Origin: Rhexocercosporidium sp. MPI-PUGE-AT-0058
Lineage: Eukaryota; Ascomycota; Leotiomycetes; Helotiales
Assembly: GCA_020746875.1 (NCBI GenBank)
Contig: JAGTJL010000027.1
Span: 310,001-374,000 of the forward strand
Direction: 5' to 3'
DNA length: 64,000 nucleotides
The position numbers and the translations under genes are program-made. Position 1 is the stretch's first letter. Every line of letters begins with the position of its first letter. Below the pieces are notes generated by a model, which made no database searches, was not told the DNA's origin, and saw only the letters and a list, made by a program, of their open reading frames with translations. Positions 1-64,000 of this stretch are shown here, in pieces.

Positions 1-2
1 CT

Positions 3-829
3 CACGTCTCCACGGAGATCGGAAGATATGCTGGGAAAATCTTGCAATGGGTACGTTGAGCTCTGCTTTTTATTGTGCAGTGGTGAAGAAGGAGTGCATC
101 GACGTAAAATTTTGGCGGAATGACAAGAATAATGTTTGACTGGATGTTAGGATGTTGTCAACGAGATGTTCGACGAGAATGGAGGTCTCCGAAGCTCTGT
201 CTTCTCCAACGTTCTTGGAGAGGATTTCGTCCGCATTGCATTCGAAGCTGCCCGCAAGGCTGATCCCGCTTGTAAGCTGTACATCAACGACTACAAGTAA
301 GCCACTGTTCCTCCCTCTCTCGGTCGCGCAAGCAAGGACAAGAACGCTGACAAGTTACAGCACGGTCGAGAAAGGGTCCAACTACGGCAAGACAACCGGC
401 ATGATAAAGTACGTTAAGAAGTGGATCGCAGCCGGCGTTCCCATCGACGGCATCGGAGCGCAAGCCCATCTCATGGCCGGCGAAGCCAAGAACGTACCTG
501 CATCATTCGCCGCTCTCTGCGCCGCAGCTCCCGAATGCGCACTCACCGAAATCGATATTGTCAACGCATCTCCCTCCGAGTACGTCCAGACCATCAAAGC
601 CTGCGTCGATATCAAGAACTGTGTCGGTGCTACAGTCTGGGGTGTCCGTGATTCGGATAGTTGGAGAGCGTCAAGCAACCCATTGCTGTTCAACTCCCAG
701 TATCAGACTAAGCCGGCGTATAGCGCACTCGTTGCGACCTTGGGTGCGTTGCCTACAGTTGCGGCCAGTCCGGTTAAGCCTAGGGAGGCGGTGCCTGCTG
801 CTCAGACTCCTGCTGCTGCCCTTCCATGA
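3..829 (+). CDS. GH10 endo-1,4-beta-xylanase, 3' part
   Basis: Glycoside hydrolase family 10 xylanase, a secreted enzyme that cuts the beta-1,4-xylan backbone of plant cell walls. The 5' end, with the signal peptide, lies outside the window. Three exons are readable: 3-50, 151-296 and 361-829, with introns 51-150 (gtacgt...ttag) and 297-360 (gtaagc...acag). Exon 1 ends in GKILQW and exon 2 opens with DVVNE, whose Glu is the family's acid/base. The third exon holds GIGAQAHL and ALTEIDI, whose Glu is the nucleophile, and then [11 protein letters not shown]. The TIM-barrel ends near SALVATL and is followed by a short Pro/Ala tail with no cellulose-binding module. Family assignment is firm; the missing N-terminus prevents a statement on length. 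Confidence 0.93.
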
Positions 830-1014
830 TTTGTTGATGGGAATGGAAAGAGTGATGAGGTGCTTTTCAATGATTGGGCTGTGGTTCATGCTGTACATAG
901 CTATTGGTATCGTTGTTTTGTCTTCGGTGGAGGTTGCTGGTTAGCTGCGTTGTATATAAAAAATTATCCTGCATCATGCACAAGTTACAAAAGACTAAAT
1001 ACAGTAAGTCTCAC

Positions 1015-2626
1015 TTACGACTGCCCTGCTACAAGCCACAAGGTTGATGTAAATCTCTCCCATCGCCTTTTTCCGCAGTTGTACCAACCAGACACACCTG
1101 CATTCACATACTGCCCATAATGGATAAATATCATCTTAGCAGGTGCGAGTTTTCGTGTCGCTAAAGTGTTATAGAATTCATCGGAAGGGTCTTTGTTGCA
1201 GCCGTGATTGTTAACATGAATGTGTTTGAGTGCTGGGAACTGTGAGACTGTGTCGAGAAATGTGCGTTTGAACTATCTGTGTTAGCTTCCGGCCAAGGGT
1301 GGGTTACCTACACAACACTTACATCTCCAGACCAAGTTTCGAAGTCGATATGCAAGTGTTCTAACTGTGGAAGATATTGAAGCAACTCTTCAAGATCTTG
1401 TATGTTCAATCGAGGAGGCGGGCCATCTTCCCACTGAGATGCAACGTTTTCTGTAAATTCAAGAACTCTCAAATTCTCCATTGCCATCAAAATATCCAGG
1501 GGAAAGTTGTCCGTATATGAGTTCATAGAAAGAACCTCCAGTTGGGGCATTTTTCTCAGAAAATGGTGGAGGCGGATCTGATTGCCCCTCCTATTCAAAA
1601 TGCTCGGCCCGCGCCAAACAAATGTTCCAAGGCGTAATTCGCGGAGATTTGGAATCCATCTCGCATCGACAGTCTTGAAGAAATCATCGTGGTTCATACC
1701 TGTGATATCTAGGTGTTCCAACTTCGAGAAGTTCCAACTGGTCTTCACTTCTTCCTTTGTGTGTAACCAGTGATATCCAGTCAGGACCAGACTCTTCAGA
1801 GCAGGCAGTTTCTCTCCAGCGACAAAAGCGGGAAATTTTGGTGCTGCGCCTCCTAGATAGGAAGACACTGTCGCGAGATCGTAATTGAGATTTTCCAAGT
1901 TCTTTGCGCGAAGGATGTAGTCTTTAAATTTGGGATTGTACTCTGAGTCAATTGCATCATGAGCCTCAAATTCATATGGCTGACTTGGGTGCCAGTACCC
2001 AAGAAGTAACGAAGAAACATGTTCAGGAGGTACCAAAGAGGTGAATTTGTGGTAATGACCAGTGCCAGATATCGAAATGGTGACTCCAGGACGCAGTATT
2101 GAGGCAGGAATAGCGTAGAGATTTCTTTCGACCCAATCCTCAGAATGCGCGTGGAAGTACCAGCTAGGAAGTCATTCATCAGTCTAGAACTCGATGTCAT
2201 GTAAAATAGCGAGATCTCATACCTTATAGTTTTCAGTCTAGGCAATGATCCGTGATTTCGCACGACATGATGCCAATTGATCTTGCCGCCAACAGTGGCA
2301 TGCTCAGTGGACCGCTTCACATCTTCTGCGACTCGTTTCCTGACACTTTTGGCTTGAGACCTTCTCGCTCTGATCTGACTATGCGTATGTATCGTGAAGT
2401 TCCTGTACCTGATTGGAGTGGCTAGTTTATTAAATCGCTTGCAAACGAGTCTGAGGATTGGGAGGGTTTTGTACGCAGCGAGTTGCCAATCTTTGATTTG
2501 ATCGTCATCGAGGGCAAGATCGCAAAGTCGCAGCTCTTCGAATATCAAGAGAATAAGTTCGTTGCTCATGCTAAAAAGGGCAGTCGGTGGCCCCGAAGGA
2601 CTCATACCAGTGTCTTTGAGTTCCAT
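1015..2626 (-). CDS. F-box-like protein
   Basis: Predicted three-exon gene: 2626-2223, 2163-1323 and 1272-1015, about 500 aa. Intron 1 (59 bp) begins AG|GTATGA and intron 2 (50 bp) begins GAT|GTAAGT, with a GCTAAC branch site before its acceptor. Both splices keep the frame, and the third exon adds 85 codons beyond the stop reached without splicing. The N-terminus has an F-box-like pattern (SNELILLIFEEL, then LRLVCKRFNKLATPIRYRNF), followed by leucine-rich stretches such as LPALKSLVLTGYHWL, LEHLDITG and LRELRLG. Proteins of this type usually recruit substrates to SCF ubiquitin ligases through the F-box; that role is inferred here. The target is unknown. The start ATG is the first in the frame. 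Confidence 0.72.
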
Positions 2627-2846
2627 GATAAGTATTGGTGATTGATGTGAGGCTTGTTGGAGGGCGGTGAAACCAACCAGGATTATGTAACTTTCATACG
2701 AGCAGCGGCTTACTGAAATAGTCTAGCGCCAGGTGGCGACTCGCTAACGGAATTACCCCCTCTCAGAAGGCTCGCAGTCGAATAAATCAAAAGTTCACTT
2801 GGGTGAAACGAGTGCTTGAAAATTGTTCTATTTTCTAGAGAGGAAT

Positions 2847-4418
2847 CTAAGAATCCCAAACAGGCCCGAAAGCTGGAACTCCTCTCGCTTCCAAACCATA
2901 GACAACTTTCTTCGTCAGCTTCGGATTACTGATGATGAACACAGCCTCCGCTTTCTCTCTACAATACAGATCAAAGGCTATCGCTACTAAATCTGGTCTT
3001 CCATTTTTTCTCGTATCAATTATAATAGCATCACAGTCCACAGCTTTCACCGCATCGCAAATCTCGCTACCGTAAGTCTGCAACGGACTTGGCGTCGACC
3101 AGACGACTCGGCAAGCTGTGCCACGGCTGGGAATGTCTTGAATAACTGCAAGACATGGCCCGATTCCACTACCTGTCGTCACGATGACGACTTTGCGGAA
3201 CAAACGAGCCATGCATAGAACACCGGTGACGGGTACACCTTTCACCCAGTAGTATGGCCTTGGTTTTTGAATCGTTTTCTTGGTCCAGTCGCCTGCGTTA
3301 GATATGAGTACTGAACCCCCCGAACCTGAACGAGCAGGAATACACGCAAAGGAGTGCCACTCTTTGAGAGGTGCGTCTGAGATACGGAGGCCAACAAAAA
3401 GTGGGACAGGTTCCGTAAAGTGCAGCCGTACGGCATGGTTGGACAATTTCTCGGCAGCAATGTGAAGTTTGTGAAGGCGAAGCCAGGGTAATATAGAATG
3501 GAGTGATGATACGAGAAGGAAGTAGAAGGCTGGTTGTCTGACTAGACCTGGCCCAATATCAGGTGTTTGGGCGTGTATGAAGAGTACCAGTTCAGCCCAG
3601 AACATCGCAAGTGAGAACCAACCTCCCCATCGATGGAAGTTTTCGAAAGTGTTGTGAGACGAGAACCGGAAATGAGGATATGCGGTAACGACGATAGAAA
3701 CGAGTAACAACAAAAGGATGTAGGTTGTTGTTATGACAGCTGGGCTTTTCAGAAGCCCTTGATTGACGAATTGGCTTGTAAGGAAGCCGGTGAAGAGTGC
3801 GAACCAAAGTACTGAGGATACAGCGGCACCGCTGTGTACACCCCCATATTCATATACTTTCGCGAGTATCCGGCGTAGGCGAAGTGGTGACGACAATGGA
3901 AATGACCAGCAGATCCTGAATAGTTAGACATGAAGTGTAAGAGGGCATCGGGGGATAATCTACCTGAACATGGCATTTACAATATAATCCTGTCTCGCCA
4001 ACAATGCAATCATTATGTTCGCTGCAGCTGCCGTAGCCAAGTGGCCCAAGAACACTAAGTTGTAGTGTCCATCATATCTCCATAACAGTATCCCCACTCC
4101 CACGATGTTCAAAACAAACACAATGCTAAAGAGTCGTCTGTATACGTTGAGGAATGTGTGTCTGGCATGCCTAAGTGGCCTCGGATGGTGCTTAGGAGGC
4201 AGCGGAGTTAGCTTCTGGTCACCGAAGCTGGAGCAACTTGTGGTTCTTGATTGTGAGGGAGGGTAATCGATCAGATGAGGGAGCTCGGAAGCTAGCGAGG
4301 TATCATGCAAAGCTGCAGAAAGATATATTGGTCTAAGTTGGGTAATGGAACTCATGTTGCTTGTCTGGAAGAGGTGCGCTCGACTTCTTGACATGGGATG
4401 TGGGAATACATATCTCAA
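2847..4418 (-). CDS. tmpA: TmpA-like membrane flavoprotein oxidoreductase
   Basis: Two exons, 4418-3964 and 3915-2847, joined by a 48-bp intron (CAG|GTAGAT...TTCAG) to give 507 aa. An alternative start at 4355 (MSSITQL) gives 486 aa. The N-terminal half has about six hydrophobic segments, for example LFSIVFVLNIVGVGILLW, GAAVSSVLWFALFTGFL and TTTYILLLLLVSIVVTAYP. The C-terminal half resembles a ferredoxin-reductase-type domain, with FTEPVP, then VIVTTGSGIGPCL as nucleotide-binding loop, and ends FGPVWDS. This matches the layout of Aspergillus nidulans TmpA, a membrane flavoprotein needed to make a diffusible conidiation signal. It is divergent from an adenylate-forming enzyme gene at 6460-8483, an arrangement discussed in the findings. 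Orthology is inferred from architecture and context only. Confidence 0.75.
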
Positions 4419-6459
4419 ATAAGATGGGCGAATGGAAAGGAAAGCGGCACGACTCTACCTTTCGATTCAGCATGTCATGACGCGACTGCACATCGGAGAT
4501 CGTGTCTTGAAAGTTGATACCCTAGGCTAACCAGCTGAGTAGATGATGTGAGTTTAGAACTGAGACTAGTTACTTGGCTTGGGGATCTGTCCAAAAATGT
4601 CTTCATTTCGAATCCGTCTTCAGAACCTGGTTCTTCGACATGACCAAAATTTGCTATTGAATCCAATTTTCTCGTGGAAACTCGAAAGGAGGCATAAGCA
4701 TTGCCTGCCTGGGCGGCCCATCGGCCCATCGATTCACAATACTTTGCAGATGATGCATGCAGCTGAGCCATCTGACGAGGCAGTAGTTCACGTAGGTAGA
4801 GAAACGTACATAGATTTTGTTGTTATCGCATTCCCATTGGAAAGTAGTCGGCGAGGTCGGCCATACTCTTCCACCATCCCCACACTTGCCATTCAGAGGG
4901 CAGCAAGAATTGACGATTAACTTCTCGACACCCATTCAGATTCGCACAAAAAGACAAAGTTCAAGACCGCATACGCAAGTTTGCACCACTACATGACTTA
5001 TTTTCGTAGCTACAGAAGAACTAGTGACTCTTTTCGGAGCAATGCCCTTTTCTGACGCCATTATCCCAGACTCATTGGTTTAGGTAAACGATAGGGCGCT
5101 TGAAGTGTGGCTGCACATAATTGCTTTTAGATCTTCCGGCTGCATATTTCTTGCAGCATGCATGTCATTCCACGCCCGACTCTCACTTGTTCGATCCAAG
5201 AATTCCTAGATCCAACTCAACCGCCAGCTGGAATGACCCTCTTGTTACACAGAATTTCAAACCGAACTTCCTAAAATCTGCAACAAAGATTCGAAAAATC
5301 AGTAGTAAATCAAGTGAAAACAAAAGTATGTCCACAGCGAGAGCATATTGCATATTGCATCTAGATGTGATTGGCGCTCTCGTATCTTGGATGTATTAAA
5401 CTATTTACACATGCCAGACCGGCCCGTCTGCAGACGCGCGAACCGGGTAGGTGCTTTTACGAGCCATACCCATTGGGAGGTACTGAAAAGTCACGCTCAT
5501 GTAAGCAACTTGTCAGCGCTCGCCGCCCAGCCATGCAATGATGCAGGCGAATTCCAAAACGATACAACGGCACGACGTCTTCGAGGAAGTAAAGTCTCTA
5601 GGCGATCTCCCTCTCAAATCTTGATGCTAGTAGAAAGTTTTCATGCCACGATATGATGTTGTCTCTCGTTGTGGAACAGAACCAACAACTTGGTTTTAAT
5701 TAGTCTGAAAGTCGTTCAAAGTTGCAAGATCTTTCTGGATAGTTGTGGCACAAATCTAGAAGTAAAATGAATACATTTGCTTTTTTTCTGAAAACGTTAG
5801 AGCATGGCATCCGGTAGGTGGCAGACCGTGGGACGACAACGGATCTAGCTGAGGAAGATACGCACTTGACTGTGATTGGAAGAACGTCAGAATCATGAAC
5901 TCAAAACATGCATCATGTACGAGTATAGCACAAGCGTCCTCTAAGTGCTGGGCGACGAGCGAGCAAGTGGCTAGCGTATGACTTGGCCACAACCTACGGA
6001 GATAAGCACATATTCTTAGTACAGCAGCAACAAACGAAAAGATAGCTGAAAGAAGATAGCGATAGAAGATCTCCAACCCGTCACAAATCGGGGTGCATGA
6101 TTTCGGAGGAAATTGAAATTGCACCTAAGTCTGATGTGGCACGGGTACAGTATTTGGAATTCCCACGGCCGCGACACGCGAGAGATTCCAAATAGTCCGC
6201 GGCCAACAATTAGAAACACGAAACATGTCAATGTAAGACTAGGTCGACCTAGCGAATAAGCATTATGGATTCATAGCTTTGTAACAACGGATTTTGATTA
6301 TAGTAAGATAGTCTCTCGTCTTTTTCGGGATGGATGGAATTTGCTCACGTTAATTATATTTGACCCTGCGTGACTTCGCACTTAACGACATTTAAATTTC
6401 GTCACTTTTGAATCTTTACTTTTATCCCTCGAGGCTCAGAGAAAAGCGTAGTGAGAATT
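4419..6459. other. Divergent intergenic region
   Basis: About 2 kb between the two divergent genes. Only short overlapping ORFs on both strands are present, none with a recognisable domain. It must contain both promoters; I could not pick out a specific regulatory site. Confidence 0.5.
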
Positions 6460-8483
6460 ATGGATCTTGTTTCGTGGACTTTCGAAAATTTACGGACGGA
6501 TGAGAATAAACCCGTAAGTATCACTTGACGGAAAGCCGAGCAACAAACTCATATACATCACTTAGCTGTACATCGACCCCAGCAACCCTTCACGTTCTCT
6601 TTCCTTCGCCCAAACACGAAACCGCGTAAGGCAATTGATAGCAGGCTTCAGTGCTCATGGCATCGAGCAAAATACCTGCATCTGTGTCGTCAGTCTGAAC
6701 GATGTAAATACTTTCTACTTAAACTTCCACTCTCCTCCTATGAAACCACACTAACAAACAAACCTTAGGTCAACTACACATCCCTCTACCTCTCAATAGT
6801 CGGTTCCAACTTCCGCTTCACAGGCGCAAACCCTGGCTATACAGCCCGCGAACTCTCTCACCACCTGCGCATCACAGAAGCCCGCTACATCCTCACATCC
6901 CTTAAATCTCTCTCCGTCTCCCTATCTGCAGCAGAAGAATGCAACATCCCTCCCAGCAACATCTTCGTTCTCAATTTCGCAGGTGAGGACATACCACTCA
7001 CGCAGCAAAGCTGGGAGAAGCTGTTATGTCATGGCACGATGGATTGGGTGAGAGGTGGCGGAGAGGCGAGAGAAGCGGCATACGTGAGTACTAGTGGCAC
7101 ATCTGGTCTCCCGAAAGCCGCTGTCATTGGCCATGGGTACTTGATATCGCAGGGAGAGGTTGTGGAGGACTTGCTTCGGAAAAAAGAAGGGAAGCTTCAG
7201 GAAGGGGCTGAGGGTGAGATCAAGAGTCTCATTGCCCTCCCGCCCTTCCACGTCTTCACCATGCCACTCCAACATGCCGTTCCTTTACGTACGGGAATTC
7301 CAGCGTACATTATGCCGCGATTCGAAGAGGCTGCCTTTGTAGGAGCTATCGAAAGGTTTGGCATCACGCATACGATCGTCGTGCCACCTATCATGATGAC
7401 GTTGTCAAAACACGACAGAGGCGAGTTGAACAGTTTGAGGACAGTGTTTGTAGGTGGTTCGTGTGCGAGCGAGGGAATGCAAATGCAATTGCATGGAGCA
7501 ATGAGCGACGAGGCAAGAATCGTGCAAGTTTATGGGATGACGGAGACAGGCTGGGCGACCTGCTGGGCGAAGAAGGAAAACGATGGAAGTGGCAGCGTTG
7601 GGCAAGCCATTGATGGGACGACATTGAGGTGTGTGATTTACGCTAGCGTTGATCCCAGGCCTATCTTCATTGTAGTGATTGACTGATCGAATTTTCTAGG
7701 CTTGTGGATATATCCGGTAATGTGGTACAGAAAGATGGGGTAACAGGAGAAATCCAAATCCACAACCCGCACGCCATGAAAGGATATCTAAACAATGCAC
7801 ACGCAACAGCAGAAGCTCGAACTTCTGATGGCTGGATCCGCACTGGCGATGTTGGGTACATTCAAGACGGAAACTGGTACGTGATCGACAGGGCCAAAGA
7901 CCTAATCAAAGTGCGTGGATGGCAAGTCAGCCCCGCCGAGATCGAAGCAGTGCTGCTCGAGCATCCCCTCATTGAAGATGCAGGTGTGATCGCATCGTCA
8001 AAAAATGACGAATGTGGAGAGGTGCCGCTGGCGTTTGTCGTAAGGAGAGCGAATGAAGCTATCGACGAGAATGCCGTGAAAGAATTCCTCGGAACGAGAT
8101 TAGCAAAATATAAGAATGTCGATGAAGTCGAGTTCGTTGATGCCATTCCGAGAAACCCTACAGGGAAGATCTTGCGAAGGGTTCTGAGAGATGGAAGAGC
8201 CGAAAGAGAGAGGACAAAAGACCAGGTTGCTGCGGTGAAGTACAGGACTGCGCTAATGGAACTGGATGCATATCAGCGGTCGAGGGACTCAGGAAGCGGA
8301 AGCAGAACGTTGATGGGAGGGAAAGCAGGGAGCGCTGTGAGCGAGGTGGAGGCTGTCGAAGTTCCAGTCAATAATGGGCGGAAGAGAAAGTATTGCCCTG
8401 CCTCGAAATTCATGCACTGGCGGAAATTGAGGTGTGCGTCGAGGAGTAGAAATAGCATAACAACTGAGGCGACACCACAGTAA
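6460..8483 (+). CDS. 4-coumarate-CoA-ligase-like adenylate-forming enzyme
   Basis: Four exons, 6460-6513, 6566-6703, 6769-7628 and 7700-8483, giving 611 aa; all three introns have GT-AG borders and keep the frame. The core motifs of the ANL superfamily are in order: the phosphate-binding STSGTSGLPKAAVIGH (exon 3), the VYGMTETG motif, the hinge region DRAKDLIKVRGWQVSPAEIE, and PRNPTGKILRR with the catalytic Lys. These enzymes activate a carboxylic acid as an acyl-adenylate and usually transfer it to CoA. There is no carrier-protein domain and no C-terminal peroxisomal SKL-type signal. Together with the divergent tmpA-like gene it is a candidate afeA counterpart. The substrate cannot be read from the sequence. 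The last ~70 residues are low-complexity and poorly conserved. Confidence 0.88.
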
Positions 8484-8712
8484 TGAATAATTGAATACCA
8501 ATGCGAAGTTTTCTCTGAAAAAGTTATGACTTATAAGAATATGTCACTCGGCCTGCTAGAACCCAAGCAAAAGGCTTAAGAGGAATGAAAGGCTAAGGTC
8601 ACTAGACCAAGAATTCCAGGGAGCGAGAAGCACGATGACTAAAGGGAAATTTGAGCAAACTTCAAAAAATCAGCTCCTAGTGTCAAATGCCGTGGTATCA
8701 AGCACCTCTAGT

Positions 8713-11700
8713 CTATCCCAAAATGCCTTTCCCCAATGCTCCCAAACTCATCTCATACCTGCCAGGACTGTGATCAAGAAGCATACTCCCACCAAATCTC
8801 ACTTCGCCAAACCTCTTCTCCACATCCTTCACATATTTCAACACACTCCTTGCTGCAGGCCTACCGAGTCCCCTAGCTTCACCCTCCTCTTCAGCAACAA
8901 ATGCATCGCGCTGAAGGACTGGCATAGTCTCCACAACAAACACTTCCCCAGGAGGAAGTAGTTTCGCTGAAAGCATAGAAGCACGCAGGGCCTTCAATGC
9001 CGAGTATGCCCATTGATCATCCTCCTCGGTATTCATTCCTGGGGGGCGGTTCGCGTACCACTTCTCCATGAATGTTCCCGTGATGCCTTGCCAGACTCGT
9101 TTCCTGACTTCTCCCTTGGCGCCAGAATCGTCGGTTTTGAATGCTAGGGCTACAGCCTGGAGATCGTGAAGGATGCCAAGTGAGAGGTATGGAACAAGAT
9201 CTTGACCATTGACGATTGTCGTGATCAAGCCTCGAGTGGCAAGGCGTAGTGAAGGCGACACGGTTGCTGGTGGACCATAAGCGTAGACATGAACTGGACG
9301 CCCGGCTGGTAGGCGAATCCTCGTTGGTGCAGTACTTTTTTCGCCTTGTGATGATGTGAGAAGCAATTCAGGTGATGCCAAATCAGATGCTGTGAAAAAA
9401 GCTGTTGATAACGGATCTGCTGACGGTTCAGATATTAGAATGGCAAGTAATGCTGTTACGCCACCACCAAGAGAATGCCCACACATCACTAGACCATAAT
9501 CTGGGAATTCTTCCAAAGCTGCTGCGATTGTAGCCATTACCCGTCCACCACCACCATCTAGAAGCCGGCGAGCTGAAGCATGTATCCCTTTGTGGACTTT
9601 GTAGGCTTTGCCTCGGTAGGCAAGCTCATCATAATCGCATGTCATATCTGTCAGGACATCTTCAAAGCCAAGTGTACCACGGCAGGTAAGTACGACAGCC
9701 CTAGACTCGTGGTCTAGAGACACGAAATGTACCATCGGGACACCAGTGTTTGTGTTCCCCGTTGCATCCGTGCCACCCTGCGGATCAACAAATGATGACA
9801 AGAGAATGGTTGACGGTGGCAGTTGGGTGTGTGTCGAAAAAGAATGATGCTCGTGGTGATGGGATGTCTCGATCTCCTTGGCCGTTGGGCCTTTGGACGT
9901 AACGATCCCCATCACTCGAAGAAAGCTGGCACCATATGATGCGGAAGCAAATCGGACAAATCGCATGATGTTCCGAACAATATGATGCTGTGGAAATAAT
10001 CCGTCAATAAATCCCGTACGCGTGAGAGCTTCAATAGTTTCCGAGTTCTCAAATGCGCTACGCCGTGGCTGATTCGCAATAACAAGCGACATAGCTGAGT
10101 TGTTTGTTTTGAGAGTGTAAATACTCGGAACAACACTCTTTGACCTCCTATGGTGAATTGCTGGAGAAGCGGGCTGCTTAACAATGTTTTTCTCGGATCT
10201 CGCTCGGACTAGGTTGCTCTGAGCTCTAAGATGGGTTCTGAAAGCTGTTGGTGATCCAGGTCGAGTCTCGGCTGAATGTATCGAATAGGTGTCGGTCTGA
10301 GACACAATCGAATCTCGTCGTCTTTCATGGACCGAGTAGTAGCTTGCTCTTGACGGGCTTCTCTGCAGGTCAGCTGGCTGCATGAGTCCAAGATCTCGAG
10401 AAGAAAAGTAGTTTGGATTTCCTCGTTGAGGTGGCCGCGGCGCCTCTCTTACAGGGACGATGCTAGAATTTCTTTGAGGGATTGGAAGTTGTGACTTTGT
10501 CGTTGCTGATGGTCCCAAGCCTCCCCATGCCGGCTTTGGCGCTGGTGTTCTGGAGGCTGGAGGGTCAGATGCACTATCCTTATTCCAAATACTCGAGAGT
10601 GTTGTGCCAGAACCTTTTTTGAGGGCATTCCGGAACGATCCCTTCTTTTCGCTAGGTTTCACCTGTGGCCCAGCAGGCTTTGGCTTCTTCGAAGGTGGAG
10701 GTTTCGTTGCCACTTTCTTTGGAGGAGGCACATCTGAGATGGATGATGCAGAGCTCATTGGCTTTCGAATTCGTTTCTGGTTGGCAACTTGGTCCGAGGC
10801 TTTGGAAACAGGTATTGAGGAGAAGCCCAGGGATATCTCGTCACTTGGCGTAAGTATCCCAGAAGGACTATTTGTGTTTGTGCTGTCCGTTGACACTTTT
10901 CTTCGAGTATCCTTTCTTGGAGGCGGTGGAGGTACTTCAGGAGAGGAGGGCGGTGACATTACAGTGGGATGGTTTTCGATGCTTTTGGTACTGTCGATCT
11001 GTCTATCGTCATCGCTGTCTTCCACGGCATTCTCAATCTCAAACTCCCCTCCTGATTCGACATTGGTTCCTCGTAATCTATTGCGAACAATCCGATAGAC
11101 AACCCTGTACCTCGGAATCAAAAGGCCAGCCCTTTGCTCAGTCGTTAACACCTCGCCATTCAGATCCACCTCACCAGTGTGATGAGCATTTTCCTCGACA
11201 ATTTCAACACCAGGCGGTGGCAACAGATCCGGGGGCTGAGTGCCAGTGATTTCGACTGTGATAGTCTTGGTAGTTGTAGTTTCTGTCGTAATTGTAACTG
11301 AAGCATCAGCTGGTAATGACTTCATGATACTTTGCCTGAGACTGATCTCTGGCATATCATCCTCGGATTCGTCCTGGAGTTTTCCCTCTCGCTCAATGGT
11401 CTGCACAAGTTGATCACCACCAGGGGTAACGAAAGACATCGAGTCGGCTCTAGTCAAGCGCCTTTCGGCATTTGAATCATCTTTCCTAATGACATCGGCC
11501 CTCCTTCCATCATCCAGAACCACCACATCCCAGATAACCACATCTCCACTACCCTCGGCATCCGTGATTTTCTTACACCATTTCTGCAGTAGGGCCAGTC
11601 CGCAAATACCTAGCAACAGATCCGCGACACCAACTTTCTCTCCTTCTTGTCCAGTCGCTGGGTTCTGAAATTCACGCCGGATAAGTGTGACAATACTTGC

Positions 11701-12189
11701 AATCGCCCTACTCGAGTCTGTGCTACCCAATACACTGTCCAGTGTAGCCAAAAGTTGCTGGGACAAATCCCCCGCTCCATGTAGCGCTGCGGACGAGAAG
11801 TAGAAGCCAGTTGAGGCGGCGAAAGATATGTTCGTGATCGTGGAGTGTAGCGTTCCGATGCTTCGTTCCAGTATCCCATCCGCCTCAGCCTTCCCTAACT
11901 CTCCTGTACTCCGCAGAGATACATCCCGTCCTGCCTGGTGTAGTATGCCTTCAATCACTGCCCTACTTAATTCCAGCCCGGTCAAAGTCGTCACTCGGGC
12001 GCCGTCGAGAGCAAGTCCGCCGATGAAGGTGCCGAGGCGTAGGTAAAGAGAACTGGATCTTGTTACCAGACTCACGACGTTAGCGATGGATGCCGGGAGG
12101 AGGGTTGATGATTCGACTGCTGGTGCTGGAGTAAATGCGGTTTGTAACTCTCGGTCTCGCCCCTTGCTCTCGTCTTCATCCTGCTCCAT
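8713..12189 (-). CDS. Class-3 lipase, sn1-diacylglycerol-lipase-like
   Basis: An uninterrupted 1158-codon frame. The C-terminal third carries the lipase_3 fold: an oxyanion region VVLTCRGTLGFEDVLTDM, the nucleophile elbow MCGHSLGGGVTALL (Ser near residue 905), and NGQDLVPYLSLG with a likely catalytic Asp. This pattern matches neutral-lipid and sn1-specific diacylglycerol lipases. The N-terminal 250 residues contain moderately hydrophobic stretches that could bind membranes (for example IASIVTLIRREF, LLLGICGLALLQKW). The middle is a long Ser/Pro/Lys-rich disordered region with poly-Pro (PEVPPPPPRKD) and many potential phosphorylation sites. Its 3' end faces the 3' end of the acyl-ligase gene, about 230 bp away. 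Start chosen at the first ATG, MEQDEDE. Confidence 0.88.
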   Translation of the reverse strand: MEQDEDESKGRDRELQTAFTPAPAVESSTLLPASIANVVSLVTRSSSLYLRLGTFIGGLALDGARVTTLTGLELSRAVIEGILHQAGRDVSLRSTGELGKAEADGILERSIGTLHSTITNISFAASTGFYFSSAALHGAGDLSQQLLATLDSVLGSTDSSRAIASIVTLIRREFQNPATGQEGEKVGVADLLLGICGLALLQKWCKKITDAEGSGDVVIWDVVVLDDGRRADVIRKDDSNAERRLTRADSMSFVTPGGDQLVQTIEREGKLQDESEDDMPEISLRQSIMKSLPADASVTITTETTTTKTITVEITGTQPPDLLPPPGVEIVEENAHHTGEVDLNGEVLTTEQRAGLLIPRYRVVYRIVRNRLRGTNVESGGEFEIENAVEDSDDDRQIDSTKSIENHPTVMSPPSSPEVPPPPPRKDTRRKVSTDSTNTNSPSGILTPSDEISLGFSSIPVSKASDQVANQKRIRKPMSSASSISDVPPPKKVATKPPPSKKPKPAGPQVKPSEKKGSFRNALKKGSGTTLSSIWNKDSASDPPASRTPAPKPAWGGLGPSATTKSQLPIPQRNSSIVPVREAPRPPQRGNPNYFSSRDLGLMQPADLQRSPSRASYYSVHERRRDSIVSQTDTYSIHSAETRPGSPTAFRTHLRAQSNLVRARSEKNIVKQPASPAIHHRRSKSVVPSIYTLKTNNSAMSLVIANQPRRSAFENSETIEALTRTGFIDGLFPQHHIVRNIMRFVRFASASYGASFLRVMGIVTSKGPTAKEIETSHHHEHHSFSTHTQLPPSTILLSSFVDPQGGTDATGNTNTGVPMVHFVSLDHESRAVVLTCRGTLGFEDVLTDMTCDYDELAYRGKAYKVHKGIHASARRLLDGGGGRVMATIAAALEEFPDYGLVMCGHSLGGGVTALLAILISEPSADPLSTAFFTASDLASPELLLTSSQGEKSTAPTRIRLPAGRPVHVYAYGPPATVSPSLRLATRGLITTIVNGQDLVPYLSLGILHDLQAVALAFKTDDSGAKGEVRKRVWQGITGTFMEKWYANRPPGMNTEEDDQWAYSALKALRASMLSAKLLPPGEVFVVETMPVLQRDAFVAEEEGEARGLGRPAARSVLKYVKDVEKRFGEVRFGGSMLLDHSPGRYEMSLGALGKGILG

Positions 12190-12857
12190 CTCGTCTTTTG
12201 AAGCGCAGGAAGTTCTCTAGCCTGTAGATATGTGCGTCTTTCGATGCGAGTTCCATTCGATTGCGGTATTTCGTGAAGGCTGTAGGTGGCTGAATCGTCG
12301 AGTGGTGAAGCATTGTTCAACGTGGCGACATACAGGATCTGGGGACTGTTTTGTTGAGCTTGTGTGTTGATAGCAGACTGACTATTGGATTCGATTTTCC
12401 TCCTGACGTGGACGCGTTTCGTTATCCGAGGCATGTGATATTCGGCAAGGACGAGACAGCCACAGCCGATGGGAAGAATGTGGGAGTAGGAGTACGAGCG
12501 TTGCAAAAACATCATCTGAGTTCAGACTTCCCAATTAAAGGGACGCATTGGATCGTTTGAGTTGCATTACTGTATTTGAACCCTTGACCATATGATGCCT
12601 TGGACTCTGGAGGTTTTTGTTGATGTCAAAACTACCCCGCCACCGCCAAGCGATTGTCAGGGGAAGCAAGCTGATGCAGAGGGGTGTGATCGAGTGGAAA
12701 GGCTCTGAGTCAGCGTTTCGAACAGGAAATTATTTTATGTAATTATCATAATTTGACTAGAACTTATTTTAATAATAAGAAGTGATCGCCATAAATTTTG
12801 TATTCTCTGTGTTGAATTCGTATATCCCTCTAGCATATGAGTTTATCTCCCTTCAAA
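12190..12857. other. Intergenic region upstream of lipase
   Basis: This holds the promoter side of the lipase gene and an AT-rich stretch near 12720-12790. Short ORFs have no recognisable domain and no clear splice link to the lipase. Confidence 0.4.
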
Positions 12858-13195
12858 ATGACCAACTCTTTCGCAACTTCGGCTCAAGATTTATTCCACA
12901 ACCGGTTGATATCTCCTACTATCGCCGCTTCACTTGCACAACCTATATTCTCCGTACCCTCCGCAAATCTGACTACGCTGCTGGATTCTCGACTGCCAAG
13001 GACTTAGGAAAGAAGCTCGTCGAGGCTTTAAGATTTATTGCTGCTGAGATTGGATGCTCCAAATGCATCTTAAACTGCATGGAGAAGAATGTTATGTTCT
13101 ATCCTAAGTGCGGGTATGAGCAGTCGGGGTTGGAGATGGCGATGTACATTGGTGAAGAAGCGGGTGAGGAACGGGCTGCTAGAATGAAGGAATGA
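12858..13195 (+). pseudogene. Broken gna1-like glucosamine-6-phosphate N-acetyltransferase copy
   Basis: Pieces of a Gna1-type acetyltransferase (the UDP-GlcNAc pathway enzyme) appear in order but not in one frame. From ATG 12858 one frame gives MTNSF... and LISPTIAASLAQ, like the Gna1 N-terminus. Around 12940-12950 the similarity moves to another frame with YILRTLRKSDYAAGF. That runs directly into KKLVEALRFIAAEIGCSKC and YPKCGYEQSGLEMAMY, the C-terminal part. The central region, which should contain the acetyl-CoA-binding loop (about 60-70 residues in the family), is missing. I therefore read it as a frameshifted copy with an internal deletion; the working gene should be elsewhere in the genome. 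Similarity is judged from memory of the family. Confidence 0.72.
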
Positions 13196-14243
13196 ATCTT
13201 CATCGTCTTAGCTCTTGGTTTGAAGTCCAGCTGTATGAACTCAGGCTTTCAGTGATGAACAGAATTCAGTAGGAGAGTAGGTCTTTGGAACTTACCTTAA
13301 CTATAATTCATCCTTCTCAGTAATTACTAACCTTCTAATATTGCCCTCTTATCTACCTGACATTGCTCATTCAACTCTCTCTATACGATTGCAATCATAC
13401 CTAAAGTTGTTCTGGGAAGGAATAGATGACACCTGTAGAAGTCGCTCCTGCCTCGCTTATCTAGCCAAACATGTCAATATCTGCCATCCAAATACCAAGG
13501 AACACCTGTTACAACAATACATTCTTTTCTAGCACTCGATTACGACTCTGAAACATTCTTTCTTGCAATCAGAGATAATAACAAGATGTCTAGCAAGCTA
13601 AAGGGTATCCAAGGCGACCGGCGCGACACGTCGGATGAAATCGCTGCGGGTGCAGCCATCGACAACAAGTCAGAGACTGTTCCTGGAGGAGAACGAGATT
13701 GATCATCAGCTCGGCATCTGGAGGCCTGCAATCGCAATGTGAAACTCCTGTCCCGCAGATCAATCCAAGATCACCTACAGCAGGGAAGTCTTCTGTTGGA
13801 ATCACTCTTCACGGCAGTGGGGGAACCAAATGGGGAAAGTGGTCAAACTCAGCTAGAGCTCTATCTTCTAGCTACGAATATAGCTCTGGTATTGGATTCC
13901 CGAGGCCAGAGTGTAGCAGCCTCGAATTAAGGCATGTTGCGTGGCGGGACTCCCAGTAAAGGGCATTTTTTGACTATTAGACCAAAAGATTGGGTGTGAT
14001 TGAGCTTATTTGTTGTGCATGAATGCGGTTTGGAAACTAGCATAAATCTATCCGTATTAGGAGTTAATGTTCCAGATACAGTCATTGTACTCATTACTCA
14101 GGTACTCTTAGTTCCGTACCACAGCCATTTTTGTAGATCAATAAGAAACTCAAGCTGCACGACCATAACTCGGCTGAGCCGCTATCGGCGAGCCCTTCCG
14201 ACCTCGATAAATTTCTGACCAATAATTACCCCACAAAATCGTT
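13196..14243. other. Intergenic region with small broken ORF
   Basis: Most of this is featureless. At 13586 an ATG opens a frame (MSSKLKGIQGDRRD...) of 38 codons that meets TGA near 13700. It then continues open in the same frame for about 75 codons (SARHLEACNRNVKLL...) to 13930. It could be a relic with one nonsense codon or chance; I know no family for it. Confidence 0.25.
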
Positions 14244-17200
14244 TCACTCGAGAACCGATTTCAGATACTTCGTCAGTCAGCCAAAATATCCGAGAACACC
14301 CAAATCCGGGGGACAAACCTGTAAAGTACTCATCCCAATTCCGCTCTCCTCAAGAGGATCCTGGCCAAATGTCACTTTGGCGAGGAGTTTCTTTCGCTTT
14401 TGGATCTCGATAACTTGCTATTCGGGTATCAGCTCTGCAAATTGCTCAGCAAGATGATGATCTATTTGATAGGCATACCTCTTCGAAAGAATCTCGCATC
14501 AAATAACGAATGGTCGTCACGCTTCGTTTCTGACCTACGCGATGGACGCGGCAGAGGGCTTGCTCTTCGATCATAGGGTTCCAGTGCGGTTCCATGAGGT
14601 AGGCGCGAGATGCTGCTGTGAGATCTAGTCTATGAGGATGTCAGTTGGGTCCGCTCGAAGAAGTGTGAGGAGTCCTTACCCAGCACCACCACATGTGATT
14701 GAGACGAGTATGACACGAAGAGAATTATCCTTCTCAAAAGAGCGCAGAGCTCGAGTACGTTTTGAGAGAGATGTCCTGCCGTCGATCCGAGTGTAAAGAA
14801 TACCACTGTCGTCGAGCATTATCTGGATGAGGTCGAGAGTATATGTCCAATACGAGAACACGACACTATCATAAGTCAGTAGAGCCGAGGAACAGACGTT
14901 TTGTTTACCCCCCTTTTCTCGACTGGAGAGTAGTGTGTCAAGTCCGCCACAAGTGCTTTGATCTTGGTTGGCATCGATTCTCGGGGGTAGGATCGATAAG
15001 CGTCCAATGATGAGGATGAGGTCATGCTCATAGGACTGTTTGCCATTTCAACATCGTCGCGAACGTTGCAAGGACGATTGGGAGTTAACCCAGCCTCAGT
15101 TGTACAACTAATGCAAATATCAGACCGTGCACTGAAAGATGCCGGTTTGAGCATTGCAAGATCTGGCGTGTCCTCGACAACATCCTGGAGAAGATCCATG
15201 CCGCACTGAGAGCAGCTATAGTAGCCACCGACAAGACCCTCCAAAACCCCTTCGCTGCAGCCAAGACTTGGGTCTGCCTGGAAGCTCGGCCCACTCAGGT
15301 TCTGACCTGGTGTCTGCATCAGTATGTTGAATTGCGCGAGTTGGCCGTGACTACAGATCAGTCGAAGAGTGTTGAGGCGCTGCAATGCGTTGAAAGTAGT
15401 CCTGGCCGGACCTGAACAGGAGATTGTATCTTGTAATAGAGCTACTGTCTGTCTTTTGGTATCTTCGTGCATTCTCAATTCTTGTGTTGTGAAGTCTAGA
15501 TGATGAATGAAGTCCTGTCTTTGGGGGAGGTCGACGACCGCTTTAGAACGGGCAATGGTGATGGCCCGGACTAGGATTTTCAGTCTCAGGTATCCTTGAT
15601 CGTCACCCCGGCGCCATGGGCGAGAGATATGCTCATCGAAATTTTCCTGCTTGTTGTAAGGGTAAACTCGTAAGAATTTGACGATGCTGGCGAAATCTGT
15701 GAGTTTATTTTGGATGGGTGTTCCAGTGATCGCCCATCGATTTCCTGATCGAAGAGCACAACACGCTTGTGCTAAGTGGCTCTGGGGATTTTGAATTGTA
15801 TGAGCTACAGATTAGTTAAGTAAGGCATGGTTATGTAAGTGGTTGCTGGAAGGACATACCTTCATCCAAGACAATCCGATGCCAGTCTATTGAAAAGATT
15901 GAGTCTGTGACGTTTTTAGCATCAACCCCTTTTCTCCACAGAGAAGATACAGTGTGATATGTGGTAATGACAACGTTATATTGCCCAAGCTTATCAACAA
16001 CTTTCTTCTTTTGACCATGAAACACAAAGACGCTGAGCGGCTTTTGTTTGAGATGCCTGAATAGCGCTTTAGCTTTCTTTATTCCATCGAAAGGTGGATG
16101 CAAAACTTACACTCGGAACTGTTTTTGCCACGACTGTATCACTAAATGCTGTCAACAGAAAGTGTCTGAGCTAAGATTAGAGATCTTACGAGGAGGTGGG
16201 ACAATAAGAAGGGTTGTTTTGACTGTGGCGCGACCCACATTGTTGGGAGTCATGGGAGGGGTTAGGAAAGAGTCTGCTGCCTCAACATCGGCCGCGATCA
16301 AGCAAATCATACTGAGCGTCTTGCCGAGCCCCATATCGTCAGCTAAAAGGCCACCTTGAAACCCGGCAGGCGGCTCTCCTTGGGCATGTCCAGCGATATT
16401 GTTAGTGTAGCTGTTGGATGGTTTAGTAAGTCGAAATTGAACTGATACCAAATGTATTACCTAACTCGTCCAAAAGCATCCCTCCTCGCAGTCCAGACGT
16501 CTCGACACCCATCCAGCTGCCATCCTTGCTCACGCCGCAGCATGAACGTAAGTGCCTGTTTTTGGTGACTGGCCGCATAATCAGCATTTAGCTTCGCTCC
16601 ATCAATTTGAGAGGGGGCCAACGGGAAGAGCGACGTTGTCACAGATTCTGATGCCTCTGTCTCCTCAAGATTCTCCTTGTCGTTCATCAATTCGGCCAAA
16701 AGGTCTGGCCCAACCTCTAGACGCTCCACTCCTAGATTGCCGAGAGGGCATTCAAGTGAGTCCGTCATCATGACATCCTCAGTCTCAGGCGGTATGATAT
16801 GGGGGTTTCGGTATGGAACTCGTCGCTCGCAGCCTATCGGATCTTGCAGGTATGTTCGGTACTGAGATAAAAAATGGCCAATTCCTTCTTCGAGTGCGGG
16901 CGGACCGTATAAAATAACATTCAATGACCATAATGACGCATTTTTCTGCCCCCGTCGGCTCTTTGTCTGATCTTTTACTCCATCTCTAGCCTGGCAATAT
17001 AGTTGTGTTTCGACTGCATTGATAGATTCTAACTGTTCTAGTATCGAGACATGAAGTGGGTTCGTGATTTCGTATCGTTGTTGTGCATGTTTGTCTAGGG
17101 TTCGAAGGATATTGGGTTGCTCAAATACAACCGGATTGGTCTTCGAAGACTCGACGTAGTTTTGGCCCAGCCTTACGGGTATGTTTGCCAACTATACCAT

Positions 17201-17542
17201 AGATTAATTGTACATCTTAGAGATGGAAAAAAAAACAGTCCGACTCACCATACCATAGCAGCATTTTTGAAAATTGAACTGGCAATCCCCAACCGCTGCC
17301 CCGCTATCATTGTGCCAGTTGCTGTGTTCCGAATCGCTTTCGGCCCCGCCCTCCAAGTATTCTGGCAGATTTTCATCTCTATTGTATTGTGAATCTGGAT
17401 AGGGAATAGTCTGCGGCGAGTTGTGGTTGCTGTGTTGGAAACATGATAAATGTATCTGGTGGTCGTTGGGGCCATTGAGTCGTCTCCGCTTTGAGCCTCG
17501 AGCTTCTGCGGCCTGCTCCCTCGAACCTAAATGTGACTCCAT
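14244..17542 (-). CDS. RAD5/HLTF-like SNF2 helicase, frame broken at one splice site
   Basis: SWI2/SNF2 ATPase of the RAD5/HLTF type. Exons inferred: 17542-17249, 17191-16461, 16410-16190, 16141-16111, 16056-15860, 15804-14909, 14865-14680, 14629-14479, 14417-14319 and 14267-14244 (about 942 aa if the frame is continuous). Motifs in order: QGGLLADDMGLGKT (Walker A), LIVPPP, DWHRIVLDEAH (DEAH, rebuilt across an intron), WAITGTPIQNK, then a Cys-pair insert CSQCGMDL and CISC, then VVFSYWT, YTRIDGRTS, VILVSITCGGAG, LDLTAASRAYLMEPHWNP and CRVHRVGQ, ending LQYLKSVLE. Such proteins remodel chromatin or act in damage tolerance. The usual RING is replaced by the short CxxC pairs. The donor after exon 6 sits in a run of six G and leaves the next exon out of frame by one base. 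The N-terminus may have a further upstream exon, since a plausible acceptor lies just before the chosen ATG. Confidence 0.82.
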
Positions 17543-17812
17543 GAAGCTCTTAGCTGCGTCGATTCCATGACTCTGCAAGCACAATCGCAAGTATTGCGTC
17601 TATGAAATTCAGAGAGAGGGGTATGAGGATGGAGAATAGATTTGTAGAATGCTGCCAGCCTCTCCTTAGCCCCATTGCCAATTGCTACGGCAGTGTGCCT
17701 TGCAGAACGCCTGCAGCCAGCACTGCATTTGTACAGCCTCGGTGTCGATTTTGCAACATTTCATCCCTCATCCTCATGACATCTGTACTGTAGAGCTCAT
17801 TCTGTCGTGGCG

Positions 17813-20800
17813 ATGGATAACTCGAAGAACATCATTGCGGATGCCTTCAACAAGTTGACTGCTACGATAACAGAGGAGCATGCTCACGACTTTGCTTCTA
17901 CGACACTCGAGGCGGTTTGGAAGGCAGTACGGGACATCGACAGCTCCCAACGTCAGCGACAATCAGCCCAGAACCTCGGCCGCATCAAGCCTCTATTGCA
18001 AGGCATCGAGAAATATTCTAAAGTAATAGAGGTTTTGTGCAATGGAACGCCATATCTTCCATATGTTTGGGTATAGTTTCCCCAGCTCGTTACATGTTTC
18101 TAGCGAGGTTGCTAATAAATGTATCAGGCTCCGATCAAGCTCATGGTTCAGGTACAACACAAGACTGCATACCCCCGGAGAACTATCTGACACCCTTAAT
18201 AGTTTGCGAGCCAGCACTGTGAAGTTTTCGAATCACTACTGGCCGCCTATGCGGACATTGGTGCAGTCCTTCCCCGGTTCGACAGATTCGAGAAGGCTTT
18301 CAGCGATATTCCCAGCTTTCGAGTTGCTCTTGCAAATATGTACAAGATAATACTCGACTTCCATCGGAAAGCCTACAAGCTTTTGTCTCGAAGAGGTGAT
18401 TGTTTCCCCTTCGCGGTACTTCAATTTTTCTAACACCCGCTCAGCATGGCACGTACTGTTCCTATCTCTGTGGACGGATTATAAGACGAGATTCTCTAGC
18501 ATCATTGACGGATTGAAAACCCAACGAGATTTTCTTGATACAGAAGCCATGTCGATCCATATGTCCCAATCGAAGGATGCACGCGAGAAGCTGCAAACCG
18601 AGATCCAAGAAAATCAGAGAAACGCTGTGGTTATACTTGAACAACTAGAGTCCAAGGCAAAGATTTCAAGACTACAGCATGCTGTCGCATGGCTTTCTGT
18701 AGATGACAAGACTCAAGAGTACAACTTCGAAACAATCTCGAATAGAAGACACGACAAGACGTGTCAATGGATCGCGAAAAACGATCAATTGCTTTCCTGG
18801 AAAAAGGATGACGAGAAGCATTCTCTGCTTTGGCTCAATGGAAAGCCTGGAGCTGGCAAGCAAAGATAATTATCTTTTTGGACTCATTTCTGACATAGCA
18901 TAGGGAAAAGCGTCATGTGCTCTTACATACTGCAGCTACTGGAAAAACCTTCAAGTCAACATCATGTATCGTACTACTTTTGCAACAGCCAAGAGTCCGG
19001 TAACATATGCAGCCAAATTCTAAGAACGATCGCTTTGCAGTTGCTGAGACGCAAGGTGGATCTAGCTTCACTAATCGCAAATCAATATGTGTACTTAGGG
19101 ACAAGCTGCGGCATGGCTCAGTTGAGGACTCTTCTTCCTCAAATGCTAGAGACCCTTGAATCAACGAGAATCATAATTGATGGTCTTGATGAGTGCCCTG
19201 AGTTGGAGACTCAAGTATCGATTCTCAGAGAGCTCCAGCGGCTTCTGGGGAAGGATTTGCATTGCAAAGTCATTATTTCAAGTAGGCGAGAGGTCAAAAT
19301 TGCCGAGAAACTGTCGCGGAAACCTCAAATACAGCTCGATGGACGCCAGGAGGTCGAATCTGACATACGCTTATACGTCAAGTACAAAATTGGATCGATA
19401 GAGACTGCTGATCACGAGCTTCGTGCGAAAATTGAGTCAATCTTGGTAGAGAAAGCAAACGGTAGATTTAATGTTCGACCAGATGTGTGAGTTTCACTGA
19501 CGACCTCACAGGAATGTTTCTCTGGGTCCGACTCGTTGTGGATGAGCTGCGAGCGTGTGGCAGCGACTGGGAATTGGAAGAGAAGGCAGAAAGTCTCCCG
19601 CGGGGACTAAAGAAAGCGTATGCTTCTCATTATTTAATGGACACAGCTTACTGACTTTAACAGATACGGCCGCATTCTTGACCGTATCATGGACGAGACG
19701 CACTCTGACTACCCTCGATCGCTGGCCATCAAGATCTTGGAATGGTTAGCATGCTCGTACCGGCCGCTGAAGATCTTTGAACTTCTCGATGGTATTGTGT
19801 TCAAAGTCGGCTGCACGCAGCTCAACAGTCGTACCAAGATGCGGAAGGCTGTCCTAGATTCTTGCCGACCACTTATTGAAGACGGCCCTTCGGGTACTAT
19901 CGATTTTGTGCACTTTTCTGCCAAAGAGTTACTACCGCTTATAGATTTTACATGACCCATGGCTAACTACTGTTAGGTACGTCCTAGATGAAGAGTACAG
20001 ACAATCAACGACTTTCATCAGTCGCGAGAAAGCGAACCTGAACATTTGTTTCTCTTGTGTCGCATATCTGAATACCAGTTTTGGTCTACTTCCCCATATA
20101 TCCACATCTCAGTCGAGGTACACCTTGGTCCTTTCCGGCTTCCACGGGTTGCAGCTCTACGCCAACTCTTTCTTTGCCAAGCATCTCGTGGCATACTTGA
20201 ATTCCCTCGCAGGCTCCAGAAGCCGAGCGGCGCCTGAACTCGTTGCAGAACTACAAAGCCTTCGTCAATTCTCGAAGCATACAGATGTTGAGGGCACATT
20301 GTCGAACTCAGCAGCGTTCAACCTCGACGCCCTTAATGAATCTCCTCAACTCATGTCATTTATGCTGCAGCTCATCACATTCAGGGAATCGGTGAAACAA
20401 AAAGAAGGATCCAGCGAGATGGTAAAGTCTCCAGAGGGTCAGATATTCTTTTAATTCACATTACCCATCACTAACGAGAAACAGAAATTTCGCTTGAGTC
20501 TTGCTCACTTGACCCAACATATTTCAGCGAAGCACGCAATGTCTACCAAGAATCTGTAGAAATTCTCCTCGGCTCCCAGGCCATAGATTCCTTGTCTGGA
20601 ATCGATACTAGAGCTCGTGCCAACTTTGCGCAGATTTTCGGGCCTGCGGCTTACGTGTGCCGCTACTTGCATTGCAGCAAAGCAACTGACGGATTCGATT
20701 CACTAAAGAAACGTGAGACACACGAAGCAGCTCATCAACGAAAGTTCCGCTGCACAGACACATCGTGTGCAAGCTTCGCTATGGGGTTCACTACGAAGAA

Positions 20801-21515
20801 CGCATTGTGTCGCCATAACGAGAAATGGCATCGTATTGCGACCGAGTTCACTAGGCTCCTTGTCCTCTTACTCGGTAATCCATCGACCAAAGGAATCAGT
20901 CTAGCTGATCGGGAGCACAGAGAACAGTCAAGAATGATGCAACATTACCAAGCATCCAGTCCAGGCTCGTCCTCTTCGCATTCCGATAGTGTCATTGAAG
21001 AGGTAGCTGGGTTTGAGTCTCGTCCTTTATCTCCGAGAATGGAATCTGAATTGGGTGAGCAAGCATACCCACAATACTCACCAAATGGAACAAAATTAGA
21101 TCAGCAACGGAAAAGCCCCGTTCTGGAGAAAAGTTTACCTGAAAGGGCCGATTCAAGGGACGCGCCTAACGCAGTTCACTGCAAAGACCAGGTGGCTGAA
21201 GAGCTTGTCCTCATCGGAGCCTCTTGGAAATCGAGTGGGCGGATACATTGCCAGCATCGCCAATGCTCCGAGACGTTCTGCTCCCCCAAAGACTTTCTAA
21301 GCCACTTCAGCGCAGTTCACTTCAATCTGACTACAGCGAACACCGTCTGTATATGCATATGTGGAGATTGTAATGAACAGACGAATGACGTTCTGGGCCT
21401 TTGCTCTAGGTGTAAATCGCATGGCAACATGGAATTGCGATTTTACGGACTCTTTGGCTTGAAGGTCATCTCTGGCCAACCCCTGCCAGTCCCAGCAACG
21501 AGCAGCGTCGTATAG
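17813..21515 (+). CDS. NACHT-domain NLR-like protein with C2H2 zinc fingers
   Basis: Nine exons: 17813-18070, 18128-18151, 18203-18395, 18445-18855, 18904-19461, 19512-19617, 19664-19927, 19977-20437 and 20485-21515, giving 1101 aa in one frame. The N-terminal ~270 residues are a helical domain typical of fungal NACHT proteins (YLPYVW, APIKLMVQ, VLPRFDRF). The P-loop GKPGAGKS near residue 290 is rebuilt across a GC-AG intron. Then come the Walker B-like RIIIDGLDECPE, VIISSRRE, MFLWVRLVVDEL and a winged-helix-like stretch ending FVHFSAKEYVLDEEYRQ. The C-terminal third has two C2H2 fingers near residues 815-875 and a third near 1010. Fungal NLR-like STAND proteins act in nonself recognition and programmed cell death; the role here is inferred. 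It is divergent from the helicase gene, 270 bp away. Confidence 0.86.
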
Positions 21516-22571
21516 GCATGAAATCTATCACTCATCTCCTCTGGTTGTGCAGTATCTCACCGCGCAAAGTCTCTAGGAAAGATCAATGCAAACGTTGGAA
21601 ATTGTGTTGTGGGGCCGTGCTTGTCATATGTGGTGGTCTAGTTTGGGTTCAAGTAAGGAGTGAGAGCTGTCCCCAGAGAATTGAAAGGGAGGAAGTTTCC
21701 AGAATGCTTAGTTTCTGTTGCTTGAGCAGCAGGGGAGGCCAAATTGCGATTGAAAATGCAGCCGAAATTTACGACAAGATAAGGCAAGCAAGCTCTATTT
21801 GGAGTCAGGGTAGAAATGCTCCTGGACCCGGAGGGTCCCACCAGGCCTGCTATTGTTGAACCTGCGCTAGGAAATGAATTGAAACAGGTCGCGGTATAAT
21901 CATCCGGAATTTGCTTCTAGTATAATCTCTAGTATGCTCTTATGCTCAAAGAAATTGTGTCATTGTAGAGTTTGTAGAGAAGGAATACAGGCGGGCGAGA
22001 TTACCCAAAAATACAAAATTGGAGCGTCGGATAGTATCCAGCAAATAACACTGTTACAGTGCGCATCCGTATGAAGTGTACATAAGTTGTGTGGATGATG
22101 CCGACATGTCTTTCCTGCTTATAATCCGCCAAAAATGTTGGTGGTCCGAATGCCAAAGTAGATGTCAGCTTTTGCATGTATCTTATGTCATAATCTCACT
22201 TCACCACGGGTCATACGCATGCCATCGCCGGAATTAGAAACATTTGAAGTGAAGATAATGAATGCATGGAATTTTCTTCTCTCTAACAAGAAAGGAGCCT
22301 CTAAGCGCGCTAAAGCAATCGAACTCAAGTATTTCCAACTTGCGCGACCACACTTGGCATCGAATCAAAGGGTATAGAACAAACAGGTACGCTGGAATAC
22401 AAAACAAGTACAATCCTTCATCTGATCTCATCTCATGTGTCATTTCATCGAATCCTCGCTTTTCTCAATCCAAGTCACCCCGCTATGTCCATTACATCCT
22501 CCACCAAGCATCGTACATCCTCCCCTGTAAATCCCATTTCACATCAGGAAAGAGAAAGTCGGACGGGAGAT
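21516..22571. other. Intergenic region
   Basis: About 1 kb between convergent genes. Short ORFs only, with no domain or repeat that I can support. Confidence 0.4.
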
Positions 22572-25379
22572 CTAAGCCTCAGACTCGATCTCAATCGCAT
22601 CAACCTTGACACCATTTCCATTCTCCTTAATAGGAGCACCCTTGTCGTTAGTTCCGACATCCGCAACCGAAACAGCGCTCTTCTGCTTCTCAACTAAGCC
22701 CTTGACGATCTTAACCTCGCTCAAGATCTCCTTGTCAAGACCTGAGGTGATGATGGTCGTGAGAGCAGCAGCTTCCTTCTTGGTCTCCTCAGCCACAGAC
22801 TTCACGCTTTTAATCTCGGTGATGATCTCCTCGGATTTGTCGGCTGGAGATGTTGTGGGGATGGCCTTGACGAGCGTTGAGACTGAGGCGATAGATGCGA
22901 GGATCTCATCGTCCTTGATTTCCTTTGCTGCAACGGGCGCGGGAAGAGCCTTAACAAGCGACTCGACTGAGGCGATAGAAGAGAGGATCTCGTCGTCTTT
23001 GCTTGGAACAGCGGCAGCTGGTGCAGGGAGAGCCTTAACGAGGGACTCGACGGAAGCGATGGAGGTCAGGATCTCGTCATCCTTACCTGGCACTTGGGCA
23101 GCGGGTACTGGGATGGCCTTGATAGCTGCGAGGATCTCATCATCCTTGCCTGGAACCTGAGCAGCTGGTGCTGGTAGACCTTCGACCAATGCCTTGACGG
23201 ATTGGATAGAGGCCAGAATCTCATCATCTTTGATATCCTTTGGTGTGATTGGTGCGGGGATGGCCTTGATAGCAGCGAGGATCTCGACATCGCTGAACTC
23301 CTTGGCTGCGACTGGAGCTGGGATAGCCTCGACCAGAGACTTGACAGAAGCAACGGAAGCAAGAATCTCATCATCCTTGCCTTCAACGGGAGCCGATGGA
23401 GCAGGGAGGCTCTCAATCAGTGTCTTGATAGCAGCACAGGATGACAGGATCTCATCATCCTTGACAGCTTGTCCGGCAACAGGGGCGGGGATGGCTTCGA
23501 CAATCGCCTTGACAGATGCGACGGATGCAAGAATCTCGTCATCTTTGATGCTGGCTGGGAGAGCTTCCACAAGAGCTTCGAGTTTGCTGATGGAGCTCTC
23601 GATGCCAGAGATGTCGACCTTGTCACCAGCTGGTGCGGGGACGGCGACAACACCCTTGATGTCGGTGAGATGGCCCGTGTGTGATTCAAGAGTAGCTGTC
23701 AGCTTTTCAACCGATGATTCGAGTCCGGAGAGATCAGTCTTCTCGGGAGCAGCAGGAGGTGTGGCGACGAGGCCCTTGATCTCAGTCAAGTGTGTAGTGT
23801 GGGCATCCAGTGTAGAAACTAATGGAGAGAAATCAACCTTCTCAGCAGCTGGGGCTTCCTTCTCGACAACAGCCTTGATCTCGGCAAGAGATGCAGACAG
23901 CTTCTCGATAGACGCCTCCAAGGTTGACAGGTCGGTCTTCTCAGCAACAGCAGCTGGAGCTGAAATGACGGACTTTATCTCTGACAAGTGGGTGGTGTGT
24001 GCGTCGAGGGTAGATGTGACTGGGGTTAGATCGATCTTCTCTGCAGTTGGGACTTCCTTCTCAACTGCGGCCTTGATATCAGCGAGAGTGGCTGAAAGCT
24101 TCTCAATCGATGATTCCAATACAGAAAAATCGGCCTTCTCCGCTGCTGGAGCTGGAACAGCAACAACAGATTTGATCTCACCGAGGGTACCAGTGTGTCC
24201 ATCCAGAGTTGAAACGAGCTTGTCAACAGAAGTCTGGAGAGGAGTAAGGTCGGTCTTCTCAACGGGAGCGGGGGTCTCGACGGCAGTCTTGATCTCAGAA
24301 ACAGTGGTGGTAAGGCTTTGAATCGAGTTTTCGAGAGATGAGAGATCAACCTTTTCAGGAAGAGCAGCTGGTGTAGATACGACGGTCTTGATCTCGCCGA
24401 TGGATGTTGGGATATCAGTCAACGCCTTCGCGTGGGAAGCATGCGATTCGTTTGATGACTTGACGGCAGCGAGAATTTCTGGGGTGACATCGGAGCTCTT
24501 GAGGTCGGAGATGGCAGTCGAGAGAGCAACAATTTGAGATTCGAGACTGGCAACGGCAGGAGTAGAGTCGGCGGCCTTAATCTCGGACAGGGTGGAATTC
24601 TGTGCTTCGATGGCAGTAATGATAGTTCCGACTTGGGCGTTCAATCCGGAGAATCCAGTGCTAGTGCTAGCCTCGAGATCTGTCTTGACTGAAGCAAGCT
24701 CGGAAGAAATGGTCTTCAATGAAGCAACAGTCTCGGCATTCTCTTTAATGACAGCCAACTCTGCAGTGATAACATCAAGCTTTTCTAACTGAGAAGGCAG
24801 GGTCTGTAGCCCGCTAGAGATAGTATCCAACTTTTCTCCCTGTGTAGTCAACAGAGTAGTATCCGGAGATACAATTTGTTCCTGAACCACCTTGATATTG
24901 TTTCCTAGCTCCACCAGCGAGTCGGTGATTTTTGTGACAGCTCCATCGAGGGCAGATAGCTTGTCGGTAGTTGTGATATTGGAGGTGTCCACCAGTGTAG
25001 AGAGTTCGGAGATCTTGGATGTCGTTTGTGTATTGGTCTCGTTGATTCGCTGGGAGAGTTCTTCGTTTGATGCCAGAAGTTTCGACTCCACAGCAGAGAT
25101 GTCTAGAGCAGCCTTGAGGGAAGGTTGAAGCTGAATAGCCAGGTGATTGGCAACTGCTTTGGTGAACTCCTCGTTGTTAAGGGCAGCCGCTACTGCATCA
25201 GCTATCGACTTCTGGAGGGCATCTCGATCCTGTGCTTGCTGGGTTGTGGACTTTGGCCCTTCCAACAGTTGGGGTTGGCTAGAGAGCTTTGCCCGTAGGC
25301 GTGAGAGCACGGAAGTAGAAGTCATCACAGTGAGGGATGATGCTAGGAGGACGTAGAAGAGGGTCAATAGCGAAGACAT
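22572..25379 (-). CDS. Repeat-rich coiled-coil protein with N-terminal signal or anchor
   Basis: An intronless 935-codon frame. Residues 3-20 (SLLTLFYVLLASSLTV) look like a signal peptide or membrane anchor. The rest is almost wholly helical and heptad-rich. The middle (about 330-640) is built of 60-80-residue units such as LESSIEKLSATLADIKAAV followed by LDAHTTHLSEIKSV and an Ala/Pro hinge. The C-terminal third has nine copies of a unit beginning KDDEILASVASV (one degenerate, SDVEIL), mostly followed by LVxALPAP. I do not recognise a named family. Secreted structural, adhesive or wall-linked functions are possible but unproven. Repeat units are similar enough at DNA level to recombine, so copy number may vary between strains. 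Confidence 0.8.
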   Translation of the reverse strand: MSSLLTLFYVLLASSLTVMTSTSVLSRLRAKLSSQPQLLEGPKSTTQQAQDRDALQKSIADAVAAALNNEEFTKAVANHLAIQLQPSLKAALDISAVESKLLASNEELSQRINETNTQTTSKISELSTLVDTSNITTTDKLSALDGAVTKITDSLVELGNNIKVVQEQIVSPDTTLLTTQGEKLDTISSGLQTLPSQLEKLDVITAELAVIKENAETVASLKTISSELASVKTDLEASTSTGFSGLNAQVGTIITAIEAQNSTLSEIKAADSTPAVASLESQIVALSTAISDLKSSDVTPEILAAVKSSNESHASHAKALTDIPTSIGEIKTVVSTPAALPEKVDLSSLENSIQSLTTTVSEIKTAVETPAPVEKTDLTPLQTSVDKLVSTLDGHTGTLGEIKSVVAVPAPAAEKADFSVLESSIEKLSATLADIKAAVEKEVPTAEKIDLTPVTSTLDAHTTHLSEIKSVISAPAAVAEKTDLSTLEASIEKLSASLAEIKAVVEKEAPAAEKVDFSPLVSTLDAHTTHLTEIKGLVATPPAAPEKTDLSGLESSVEKLTATLESHTGHLTDIKGVVAVPAPAGDKVDISGIESSISKLEALVEALPASIKDDEILASVASVKAIVEAIPAPVAGQAVKDDEILSSCAAIKTLIESLPAPSAPVEGKDDEILASVASVKSLVEAIPAPVAAKEFSDVEILAAIKAIPAPITPKDIKDDEILASIQSVKALVEGLPAPAAQVPGKDDEILAAIKAIPVPAAQVPGKDDEILTSIASVESLVKALPAPAAAVPSKDDEILSSIASVESLVKALPAPVAAKEIKDDEILASIASVSTLVKAIPTTSPADKSEEIITEIKSVKSVAEETKKEAAALTTIITSGLDKEILSEVKIVKGLVEKQKSAVSVADVGTNDKGAPIKENGNGVKVDAIEIESEA

Positions 25380-26379
25380 GCGTCTTAATATGTGGTGGGA
25401 AAAGAAGGGGGGAAGAAAGAAAATTTCTGCGAGTTCTTATGGTTGCATTACCCACCCTGTCTGTCCACACCTCACCTGATGCGGGAGCAACACAACTTTA
25501 TGCGTTGTGAATAGCGGAAAGTGTGTGATGAAGTCTTACTTTGGGAAAAACCTCATTTCTCGGGAAAGAGAGTCGGTGAGGTGTTGTGGGGGGGGAAATA
25601 TTGCAGTAGGCCCGGGCCGCCATTTTGTCCGGGCTGAAATGTGAAAGTTTGCATCGTCGGGCTTCAACAACCACCCAATCCGGACTTTTATACACCTTCA
25701 AAGCTCGCTCTATGGATCCTGCAAGCGAACGTCCCCACCAGCGAAGATCATTGAGTGATGAGTTCGCGATCGCCAGCGGCTTCTCTTGAGTCAGTCGGCC
25801 AGTGAGAAGACTCTCTGCAGCCCGAGGATCCGCGAGACGTGGTATCGGGCAGTCAGGTGCTGGCGATGTGCAGTACAACGCATCTCGTCGGCGCCCTGGC
25901 TCACGAACCATATGCCAGTGCATTAATTATCCGCCCTCTCGTCCTATCAATGCAGGACAGTTGTCGAGACAACGCAGCATGAGCACTTTCGAGTGGTGAT
26001 GACTTGCGTTGTCTGCATATTGCAGTCCTATGCGACAGCCACGTCCCAGGCCCAGCTGTGGGTCGAGTAGGCTGGGCGTGGGATATATCGCAAAGCTAGG
26101 ATCTTTTCCCTTTGCAGAGAAGGTGTGTTCTGCTTACATTCAACATTTTCAAACAAACAGAGGCAAATCAACTTCGCATATGTCGAGATGGTAGCAAACA
26201 GTCACCAAACAGATGACGTCGAAAATGCCAGAGAATTCGATGCTTCATCCTTGCATCCCAAGAGCGGCGAGGTGCAGCATATCACGTGCAATAACCGCCG
26301 ACACCAGATCGATGCTGTTCCTGGAGCGGGATTTGCTGAGGATATCCTGCGCTACTAAAGTTTCGATCTATCTAGGTAG
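25380..26379. other. Intergenic region, possibly holding a degraded gene start
   Basis: This covers the promoter side of the coiled-coil gene. From 26188 a frame (MVANSHQTDDVENAR...) runs 57 codons and ends in an F-box-like AEDILRY just before the F-box pseudogene. It may be that gene's degraded first exon. Confidence 0.3.
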
Positions 26380-27609
26380 GATCTCATCTGCAAGCTTGCA
26401 TTTACGTGCAAGTCTCTCTATAAATCAGCTATTCGAGCATTGTTCTGTCGGATCCACGTGACGCACGCAACGCCAGCCTCGAAAATCCAGGTCGTAAGTG
26501 TCAGGCTTCCTACCTGCTTGCTCCCATACAAGACTTCGAATCCATCGTAACTATGGTATAAAGATAGCCCAATTGACAGACAATACGAAAAGGCTGTTAC
26601 AACCGTCAATACATTTCCGAATCTTCGCGATGTCACCATCGAGTTCTCATGCTCCTGTCCAGTCGTCAGGCCCAACCCTGGCATCTACCTCCGAACGATG
26701 CATGCTGAAGGATTCGATTTCCGGACGCAAGTACTGTCAATGTTATTCGATGCGTTGAACAATCCTCAAAAGCCGATCCTCAATATGCGGTCTCTCTCAA
26801 TCAAGAACCTTCAAAACTGCAACGACAGGACCCTCATATCTTCCCAAAACTTCAAATATATACTACGATATATCTCCGAGCCCCGCCTCAAAATCGTAAC
26901 GGAAAGCGATTTCGTCAGTCCAGAAAACTCTTGGTTAATGCCAGAGCTGTACCAGTTTTTTGAGGAGTTGGCTGATACGTGGCTCAAGCCTGCAAAGCAG
27001 AATCTCACAAATCTTACTCTTCACGCCGATGTTTTGTGGGGCTCCATCTCGAAATGGGACTTGCGCTCTTTGCATTTGCCTAACCTTAGGAGACTGGAGC
27101 TTGGATCTTAAACATTCTCACACGACTGGCAGCTGGACTGGATTTGTTCACATACTACGCTTGAATTCCTGATCTTGGACGGATGCTCGATAGTAAGCCA
27201 CACTCTAGTCTATGGCCCGGTCGATTCTGAAGGCTACTGCGCAAACCCACTGGACGAGGGCGGTGATCAAGACTACCATAGACAGCACTATCCTCGCCGT
27301 TGGTCCGACTTATTCGCCCAGATAGAAGCAGAGCTACCCAATCTCAAGCAATTCCAGCTTGGCTCTAGAGATTGGGACACAGGTAGAAACTCCAACACAA
27401 TTGATTTAGCGAAGCTAGGAATGCGCTCGCAAGACGAATCTTGTATCGCCTTTGACAGGAGAGCAGATCGGGCGCCGTGGATTGGCGTACAAGAGTATCT
27501 GAATGACGAGAGTGAGGGGAATGAGGATACCGACGAAAGTAAGGAGATCGACGTTAATGATGAGAATGACGATAATGGGAAGAGTGAATATGATGAGGAG
27601 AATAAGTAA
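26380..27609 (+). pseudogene. F-box/LRR-type protein with two in-frame TAA codons
   Basis: One reading frame is open from 26380 to 27609 except for two TAA codons, at 26548-26550 and 27109-27111. The protein reads LICKLAFTCKSLYKSAIRALF (F-box C-terminal half), then FPNLRDVTIEF, then leucine-rich stretches LHLPNLRRLELGS, (stop), FSHDWQLDWI, LEFLILDGCS and LPNLKQFQLGSRDWD. It ends in an acidic Asp/Glu/Asn tail. Similarity flows smoothly across both stops, so they are better read as nonsense changes than as introns. Both could come from CAA by a C-to-T change. The first exon with the F-box start is not clear; AEDILRY at 26330-26356 may be a remnant. SCF-type substrate recognition is the usual role of the family. 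Confidence 0.6.
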
Positions 27610-27972
27610 AATGACAAGAACGAGTACACAGATAAGAGCAGGACCAAAGATAAGAAGATCCCACAGGAAAGTGAGAGCGAGAGCCATGCACTGCGTAAAG
27701 TTCAAGCCGATCTTGAGGACGAGGCAGCGTACCAGATGTTGATGGTCACCGTGCACGCAAGAGCCTTCGCCGCCAGCTCAAAACATAGTTCTTAAGCGGA
27801 GTTAGCACCCATGAAGTGGTGATGCTTTCACACACTTGTACGATTTACCACAAAATCTCGATCGAGGTCCTTGAATGACAAGTACTAAAAAACCAGCTAA
27901 CGTCATCCATCTCTGGACTTACCCACTGCATGAAAGATGTGAATCAATTGTATGTACCCCAGTACAAGGATT
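27610..27972. other. Short intergenic region
   Basis: Lies between the F-box relic and the convergent HET gene. No supported feature. Confidence 0.4.
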
Positions 27973-30001
27973 CTAACTGATAGTAATCGTCTCTTCAACC
28001 GCATCGTTGAAGAGGCCATCCACAGCGTCATCGTTACTCTCGTTCGCCCGATGGTGCAGATATCGACGCAATGACACCCCGACTCTCTCATACACTTTCG
28101 GTTCGCTAGTGCTCCTCAAAACTAGAAAGAAGTCCTCCCGGCCAGCTCCTGGTAATTCCACTACACCCACAAGCAAACAGGCTACCTTACCCTCAAGGCT
28201 TTCGATCCCAGTCAAACTCATCTCATTCATACCATCATCAGGTATAATTGTTCGAGTGTCCTTTCCGAGCGAGACAGCATACCGCTTTCCCTCTATATAC
28301 CCCTCATATGTTTCCCCAACTTGCATTTCCGCGATTTGAATAGAGAAACCATGCACGACTCGCCCCCTAACAATAAGTCTACCACTCATCACCTCAATCT
28401 TCCCGTAAGGATCCAAAGTACTAGGAACAGTAGCCACTTTCACCACCTCCAAGCAGCTACGAAAATGCCTCAATGGAATAACTGATACAGGTCCTTCAAT
28501 AGAGGCCCAACTCCAAGTCGGGGCCCTCCAAACCTTCGGTCGTCGATATACAACCTCCTTGTCCCTCGTATCCCTTGACCGATCATCTTCCACATTCCAA
28601 AGTAATGAAATAACCAGATCAGATCGCCAATGTCCAGCTAGATATTCATCTTTCTCCGTGGTGGCCAAAGCCTGCACTTTCGCAAACTGATTCGCTAGTC
28701 CCGATAATGCAGGTAATTTATCCTCATCGTATCCTAGTTGACGCTCGGTGAATTTCATAATGATGTCGCTCCAATTTTGTCGCAGCTCCGGAGGCGTCAA
28801 TGTCCCGAAAATCTCAGGTTTCCGCACCGAGCGACTGCTAGCTTCGTCGTCTTTCTCGATAAGTGCAGAGCTATGGCCACATTCGCAGTTCCGCCACTCA
28901 TTACACTCCCAGAACAACTCTTTGGAAGTGTACCTCAGCAAACGATTGGAAAGAACAGCTTCCTGCAAACACCATCCCCGACAATTAATAGGTTCAGGTT
29001 CTGGCCCTCGCCCAATCATAGCGAAGTTATCGTGTTCGCGACCAAGTTGCCTGCGGATAAACACAGTGCTATCCTTGTACTCGACTTCTTTGGGTGGAAC
29101 GCCGAAAGATTGTTTATTCAGAATCCCATGAGAGTTTCCTGGTGAGTTATCCCCTGCGATAGTCAATTGAGCGTTGCTGTATACGTCGCACATTTTACTT
29201 GATTCTCTCGCCCAATCATCCGCATCACCTTGAATGATACACAGAGCGTCTATCCAGAGATATTGCAGTCCCAATCGACGAGTAATCGTCACCGCGTCTT
29301 GCAGAGTCCTCGGCATGGCGTTGAAATCGATACGTTGAAGATGGCCCTTGTAGGTATTGGCTGTCGTCTTCAAGACGTTGTGAAAGCGTGGATCACCCCA
29401 GCAATAGCTCAACGCAACGTATTGTCCACTCCTTCCTTGAGATTCTTCAAGGAATGGATCTCTTGTCCCAGCTGCACCGACATCTATCACACGAGTTGGA
29501 AGTGCTTGTAATGTCTCTGAGCGGCAGGCTGGGTGACACTCAACGCATGTCTTCAGCCAAGATGACGCCAGCTCAAAACATGAATCTGACGAGGACTCTG
29601 CAGCTACTTCTTTCACAAATCCAATCGTGTCAGGCATCCCAGGGATAATTTCTCCGCCTGAATAACGAGTTAGCTATATTCATGGATATCAAGGAATGAA
29701 ACTAAAGCCCCGCACCTTTTCTAGAGAAAATCTCCAAATACACCCCATCCCTCCTCCAAAACACTTGACATTGCTTCCCCACCGCAACTTTCAGCTCGAC
29801 ATACTGCGTTAGGTCTTTCTCGTCCCACCTCGTCTTGTAACATGCCAATGTGCCCCATATCAATTTACACTCTGCGCATGAGGTTGTTGCGATTGATGAC
29901 TGGAGATCTGAGACGCTGAAGAATAGACCGGTCCATTTCCCTGCTGGTAACGTCGAGAGAATTGGAGGCCGGAGGTTGGAGCAGGTTATGCAGGGACCCA
30001 T
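27973..30001 (-). CDS. HET-domain (heterokaryon incompatibility) protein
   Basis: Two exons, 30001-29716 and 29657-27973, with a 58-bp intron (G|GTGCGG...TTCAG) and a product of 656 aa. The first exon gives a Cys-containing lead (CITCSNLRPP, SCAECKLIW) usual in this family. The HET domain follows: YVALSYCWGDP, LPRTLQDA-like MPRTLQDAVTITRRLGLQYLWIDALCIIQ, DDWARESSKMCDVYSNAQLTIA, and later RGWCLQEAVLSNRLLRYTSKELFWEC. HET domains trigger cell death when genetically unlike hyphae fuse; most paralogues have no assigned partner, and this one cannot be assigned either. Start ATG at 30001 is the first in frame. With the NACHT gene 7 kb away it forms an allorecognition-type neighbourhood. Confidence 0.9.
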
Positions 30002-30637
30002 GTCCGAAGCTCTTAGTCGGGGCTTATTATTCAGTGGCTTGTGTTCTTAGCTTTGTGAATGAAGTGTAGAGATGCATAGAAAGTCAATAGAGGGAAGTGC
30101 GGCTTGATATGTACACTGATGGGTGTGAAGGATTCGGCCCCCAACTTGGCGGGGTAGCATGATGGGACATTCAACGCCAATCATAGCCGAGACCACTGAA
30201 GCTCCAGGATGGTACGCCGCTAACAGACTTCCGAAGATATATCTAGTTCATGCAACATCAGCCGTTTTCTCCATAATTGAAGAAGATTGAGTGCTGAGGA
30301 GAAGCTATTGGAGATGCACATTGGGTAGGGATGATTGAAAGTTGAGCGGCAGCGCTTGCTTTGACAGAAATGAAGGCAGAGCTCGCTTAGCATGTTGAGT
30401 CAATATTGATGGAGAATGTAAAGAGATGATAGATGTCGTTTTCCGTGGTATCTGCGGGTCGTCAACACAGCATTTGTCCAAGCAGCATTTACAGCGATAT
30501 ATCCCCCATTTGTTTCGGTAAACGATTTATTCAATGTCGCGAGGCGTCACCTTGAACCAAGAGGTAAAGAAGAAGACGCTAAGAACGTCAAATCTTTGAG
30601 TAGAGAATCTTTAAAGGTGTTCGTGCTTTATAACCTT
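30002..30637. other. Intergenic region
   Basis: Promoter side of the HET gene. No ORF or repeat worth naming. Confidence 0.4.
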
Positions 30638-31609
30638 TTAAACTTCGATAAAACCTTCCATAACCTGCACTGCAGATCCACCTAGAACAACTCTTTTGAC
30701 ATCAGAAGTCTTCGCATCAAGCACAACCTTCGTCTGAATACTGCTTGGCCGTCCCATATCCACACCTTGCTCAATATCGAACGACGTGACGAAATCATCA
30801 GAATCATCCTCTTGTCTATTAGCCCAGACTCGCTTGGCCCAATAGGCAGAGAAAGCCGACGCAGCACTGCCGGTAGCAGGATCCTGCAATGTTCCCCCAT
30901 GCATCATCATCCTCGAGCTAATCCGAACCGCCCCATTCTCTGTCTGTCTATTATCAACAAAGTACCATGTCCCTAGCAATGCGCCCTCAAACCACGGTCT
31001 ATCCAAGCTACCACTGAGCTTGCTTGGTACCACGGATCCTGAAGCAGTTGACAGAACGTCGTTTGATGGCAGCTCGATCATGGCGAACGTCATTCCTTTG
31101 ACAATTGAAACAACAGATAAAGGCCCGAGAATCTTCTGGGCCACTGGAGCTGAAATGCCCGCTTCTGCCGCTTCCTCGTTGGACAGTTGATGCTTGTGAA
31201 CGTGTGCATCATGAGGAACATGGATGAATGCGACTGCCAACTTGGCATCAAATGTATATGGAATCGCCCCAGCTTTGGTAATAATGGTAGTCTTTTCGTT
31301 CTTCGGAAGCTCTTTGTTCGACAGTCGCTTGTTTGCAAGTAACCAAGCTGCTCCGATCGTCGGATGACCCGCAAAAGGCAATTCGCAGTTGGTCATGAAA
31401 ATGTCGATTTTGTGCTCGGGGGCCACATCTTCTATCTCGTGGATGATGATGGTCTCGGAATAATTGAACTCTCGAGCAATGTTCTGTTTTTGCTCCTAGG
31501 TCAGGCTTTCTCCGTGGGGTAGAAGGACGACGCCTAATGGGTTGCCGGTAAAGCGTTTTGTGGTGAAGACGTCGAGAGTGACGAAAGGAAGTCGTAGCGG
31601 GGTCGACAT
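30638..31609 (-). pseudogene. PhzF-family isomerase-like gene with one in-frame TAG
   Basis: A single frame of 324 codons from ATG 31609, interrupted by TAG at 31498-31496. Before the stop: FVTLDVFTTKRFTGNPLGVVLL, the family N-terminus. After it: NIAREFNYSETIII, where the Glu of SET is the catalytic acid/base of PhzF. Then come CELPFAGHPTIGAAWLL, DPATGSAASAFSAYW and a C-terminal strand pair ending VQVMEGFIEV. PhzF-fold proteins catalyse isomerisation or epimerisation of small metabolites; the fungal members are largely uncharacterised. All core motifs are intact, so a single-base change or a sequencing error would separate this from a working 323-residue enzyme. The aligned family position is often Gln or Glu, so CAG-to-TAG is the simplest origin. 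Confidence 0.85.
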
Positions 31610-33026
31610 AATTCAAGTCGTATTGCTGTACTGGAATAGTTCGAAGAGTTTAAGTGTCGTAGACATTGTTTGAAGCCCGAGGCTTTGGGTAGCAGTCATC
31701 CTAGATCTCTTCTCAGGCTAAGGTGTATTTGTAATACGTCTCGCTGAAATTACTCAGAGAGGCCGAGTTAACCGGCTTAAGCCGTCGCTCACGAGTCATT
31801 TCCGACTTCCATTTGCACTCCTTTCTTGATATTGTATAATCAACCAGTTTGCTAAATGGATAAGCACACTCGTTGGTCCAAAAGAAATGGAATTCTCACA
31901 TTCAAAGCTCAAGTCGGGAACTTCCAAGATGAGCTCCATCAACAATGCAGCGATGCTTTTCTTGATGTGTTCTCTACCTCGAATTCCTTCTGGGAAGTAA
32001 CTACATAATATCTTTGAAAGAACGAAAAAAAAAAAGGTGAAGGATGATGTCTAAGTCACTTTCTCGTGGCACTCCATGTTCCTCCCATTCTTCATCCAGA
32101 TAACCGCCATTTAGATCTAGCTCCAACGCTTCAAATCAAGTCATTGATACAGTCCACTGCTGATTGTGAGGTGAGTCTGGACACAAACGGCATCTTGCAA
32201 AAATCAGCCAGAAGCTGTATAGTATTCCCGGTCATCATTGGATGAGTGGGCAAACGTTGCACATTTGTGTAGTAGATTGAGTGGAGAGGGGCGGAGATGT
32301 TGGACGCCAAATACGAAATTGGAGTCGGTATTAACCCAGTCAAGTAATTGGAAATCAGTTTTTTTTTTTAAAATTTTTTTTTTTAAAAACGAATGTTTGT
32401 ATATTAAACTTTGCATTATGACTTGATACAGCACTTAATTGCACGACAGCATATGTGGTGGGGCTTGCTGGATAGCTCGCTTAAATCATTCGAGGGAAAA
32501 GTGGACAACAAAAAGGATAAAGAGTGGGTAGAATCCCACAACAATAAAGACAAAAATCCAAAACATACAACAGCAGGTATTCGCTGGTGGTCACCCACCC
32601 AACTACTAATCTGCCGATCTGGTGCTTATGTATGGCAGAGCGGACGGGATGCCCATTTCTCACCAGTCTATGGTCGTATGTGACAGGGTCGTCTTTATTT
32701 GAGTATCTGATCATATAAAAAATTTCTATTTGAGCGTATTCAACATGGATGGCTTCAAACATTTGCTGTAATTTGTATTTTGTCCATCTTTCAGACCTAA
32801 ACTTATTCGTCTATCCCCAATGTATCCAAAGCCTGCCTCGACTGAGATGTCTCCATCTTCACCCAATTGCTGAGTACACTGAAATTGCATCATCACTGAC
32901 AGATCCTGCGTCAGAATGCAAAGCCCCCGAAGCACTGAATCTATTAAACATGGTAGATCTTGCAGCTACCTCGCTCATTTGCTCCACGGTTGTTGGCAAA
33001 TTGTCCCCCATCTGCTGGAAGTTTGC
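31610..33026. other. Intergenic, AT-rich with poly-A/T tracts
   Basis: Contains a poly-A run near 32020 and alternating poly-T and poly-A tracts at 32359-32390 that can fold back on themselves. The short ORFs are not convincing. Confidence 0.4.
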
Positions 33027-33903
33027 TCAGGACTTCAAGTCGTTCCAAAGCTCCTCAGTCATGGCGTTGTGAGACGACCACTGCGGTGGAACATACTGTG
33101 GCATGCAACTGTTTTCCATGTATGGCTTTAGTCTCATTAGAGATACGTTGACGCCTGAAATATACGGGGGCTTGCTCACCGATCGCGTTGCAAAGTCAAC
33201 AAATAGCACTGCAAAAGTTACCCAGCGCTTCGTTCTTACCGGACCCCTCAAGTGTCTTCCTCCACGGAATTCCACTGTGCCAGTTTCTCCAGACAAAACA
33301 TTACGGAAGTTCCATAGAGATCTTCTATCATCACCTTGCATATAGGCGACCAGCTCTCCTTTTGATCTTATGCCCATCAGCGCTTGGTTGCAGTCTCTCA
33401 GACCAACCCGGCGTGTTTGAAGCTCTCCAGGACGGTGTTTCCATTGGCCAAAGTCATACCATAGCCCCGTTCCCTCAATACTGGTGTTTGGGCGACAGTA
33501 TTCATGGTTTCTTCGCGTTGTATGTAAGATCTTCAAGATGCAGTCCTCGTGGATGATGGTAGCCATTGCTATCTGCTTGAGCTCATGCAAGCTAAAATAT
33601 CGGGCCGTAGGGGCGACATGAATATGACTACCGCAGGAGATACTGTTCTGAGCAACCCGAAAAAGGTCATTCACTGCTTCCCACACCTTGTCAATCTCAG
33701 CCTCCCAGTTGTTCTTTACCTCAAGCTTTGGGGAAACAATTTCGAGTGAAACTAAATGATCAGTCAGTATTGTGATGTAAACACTACACAAATTACCATA
33801 TAGAGCACTTCTTCATACCATCATTCGATCGTGGCCTTAGAATCAGAGAATTGTCGTACGTAACGTGCCAGGTGTCGTAATCTCTGTTATTTATCCAAAA
33901 CAT
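33027..33903 (-). CDS. Amidoligase-family protein, N-terminally truncated
   Basis: Two exons, 33903-33819 and 33751-33027, with a 67-bp intron (ATG|GTATGA...TTTAG) and 269 aa. It matches the putative amidoligase family (COOH-NH2 ligases with a glutamine-synthetase-like fold): YDTWHVTYDNSL, then VSLEIVSP, GSHIHVAP, LVAYMQG, LWNFRNV and TVEFRGGRHLRGPV. The same landmarks occur in the second copy at 52577-53506. The family's N-terminal GIEIE-type motif, present in that copy, is absent here. I found no exon carrying it in the 230 bp up to the next gene. It could be an inactive paralogue, or its 5' end may have been lost. Substrate unknown. Confidence 0.68.
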
Positions 33904-34133
33904 CAATCAGGATAAACTGACAAATATGTTTTCAGATTTAATACTAAATCACACACAGAATATTTCCATGGTCCTCAACTAGATACCCCACAGAGATGGT
34001 TGATGAACCCTACTCGTCTTCTCCTTATTCACGGTTTACGCCATCGCTTCAACCATCTAAACCGTATGACCTCCCCTCAACGACTTTTGTGGAACAGCTT
34101 ATCTCATTTAGGGTTCTCGGCGCGGCAAGAAAT

Positions 34134-36477
34134 TCAGCGATTCTGAGTCAATTCTACCACTTTCGCGGCAAGAACAGCTCTGAACCACCAGGCACCCACT
34201 TCCCACCTATCGCGCGAGAGGAGTAAAACACCAGCAATCCACCACGCAACAATAGGCCCCCAGAGCAATAAACTGCCAACTTGTACTATTGCAACGGTGA
34301 GGACCGAGGCTAGAGCTATAGCGATGCTAATAGCGACGCTGTTTCTGTTTTCGGCGAATACGACGTTCCATGCGATGAAAGGTGTGCCCAGTGCCACGCT
34401 TGAACTCCAGAGAAAGTCGAAGATAGCGCCCGGAAGGCTAGGCAACGAGTTAGATGGGTGGCGGCAATTCGGGCAAAGCTGGTATATGACGACAAGTGCT
34501 AAAGCGGACGTGATGATAGATAGAAAACTGAACTCCGCGGCAGTATATTGTCGTGTTTGACTGAGGGGCAAGATCCTGGTCGGGAGTATTGCTCGACTCG
34601 GAACATAGAAACTGTTGTCAGAAGACATTTGCAACCTGCTTTTACCAGCAGAAAAGCCCACAAGATCTATGCTAGCAATCCGAATTTTGCTTAAAGTAGC
34701 AGCCGGTCTACCATCACTTCGTGGCACGAAAAGCCGTGCAACTTCAGTTTTCTCGTTCAAGGACAGTTCGGCGAGATCGTTGCTTAGGGTTTGGATCTGA
34801 AACTTATGTACACCCTCATCCAAAAAGTATCGCGCCTTTACCTCGCTACAATGGACAGACAGGAGCTCATTTGACAGCTGGAAGACACAGGCGTTTTGTC
34901 TCCGGCTTAGTGAAGGGGTTGCATTGTGAGGCAGAAATGCCCCGACAACCACCTCTGTATCGTCAAAATCGGAGCTTGTAGAAGACGAAGCGAAACCTTT
35001 GACTAACAGCAAAAGTGGCTGATTTTTTGATTGAATTTGGTCGCGGATAGGGTTGAGATTGAAGTCCTCGCATGAAATAGTGGAAATGACTGAGGCAGTT
35101 TGTAGCGGGAGATCGACAGGGAGGATCGTCGCAAGCTTGACAAGAAGGAGAGCATCGAGGACGCTTTCGTTTCTTCCGTTTGATGACTGAGTTTGCCTGA
35201 AAGCTTCCCGTATTAACGAGGCTGCTACGGTCTTTGTGGATGACAAAATTAAATCATGATCTAAGTATTGATCTAAAATGAAAGACGCGAACAGCCGTGG
35301 TAGAGCTGAAAAGATGTTTGGCTATCAGAGGTCAGTACTGACACGAGAGTATACATTCACAAGCAACCTACTACTATTGTAGTTAAGCCTGAGTTGAAGA
35401 GATTCCATGTGATTCCTGGCTGAATTCCGGATTGTGAAAAGCCACTAAAAGCAGTGCTGGTGAGCTTGTCCAAAGCACCGCCGTTTGCACATAGATTCTC
35501 GGGCCCACTACCACATAGATACAGCTGGCAGGCAAGTAGAATTTTCAGGAGCGACTCGAACTCGTCGTTGGGAATCAAGCCTCGCAAGTCTTGAGACTTC
35601 GACGAAGGGAGTGCGGTTAACTCGATGATTGGGGGACCGTACGTAAACACATTCTTCTCGTCATCCTCGCTGCGATATCTGTTGCGAGCTGAAACAAGCG
35701 CGTGAGCTTGAAGAAGATGGTCATCATCGCTGGCCACTACGTTTGAGACGTCGCCCGAATCACTGTCATCTGAGAGTTTGTCCACGATGACTTGGTCGTC
35801 CGGAATTTCTTTGACTACGGATTCTTCGACATCCGCTTCCTCCGGTGTATCCGAGACCACAGACATACATTGGAATAACAACTTGTGCAGCCATTGATCT
35901 TGCTGCGTATTACCGTCAATTTCCTGAGGATTGTCGAGACTCCAACTCTTCGTAACGACGAAAGGATAGAGGTTACTTTCATAACGCCGCAGAAGAATTA
36001 CAACGGCGGTCACAAGGGTATCCAAGTCGATATCCTGTACCTGGAGAGGCTGATTGTGCCATGGAAAGGATCCCAGACGCTGAACACATCTAAATAATAG
36101 GGGACCGGCTCTCGTCAAGTCCGACTTCAGCTCCTGCGGCAGGGTAACCTCCATGAACTTGATCAGGTCCGACGTATTCCAACCTAATAGAAAATAGTCA
36201 GAGTAGCGCAGTAACGACTTTATGTGAACTTTCACTTACAGACTGGTACTTGAGACGTCGAAGAGAACTTCTCAAAAATCGTCTTGACCCAATCCAGCTC
36301 ACGTGATGAAAGACAAGAGCCCCGGAATATCTGTCTGAATCTTGCCTGGAACTGATCTAGGTTTTTATTTAGGTGAGCGACTCGAAATTACTGAGGCTAA
36401 GACACGGACATACCCTGTGTCTCGATGCGCGGCAAGATGCTACTCGACGCGCGGGCTTTTGATTGTGGCGTTTCCAT
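34134..36477 (-). CDS. TLDc-like protein with C-terminal membrane segments
   Basis: Four exons, 36477-36414, 36356-36240, 36183-35372 and 35321-34134, give 726 aa in frame. The N-terminal region (RQIFRGSCLSSRELDWVKTI, then LIKFMEVTLPQEL) is helical and resembles the lead of fungal TLDc proteins. A central acidic Ser/Asp linker follows. Then come NIFSALPRLFASFIL and a TLDc-like core with QPLLLLVKGF, EVVVGAFLPH and ACVFQLS. The last ~130 residues hold three or four hydrophobic segments (FLSIITSALALVVIYQL, SVAISIAIALASVLTVAI, SLLLWGPIVAWWIAGVLLL). TLDc proteins bind V-ATPase and act in oxidative-stress resistance; a membrane-anchored version is unusual. The domain call is moderate because key TLDc residues are only partly recognisable. 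Confidence 0.58.
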
Positions 36478-37476
36478 TCTGCTGATTTTATTGGCAAAAT
36501 ATAGATGGAGGCTAGTAAGGAATCTTTGAGAGTATGAGAATCCAACGTCAAGGCTCCTAACCGACTTATATATATTCGCAGACGAAGGTCAAACGAAAGC
36601 GGTTACCTGATCTCATTTTGTAGAAGTAGTCACGTGAGACACTACTGCAGCCAAGGCGTTTCTCTCCAACCTGCCTTCTGCCTTCCTCCTTGGACGATAC
36701 AAGATAGGTAGCCAACCAACCACCTGCAACCAACCAACCAACCAACCAATCAACAAACTCACTCCTCGATCCTTTGTGGCTTCACGCTGATACGTACATC
36801 TGCACTGCCTGCATCTAACCCCGCCTTGAGAGCCCAGCAGCGGCAATTCTGGCGAAGGATCACCGCACCGGCAATAGCGAGATCCTAACTTCCAACACCG
36901 AACTTTGTTGACAAGATACAACCCAATGCTGATGCCACGTATGTCTTCCTAGGACCTGAAACACCAACTGCTGTTGGTGAGCAATAATGGTGTAAGTCCC
37001 ACAACGAGCAAGGGTCGTTCCTTGGAAGGATCCCGCAACAGCACATAGGATTCGAGTTATCTTAACTTCCAATTCCTATCTATGCCATTTTGAACTTTGC
37101 CGACAGTGTTCGATCCAAAGCTAAAGCTACATATTTCTTCCTAGGGCCTGAAACACCAACTCCTATGGGCTGAGAATAATGTTATACATTCAAGATCCTA
37201 CGTCTATCAATATCCGTTGTTGTTGGTTAGAACTAGGGACATGGACTTCAAGTAGTTCAAACAATCCTAAATTATCCATGGCCGCTGTTGTATCACTAGG
37301 CCGAGCTCTAGGTGGGCATCTGATGGCACATATTCATATTGTGTGCTCTTGGCGCCCAACATATTAGATGCCATTTTCCCCGCCAGACCGCCGCTCAACT
37401 GGTACTTTCGTATATACGTCTCTTTTTAAAGCATACTTATTTTTGTGTTATCAAAATTCCACAGAAACTGCCCAAA
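36478..37476. other. Intergenic region with CCAA repeat and imperfect direct repeat
   Basis: A short tandem run of CCAA units lies at about 36706-36756. An imperfect direct repeat of about 50 bp (CCTGAAACACCAACT core) occurs at 36944-36993 and again at 37135-37184. No gene is supported. Confidence 0.5.
36944..37184. repeat. Imperfect direct repeat, two copies 190 bp apart
   Basis: Copies at 36944-36993 and 37135-37184 share CTTCCTAGG, CCTGAAACACCAACT and an AATAATG motif with scattered mismatches. The flanks also match loosely (GAACTTTG about 40-50 bp upstream of each copy), so the original unit was longer, close to 190 bp. Confidence 0.55.
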
Positions 37477-38169
37477 ATGCTGTTCCAAAAACTCATCATA
37501 CTTCTCGGGGCTTTCGGTGCCACAATATCAGCTACCAATTCGAACCTTGGCTGTTCTAATTGCCTCGGTCACAACCCGGACGTCATCAGATATGGCTGCT
37601 ACCAGCTGTGTTCCTCTGCCTTCAATGCAGCCTCGAGCGAGTACCGCTACTGCCGCCTCACGTGCAGCGGGTTCATCTTCGACGATAACTGTTGCACCAA
37701 CGCCGGAACATGCAGCAGTGACCCCAACCAGTGCATGAACACCTTCTTTCCCCCTTCCTCTAGCGGCAAGCGTAATCTCGCACGAAGTGCCTCTGGATTT
37801 GACGATCGAGGTCATGCTCGTGACTTCGTACCAATGCCGGAGGCGATAGCCATTCGCGATAATACGGACCTGATCGAGACCCGAATCGATTACGGAGCGG
37901 GCTGCTGCGAAGCCGCGCAAACGGTGATAACAGCCGCTTCGACTAAACTAATGCCTTTGGTCATGGTTCAGCGTTGGGATCAAGGTACCTTCGCAGGCGT
38001 CCTTATCATTTCTTTTGGCCTTGCTGGCGCCATGGCTTGCAACGCAGCATTCGGGGTGTTGTGTATCTTCGCCGGAGCGCAGCCCGCTGTCGCAGGACCT
38101 CTTGCTGCTGGCCCCCTCCCAGTGCCGATGGTTCCTCCGCCACCTGGCGTCCCTGTGCGCGGGCTTTGA
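37477..38169 (+). CDS. Small secreted Cys-rich protein with hydrophobic Pro-rich tail
   Basis: Single-exon gene of 230 aa. Residues 1-20 (MLFQKLIILLGAFGATISA) form a signal peptide. The mature N-terminal domain is rich in cysteine (CSNC, GCYQLC, YCRLTC, DNCC, GTCSS, NQC), a spacing that suggests several disulphides. A dibasic GKR follows, then a domain with GCCEAAQ. Next is a strongly hydrophobic stretch (FAGVLIISFGLAGAMACNAAFGVLCIFAGA) that may be a membrane segment. The C-terminus is Pro-rich. I do not recognise the family. Size, signal peptide and place beside a transposon island fit a secreted effector-type gene, but that is inference. ATG chosen because the signal peptide starts there. 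Confidence 0.72.
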   Translation: MLFQKLIILLGAFGATISATNSNLGCSNCLGHNPDVIRYGCYQLCSSAFNAASSEYRYCRLTCSGFIFDDNCCTNAGTCSSDPNQCMNTFFPPSSSGKRNLARSASGFDDRGHARDFVPMPEAIAIRDNTDLIETRIDYGAGCCEAAQTVITAASTKLMPLVMVQRWDQGTFAGVLIISFGLAGAMACNAAFGVLCIFAGAQPAVAGPLAAGPLPVPMVPPPPGVPVRGL

Positions 38170-38935
38170 TCGGTATTTGGCTGAGACCAAATCAAACCAC
38201 GAGAGTTCGATGAACTTTCTGCGAGTTATGGTCGCCCAGGGGTATATTTTGTTTTGTAGAAGTGGTTACGTCTTTGCCCCAACGTCTAGTATTCATGTAG
38301 GAGGTATGCAGTTTCATAGTAGCTAGGCATTTGTTCAATTATTAGGTCTATAGTTATATTTGCGAACATAAGTGCTATTTGCTAGTATTTTGTTTTCGTG
38401 CTCTTCTTTTCCTTTTCTTTCTAATGCTGAATTTGTATAATGCTGAGTATACCGTAAGATAGGCCTGTATCATGTAGCAAACGGAGCAAAGTGTGGAATT
38501 TTCAAAGTTTCTGTTTTCCGCTTTCAGTCAAGTGTTACACTCACCCAGATAGAACGGTTTTTGCTAAGAACGGTAGCATATCAAAATAACTAGGTTGAGG
38601 GTTGGTTGGTAGCCTTATGTTTACACTTAGCAAACTCGAAGTGCAACGGGAATAAATCTAGAGGAACGTGCAATTAGGCTCCGAAGTTGAAGAGGTTTCC
38701 ATTCATAAGACTCGCGACTAAACTCTTAAAGAACGGCCCTAACTAAACCTATATCTTTCAACGCGTGACAAAAAGAACTCTCCAAGAATGACAGTGGCTT
38801 TGAGCTACGCCTAGCTCCCCCCCCCCCCCCCCCCCCCCCCCCCCAAATCAATACAAATGAAACTCCAGCAGGGCCAACGTCCTTTTCTCTCTTGCTAGCT
38901 CAAGGGACTTGTAGACCAGACTCCTTGGTTTGTGG
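38170..38935. other. Intergenic region with a 28-bp poly-C run
   Basis: Convergent 3' flanks. The notable feature is an uninterrupted run of 28 C at 38817-38844; the rest is AT-rich. Confidence 0.5.
38817..38844. repeat. Poly-C homopolymer of 28 bp
   Basis: Twenty-eight consecutive C residues without interruption. It may be a true mononucleotide tract or an assembly or sequencing artefact. Confidence 0.95.
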
Positions 38936-39718
38936 CTAAGCAACCCAAGCCACTCCGTGATCTACACCTACACCTGCACCTGCGGATTGGCCCCCAGACG
39001 CGATTGAATTTGTTGGTAACTCTAGCTAGCCTTTAGTGTTTTCAACATTGAATTGGTTGTTCCTACCTAGATTAACATACCTTCTAAGTCTCGCTGCTGA
39101 AGCTGAATCTCTGAAGTGATTCTCGTTGCCATAAACAAGGCAAAAGTCCAGCAGTTGTTGGACAGGAGACTGTATGTTGTCCCGTGTGCGTGCATATACT
39201 CATTTATGGCTTTGAGTAGAGAATAGTTAGTTTAGGATACAATTCAAGTAAGCTGTCAACATCTTTCACGTACCAATATTATAGATGTAATTATCGTCGT
39301 ATTCCTCCATCACTTGGCCCTTACCGGCAACGGACCAAGTGTGCTGGTCTCGATCGGGCCGCCAATCCCCATCTGGACCAAGATGCCAATTGGCCCGCCA
39401 AGGCTCATTTCTCGCAGCGGCGTTCCCATTTCGATCAATGACCAAGTCGAACAAGGTGGCTTGAAAGTCACGACCACCAGCGACGGTCACGATTCTCCCG
39501 ACTACCACCTCCATGTGTGTAAAGCCGGGATAACATTGCGCCACACCGGTCCTTGGAGGCGACATATCAAAGATGGCATAACGGTAGCTTGTGTCCAGAG
39601 CATCCGGGTTGATGGAGTTGTGCTGGCATGCGGCTGCAAATGCATTATAATTCTCTGTGTTCCCGGTTACACAGACGATGAAGGTAGTGAGGGCTGCAAT
39701 GAGATATAAGATCCTCAT
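38936..39718 (-). CDS. Small secreted protein, possible permuted papain-fold hydrolase
   Basis: Three exons, 39718-39274, 39209-39081 and 39021-38936, give 219 aa; introns are 64 and 59 bp and keep the frame. Residues 1-19 (MRILYLIAALTTFIVCVTG) are a signal peptide. The mature protein has GFTHMEVVVGRI with His68 and, after the first intron, YSLLSNNCWTFALFMATRI with Cys168. A His before a Cys in an NCxxFA-like helix start is the order seen in circularly permuted NlpC/P60-like (LRAT/PPPDE) folds, so a secreted thiol hydrolase or acyltransferase is possible. This is a motif-level inference. The last exon is Gly/Val-rich and less certain. If splicing is ignored the protein ends early at 39266. 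Confidence 0.62.
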
Positions 39719-40911
39719 CTTGTAGTAAATGTGAAGTGAAACCACGTCGTGAGAGGATGAGAATGAAAATGAAGATGAACTGTTGAAGCCAGAGAGTTCT
39801 TTTTGGGGGGAAGGGAGAGAGATATTTGGTTATCAAGTTGAGTTAGATGTGAGTTGTCGGTCACATCTGTACTTCTTATAAAGGAGCATGTCCATGGTAC
39901 ACGCCACGTCTTCATTTCAAATATCCTTGTCCGTATAAAAATAGTTCGTGGGTTCGTTGACTTAATCCCAGGGGGTTGCAAGGTTTTGAATCTTACGGAA
40001 AGTCAGATTGGGAACTGCTGTACGCAACAGTCTCATGGTTCTAACTTCTAAATCTTTTTGTTCTGTTCTTGAGAAATCTGCTATAGGTCTAGTTAAGTCC
40101 CTGTTAACAAAGTTTCGACGAAGCTAATCTGGGTGTGGCAGTATGTGTCTTGAATTTTTGATGATTTGAACACGGTTTTGATTTGGATCGTATATGGTGG
40201 TCACATCTATAGGTCTCTAGGATCAAACTTGAAGGAACTTAGGATAGTAACGTAGCTGCAGTGAAGAAGAGAGGTATAGAGCATAGGTGTTGTGAAACTG
40301 GTGATATAAATAGCCAAAAAGTACCAACTAACACTAATATTAGGTGCGACCACCAATATCTCCACTCGTATTGCGCCTTTAGGATTCATATAACCACAAA
40401 AGCCAACACCAACATTGTCACTAATAATATACAAAACTCTCAGGAGGATCACCAACACAAAGGCCCAGGGCCAACATCCACCGTCAGGCAGATGAAGAAA
40501 GTCCTCATGATCACTTCACCAACAATAGTACCTACAAAAACAATCTAAACACCGATACACAGCCCCAGGATCTGCATCCACACTCTGTTGACAGTAATTC
40601 CTAAGGATCATATTCTAAACACCAACATGTATGCTTCTACCAACGGCACCAAATCTAGTGACTAGGAAGGAACATAGACGTGATCAAAATACCTCAAAAA
40701 CAGTTGTCATTACGATTGATTGCGAACACACTGGCCGATCAAGACTAGGATGGAAAAGAAGACACCTTTTCAACAGTTGAGTAAACTACAAATAGTCCTC
40801 CTTCGTCCCATATTGAATCAAATTTCTCAATCACAACCATTTCTACTTCAACACTTCTCTAGCCTTATTTTTCAAGTATCTCCCATTCATACCTTTCGAG
40901 TCCTCCTCAAA
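39719..40911. other. Intergenic region between two divergent secreted-protein genes
   Basis: About 1.2 kb, AT-rich, containing both promoters. No ORF with a recognisable domain. Confidence 0.4.
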
Positions 40912-41725
40912 ATGCTTCCCACAAACATTTTTATCATTGCTGCCACTGCACTTGTGGTTTCTGGGGCCCATCTTCCAGTCAAGCGCGACATTATCGATCT
41001 CGGTATTACTTCGTTCGATAGCGAAAACGATGAACTCAGCACCAAGCGCGACATCATTGACTACGGAATTCAGACCGAAAACGACAACGACAGCCACGGC
41101 GTGAAGGGCGATCCCTCTTCCTCTTTCATCGGGGAGGGTGAATTGCCCGACGGCACCAAGTTTAAGAAGTTCAAGCGCGGCGAATTCGACATCCTCGACT
41201 TCGGCGTCCGCAACATCACGGAAGACTCTCCCTTGAGCAAGCGCAACAATGATTGGGTCCAGTCCTGCGGCCCCAGATCTGCATGGATGCCCGTGAACGA
41301 CGTAAAGACTGGGGGTAGTCCTGGTAGCGGCTTCAACACGGCGGTGGCAGCCTACTGCTACCATATAACACACTCGCTTGACAACCAGCCTACTGTTCTT
41401 GGTCACGGACAGGCTACATCGTCTATTGTCTTTTCCGGGTATATCCTAACCACAGGGAAACCTGCGCAAGTCTCCTGTAAGTTTTGATCACTTTAGCATT
41501 CGGTAATCAGACTCACTGACATAATTTATAGTCGTGATCAAAAACGAGCAGGACGACGGAAACCACACACCAGACTACAGCAACTGCATTAAATACTTGG
41601 GATACATTTCTGCCCCAAACAGTTCTTGCTACGGCAAGAAAAACATGGACACCAAGGGAGGAACTTACCAAGTTGGCGAGAGTGCAGTCAGCTACAAGGG
41701 CATTCCAGAAACTCTGGTAAATTAA
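40912..41725 (+). CDS. Secreted protein with repeated Kex2 sites (KEP-like)
   Basis: Two exons, 40912-41476 and 41532-41725 (intron TCCT|GTAAGT...TATAG), give 252 aa. A signal peptide covers residues 1-19. Dibasic KR sites occur at 24-25, 45-46, 88-89 and 110-111. Three of the released segments start with or contain a related heptapeptide: DIIDLGI (26-32), DIIDYGI (47-53) and DILDFGV (93-99). The C-terminal ~140 residues form a separate Cys-containing domain (WVQSCGPRS, AAYCYHITH, YSNCIKYLG, SSCYGKK). Kex2-processed repeat proteins in fungi give secreted peptides, mating-type pheromones or the cores of cyclic RiPPs. No tailoring UstY-type gene is visible nearby. The C-terminal domain faintly recalls Ecp2/Hce2-type secreted proteins; not firm. 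Confidence 0.8.
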
Positions 41726-42743
41726 GGAGTCAAGCGCGGTCGGCGTGTGAGAAGACATCTCCCACAGTCAACCAACCTTGGTGGCAGACCAAACAATGTT
41801 GAGGATAGAGTTTACAAATTCGATGGATCTCTATTGTGGTGGTGGTTTCAAGAATTGTCGGGATGTAGTTTCTTTGAGAGTTTCGCGAAGGAGAAGGAAT
41901 TTTTCTCTTGAATTGGTTCATTTGTACGGATACGGGCTTTCCCGAATCCTGTCAGAAGGGTTCTGTGATCGATTCTATCTTTTTCTTTGGTTTGTTTGTG
42001 GTTCATTTTCTTAGCTTGATATCGACTTTCAAGACAAGTTTGAAGTGGTTTCATTTTTTCTTACTTTCGTATCTGTACACGCATAGGCATGCTACTTTAG
42101 ACTTCTCCAAAAAAAAATTTGTTGAAAAAAAATTTGTCGAAGCAAACCAATGTCCAGTGTTGTTTTTAATAGGGGGCAGCTAAATCGACACACGGAAATA
42201 GCTAAATCGACATACGCTAAAAATGTATTGACTTGGCGAGTGTCATCTATCAACCTCGCTATGCTATACTAATTTGTACTGCGTGGCAAGGGAGCCTTAT
42301 GTATAGCATAAATGTTCATAATTATGTAATTACCCCTGACTAGGAATGAAAATTGAAGTTATTCAGACTACCTAGGTAATTATATTATTTGTATTATTAA
42401 AATTACAGAAGTTATTGAGAAGTGTTGTAGTAGTGGGAATGTTCGGGGTAGCCGGTTACCTCTATCCAGGCAGCCAGGTAGGTACTCTTCTACGGCAGCC
42501 ACGGGCGACCGGAGGCGCTACAAGTGACGATGCAAGCCCAAGTACCTTATTTTCTACTCCCTTCAAGCTTCACTCAGCTTCAACATCATGCATCAACGCC
42601 TCACTTCTAACATCAGTATCTCTATATACGATTCCAGTCACTCTGCCAGGTCAATTGGCCTCTATTGACTCCAAAGTAGCACCCAATCCCCTCCTCGAAA
42701 CAATGACGGCATGTTGCAATCCAGACCTCATCCGGCGACATAG
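41726..42743. other. Intergenic region left of transposon island
   Basis: AT-rich, with a tandem-like pair of A-run/TTTGT blocks at 42110-42140 and a repeated AGCTAAATCGACA unit at 42178-42220. A 123-codon ORF at 42415-42786 shows no family resemblance and overlaps the transporter relic in another frame. Confidence 0.4.
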
Positions 42744-42862
42744 GGAAATCTCCAAACCCTCGAATATACTCAGACCAATCCCATAATAGGTGCTACCTCT
42801 TCATATAACCCGAGAGATGCCTCTAAGAAGCTGGAACAATAGGCCGAGAAGAGGGCGAAGGC
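42744..42862 (+). pseudogene. Transporter gene fragment left of the insertion
   Basis: In the frame that continues across the transposon, this side reads PIIGATSSYNPRDASKKLEQ, a TAG, then AEKRAKA. Removing the transposon and one TA joins it in frame to TNLLANHL and RMFKNTLATTIAV on the right side. It is therefore the N-terminal part of the membrane-protein gene whose body lies at 51519-52600. No start codon can be fixed. Confidence 0.6.
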
Positions 42863-42864
42863 TA

Positions 42865-42890
42865 ACGTCGAGCACCCCCCTTCCGCCCAC
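42865..42890 (+). repeat. Left terminal inverted repeat of Fot1/pogo element
   Basis: 26 bp, identical to the reverse complement of 51491-51516. It is followed inside by two further copies of a CCCCTTCCACCCAC-like unit before CTCGCG, so the left end carries a small tandem expansion that the right end lacks. Confidence 0.93.
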
Positions 42891-42999
42891 CCCCCCCTTC
42901 CACCCACCTCCCCCTTCCACCCACCTCGCGTAATATCAGCACTCTCTATTCAACACTTAATAATTCTATTCTACGTCAACTTCTATATAAGAAATTATA

Positions 43000-43940
43000 A
43001 AGTCAGAATCTCCTTTTAATTCTAGTTCTATTAATATAATTTAACGCTTTCCAGCCGCAATTTGAGCCGCTTAAATAACACGTGTTATCGCAAACTTGGA
43101 ATTTGAGCTAGTTTAGACTTTTCTCTTTTTCCTTAGCCTTAATTACTCTAATCGCTCTTTTAACTCTTTAATTCTTATATTTACCTTCCTTAATTCGTAA
43201 TCCTTTTTATTAAATCCTTTTATAATCTTCTTAAAAAGTAAACGCTGCGTCGGATGTTAATCATGTGATTCGCTTACTAAAGTGCGTATTTATAAACGAA
43301 GATCTTTTGTAGCTTTAAGAGTTTATAATTAAATAAAAGTATTAGAAAGCTCAGGAGGTAGCGTTACTACTCTATGAGACTCTTAGAAAGCCGGAGCTAT
43401 CGATTTATTACTATTTTCTAGTAATAACGGGCTTATTAAGGGTTTCGCCAGAGATACCGGCCATAATCTATTAGTTCTCCACTTAAATTTAATATTAAAA
43501 AGGGTAATAATATCTCGGCGTGCTTTTTAATAATAAAGAAGGAAATTGCGCTTGCTAATTGGCGTGGAATCGATTAAAGAACTCAATTTATATAATTCCT
43601 TCCGGTAAGCGCGCTTTAGCGTAGAAAAAACCGTCAAATCTAAGGATTATAAGACGTGTAACGTATATGCGGGTAAATATAATAAATATATATTGTTTTC
43701 AAGACACTTCCAAAGGAATTCCATAGTCTTATGGCTTCCGTGGCCGTTTAGAATAAAAAGTCTTACTAAATGATCACGTGAATCCGTTTAAGAGATAAAC
43801 ACTTTTACTAGCTATTTAAAAGCCGTATCGTCGGTCGTCCACTTATTATTGGTTATAGTAAAGTGCTAGTTATTAAATACGTCTAATTAAGTCAGAAACT
43901 ACTGTTATTATACCGATTTTCCCTTATAAATTATAAGAGG
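43000..43940 (-). pseudogene. Fot1/pogo transposase, C-terminal part
   Basis: Read on the minus strand with stops and frame changes ignored, it contains HGSHKTMEFLWKCLENNIY, then VFSTLKRAYRKELYKLSSLI, SKRNFLLYYKKARRDI, FNIKSGWRTNRLWPVS and a basic C-terminal tail. These match the end of the DDE superfamily core and the C-terminus of Fot1-like transposases. Stops are TAA and TAG where Gln or Trp are expected. Not functional. Confidence 0.82.
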
Positions 43941-43945
43941 TTATG
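43941..43945. repeat. 5-bp target-site duplication of gypsy element (left)
   Basis: TTATG here against TTATA at 50760-50764 beyond the right LTR; the one mismatch is a G/A transition, in line with RIP after insertion. Confidence 0.75.
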
Positions 43946-44460
43946 TGTTACGGACGCTCCTGGACGACTACTGGGTCCCAAGAGGAAATGTTCTAGGAGC
44001 TATTATAATCTTAGGAACCGAGTGGTTCCTGGGAGTACGGCTCCTAAAAGCTAACGGAGTCTTAAGACTTACTTATACTTAGAATATTTCATTTATAATA
44101 TAATCTTAGAAGTGGTATTGTAGCCGCGGGTTTCTACGACTACGTATCACGTGATAAGAATCGAGGATTATAGCGGGTCACGTAATAGATCCTTAAATCC
44201 GTAGATCCCTCGATAGCCGAAGGGATCTAAGGATTTAAGGATTTAATATCTTAAGGGATCTAAAGGATTTAAGAAAAACGAAAGTTTTATATAAGACTAG
44301 CACGTCTACTATTAGATAAGAGCTTTATACTTAACTGAAAATAATATCTCAATTATACTAATTATTATTTATTTCCTTATACGTGATATACTTACTTCTC
44401 GATTATTAAGATTAATATAACCTATTATATTTATACCGAGTAAATATATAAACCGTGATA
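43946..44460 (+). repeat. 5' LTR of gypsy element
   Basis: 515 bp, the same length as the 3' LTR. Differences between the two are almost all C/T and G/A transitions, and this copy carries the A/T state at most of them. Confidence 0.94.
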
Positions 44461-44589
44461 TTTTAAGCACCTTTTCGTCAGAAGTACCGACTTACGTATA
44501 TTATATTAACCTCCTTAAATAAAAGCTAAGTATTTAGCTCACGGGCAGTATTATTAGTATACTTATATCATTCGCACTTGCCTTTAAAG

Positions 44590-45500
44590 GAAAGGACCGC
44601 GAAGAGAGCGAGGATAAAGAGATGCCCGATGCTTAAGATTACTTAACGCACGAACTTAAGGAAACTTTGAAGGTTAAGCTTTCCGATATCTTCTAAGGGA
44701 ACCGAAGGAACTTAGAGACTTTTATTTTATAAGTAGAATTTTACTAATACTTTAACGACGATAAGTTCTTTACTAGTGAAAACTACGCTCTTTAGACGGT
44801 ATCGTACTTTAAAGGCGAAGCTATACGGTGGATCGAGCCGTTCCTTAGGGATTACTTCGAGAACGAAGACACCTGCGGGGCCATGCTTATTACGTAGATT
44901 ATGTTTAGGACCTAAGGAGGATTTAAGAAGGAAATTCGGCGAATATTCGGCGATATCGATGAAGTTAAAACGGCAGAAACTTACTTATACGGCTTAAAGC
45001 AAGTTAATAGCGTAGTGGCCTACGCTACGGAATTCTAGAAGCACGCTAATAAGACTGGCTGGAACTCTTAATTACTTATTAGTTATTACCGGCGAGGGCT
45101 TAAGGATTATATCCGATTAGAACTTACCAGGATCGATCCTTAAGTAAGAGATATTCTTATTCTTATTAAGTAAACCGTCCGAATTAATAACCGCTTGCAC
45201 GAGTTTAAACGTGAATAGCAGACGTACGTAAGGAGGGGCCAGAGATAGCCTGGCTACCGATAAAACGAGGGACGCCGACGATAGGGCAACCCTAAGGATA
45301 ACCGATAATCAGATCTTATAGAATACGACGCTACTTATAAGAAAGGGAAAGGCAAAGCACGACAAGGGGGGCTGTCGAAGGAAGTTATGAACGAACGACG
45401 CGAAAAGAAGTTATATTACGAATATGGCCTTCCGGGGTATATAATAAGCTTATACCGCAAGAAGAGCGCTGGGAAGAAGCAACTCAACTTTATAGGACGA
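44590..45500 (+). pseudogene. Degraded gag region
   Basis: Recognisable gag-like sequence (YFKGEAIRWIEPFLRDYFEN, then YLYGLKQVNSVVAYATEF, NRLHEFKREQQ-like text) in a frame broken by stops. Near 45410 a CCHC zinc knuckle is still traceable, but two of its Cys positions now read Tyr (TGC to TAC). Not functional. Confidence 0.7.
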
Positions 45501-46399
45501 GGGGCGTACGACATTACCGGTGTACCCCTTCCGCTCTCGTTAAGGGAAGTTTAAATTAGCGCCACTTACCGTTATATGACGATAGACGAGCTTAACGCTA
45601 ATTATATCGATAGTCAGATCGAGGTCGATGGCGGTGAAGAAAATAGCAAGTAGAGCGAAACGGACGACAATTATATCCGTTAATATATGATAGGACTCGA
45701 GTCCAGCGACTGGACCTAACGGGACGAATAGTACGTCCAGCAACGGGTACCCGAGACTATACGCAGGGCATAAAGCCCAGAAGACATGACTAGTGCCGAG
45801 AGGAGCGAAGACTCTTAGTACTAGGGCAATGCTATGCTCTTAGGACTAGCATTCTCTGGATTCCAAGAATACGAGGTCTGGCGAGTCACTTAGCGGGAGG
45901 AATATCTTACCCGCGAGATTCTTAATACTAGGCACTGGATAAACGTCGACACAGGAGTTACTTATATCGAACCAGGGGTCGTCTCACGCGGAAGGCCGTA
46001 ATAGAGCGAGGAATACGAAGTAGTCTTCCGAAGTAACTTACGTATCGCCTGGAGGACGATAGACGTCGAGAACAGCGTCTTTCGAACGTACGTTCAGCTA
46101 ATTCCGACCGACGAAATACCGTTCCGACAAACGGCAACGCGAATAAACGTAAGAGACGTATAAGAGGTCATCGCAGAAATACTACGGAACCGAATGTGGG
46201 TTAACTTTCGGGATGACTTAGAGACATATTACGAAAGACCCTTTAGACCTTTCGTACCCTTAGGTATATACTAATTATACCGCATCTTATACGAAAATCC
46301 GGAGAATCGGCAATAGGAAAATATATTAACCGAAGAGGTTTACGTCGAAGGAATAGACTTGCGTACGTTCGCAGTTATCGGGGAAGGCAACTATTTAAC

Positions 46400-49300
46400 C
46401 TTCGACGTCGATATTAGAAGAGTGAAACTACGGGCTATAATGGATTCCGGAGCGTAAGGGAACTTTATATTTCTTACTATTACGGTCTAGTATTTCTTGC
46501 CTACCGAAGTTAAGAAGGACGGGTACTAACTAGTGCTCGCCGACGGAGGACTTGCCGCGAACGGCCTGATCGATGTACAGATAGAGCTATTATATATAGG
46601 AATCGGCAGATACTCTGAATATATCCAGTTCGATGTGATTAAGATTAGGAGATACGATATCATCCTAGGGCTATTATAAATATAATTCCATAATCCGAAA
46701 ATCGACTGAAAAGCGCAGAAGTTAGAATTCAGTAATTATAAGAGCTACTTCTAGGACAGGAAAGCAGTAAAAGGCTTAAGAGGGTTAAGCGTAACTTCTA
46801 AGGAAGAGCTTAGGAATAAAGTAACGGGCTTTATAACGGTCGATATACCGTTAGAATATAAACGATTTGAGGTATTATTTAAAGAGGAACTAAGTAGTAG
46901 CGCCTTACTTAAATACTAGGACTACGATCACCGGATCGAGTTAGCTGAAAGCACGAAGCTAATATTCCAATTATTACGGGAATATTTAATTATAGACTTA
47001 ATAACGATTAAGAAATACATTAATGAAAACTTAACGAAGGGATTCATTCGAGAGTCTAAATCCCTGTGAGGAAGTAACGTCCTCTTCGCAGCGAAGAAAG
47101 ACGGCGGACGAAGAATGTGTATTGATTACCGTCGATTGAACGATGCTATTAAAAAGGATCGTTATGTACTACCTTTAGCTAAGGAGCTACGCGACAGGCT
47201 CAGCGGCGCTAAGATCTTTACTCAGTTAGACTTATAAGGCGCGTATAACTTCGTAAAGATAATTAAGGGAGAAGAAGAGAAAATAACATTCCGCACACGT
47301 TTCGGTTATTACGAGTATACGATTATGCCCTTCGGACTAATTAACGCGCTTATTATATTTCAGCGTCTAATTAATAATATTTTATAGTAATACTTGGACG
47401 TAATATATATATATTACTTAAACGATATTTTAGTTTATTTTAAGATAAAAGAATAATACGTGAAAGACGTTATAATAGTATTAGAGAAGCTTAAGGCTTC
47501 CTCGATGCTCCTAAAGCTTAAGAAGTATTATTTTTATAAAGAAGAAGTCACTTTCCTAGAATACGTAGTCACTATCATAAGACTGGCTATAGACCCCTAA
47601 AAGGTTAAGATAGTCGTTGAATAGACTAGACCTACTAGTGTTAAGGAAGTACAATCCTTCTTAGGATTTACTAACTTCTATCGACGATTCGTTCGAAGTT
47701 ACTCGAAAATCGCCGCACCACTTATAGAGTTGATATATAAAGACAAAAGCTTCGACTGGAATAATAAAGCAGAGATAGTTTTCCGAGACCTTAAGGAAGC
47801 CTTTATCAAGGAACTAGTCTTTATATCCTTCGACTTAAATAAGGAAATCACGATAAAGACAGACGCTTCCGACTATGCTATAAGGGCCGTGCTAAGCTAA
47901 CCGGGCGAGGACGGCAAATAGTAACTAGTTGTATACTATTCGCGGAAACTCTCACTAGTAGAACTCAATTACGATATATACGATAAGGAACTGCTAAAGG
48001 CTATAGACGTAGTACGCGAATGAAAGGTCTACCTCGAGGGATCGCCTTACGAGGTACGGATCTTAACGGATTATAAGAATCTCATTTACTTCACGATTAC
48101 TAAAGAACTAAACCGACGACAGGTTCGATGGTACGAAACACTCTTTATAATTAAACTTCGATTTTTATATATTAAAAGAACGGAAAACGCTAAAGCCGAC
48201 GCTTTTAGTAAGAAACCAGAATATCTCGTAAATAAGATATACGAATTATATATTATATTAAAAAAGGATAATGACTCGCTAATGGTTAATTACAGGCAGC
48301 TAGCAACGATAAGCCAGGTCCCCGAGAGAGTCTGGAAAGGCTACGCTAACGACTTAGTAGTAGCCGAATAAAAAAAGCAGCTAGGCGAGGGATTCTCTTT
48401 TACCGATACTGGAGCTCTTCTGTACTAAGGACGAATTTATATTCCTACGCGGAATAAGGTAGATTTCGTTAAAGAATAGTATGGGCTACCGGCTTATAAA
48501 CATTAAGGGATAGCTAAGATATTATTTAAGCTCTCTAAGGAATATTATTTCCCAGGAATAAGGAAAGTAGTTAAAGACGTAGTCTCGTCTTGTGATATAT
48601 GCATACGGAATAAGGCAAATCACTATGCGCCGTATAAGCTTATAAAGTCACTAACGACGCCGCCACGCTTATAAAAGTCAATAGCCTTAGACTTCGTGGT
48701 CGAACTACTACCCTCGAAAGATCCGATCACCGGGATTATTTACGATTCGATCTACGTAATAACGGATAGAACAACGAAGTACGCGTACATAGTACTAGTA
48801 CTAAGCATATAAGACGCGCCTACGATAGCGCAGGTATTCCTCCGAACGATCTTCGCGAATCACGGAATACTAGACGAGGTCATCTTAGATAGAGACAAGC
48901 TTTTTACCTCGAAGTTCTGGAAAACATTAGTATCGCTCTTAGGGATGAAACAGAAAATGTCAACAGTATTCCACCTTTAGACCGACGGCCAAATAGAACG
49001 AATTAACCAGATAATAAAGACTTATCTTCGATATTATATAAATTATAAATAAGACGACTAAGTTTAATTACTTTTAACCGCCTAATTTACATATAATAGC
49101 GCAGATCAAGAGACTATTAGAGTATCGCCGTTTTATGCGAACTACGAGTATAACCCGACGGTATATAATATACCGATTACGGGTTAAGAGACCGCGTATA
49201 AAGCTATATTATAAAGAAATAAGCTTAAATAACTGCATAACGAACTATCAACGGATATTCTATTTATTGCATAAAGATTAGCTATTTATTATAACAAAAA

Positions 49301-49690
49301 GCGTAATATAAAACTAACGCTAAAAAAAAGAGATAAAGTTTACTTGCTCAGAAAGAATATCGCGACTAAGCGACTAAGCAGTAAATTAAATTACAAAAAG
49401 CTAGGATTATTTAAGATTGCGAAAGTTAAGAGACTAATCAATTACTAGCTAACACTTCCAAAAACCATGAATATCCACCCGGTATTCCACATATTACTCC
49501 TCGAACCAGCACCGCCAGGAGCACCTCCAGCCCTTGTTATAGAAGTATAACCGGTGAACCCGAGCGCCGAATACGATATCGAAACTATTTTGGACTATTA
49601 GTATTTCCGCGGTATCGCTAAATACTTGATTAAGTAGAAAAGGTACCCATAATCAGAAAACACCTGGGAACTCAAGTCTAACCTCTACTG
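46400..49690 (+). pseudogene. Degraded pol region: PR, RT, RNase H, integrase, chromodomain
   Basis: Landmarks in order: AIMDSGA of the aspartic protease (about 46436); RT motifs CIDYRRLNDAI (about 47117), TQLDL, YYEYTIMPFGL and YYLNDILVYF (about 47412), where the catalytic Asp-Asp reads Asn-Asp. RNase H follows with [15 protein letters not shown] (about 47850) and YDKELLKAI. The integrase has SSCDICIRNKANH, SIALDFVVELLPS and TDGQIERINQIIKTYLRYY (about 48976). A chromodomain-like end has YDIETIL, AKYLIK and SENTWE (49570-49670). Many stops are TAA/TAG at Gln or Trp sites. Not functional. Confidence 0.88.
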
Positions 49691-49821
49691 CCCTGAACTC
49701 CTTCGAGATTTTCATTCTCGAAATCCAGGGCTGCTCAGAAGGAAGGAGAGCCGAGGTCAGGCACGTCGACCTCCGCCCCAAAGAAGGACGCCAGATAGGC
49801 GTCGGGCTCGAAGGCAGGGAA

Positions 49822-50223
49822 CTAGGGACTAGGAACATCCTCAACGGGCTCAGAAGGAGGCGTTAGAGGACGAGCGGGGGCCACCGTCTTGCTAAGCTTG
49901 AAGAGGCACACCGGCCGATCGGGCCAGGAGAACTCTGTCACGTACCCCGAGGAATCGCAATCGCTGCGTTTAGAACGGACGCATTTAGAGCATCTCTTCG
50001 AAATGGACAAGTCCAGGAAACAAGTACGAGAGAGGCTGCGGCAGAAAAAGCAGGGCTTCGCACGACGCGTAGCACCCTCAATGCGAAGCGCCAGCTGGAT
50101 GCGCTGTTTCTTTTTTGTTTGGGCGACGCCGGGTTTCTTTATAACTCCAGATATAATGGATAAGGAAGATGGCCGTTGGCAGCCACCGACGTTTCCTAGG
50201 TTATACTTAAGCGTGGGGACCAC
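49822..50223 (-). other. Antisense ORF at 3' end of gypsy, Cys-cluster type
   Basis: A 133-codon open frame on the strand opposite pol, ending close to the chromodomain. It has no ATG; the frame opens at a GTG. It has two clustered Cys groups, PCFFCRSLSRTCF and RCSKCVRSKRSDC, that resemble a zinc-binding module. The region is GC-richer and nearly free of the RIP damage seen upstream. Fungal gypsy elements often carry such an antisense frame near the 3' LTR; whether it is expressed is unknown. Confidence 0.4.
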
Positions 50224-50244
50224 GCTAAGCTAAGAAAAGGATAG

Positions 50245-50759
50245 TGTTACGGACGCTCCTGGACGACCACTGGGTCCCAGGAGGAAATGTTCTAAGAGTT
50301 ATTATAGTCCTAGGAACCGAGTAGTTCCTGGGAGTACGGCTCCTGGGAGCTAACGGGGTCTTAGGACTTACCTGTACTTAGAACATTTCATTTATAATGT
50401 AATCTTGAAAATAGTGTCGTGGCCGCGGGTTTCTGCGACCACGTATCACGTGATAAGAATCGAGGACTACAGCAAGTCACGTAATAGATCCCTAGATCCG
50501 TGGATCCCTCGACAGCCGAAGGGATCTAAGGATCTAAGGATTTAACATCTCAAGGGATCTAAGGGATTTAAGAAGAACGAAGGTTCTATATAAGACTGGC
50601 ACGTCTGCTATTAGATAAGAGCTTCGTGCTCAACTAAAAATAGTATCTCAATTATACTAATTATTATCTATTTCCCCGTACGTGATACACCTACTTCTCG
50701 ATCATTAAGATCAACACAACCCACCGTATCTACACCGAGTAAATACACGGACCGTGACA
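50245..50759 (+). repeat. 3' LTR of gypsy element
   Basis: 515 bp. It keeps more G and C than the 5' LTR at variable sites, and together with about 700 bp upstream of it looks less mutated than the rest of the element. Confidence 0.94.
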
Positions 50760-50764
50760 TTATA
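50760..50764. repeat. 5-bp target-site duplication of gypsy element (right)
   Basis: TTATA, the partner of TTATG at 43941-43945. Confidence 0.75.
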
Positions 50765-50789
50765 TAGAAACTCCGGTTATAGAGATACA

Positions 50790-51440
50790 TCTAATGATTA
50801 ACGTTTAAGTACGTGAGCCTGGCTGTTTTCCTTAAATCTTGCGCTTTTCGGCGTGCCTTATAACGAATCTATTAAGACCGTAGCTTTTTATAATATCGGT
50901 CTCGTCTATATTCTATCGTTAATTAACTGGAATGGCCTTAATAACTAAGATCTCTAGTTTTTAGAACTAAGGCTTAATAACTTTAGAATAAACGCAGTTA
51001 ATACGTACATAATCGACATATATTTGCCTTTTCGTTTTTAAAATAGGATTCCGTGCCAAAAACTTATAAATCCAGTGTCTTCCGAGTGGTAAATGATCTC
51101 CTTAAAGAGCTAGAAGTCTCTCTCTAAAAACCTTAATTTATGCATACGTAATTCCACGGCCAAGAAACTCCTAAGTCAAAATCCAATTAGTCAATCGACT
51201 CTCTACTATCGTAGATAGCCTTTACAAGTGATTAGCACCTTCCTAACGTGATAAAGTAATTGCCTTGCGGCCACGAAGTGTAGACCTCGGAATACCTTAC
51301 TTAAGCGATGCCTTTCGCAAAGACTTGCCATTTGCGATCTCTATAAGCGCAGACATGACGTCATACTCGGTATATTAAGGTTTTATAATAAGAGCAAGTC
51401 ACATTCCAAATTTAAGAAGAATTAATTAAAGAATCAAGGA
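50790..51440 (-). pseudogene. Fot1/pogo transposase, N-terminal part
   Basis: On the minus strand, with stops ignored: IEIANGKSLRKAS and GIPRSTLRGR (helix-turn-helix, CENP-B/pogo type), then RLSTIVESRLTNWIL and EFLGRGITYA, then NIDETDIIKSYG (the first catalytic Asp region), RHAEKRKI and GSRT, ending ISITGVSI just at the gypsy insertion. Typical Fot1 order. Broken by many stops. Confidence 0.82.
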
Positions 51441-51490
51441 GTAATTAATTATTTAAGTTAGTAGGTAGATGTAACGGTAAGTTAAGCGAG

Positions 51491-51516
51491 GTGGGCGGAA
51501 GGGGGGTGCTCGACGT
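51491..51516 (-). repeat. Right terminal inverted repeat of Fot1/pogo element
   Basis: 26 bp, exact reverse complement of 42865-42890, followed by TA at 51517-51518. Confidence 0.93.
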
Positions 51517-51518
51517 TA

Positions 51519-52600
51519 TCTAGACCAATCTTCTCGCTAATCATCTATAGCAGAGGATGTTCAAGAACACTTTAGCAACTACAATTGCCGTCATATTGGC
51601 CTTAATACCGGCTGTCGTCCGAGTATATGGCCCTGCCGCATATCTGGCACCTATAACGACGGTGTTTGGACACCCTGGGAGGCGGCTGGGCATGATGGTT
51701 GAGGCTTTAGTCCTGACTGTCTCAAGAACATTACTTGGAGTTGGCTGGTCTGTCCTAGGAGTGTACTTGTCAAGTCTTGTCAACGAGAACAATGCACTTG
51801 CAGCATACACGGTCAAAGGCGTTTTCTTAGTAGTGGCCTTGATGTTCCATGGATTCCTGAGATCCCATACCCCGAGACTGTTTATCTTCGTCCTGCTATT
51901 AGTCATTGTCTCTGTTATCAACTTGACTGGTACCTCCACAATTGTCACTCCTACAAGTGCCACTGTAATTTTATATCCCATTCTTACGTCGGTGGCGATC
52001 TTGTTATTAATCAACATGCTTGTATTTCCGGAGTTCTCAAGTAGTTTCCTTGGTATCACTACGATTGAGACTCTTGGGGAGACAGTTGAAGCTCTAAAAG
52101 ATGCCGGGAAATACTTTATTGCCATGGCCGAGCCGGCTACTGGTCAAGATAAAAGAGAAGAGGAGGCCAGTGCACCTGCAACAGCTGCGGAGGAACCTGT
52201 AGAAAAGTCCGATCAAGAATCACCTTCATTCTTTCAAAAGATTCTGCATTTTATAGGAAAGGAGCGACCAGAGTCACCGAAACCAGAAGCCGCCGAAGGG
52301 CCAAAAGCTATCAAGCTCAAGTCTTTGACTAATGCGAAGCCAAAACTACGTGCAAAGTTGGCTGGATGTAAGGCTGCACAATAGGAGTGTAATTTTGAGC
52401 TGGCATGGGCCGTACTCCCTCCGAGGGACTTGAAAGTGATCAGTGACACCAACATGAACAAGCTCGTGGCAAACACGATAGCTCTGATTAGTGCTTGTGA
52501 GAGCAAGTATGCTCTCATGGGTGATGAGAATGACAAGATCGACCCAGAGACCTTGGAAGAGCACGAACTCAAGACGCTAGAAAAAGCAGCTGGTCTTGAA
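51519..52600 (+). pseudogene. Membrane transporter relic (ArAE/FUSC-like), interrupted and 3'-truncated
   Basis: From 51557 an open frame of 275 codons gives RMFKNTLATTIAV, YGPAAYLAPITTVFGHPGRR, then about six hydrophobic segments (LGVGWSVLGVYLSSLV, VKGVFLVVALMFHGFL, LFIFVLLLVIVSVINL, VAILLLINMLVF). This resembles the N-terminal membrane half of fungal putative ER/aromatic-acid-exporter-like transporters. The frame is stopped by TAG at 52382-52384 but continues in frame as ECNFELAWAVLPPRDLK and YALMGDEND. Upstream, between the TA and the first ATG, are two more TAG codons. The coding similarity ends near 52600, where the amidoligase sequence begins on the other strand. The family protein should run several hundred residues further. 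It is a relic, not a working gene. Confidence 0.72.
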
Positions 52601-53506
52601 AGTGGAGAGTATTCTTCTCGTCCGGGTACTGTACTGGAGACCCATTGCAATGAACGTGACAGCAAAGGACATCCACGCTAACGTCCTCACATGGCCACGC
52701 ATATGCCTCCCGCCGCGAAACTCAATTGTATATGTCGGAGGATGCCCAGAAGTAGGGGATCGATTAAGATTCAAGAAGTTCCATAGAACTCGTCTTCGCT
52801 TTCCGTCTTCCGGGGCTCCTTGCATGTAACCAATCAAGGCACCAAAGTCGCCGCATGCTTTGATATCTTCGGCGATTCTTCGCAAGGCAAGTGAAGTTCG
52901 CTGTTTAAGTAGCTCGCCCATCCTACCTGCCTGGAGAGAGTTGCGCAAGCAATAAATGCTCTGGCGACGATCTTCGGGTAGTAGAGAGAAGACGTAAGGC
53001 TCGTAGATGCAAGTTGCAAATGCGATAACTTTAGCATCGCGGATGTCGAAGTTGGTTCCAGCTGACCCGACATGGACGTGGGTACCGGGATATGGATTGG
53101 GAAGAACTTTGAAGACAATCTTCATCGAAACCCAGAAAGTCTTAATTTGATGCTCGAAGTCTTCTGCCAGTGACATTTTGGGTGACACAGCTTCGAGTGC
53201 CACTTTGGAATTGTCAGTGTATTGAACTTGGGTAATGAGTTGTGTTTCAACGAATAATTTTTACTTGCCCTGCGAGCCTTCGGTCCGAAGTGAGGCATCA
53301 GTGGTAATTACCCACTTATCATAATGTTCTGGTGTCTTTCTGTTGACAGAAGCATTGTCAACGATTGCTCTAAGGCCTCTGTTCTGCATTGCCTTTTGCA
53401 GTCTTTCGTAGTACTGAGGAGGTACCCAGCCCTCCCTCAACTTCCAGGGCTGGCCAACAGCCTCGATCTCAATACCGAATGTAAGCGGCCGGAGTGTTAG
53501 AGCCAT
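52577..53506 (-). CDS. Amidoligase-family enzyme, possibly C-terminally clipped
   Basis: Two exons, 53506-53269 and 53202-52577, joined through an intron with a GC donor (CAGG|GCAAGT...CAAAG), 287 aa. Landmarks of the fungal putative amidoligase family: FGIEIEAVG (residues 10-18, a metal-binding E-x-E), WVITTDASL, VALEAVSP (80-87), GTHVHVG (119-125), LIGYMQG, LWNFLNL and IEFRGGRHMRGHV (239 on). These enzymes are predicted to form amide bonds between a carboxylate and an amine at the cost of ATP. Compared with the copy at 33027, similarity stops soon after the EFRGG block. The last ~20 residues may therefore be foreign, from the junction with the transporter relic. It is divergent from the AIG2-type gene at 53920, the classic fungal neighbourhood. 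Confidence 0.78.
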
Positions 53507-53919
53507 TGATAATACGAAGACTTGATAACCTCAAGAACGGGTCAAGCCTGAGATACCTGTGTAGATTTTTTCAGGAATCAAATCAACTTTCTGATTCAAT
53601 GAGATGACATGAAAGTCTAGCGTTCCCTAGAGAACTGCATGCAAAAATCAGAAACCCATTCTTTAGCCACACAATCCTGGGCGGGGTCCCTATCAAAATT
53701 AAAACTGCTCGAACTCAGTGCTGCGATGCTAACGAATTACTGATTGGCGTTAGTGGGCAAAAGCGGCGCCGAAGGCGCACACAGCCGCCCAGTCATGCTG
53801 AGACAAAGTTGCACCAGGCTTCTCTCTACAATACTCCCCTACTGGACGCACCACAGGTCAAGCTTCTCATCAACTTCAAGAGGTCCAGTTTCCAAATCCA
53901 CAACAACGAACAACCCGCC
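53507..53919. other. Shared promoter region of amidoligase and cyclotransferase
   Basis: 413 bp between two divergent starts. No ORF of its own. Likely to hold a bidirectional promoter; no specific motif could be assigned. Confidence 0.45.
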
Positions 53920-54696
53920 ATGAGTTTAGCAACAGCAGCCAGACGGCGCAATTTGTACTTCGCATACGGTAGCAATCTCTCTTTGGGGCAAATGGCATCT
54001 CGATGCCCAGAGTCTCGCTTTGTCGGTCGTGCGGTGCTTTACAATTATCGATGGCAGATCAACGAGCGAGGCTACGCTAATGTGATCGTGGACGACAATT
54101 TTTCGGTGGAGGGGCTTTGTTACCTACTCAGCGAGAAGGACGAAGCTAGGCTGGACCGCAACGAGGGCGTGCATACCGGAGCGTACGAAAAGGCTGAATT
54201 ACAAGTTGAGCTCACTTGTCGACCTGCTGCTCTGATAGGCAGAGATGTGGCAGACATCGCCATTGACGGAAGTCTCGAGTTACTGTCTAATGGTCTTGAT
54301 CAACCAAATGAAGGAGAAGGCAGTGATCATAAGAGACCATGCTCGTGGCCATCAGGTGTCGAGGACGAGCTGAAAGAGTGGCAAGGCTCGGAAATGAAGC
54401 AAGGCGAGATGACAAAAGCTTTGGTGTATTTAAGCAAGTCATTCATCATCGATAGCCTTCCCCGAGAGGAGTACGTCGACCGCATGAATGCTGGGATCGG
54501 TCACGCTCTTGCTCTAGGCATCTCGCCCCACTTCATCGCTGTGGCAATTCGACCATACATCTCTAGCGAACCCGAGACAACAGAGATGGAAATTGAAACA
54601 ACAGATGCAAAAGATAGGCATTCGCCACGTGTCCGCAAGACTCAGAAACGTGGTACAGGACAGGAGAAGCAGACATTTTTGACTTGGATCAGGTAG
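53920..54696 (+). CDS. AIG2-type gamma-glutamylcyclotransferase
   Basis: Single-exon gene, 258 aa, of the gamma-glutamylcyclotransferase/AIG2 fold. The substrate-binding loop is LYFAYGSN (12-19), followed by RCPESRFVGRAVL, YRWQINERGYANV and GLCYLLSEKDEARLDRNEG with Glu82 as the likely acid/base, then AYEK. The second half has ALVYLSKSFIIDSLPREEYVDRMNAG. Family members release 5-oxoproline from gamma-glutamyl amines or peptides. The ATG at 53920 was chosen because it directly precedes the domain; the frame is open further upstream without another ATG. Its divergent neighbour is an amidoligase, which suggests a make-and-break pair for a gamma-glutamyl amide. C-terminus is basic and disordered. 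Confidence 0.9.
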   Translation: MSLATAARRRNLYFAYGSNLSLGQMASRCPESRFVGRAVLYNYRWQINERGYANVIVDDNFSVEGLCYLLSEKDEARLDRNEGVHTGAYEKAELQVELTCRPAALIGRDVADIAIDGSLELLSNGLDQPNEGEGSDHKRPCSWPSGVEDELKEWQGSEMKQGEMTKALVYLSKSFIIDSLPREEYVDRMNAGIGHALALGISPHFIAVAIRPYISSEPETTEMEIETTDAKDRHSPRVRKTQKRGTGQEKQTFLTWIR

Positions 54697-54799
54697 AGCC
54701 ACGGACGGCGCTAGCTTTCAAGCCATGAAAATTTCTTGACTACCGGGACAGCAGGATTGTTTCAACCATTGAGAAAACGGGATTTATTGGGAGATCCAT

Positions 54800-55445
54800 T
54801 CAAGGTGTTCCGTTTCTTTTACCAACCAATAGTCTATCAAAAGTTCTCGTCAAAGAACTCCTGAGGAATACCCAAGTGGTTGCATCTTGAACCCCACTAG
54901 CAAGACGTTCTTGGTACTCCTCTCGAGGACTTCCAGCGGTCGTTCTTTGTTGATCTACATATACCAGTGCAGTGAGATGTACGCTTGTATTCGAATGAAA
55001 CGCCACCACAGGGGCTAGATTCATCGTCACGTTTCCAGATTGTTGATCGTTCTGCGGTGCAGCTCGAATTTCGGCTGCTTCGCGAATGAACCCATCAATC
55101 TCCCTCACTCTCTTCCCACTAATCAAAGCATTTGCTGAAAGGAACCTCGATACCCAAGACAAGCTTCGTGTAAGCCCATGGCACTCCTTCGTTGGCATCT
55201 AGTCCACACTCGTCATTCTTGCTAAGCAAGTAGCAAGGTCCTTTGACGCAAGCGCCAGGGCAAGGAATGATGTTGGCGAAGCCGCGAGTGTTGATTTGCC
55301 ACTTCTAGTCGCGAAGCATGCTAAGCCTAAGGTATCGCCTTTCAGGGCAGCGCTGCGCCATTTGTTCGAGGTGTAGATTGCTGCCGTAGGCAAAGTATAC
55401 TGTCTGGATCCTCCGCGGAGAGGTGGAGATGGTGTTGAGCGACAT
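54800..55445 (-). pseudogene. Second AIG2-type cyclotransferase copy, broken
   Basis: From ATG 55445 the frame reads TVYFAYGSNLHLEQMAQRCP, then TAG at 55307-55305, then KWQINTRGFANIIP, GPCYLLSKNDE and DANEGV. It then loses its frame between about 55130 and 55180. Similarity resumes in another frame with LTALVYVDQQRTTAGSPREEYQERLASG and runs to 54800. The order matches the intact gene at 53920, with which it converges. At least one nonsense change and one frameshift make it non-functional. The catalytic Glu region (DANEGV) is still visible. Confidence 0.83.
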
Positions 55446-56089
55446 CTTAGCGACTGGGTGATGGATCCTAGGTTGTTGAGACTGCTTAGATGGGCTCAGG
55501 TAAGAGATCTGTTAGAGGGTTTACTACTGATTCTAAATGACTGTTCGTGAATGAATAAGGCTTCCATATATTGCTTGGTTCAGACAAAGTGCGCGGGAAG
55601 TTGCAAAAATCATGAAACCAAGCAAGTCTGGACTCTGGAACTGTCTTCATGATTTTACGAGGCCGGAAACGCTGGGTCAGAAATGTGCTTCCTCTGTTGC
55701 CATAGCTTCCTGTGGCTTCGTACGTTAATTATTGGTCTCCGTAGGCTCCAGGGCCCTAGTATGCCCGGATTTGTCGCCCGAATGTAATCGCCTCGATGAG
55801 TCGGGTTAGAGAATACGCGATTATCATCATCGACGCCCTCAGTATAATGTATGTCGGGTTGGTTGGTTTAGATAGAAGAAAAGAATGAGAGGATGGAAAT
55901 AAATAATAGCGAATGCCAAGCGACGTGTTAGAAGTGACTTCTCGCGTCGTCGTTCAGGGGGGAGAACCGCGCTATTTTAGTGTCCGAAGTGGGCCATCAA
56001 ACATCGACGTCACTGCCTTTTCACACTTCTCCACAATACTCATTCATCAACAGCTTCATTTCCTCTTCTACCTCCTCAATGCAACTAAC
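55446..56089. other. Intergenic region
   Basis: Divergent promoters of the broken cyclotransferase copy and the next gene. An in-frame ATG at 55913 would extend the next protein by 59 residues. Confidence 0.4.
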
Positions 56090-57153
56090 ATGCCTTTACC
56101 AAAGGAAATATTCGCCAATTGGCGAGGGCTAATTGACAATGACTTATTTCAAACCGTCACCAAAACGTTCGCCATTCTTGACCACGACAATTATGTCTAC
56201 AGAGCTGAAGCTTTCGCAATGTCGTTGGGTCAAATACAGGAGCAGGTAGAATCTGGGAAGCTGAAATATAAATACCAGTCGCACGGGCAGCAGGTCCAGG
56301 TAACGTACCCCTAAATCTGGGGCCCGGCAGTGATTAATTAACGAAGGTCTCCCCTGCAGATATAAATGCATACACATCCATCTTTTCTCCAACTACCGAA
56401 ACCTCCAAAGCACTCAGAGCTTTCCTGTCGAATGCAAGGAAAGGCTCGCCCCGAGAGACGGTTGCCAAATATCTCCAGTCACGGCGGATCTGTCCATTCA
56501 AGATCCCGAAGTCGAAAGTACATATTAACCCCTACTACGACATGTGGGCTCTATCCTGCCAGGAAACGGCATTCCTCGGGCCCTTGCCGGATCCCTCGTA
56601 TGCACATCCAGCGAATGCGAAACATACGCATCCAATTCTGCCTGTTTTCTACCACCTCTTTGGTTGTGTTGTACCAAGCTATGAGGCGTTGCACATCGTA
56701 TCCCAATTGGTTGCCGACTCTGGTGCGGATGGAGTGATTGATATGGCCAGCGGGAATGGATATTGGGCATACATGCTGCGAAGGATGAAGCTCGACGTCA
56801 CAGCTGTAGACAATATGGCTAGTGAATACCGGACTATGTGGATCGATGATACCGTGAAGGCAGATGGTGTGGAGTATCTCAAGAAGAATAGTGGTGGAAA
56901 TGGAAGTATCCTCCTGATGGTGTATATGGTCACTGCTGGATTTTTCACCAAGCGGGTACTACGGGAATATAGAGGGGGCACAATCGTTGTAGTAGGTACC
57001 CAAAATTCGAATCGGTACACTGGTTTTGCAGATTGCACCGCGGAAGAGTACTTCGAGAAAGAAATGCCTGGCTGGGAGTTGATCTGCCGGGTTCCAATGC
57101 CAAGCTTCGCTGGGAAAGACGAGGGAATGTTTGTGTGGCGAAGGAAGTCGTAA
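56090..57153 (+). CDS. SAM-dependent methyltransferase-like protein
   Basis: Two exons, 56090-56299 and 56347-57153, with a 47-bp intron (CCAG|GTAACG...CGAAG), 338 aa. The central part contains DGVIDMASGNGYWAYMLRR, a class-I motif I (acidic residue followed by GxG-like glycine pattern), then LDVTAVDN as motif II. Later come ILLMVYM, GGTIVVVGTQNSNRYTGF and a C-terminal strand EGMFVWRRKS. The Rossmann fold is likely; substrate is not recognisable. Start at 56090 has a good context (AACATGCC); the alternative upstream ATG at 55913 is in the same open frame. The N-terminal ~100 residues are outside any family I know. Confidence 0.68.
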
Positions 57154-57532
57154 AGATTGCCACATTTCGTTGGACGCAATATCAACAGGTTGCTTATCAC
57201 AAAATGTTGGTCAATTCTCCATTATTCAACTGGGTCATGCGAGTTCCAGCTTTTCAATCATTGGACCATGGCTTTGGGCGCAAAACTTTGGTCGTCTTAC
57301 CGGTTAGGGTATGGAAACATTTCGGAAACATTCTCGGAGACATATTTGCAAGCCACAAAAGCTCACAGAAAGTCCCCATGAACTCTCCGGAAGCTCGAAT
57401 ATATGTTTGTAGCCCCACTCCATCCTTCTGTTCCATCTTGGTAGCCGAACGTGTATCCATCTATGCAGTCTCCTAGGTGCAAATGTCTCCTCAAATCCAC
57501 AATCAGCCCCACGACCATTTATTTCCCGGAAG
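57154..57532. other. Short intergenic region
   Basis: 379 bp between tandem genes. Short ORFs here have no recognisable domain. Confidence 0.4.
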
Positions 57533-58444
57533 ATGAGCTTCACACTTCACATACTCCCCGGCGCGCTTTACACAAGACGTGTGCTCATCTACTTAGCGGA
57601 GAAGAACCTCCTCCAATCCCTCTTCCTCAAAATCTCGCCACCGCTACCGAATGTCTCTGCAGTTCATTCGACTTCCCATCCAAGCGTCCTCACTACTCAA
57701 CCTACTGCTGCAAAACCCAAAGGTAGCCTCCCAGCCCTCACTACCCCTGATGGTACCACGATACACGACTCCATCTCCATCATATCCTACTTCGAGGACC
57801 TCTGCGATGAGTGTGAGAATCCATCTATACACCTTGAATCGAGCACGCCAAATTTTCCCGAAGCCAACCCATCAATGAGAGGCCAAACCATCGAGGAGCA
57901 GGCTCGCAACGCTGAAATCATCACTTTAGTCGATGAAGCAACGACGCTTTTCGAACGTGCTGCTCGACATGGTAGCGCCATGTTTGTTCTTCTCCAGAGG
58001 CAGGACATCACTTCTTCTAGAATCGCACTGCAAGCTTGTCGGGGTGTGCTAGCCAAAGTTGACGGGTGTTATTCCCACAGTCTGGGGCTTGAGGGAGTTG
58101 AGGGAGGCGAGGATTGTGGGGGAGTTGATGGGACTGCCACTATTGCGGATTGTCTCTTGTTCTCTCTGTTGGAATTTGCGAGGGAGATGTACGGCATTGA
58201 TTTGGTGACGGGGATGGAAGGACTGCAAAGATTTCAACGAGCCTTTGGGAAGAGGGAGAGCGTGCAAGTTGAGGGCGAGCAGGTATGGGATGGGAATTTG
58301 ACAAAGTTGGCAAGCTACTGGGTTAAAGAGACCGATGGTATTAGTGAATGGGCAACGGAACGGGGGAAAGTTGGGGGGCTCTATTTGAGAGCTTTGGGAA
58401 GCATGGCCTTGACGGCATTGAAACGTACCGCTGGGCTGGCATGA
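57533..58444 (+). CDS. Glutathione S-transferase-like protein
   Basis: Single-exon gene of 303 aa. N-terminal thioredoxin-like domain: FTLHILPGALYTRRVLIYLAEKNL, then KGSLPALTTPDGTTIHDSISIISYFEDL. In the latter the cis-Pro (LPAL) and the Asp-Ser pair correspond to the GST glutathione-binding motif. The C-terminal half is helical (ATIADCLLFSLLEFAREMYG). Cytosolic GSTs conjugate glutathione to electrophiles. An insert of about 25 residues between strand and cis-Pro (NVSAVHSTSHPSVLTTQPT) is longer than usual. It lies in tandem with the methyltransferase-like gene. No signal peptide. Confidence 0.78.
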   Translation: MSFTLHILPGALYTRRVLIYLAEKNLLQSLFLKISPPLPNVSAVHSTSHPSVLTTQPTAAKPKGSLPALTTPDGTTIHDSISIISYFEDLCDECENPSIHLESSTPNFPEANPSMRGQTIEEQARNAEIITLVDEATTLFERAARHGSAMFVLLQRQDITSSRIALQACRGVLAKVDGCYSHSLGLEGVEGGEDCGGVDGTATIADCLLFSLLEFAREMYGIDLVTGMEGLQRFQRAFGKRESVQVEGEQVWDGNLTKLASYWVKETDGISEWATERGKVGGLYLRALGSMALTALKRTAGLA

Positions 58445-59062
58445 GCCAAATCATTCAGGCGCGAAACAGCAATGCGAAGTCGACAATGGTTTCGAAATTG
58501 GTTCTATTCATTATGTTCAATCTATGATGAAGTATAATAAGTAATGCCCCCCAAAGCGGAATTCAGAAAACGCCAAAAGCATCAAAAAGGCAGCGAGACC
58601 AGCCAATTTCTCCACGGTGTCTCGTCCTCGAACCTTACTCCTCGATCAAGATGCGTGGTATTGAACAAGCCATCCCGGTGTCCGTTCCACCCTGTCCAGT
58701 GTACTTATCATCATTCAATCTCAACGCAACAACAGTCAATCACTCCCTACCAAGTCTCGCCCTCTCAGCAACCGATCTCTTCTGTGAAACACCCGTAACA
58801 ACCACAACACGGATACCGGCTGCAAGAGCATTGGTACCGGCTTTGAAACGGACCTAGACCCTCTTTTTGCTTTTTCTTTTTTTTTTCCCCCTCGAATGCA
58901 GATAACATCAAAAGCAGTGGAGATATCTGTCTATACCGCGAATAAGCAACTTTGAAATCTTCAAGAAAGATACAAACAACATCCCCAAGGGAAGTCAACA
59001 CTTGCATTCCAGCATAATGATTCAATCCGTGTCCTGTTGAGCATCCCTCTCAGAGCCGTAGC
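58445..59062. other. Intergenic region between convergent genes
   Basis: Holds a poly-T/C stretch near 58864-58892. No supported gene. Confidence 0.4.
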
Positions 59063-60446
59063 CTAGCCCCCATCGGCCGCCACCAACCTACTCATCTCCT
59101 CGTCGTAAATCGCACCCTCAACTCCCCTCCTTAGCCCATCCTCCATCCCACTCGGCACATATCCCAATCTACTCCTCGCCTTCTCAATACTCCAACTAAC
59201 GCCCCTGGACAACGCCTTGACATCATACGTCCCAACACTCGGTCTCTTCTGGCCGGCACTGAACACAAAATAGAACACCTCATTCATCCACGCCGTGACG
59301 ATGACTAACCAGAAACTCACGAGGCGAATATCCTGCTTCTCTGTCCGATCACCAGCTATGTACCATATCTTGCGCGCGAACGTGTAGTATGACAACGGTT
59401 GCCCGTCGGTAATGAAAAATGCCTGGCCTGCGACTCCGCTCTCTACCCTCCTCCCATCAACATCCCCATCCTGACTTACCGAGCTCTCGTATTGTGAAGA
59501 AGTCAACAAAGCCTTCCCACACAACACAAGTCCCAGAACCGCATTTCCTACCCACACATGCTCAAAAACCTGCCTATCAGGTCCAATCTGCATATTCTGC
59601 TTCCCCTGCCTCATCATCCCCAGAATCCCTGGTATGACCCTCATATCCCCCTCCCCATATATCGACGGTAATCTCAAACATGCTGTTTTCAAACTCTCGC
59701 TGTTGGCTGCGAGTACCAAGGCGTCTGCCATCCCTTTACTCTTTTGATGTGGGGTCGCGTCGCTTTTGGCTGTGTGCAGTTTACAGCTCGCTTCACTCAA
59801 CTGCTGATTCCGTGGCTCGATCTCGACGGCCTCGTGGGACGATGCATAGATGAGTGCTCGTACAAACGGCAATCTACTTGCACATTTGAGCAAGATCTGT
59901 GTTCCTCGGATGTTGGTGGTGTTCTGCTCTTTCAGCGGTGCTTCTAGAGAAGCGGATGCGCAGTGGAAGATTATCCTTGGTTGGATCTTGAAGAGGAGTT
60001 CTCGCATGCGCACTTCGCTTGATATATCGCCGCTGAAGTAGGAGGCGCCTTCATGTCGGTTCTGGTGTGGTGTACGGGAGATAACGGTTATGGAACCAGA
60101 TTCTGGGTCGCGGAGGAGGGCGTGAACGAGATTGGAGCCGAGAAAGCTGGGGATGTTAGACCCGCTATGTGAGGAGAGAGAGAGAGAGAGAGAGAGAGCG
60201 CTTGTAAGCTTGGGAAATTGGAAAGAGGAGTTCATACCCGCATCCACCTATCACCAATATTGGTCCAAGAGCAGGAAAATCAGGCGTTTGATTTTGTTCC
60301 AAACCCATGTCCCTTCGCATATCCATACTATCACCAGACTTCTCCGTCTCCTTCATGTCCTCTTGCGGTTCCATCTCAGATATAACCTCCCTCTCTATTG
60401 ACGGCCTCATCATCTCATACCCCCTTCCTTGATCGACGTTCGACAT
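59063..60446 (-). CDS. NAD-dependent 3-beta-HSD/ERG26-like dehydrogenase
   Basis: Two exons, 60446-60238 and 60146-59063, 430 aa. The 91-bp intron holds a GA/CT microsatellite and ends TCTAACATCCCCAG. Splicing there restores ILVIGGCGFLGSNLVHALL, the glycine-rich NAD-binding motif. Further marks are RIIFHCAS, ALIYASSHEAVE (Ser of the triad; the usual YxxxK here reads HQKSK), CLRLPSIYGEGD, FEHVWVGNAVLG and FITDGQPLSYYTFARKIW. A hydrophobic stretch LVSFWLVIVTAWMNEVFYFVF follows, as in sterol-4-alpha-carboxylate 3-dehydrogenases. Those enzymes act in ergosterol synthesis at the ER. The missing Tyr in the active-site motif makes activity uncertain; it may be a paralogue of ERG26. The frame is open upstream of the chosen ATG but without another ATG. 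Confidence 0.8.
60175..60198. repeat. GA dinucleotide microsatellite in an intron
   Basis: About twelve GA units within the intron of the dehydrogenase gene (CT on the coding strand), so it enlarges the polypyrimidine region upstream of the branch site. Confidence 0.9.
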
Positions 60447-62283
60447 CTCATCCAACCGATGCTCACTCAACAGCAGTGATATCGACGCAATACCACAGGT
60501 AACCAGTCTGAAGAAAGACAAAAGAAAAGAGATACCGCAGGATACAAGAAAAACCGACTTATTGATTGGACTTACACGTCCTCGAGAGAAAATGGACGTC
60601 ACAGCCCTTTAAGGTCCATCCCATCCCAAGACACTCCACTGATCTCACATCCTGCATACACAGGTACCCCGACATATCTGCCCTACCAAGATTACTATCC
60701 ACTTCCATGCTAACCCTGATGCCAATCCAATCCACTTACAAGTTACAACGAATCCATACCTCAAAGCAGGAACCCAACGAGATGGATCCCCTCATCCCTT
60801 GTCCATCGTCACCAATCCCATGTATCCCACCGCAAGACTAACCAATCAGCACCCCAATCGACCCTCGACCCAGCAAAACGTCCACCCAGCAGGACTGGGA
60901 CCTGAACGAAAACGGGTCTCTGGACCGTCATTCCCAAGGCTGAGAAAAAGAGGGTCGGTATCCTCAAAGCAAAGGGCAATCTCACATCAGCATGTCGGCC
61001 GCTCGCTTAATCCAGCCCCTTTTAGGTGTTGGCATCTGCACGATCGAGCCAATCAAAAGGTTCATTTCGAGGGGGTGAGCGTGAAGCTCTTCTTGCATTG
61101 TTGGGGTCGGATAACTTTAATTTGGGGTCCTAGTACAGATTGCTGGACGCGTATTGGATTGGATGGATAGACGCGAAGGAGGGACGTAGTCATTTCCTCC
61201 GCAGTACAAGCAGCAAGATTTCCCAAAATGGCGAATGCGACTCGACCCGCCGGTCTTGGCTCCTTAGTGTAACTTCCAAACAGATATCTATAGGGCTACA
61301 TAGAGCAACCTGCTCTAACAAGGAGATGCAAACTCGTATTCCAACGACATGAAACACGAATCCGCACCCGGGGGATTGGAGACGGGAGGACCGCCTCAGA
61401 TTCTCCAAATGATAGCAAGTAAACAACTGCAAAGTAGACTACGGAGCGGCCGTCCCGTCCCGTCTCCTTTTATCCTAATCTATCACATCGCATCAAATCA
61501 TCCTGAGTACGAGCATCCTATCCAATTAGCTCTGGTTTAACGCGCATGGAAAGATGGATTACCGAAACTTATCTGCCCGTATATGATTACTTTTCGACTC
61601 CCCGACTCGGAAGACCGATTGTGGAAGAGCCAGGAAAGACACAGCCGTTGATCGACGGTTTTTTCTATCCCCCATGTTCATTTCTAGAGACTCACTCGCC
61701 CCAGGGAGGAATCGATACTGGAGCGTGGTGGCTACCTAAGGCACTGTTTCTTGGTCTTGTAGTAATCACGTACCTGACAGGATATCCACTTCTGACTAGT
61801 ACAAGTCTAGATGCTCTATATTTGTATATTCTCCACCCCCAGCAAGCATATAACGACATGAGCCAAATCTAATTATCGATTCTTCTGTGCAAATCTGCGA
61901 GCTAGAGCGCCAACATGAAGGGAACAAACTGTTGGACTCGGCCGTGGTGAGAATTGGGGGCGTAAGGAAATGAGGACGGCTGATCGATCTGGGTCCAAAT
62001 CATGGTGTTCTTTCCGTTTCGACTATCAAGACATCTGAACGCTCGATTTCTGTAGCGAAGAGAGGATAGAATAGAGGATAGAGGAGAAAGGTAAATGGGA
62101 GGAATTACTCATCAACCGCACGTTTCATTCAGTGGTATCAAAAATGCCGCTATCACTTCCATCCATCCAAGAACTAAACAAACAACTCTCCACGAAAAGT
62201 ACAAATACCCACAAGAAGAGAACTTTCTCACTCGTCCCTCTCACTCGTCCCTCTCACCCTCGTCTACTTATCCCCTATTTCCC
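60447..62283. other. Long intergenic region
   Basis: 1.8 kb with only short ORFs. One of 108 codons at 61546-61872 contains a single hydrophobic segment but no known domain; I do not annotate it. Confidence 0.4.
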
Positions 62284-63917
62284 CTAGTACCGGTAAACAG
62301 GCTCTTTCGTTCCAGGTTGAACACCATACCCCGTCCTCCTATCATCATCATCCTCATCTGGCGTCTCGGGAACAGCAGCATGCATTGTAGTCTTTCCTAT
62401 CGAACTCTCCTGTCTGCCCATATAACTAGGCATCTCTCTAAATCCAGGATGGTACGGCTCAATACCTAGACGATCATTAAACTGGCCTGTCGAGGAAGAT
62501 GCCTGATCTTTCGGAAATGGCGGGTTATGTGTTTGGGTTGTTGAGGTCTTGGGATCTGAGAAAGGATTTTCGTCGTCAGAGCCTGTAGGGGCGTAGTCTC
62601 CTGGAGGTGGAATTGGCGGTTGGTTGACAGCTTTCCGCGCTGAGGGGGTTGACAGTGTAGGAGGTGGCCCAGGAGGAGCGGCGTATCCAGAATCTGTTCT
62701 TCCTGGTGGTGGGCCTGGGGGAGGAGAGAATCCTGCTTCCGGTCTTGGTGGGGGAGTTGGCTCTCCATTTCCCAAGCCTGCTGCTTTGCGTGCGCCGAGA
62801 AGGGCGCGCTGGTGTTGGTTCATGGCTTTGTTAAGTTGCTCGTTTGTTTCAATCAACGTCTCCATTGTATCGTTGTCTGGAGAGGGGTTTTCTGCGATCA
62901 TGTAGGCCTGGATACTCCTACTTGCACTCTGGCAGCGATCTGCGAATTCGCGGACGAGTTCATTTTGTATGAGTTCGGAAGGAGGGGTACTTTGTACGAC
63001 TTGGGATAGCAGACCGGCTGATGTACGGGCTTCTTCGATTCTGGAGCTCAGTTCGTGTGGTTGGGGAAGTCGACGACTGTGGTGATTCCGAGAGAAGTAG
63101 TTCTGTTCATTGCCTTGGAATGGAGGAGCATTCATGGTTCGGGGTACTGCTGGGCCCTGCGTTTGTTAGAAGAGTTGGCCAGTATGGAACGGGGCACAAA
63201 CATGTATCTTGACCATCTTCTCATGCTCCTTCTTCCACATCTCGTTCAACAGCACCAGCCCCTCATCGCCAGCCTTCTCCCTTCCGAACGTATCCAGAGT
63301 CTCCATCAATATCTGCTTCACACTTGGGTCCCTCCCCATCCGCAACAGCTCCTTGACAACCTGCACGAACTTCGCATCGATGTTCCTCGTAAATGTCTTT
63401 CCAGGGTTATCGGCCAGAATGCGGATGAGCATGATGCCATTGTATTGAACGTATGGTTTGGTATAGTTGTCTTTGGAGAGGAACTTTCGGATTACGTAGG
63501 ACGCCTCCTTGGCCGCAGAGGGGGACGATTCGCAAGCTTCGACAATTGTAGGAAGGTAGAGGACTTCTTCGCCCTGGCAAGACTGTTAGGGCGCCAGATA
63601 TACCATTTATCATCACTTAGACAACATACCGATCCATTTGGACCTCCAGACTCGCAGAACAATCGCTGGGGCACAATCAGCCTGATTCAAGCATGGAGTT
63701 ACCGCCGACCACCTACCACATTCCTCGTCGCATTTGCTTCTGGCGTATCGAGTTGGATCTCTGGAGAGGTATCGACAACATCGTTATTTGCTGCACAGTA
63801 GTTAGTAACGCAGCGTTGTGCTGGCTATTGCCGGAGAGGGCGGCGGTTTGTTTGCTTACGCTTGCGCCGAATAGAACCCAGCATGCTCTTCATGCCCATG
63901 CTCTTCATGGCTTTCAT
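62284..63917 (-). CDS. VHS/GAT-domain trafficking protein (Tom1/LSB5-like)
   Basis: Five exons, 63917-63860, 63790-63717, 63665-63630, 63573-63202 and 63156-62284, give 470 aa with every junction in frame. The N-terminus is Met/Lys-rich (MKAMKSMGMKSMLGSIRRK). A VHS-type helical domain follows: LYLPTIVEACESSPSAAKEA, KPYVQYNGIMLIRILADNPG, FVQVVKELLRMGRDPSVKQI. Then a GAT-like helical region (LIQNELVREFADRCQSASRS, METLIETNEQLNKAMNQHQRAL) and a Pro-rich tail with PPPGPPPG-type repeats. Proteins of this type bind ubiquitin and cargo at endosomes or the actin patch. The VHS domain here starts about 50 residues in, unlike yeast LSB5. The start ATG has three further in-frame Met within 12 codons; upstream sequence is also open to the window end, so an earlier start is possible. 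Confidence 0.82.
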
Positions 63918-64000
63918 GGCTGCGGGTTTGCTGGGGAGGTGAACAGGTGTGTAGGTGACAGAGTAGAAGACGGTGGAGGAGAAGGAGGAGCGGTTGGTGT

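Follow-up and report, generated by a model that had tools for sequence, protein, structure and literature searches.

A conserved fungal pair of putative amidoligase and gamma-glutamylcyclotransferase genes, with a truncated ligase, in Rhexocercosporidium sp. MPI-PUGE-AT-0058

The 64,000-nucleotide stretch analyzed here (the window; C20:310001-374000, the genome comprising 60 contigs and 62.7 Mb) contains a pair of divergent genes for a putative amidoligase and a gamma-glutamylcyclotransferase (GGCT/AIG2). The pair is real, conserved in fungi and of a known kind; its chemistry is putative, and the local copy is damaged on the ligase side. As an earlier note made from the sequence had claimed, the start codons (amidoligase, 53506 on the minus strand; GGCT, 53920 on the plus strand) were separated by 413 bp (53507-53919), and the motifs FGIEIE, GTHVHVG, EFRGG, YFAYGSN and Glu82 were all found in the two proteins. 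Profiles matched both families. The extent proposed for the pair, 52577-54696, was correct at the end of the GGCT gene (54696), whereas 52577 was the end of an ORF and not the native end of the amidoligase. According to the Pfam description, fungal members of PF12224 lie beside Aig2 cyclotransferases, and this association reportedly goes back to Iyer et al. in 2009. Set against that description, the window pair is a member of the already described association: the same two families are adjacent, whereas the window ligase is 3'-truncated.

The amidoligase gene was read as two exons on the minus strand, each aligned to P0001 (317 aa), the closest full-length relative (62% identical by tblastn). 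Exon 1 (53269-53506; ORF and profile) contained FGIEIE and the W65/T68/D70/S72 region, and exon 2 (52577-53202; ORF and profile) contained GTHVHVG, WNF and EFRGGR; the last 57 bases of the latter (52577-52633) showed no homology to the family. In the profile check, PF12224 (Amidoligase_2) matched the exon-2 ORF with 31.2 bits, over the curated cut-off of 22, while the exon-1 piece alone scored 19.2 bits, below it; the profile search of the genome, reading across the intron stop, gave 54.8 bits. The exons were separated by a 66-bp GC-AG intron (53203-53268, minus strand; GCAAGT...CACTGAC...AAAG). In it, GCAAGT formed the GC donor, CTGAC resembled a branch site and AG was the acceptor; an in-frame TAA lay inside. 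We rejected the reading of this TAA as a break in the gene: it most likely does not disrupt it, since it falls within the intron, the spliced junction (EGSQ/VALEAVSP; slash, splice site) aligns with VEPQ/VSLEAVSP of P0001, and a second amidoligase at 33 kb has a 67-bp GT-AG intron at the same place and in the same phase (phase 1). An alternative GT donor four bases downstream of the GC would, on reading of the sequence, shift the frame, and was also discarded. All positions invariant in 60 relatives were kept in the window amidoligase, and its terminal branch in the tree was short (0.11, versus 0.26 for the sister). The fold, modelled on P0001 and not on the truncated window protein, was of the glutamine synthetase (GS)/GCS type with conserved ligase motifs, and fitted glutamate ligases: YbdK, glutamate-cysteine ligase and glutamine synthetase. 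By family match and motifs, the window protein is a member of Amidoligase_2 and a putative ligase.

The GGCT gene (53920-54696, plus strand; assigned by profile, motifs and fold) was a single exon encoding 258 aa. Its family was likewise borne out by the profiles: PF06094 (GGACT/AIG2-like) scored 31.8 bits against a curated cut-off of 22.8, while PF13772 reached 26.1 bits, below its cut-off of 27; the AIG2_2 profile gave one match, in the window GGCT, below the cut-off. The YGSN loop (YFAYGSN) was present, together with a catalytic-type Glu82 (in LDRNEGV) that was invariant in 41 sequences. The closest solved fold to the predicted one was the human-type gamma-glutamylcyclotransferase (C7orf24), and not GGACT or ChaC. 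The predicted cyclotransferase gene is intact and of full length.

On the other hand, the window amidoligase does not have the complete C-terminus of its full-length relatives, although the family match stands: homology to P0001 ended at residue 262 of 317 (window position 52634), and the last 55 residues were missing. A fragment of an ArAE_2 transporter gene (51519-52631, plus strand; TAG at 52382-52384) was cut at the junction with the amidoligase (~52631-52634); it was identified by its DNA match (82% identity over 1043 bases) to a gene elsewhere in the genome with an intact 1218-aa frame (G000:C13). Since the homologies of the transporter (to ~52631) and the amidoligase (to 52634) meet within a few bases, a rearrangement probably joined the two, deleting 55 codons from the end of the amidoligase. 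In the P0001 model, the lost segment contains the last long helix (residues 280-296), and most of the superfamily structure alignments of this model reached residue 315-317, through the lost part. With these residues missing, the activity of the window amidoligase is doubtful in spite of the kept invariant positions, and the pair may be decaying in this genome. However, the rest of the protein is well kept (invariant positions, short terminal branch), and the loss is therefore recent or tolerated. That the local pair is a relic, with a ligase that is non-functional without its C-terminal helix and a GGCT kept by chance or for another use, has in our judgment not quite an even chance. The loss at the junction with a broken transporter, the structure alignments spanning the lost part, and the broken state of the other amidoligase and GGCT copies in the window (see below) argue for it; the two open amidoligase exons, the invariant core, the short branch and the full-length GGCT argue against it. 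Such a relic would be compatible with a make-and-break pair in intact relatives.

An upstream piece of the same transporter fragment (42682-42863, plus strand; DNA comparison) was split off by an insertion of ~8.65 kb (42863-51518), which had 29-bp perfect inverted ends beginning TAACGTCGAGCACC and a low G+C content (0.38-0.43 per 2 kb). A direct repeat of ~530 bp (43935-44465 and 50235-50764; 86% identical) lay within it, and a piece at 48024-48368 resembled, on reading, a Ty3-type RNase H. By these features, the insertion has the look of a TIR transposon that contains nested debris. Repeat-induced point mutation as the cause of transporter decay was considered in a plain count of the fragment against the intact copy: no clear preference was observed, CpA/TpG being the context of 20 among 72 changes of the C>T or G>A kind.

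In other fungi, linkage was scored from source contigs of identical size in bp, plus gene numbers; it refers to co-location on a contig, in most cases not to distance, and in no case to orientation. The amidoligases compared were 42 matches by protein search and the best 120 of 130 by profile search (7997 candidates scored), and the GGCTs were the best 120 of 486 matches, including the window protein itself. Among the matches listed, both genes were on one contig in 10 of the 11 species whose names were visible in the amidoligase as well as the GGCT list: Nemania sp. NC0429, Hypoxylon sp. FL1857, Xylaria cf. heliscus, X. hypoxylon, X. scruposa, Chaetomidium leptoderma, Mariannaea sp. PMI_226, Neonectria ditissima, Purpureocillium lilacinum, and Ustulina deusta (two contigs, each with one amidoligase and one GGCT). 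The sole unmatched species was Orbilia oligospora, whose entries came from different strains. Gene numbers of the amidoligase and GGCT were consecutive in three (X. hypoxylon, N. ditissima and P. lilacinum). Outside the 11 species, a contig of 5958698 bp carried both, under the protein names Fusarium solani and F. keratoplasticum, as did four short metagenome contigs (5746, 7264, 16274 and 18066 bp). Rough chance expectations were 0.42 of the 12 named contigs shared, assuming 40 Mb per genome and one GGCT each, and 0.007-0.24 exact coincidences among the 47 + 66 unnamed sizes (including one named Fusarium entry of 1741 bp). Shared contigs were far above this, and the linkage is therefore not due to chance: it is conserved in fungi, as the earlier note had anticipated. 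Relatives of both proteins among the named matches listed included Cadophora and Oculimacula; most of those named belong to the Pezizomycotina, and several, these two genera among them, to the Helotiales.

In the tree, the paired amidoligases were spread over distant, well supported clades, and the linkage is therefore old. A Mantel test compared the protein distances across 17 pairs, among them those of the window, of the 5958698-bp contig and of the four metagenome contigs; one amidoligase was used where the contig held two, in X. cf. heliscus and X. scruposa. It gave r 0.86, a value that none of 10,000 permutations reached; the correlation is in part due to shared species descent. Strict co-descent is opposed by the 5746-bp contig, whose amidoligase groups with Ustulina pair B and whose GGCT lies among the pair-A GGCTs, and by the GGCT of Ustulina pair B, which has a very long branch (2.94) and is weakly placed. 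Amidoligase doublets were also seen, with gene numbers one or two apart (P0011/P0037, P0019/P0032 and P0192/P0209); the numbers were one apart in Oculimacula (13278/13279) and two apart in Colletotrichum trifolii (006382/006384) and Exophiala xenobiotica (004950/004952). The gene between the members of a two-apart doublet could be a cyclotransferase.

The EFRGG motif was found in 143 of 145 listed amidoligase relatives, partly by construction, since the lists were built by similarity. PF12224 matched at eight places in the genome. Two were of the EFRGG type, both within the window; in five of the other six, EFR or EWR stood directly before QH or HH, and the remaining one was a partial match without the motif. 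A search scoring the best candidates gave no GGCT match near these six places, and the idea that every amidoligase of the genome is paired with a GGCT was rejected. As far as this genome shows, pairing appears to follow the EFRGG subfamily and not PF12224 overall; diverged GGCT copies elsewhere may be missed, since a GGCT remnant at 55 kb escaped the profile search and was found by protein search. These results bear on a reading in which common gamma-glutamyl amino acids are the substrates of the GGCT, in salvage or glutathione housekeeping, the amidoligase makes an unrelated amide, and adjacency serves co-expression only. The window GGCT resembles the general human enzyme, and such GGCTs are numerous (486 matches), but linkage to one amidoligase subfamily is conserved across distant clades, and the six other amidoligase places had no GGCT match nearby; we consider this reading unlikely.

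Besides amidoligases and GGCTs, the other amidoligase loci of the genome shared few neighbor links (for example, C4/C3 and window/C23), and the window neighbors (transporter, GST, dehydrogenase and others) pointed to no clear pathway. Three non-EFRGG amidoligase genes lay on both strands within 5.4 kb (G000:C4:866491-871904), a local expansion of the family. Two scans of genome contigs, one using the fungal alignment and the other a phage amidoligase, confirmed no bacterial or archaeal relatives. Within ~6 kb of the phage amidoligase, no cyclotransferase was annotated in the two records inspected of eight, in which many genes were unnamed.

The earlier note had placed a second amidoligase at 33 kb and a broken second cyclotransferase at 55 kb, and had concluded that the module was duplicated and then partly lost. 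The second amidoligase was present, but not intact: exon 2 (32970-33751, minus strand; profile search and P0001 comparison) had an in-frame stop near the C-terminus, and upstream of the 67-bp intron (33752-33818, minus strand; sequence reading) lay an exon fragment without FGxExE, the catalytic N-terminus being missing. The second GGCT (54881-55427, minus strand) was indeed broken, with a TAG in the N-terminal part and a frame change later, and shared 53% identity with the first copy along 95 residues. C4 carried a third and more damaged GGCT remnant at 1.88 Mb, ~1 Mb away from the amidoligases of that contig. Both protein trees spoke against a recent duplicate of the pair. The 33-kb amidoligase joined proteins of Cadophora, Oculimacula and Stipitochalara (100/99 support), in an ancient clade apart from the first copy, and the diverged 55-kb GGCT clustered with a protein of Rutstroemia (95/86); the remainder of that tree resolved poorly, with 14 starred branches among the 36 inner ones. 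The partial loss was seen. The second copies are old paralogues decaying near the pair, and the results gave no support to a simple duplication of the module.

Given the observed identity of both genes, the intron model, the predicted folds, the conserved linkage and the local damage, we lean towards an ancient fungal gene pair that adds and removes a gamma-glutamyl group; the reactions, their order and the class of substrate we infer from folds and motifs. The EFRGG-type amidoligase would consume ATP in activating one of the glutamate carboxylates, probably the gamma, and couple it to a small-molecule amine or amino acid. The cyclotransferase, by its fold and catalytic Glu, would then release the glutamyl group as 5-oxoproline, freeing the amine. 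Two opposed, energy-spending steps would make sense if the glutamyl group were temporary and served to protect, detoxify or carry, as in butirosin, or if it marked a stored pool released later. The interpretation in the earlier note is partly supported: its make-and-break proposal is consistent with the folds, catalytic motifs and conserved linkage, and its account of the local copies has to be revised. We know of no substrate or activity for either fungal protein. Alternatively, the acceptor may be a protein that the amidoligase modifies with glutamate or a peptide, in the way that PafA attaches Pup, and the cyclotransferase may help in removal. PafA and Dop (4bjr, 4b0r and 7oyh) were in the fold list of the amidoligase model, and the title of Iyer et al. 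2009 mentions peptide modifications of proteins; we regard this protein-tag cycle as improbable.

In butirosin biosynthesis, the ligase BtrJ adds a gamma-glutamyl group, and the AIG2-type cyclotransferase BtrG removes it as 5-oxoproline. This would be the nearest worked-out make-and-break pair, although BtrJ is an ATP-grasp enzyme with a known acceptor, whereas the window ligase is glutamine-synthetase-like and its acceptor is predicted as a class. In the putrescine path, PuuA is followed by PuuD, a thiol hydrolase that yields glutamate; PuuA and 1-naphthylamine gamma-glutamyl synthetase, of which PDB entries were among the fold matches of the P0001 model, are likewise GS-fold enzymes that gamma-glutamylate amines, whereas the window partner is a cyclotransferase predicted to yield 5-oxoproline. 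The nearest fungal parallel appears to be FluG of Aspergillus nidulans, described in an excerpt (PMC6478659) as a fusion of a putative amidohydrolase and a gamma-glutamyl ligase with an inferred gamma-glutamylated intermediate: a fungal gamma-glutamyl ligase is coupled to a putative group-removing partner, but in a single polypeptide of a TIM-barrel amidohydrolase and a GSI-type ligase, sequence families other than those of the window pair. Excerpts on Phage-ZRK32 place an amidoligase and a gamma-glutamylcyclotransferase in one genome, together with a glutamine amidotransferase and a glutathione synthase, and those excerpts report no reaction for the pair (PMC10945688).

No experimental study of the pair in fungi turned up in the literature searched, most matches being judged from their listings. 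A passage on Sclerotinia and Botrytis describes both genomes as enriched in the putative amidoligase domain (PMC3158057). In an excerpt on Epichloe, a putative amidoligase appears under a heading on stromata-upregulated, preferentially lost genes, and is absent in 4 of 12 asexual strains (PMC8982410). More tentatively than for the pair itself, EFRGG amidoligases may be a fungal subfamily that co-evolved with a dedicated GGCT and puts gamma-glutamyl on and off a single metabolite or signal in development. Such a system would parallel the FluG route and would be the counterpart of BtrJ/BtrG with a glutamine-synthetase fold. The reaction should be easy to test, since the linkage is conserved, both fold assignments are confident and the proteins are small; an intact relative is better suited to bench work than this genome. 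Such a test could bring to light a new class of gamma-glutamyl metabolites in fungi, and might explain the chemistry of development-linked ligases such as the putative amidoligase (of the EFRGG type or another) in the Epichloe excerpt.

Elsewhere in the window, a PhzF-like enzyme and a HET-domain protein were found at 30641-31495 and 27976-29673, the PhzF-like enzyme ~1.5 kb from the 33-kb amidoligase remnant. Internal repeats (22864-23549) were observed in a 954-aa open frame (22575-25436, minus strand), with units 63-72% alike in DNA.
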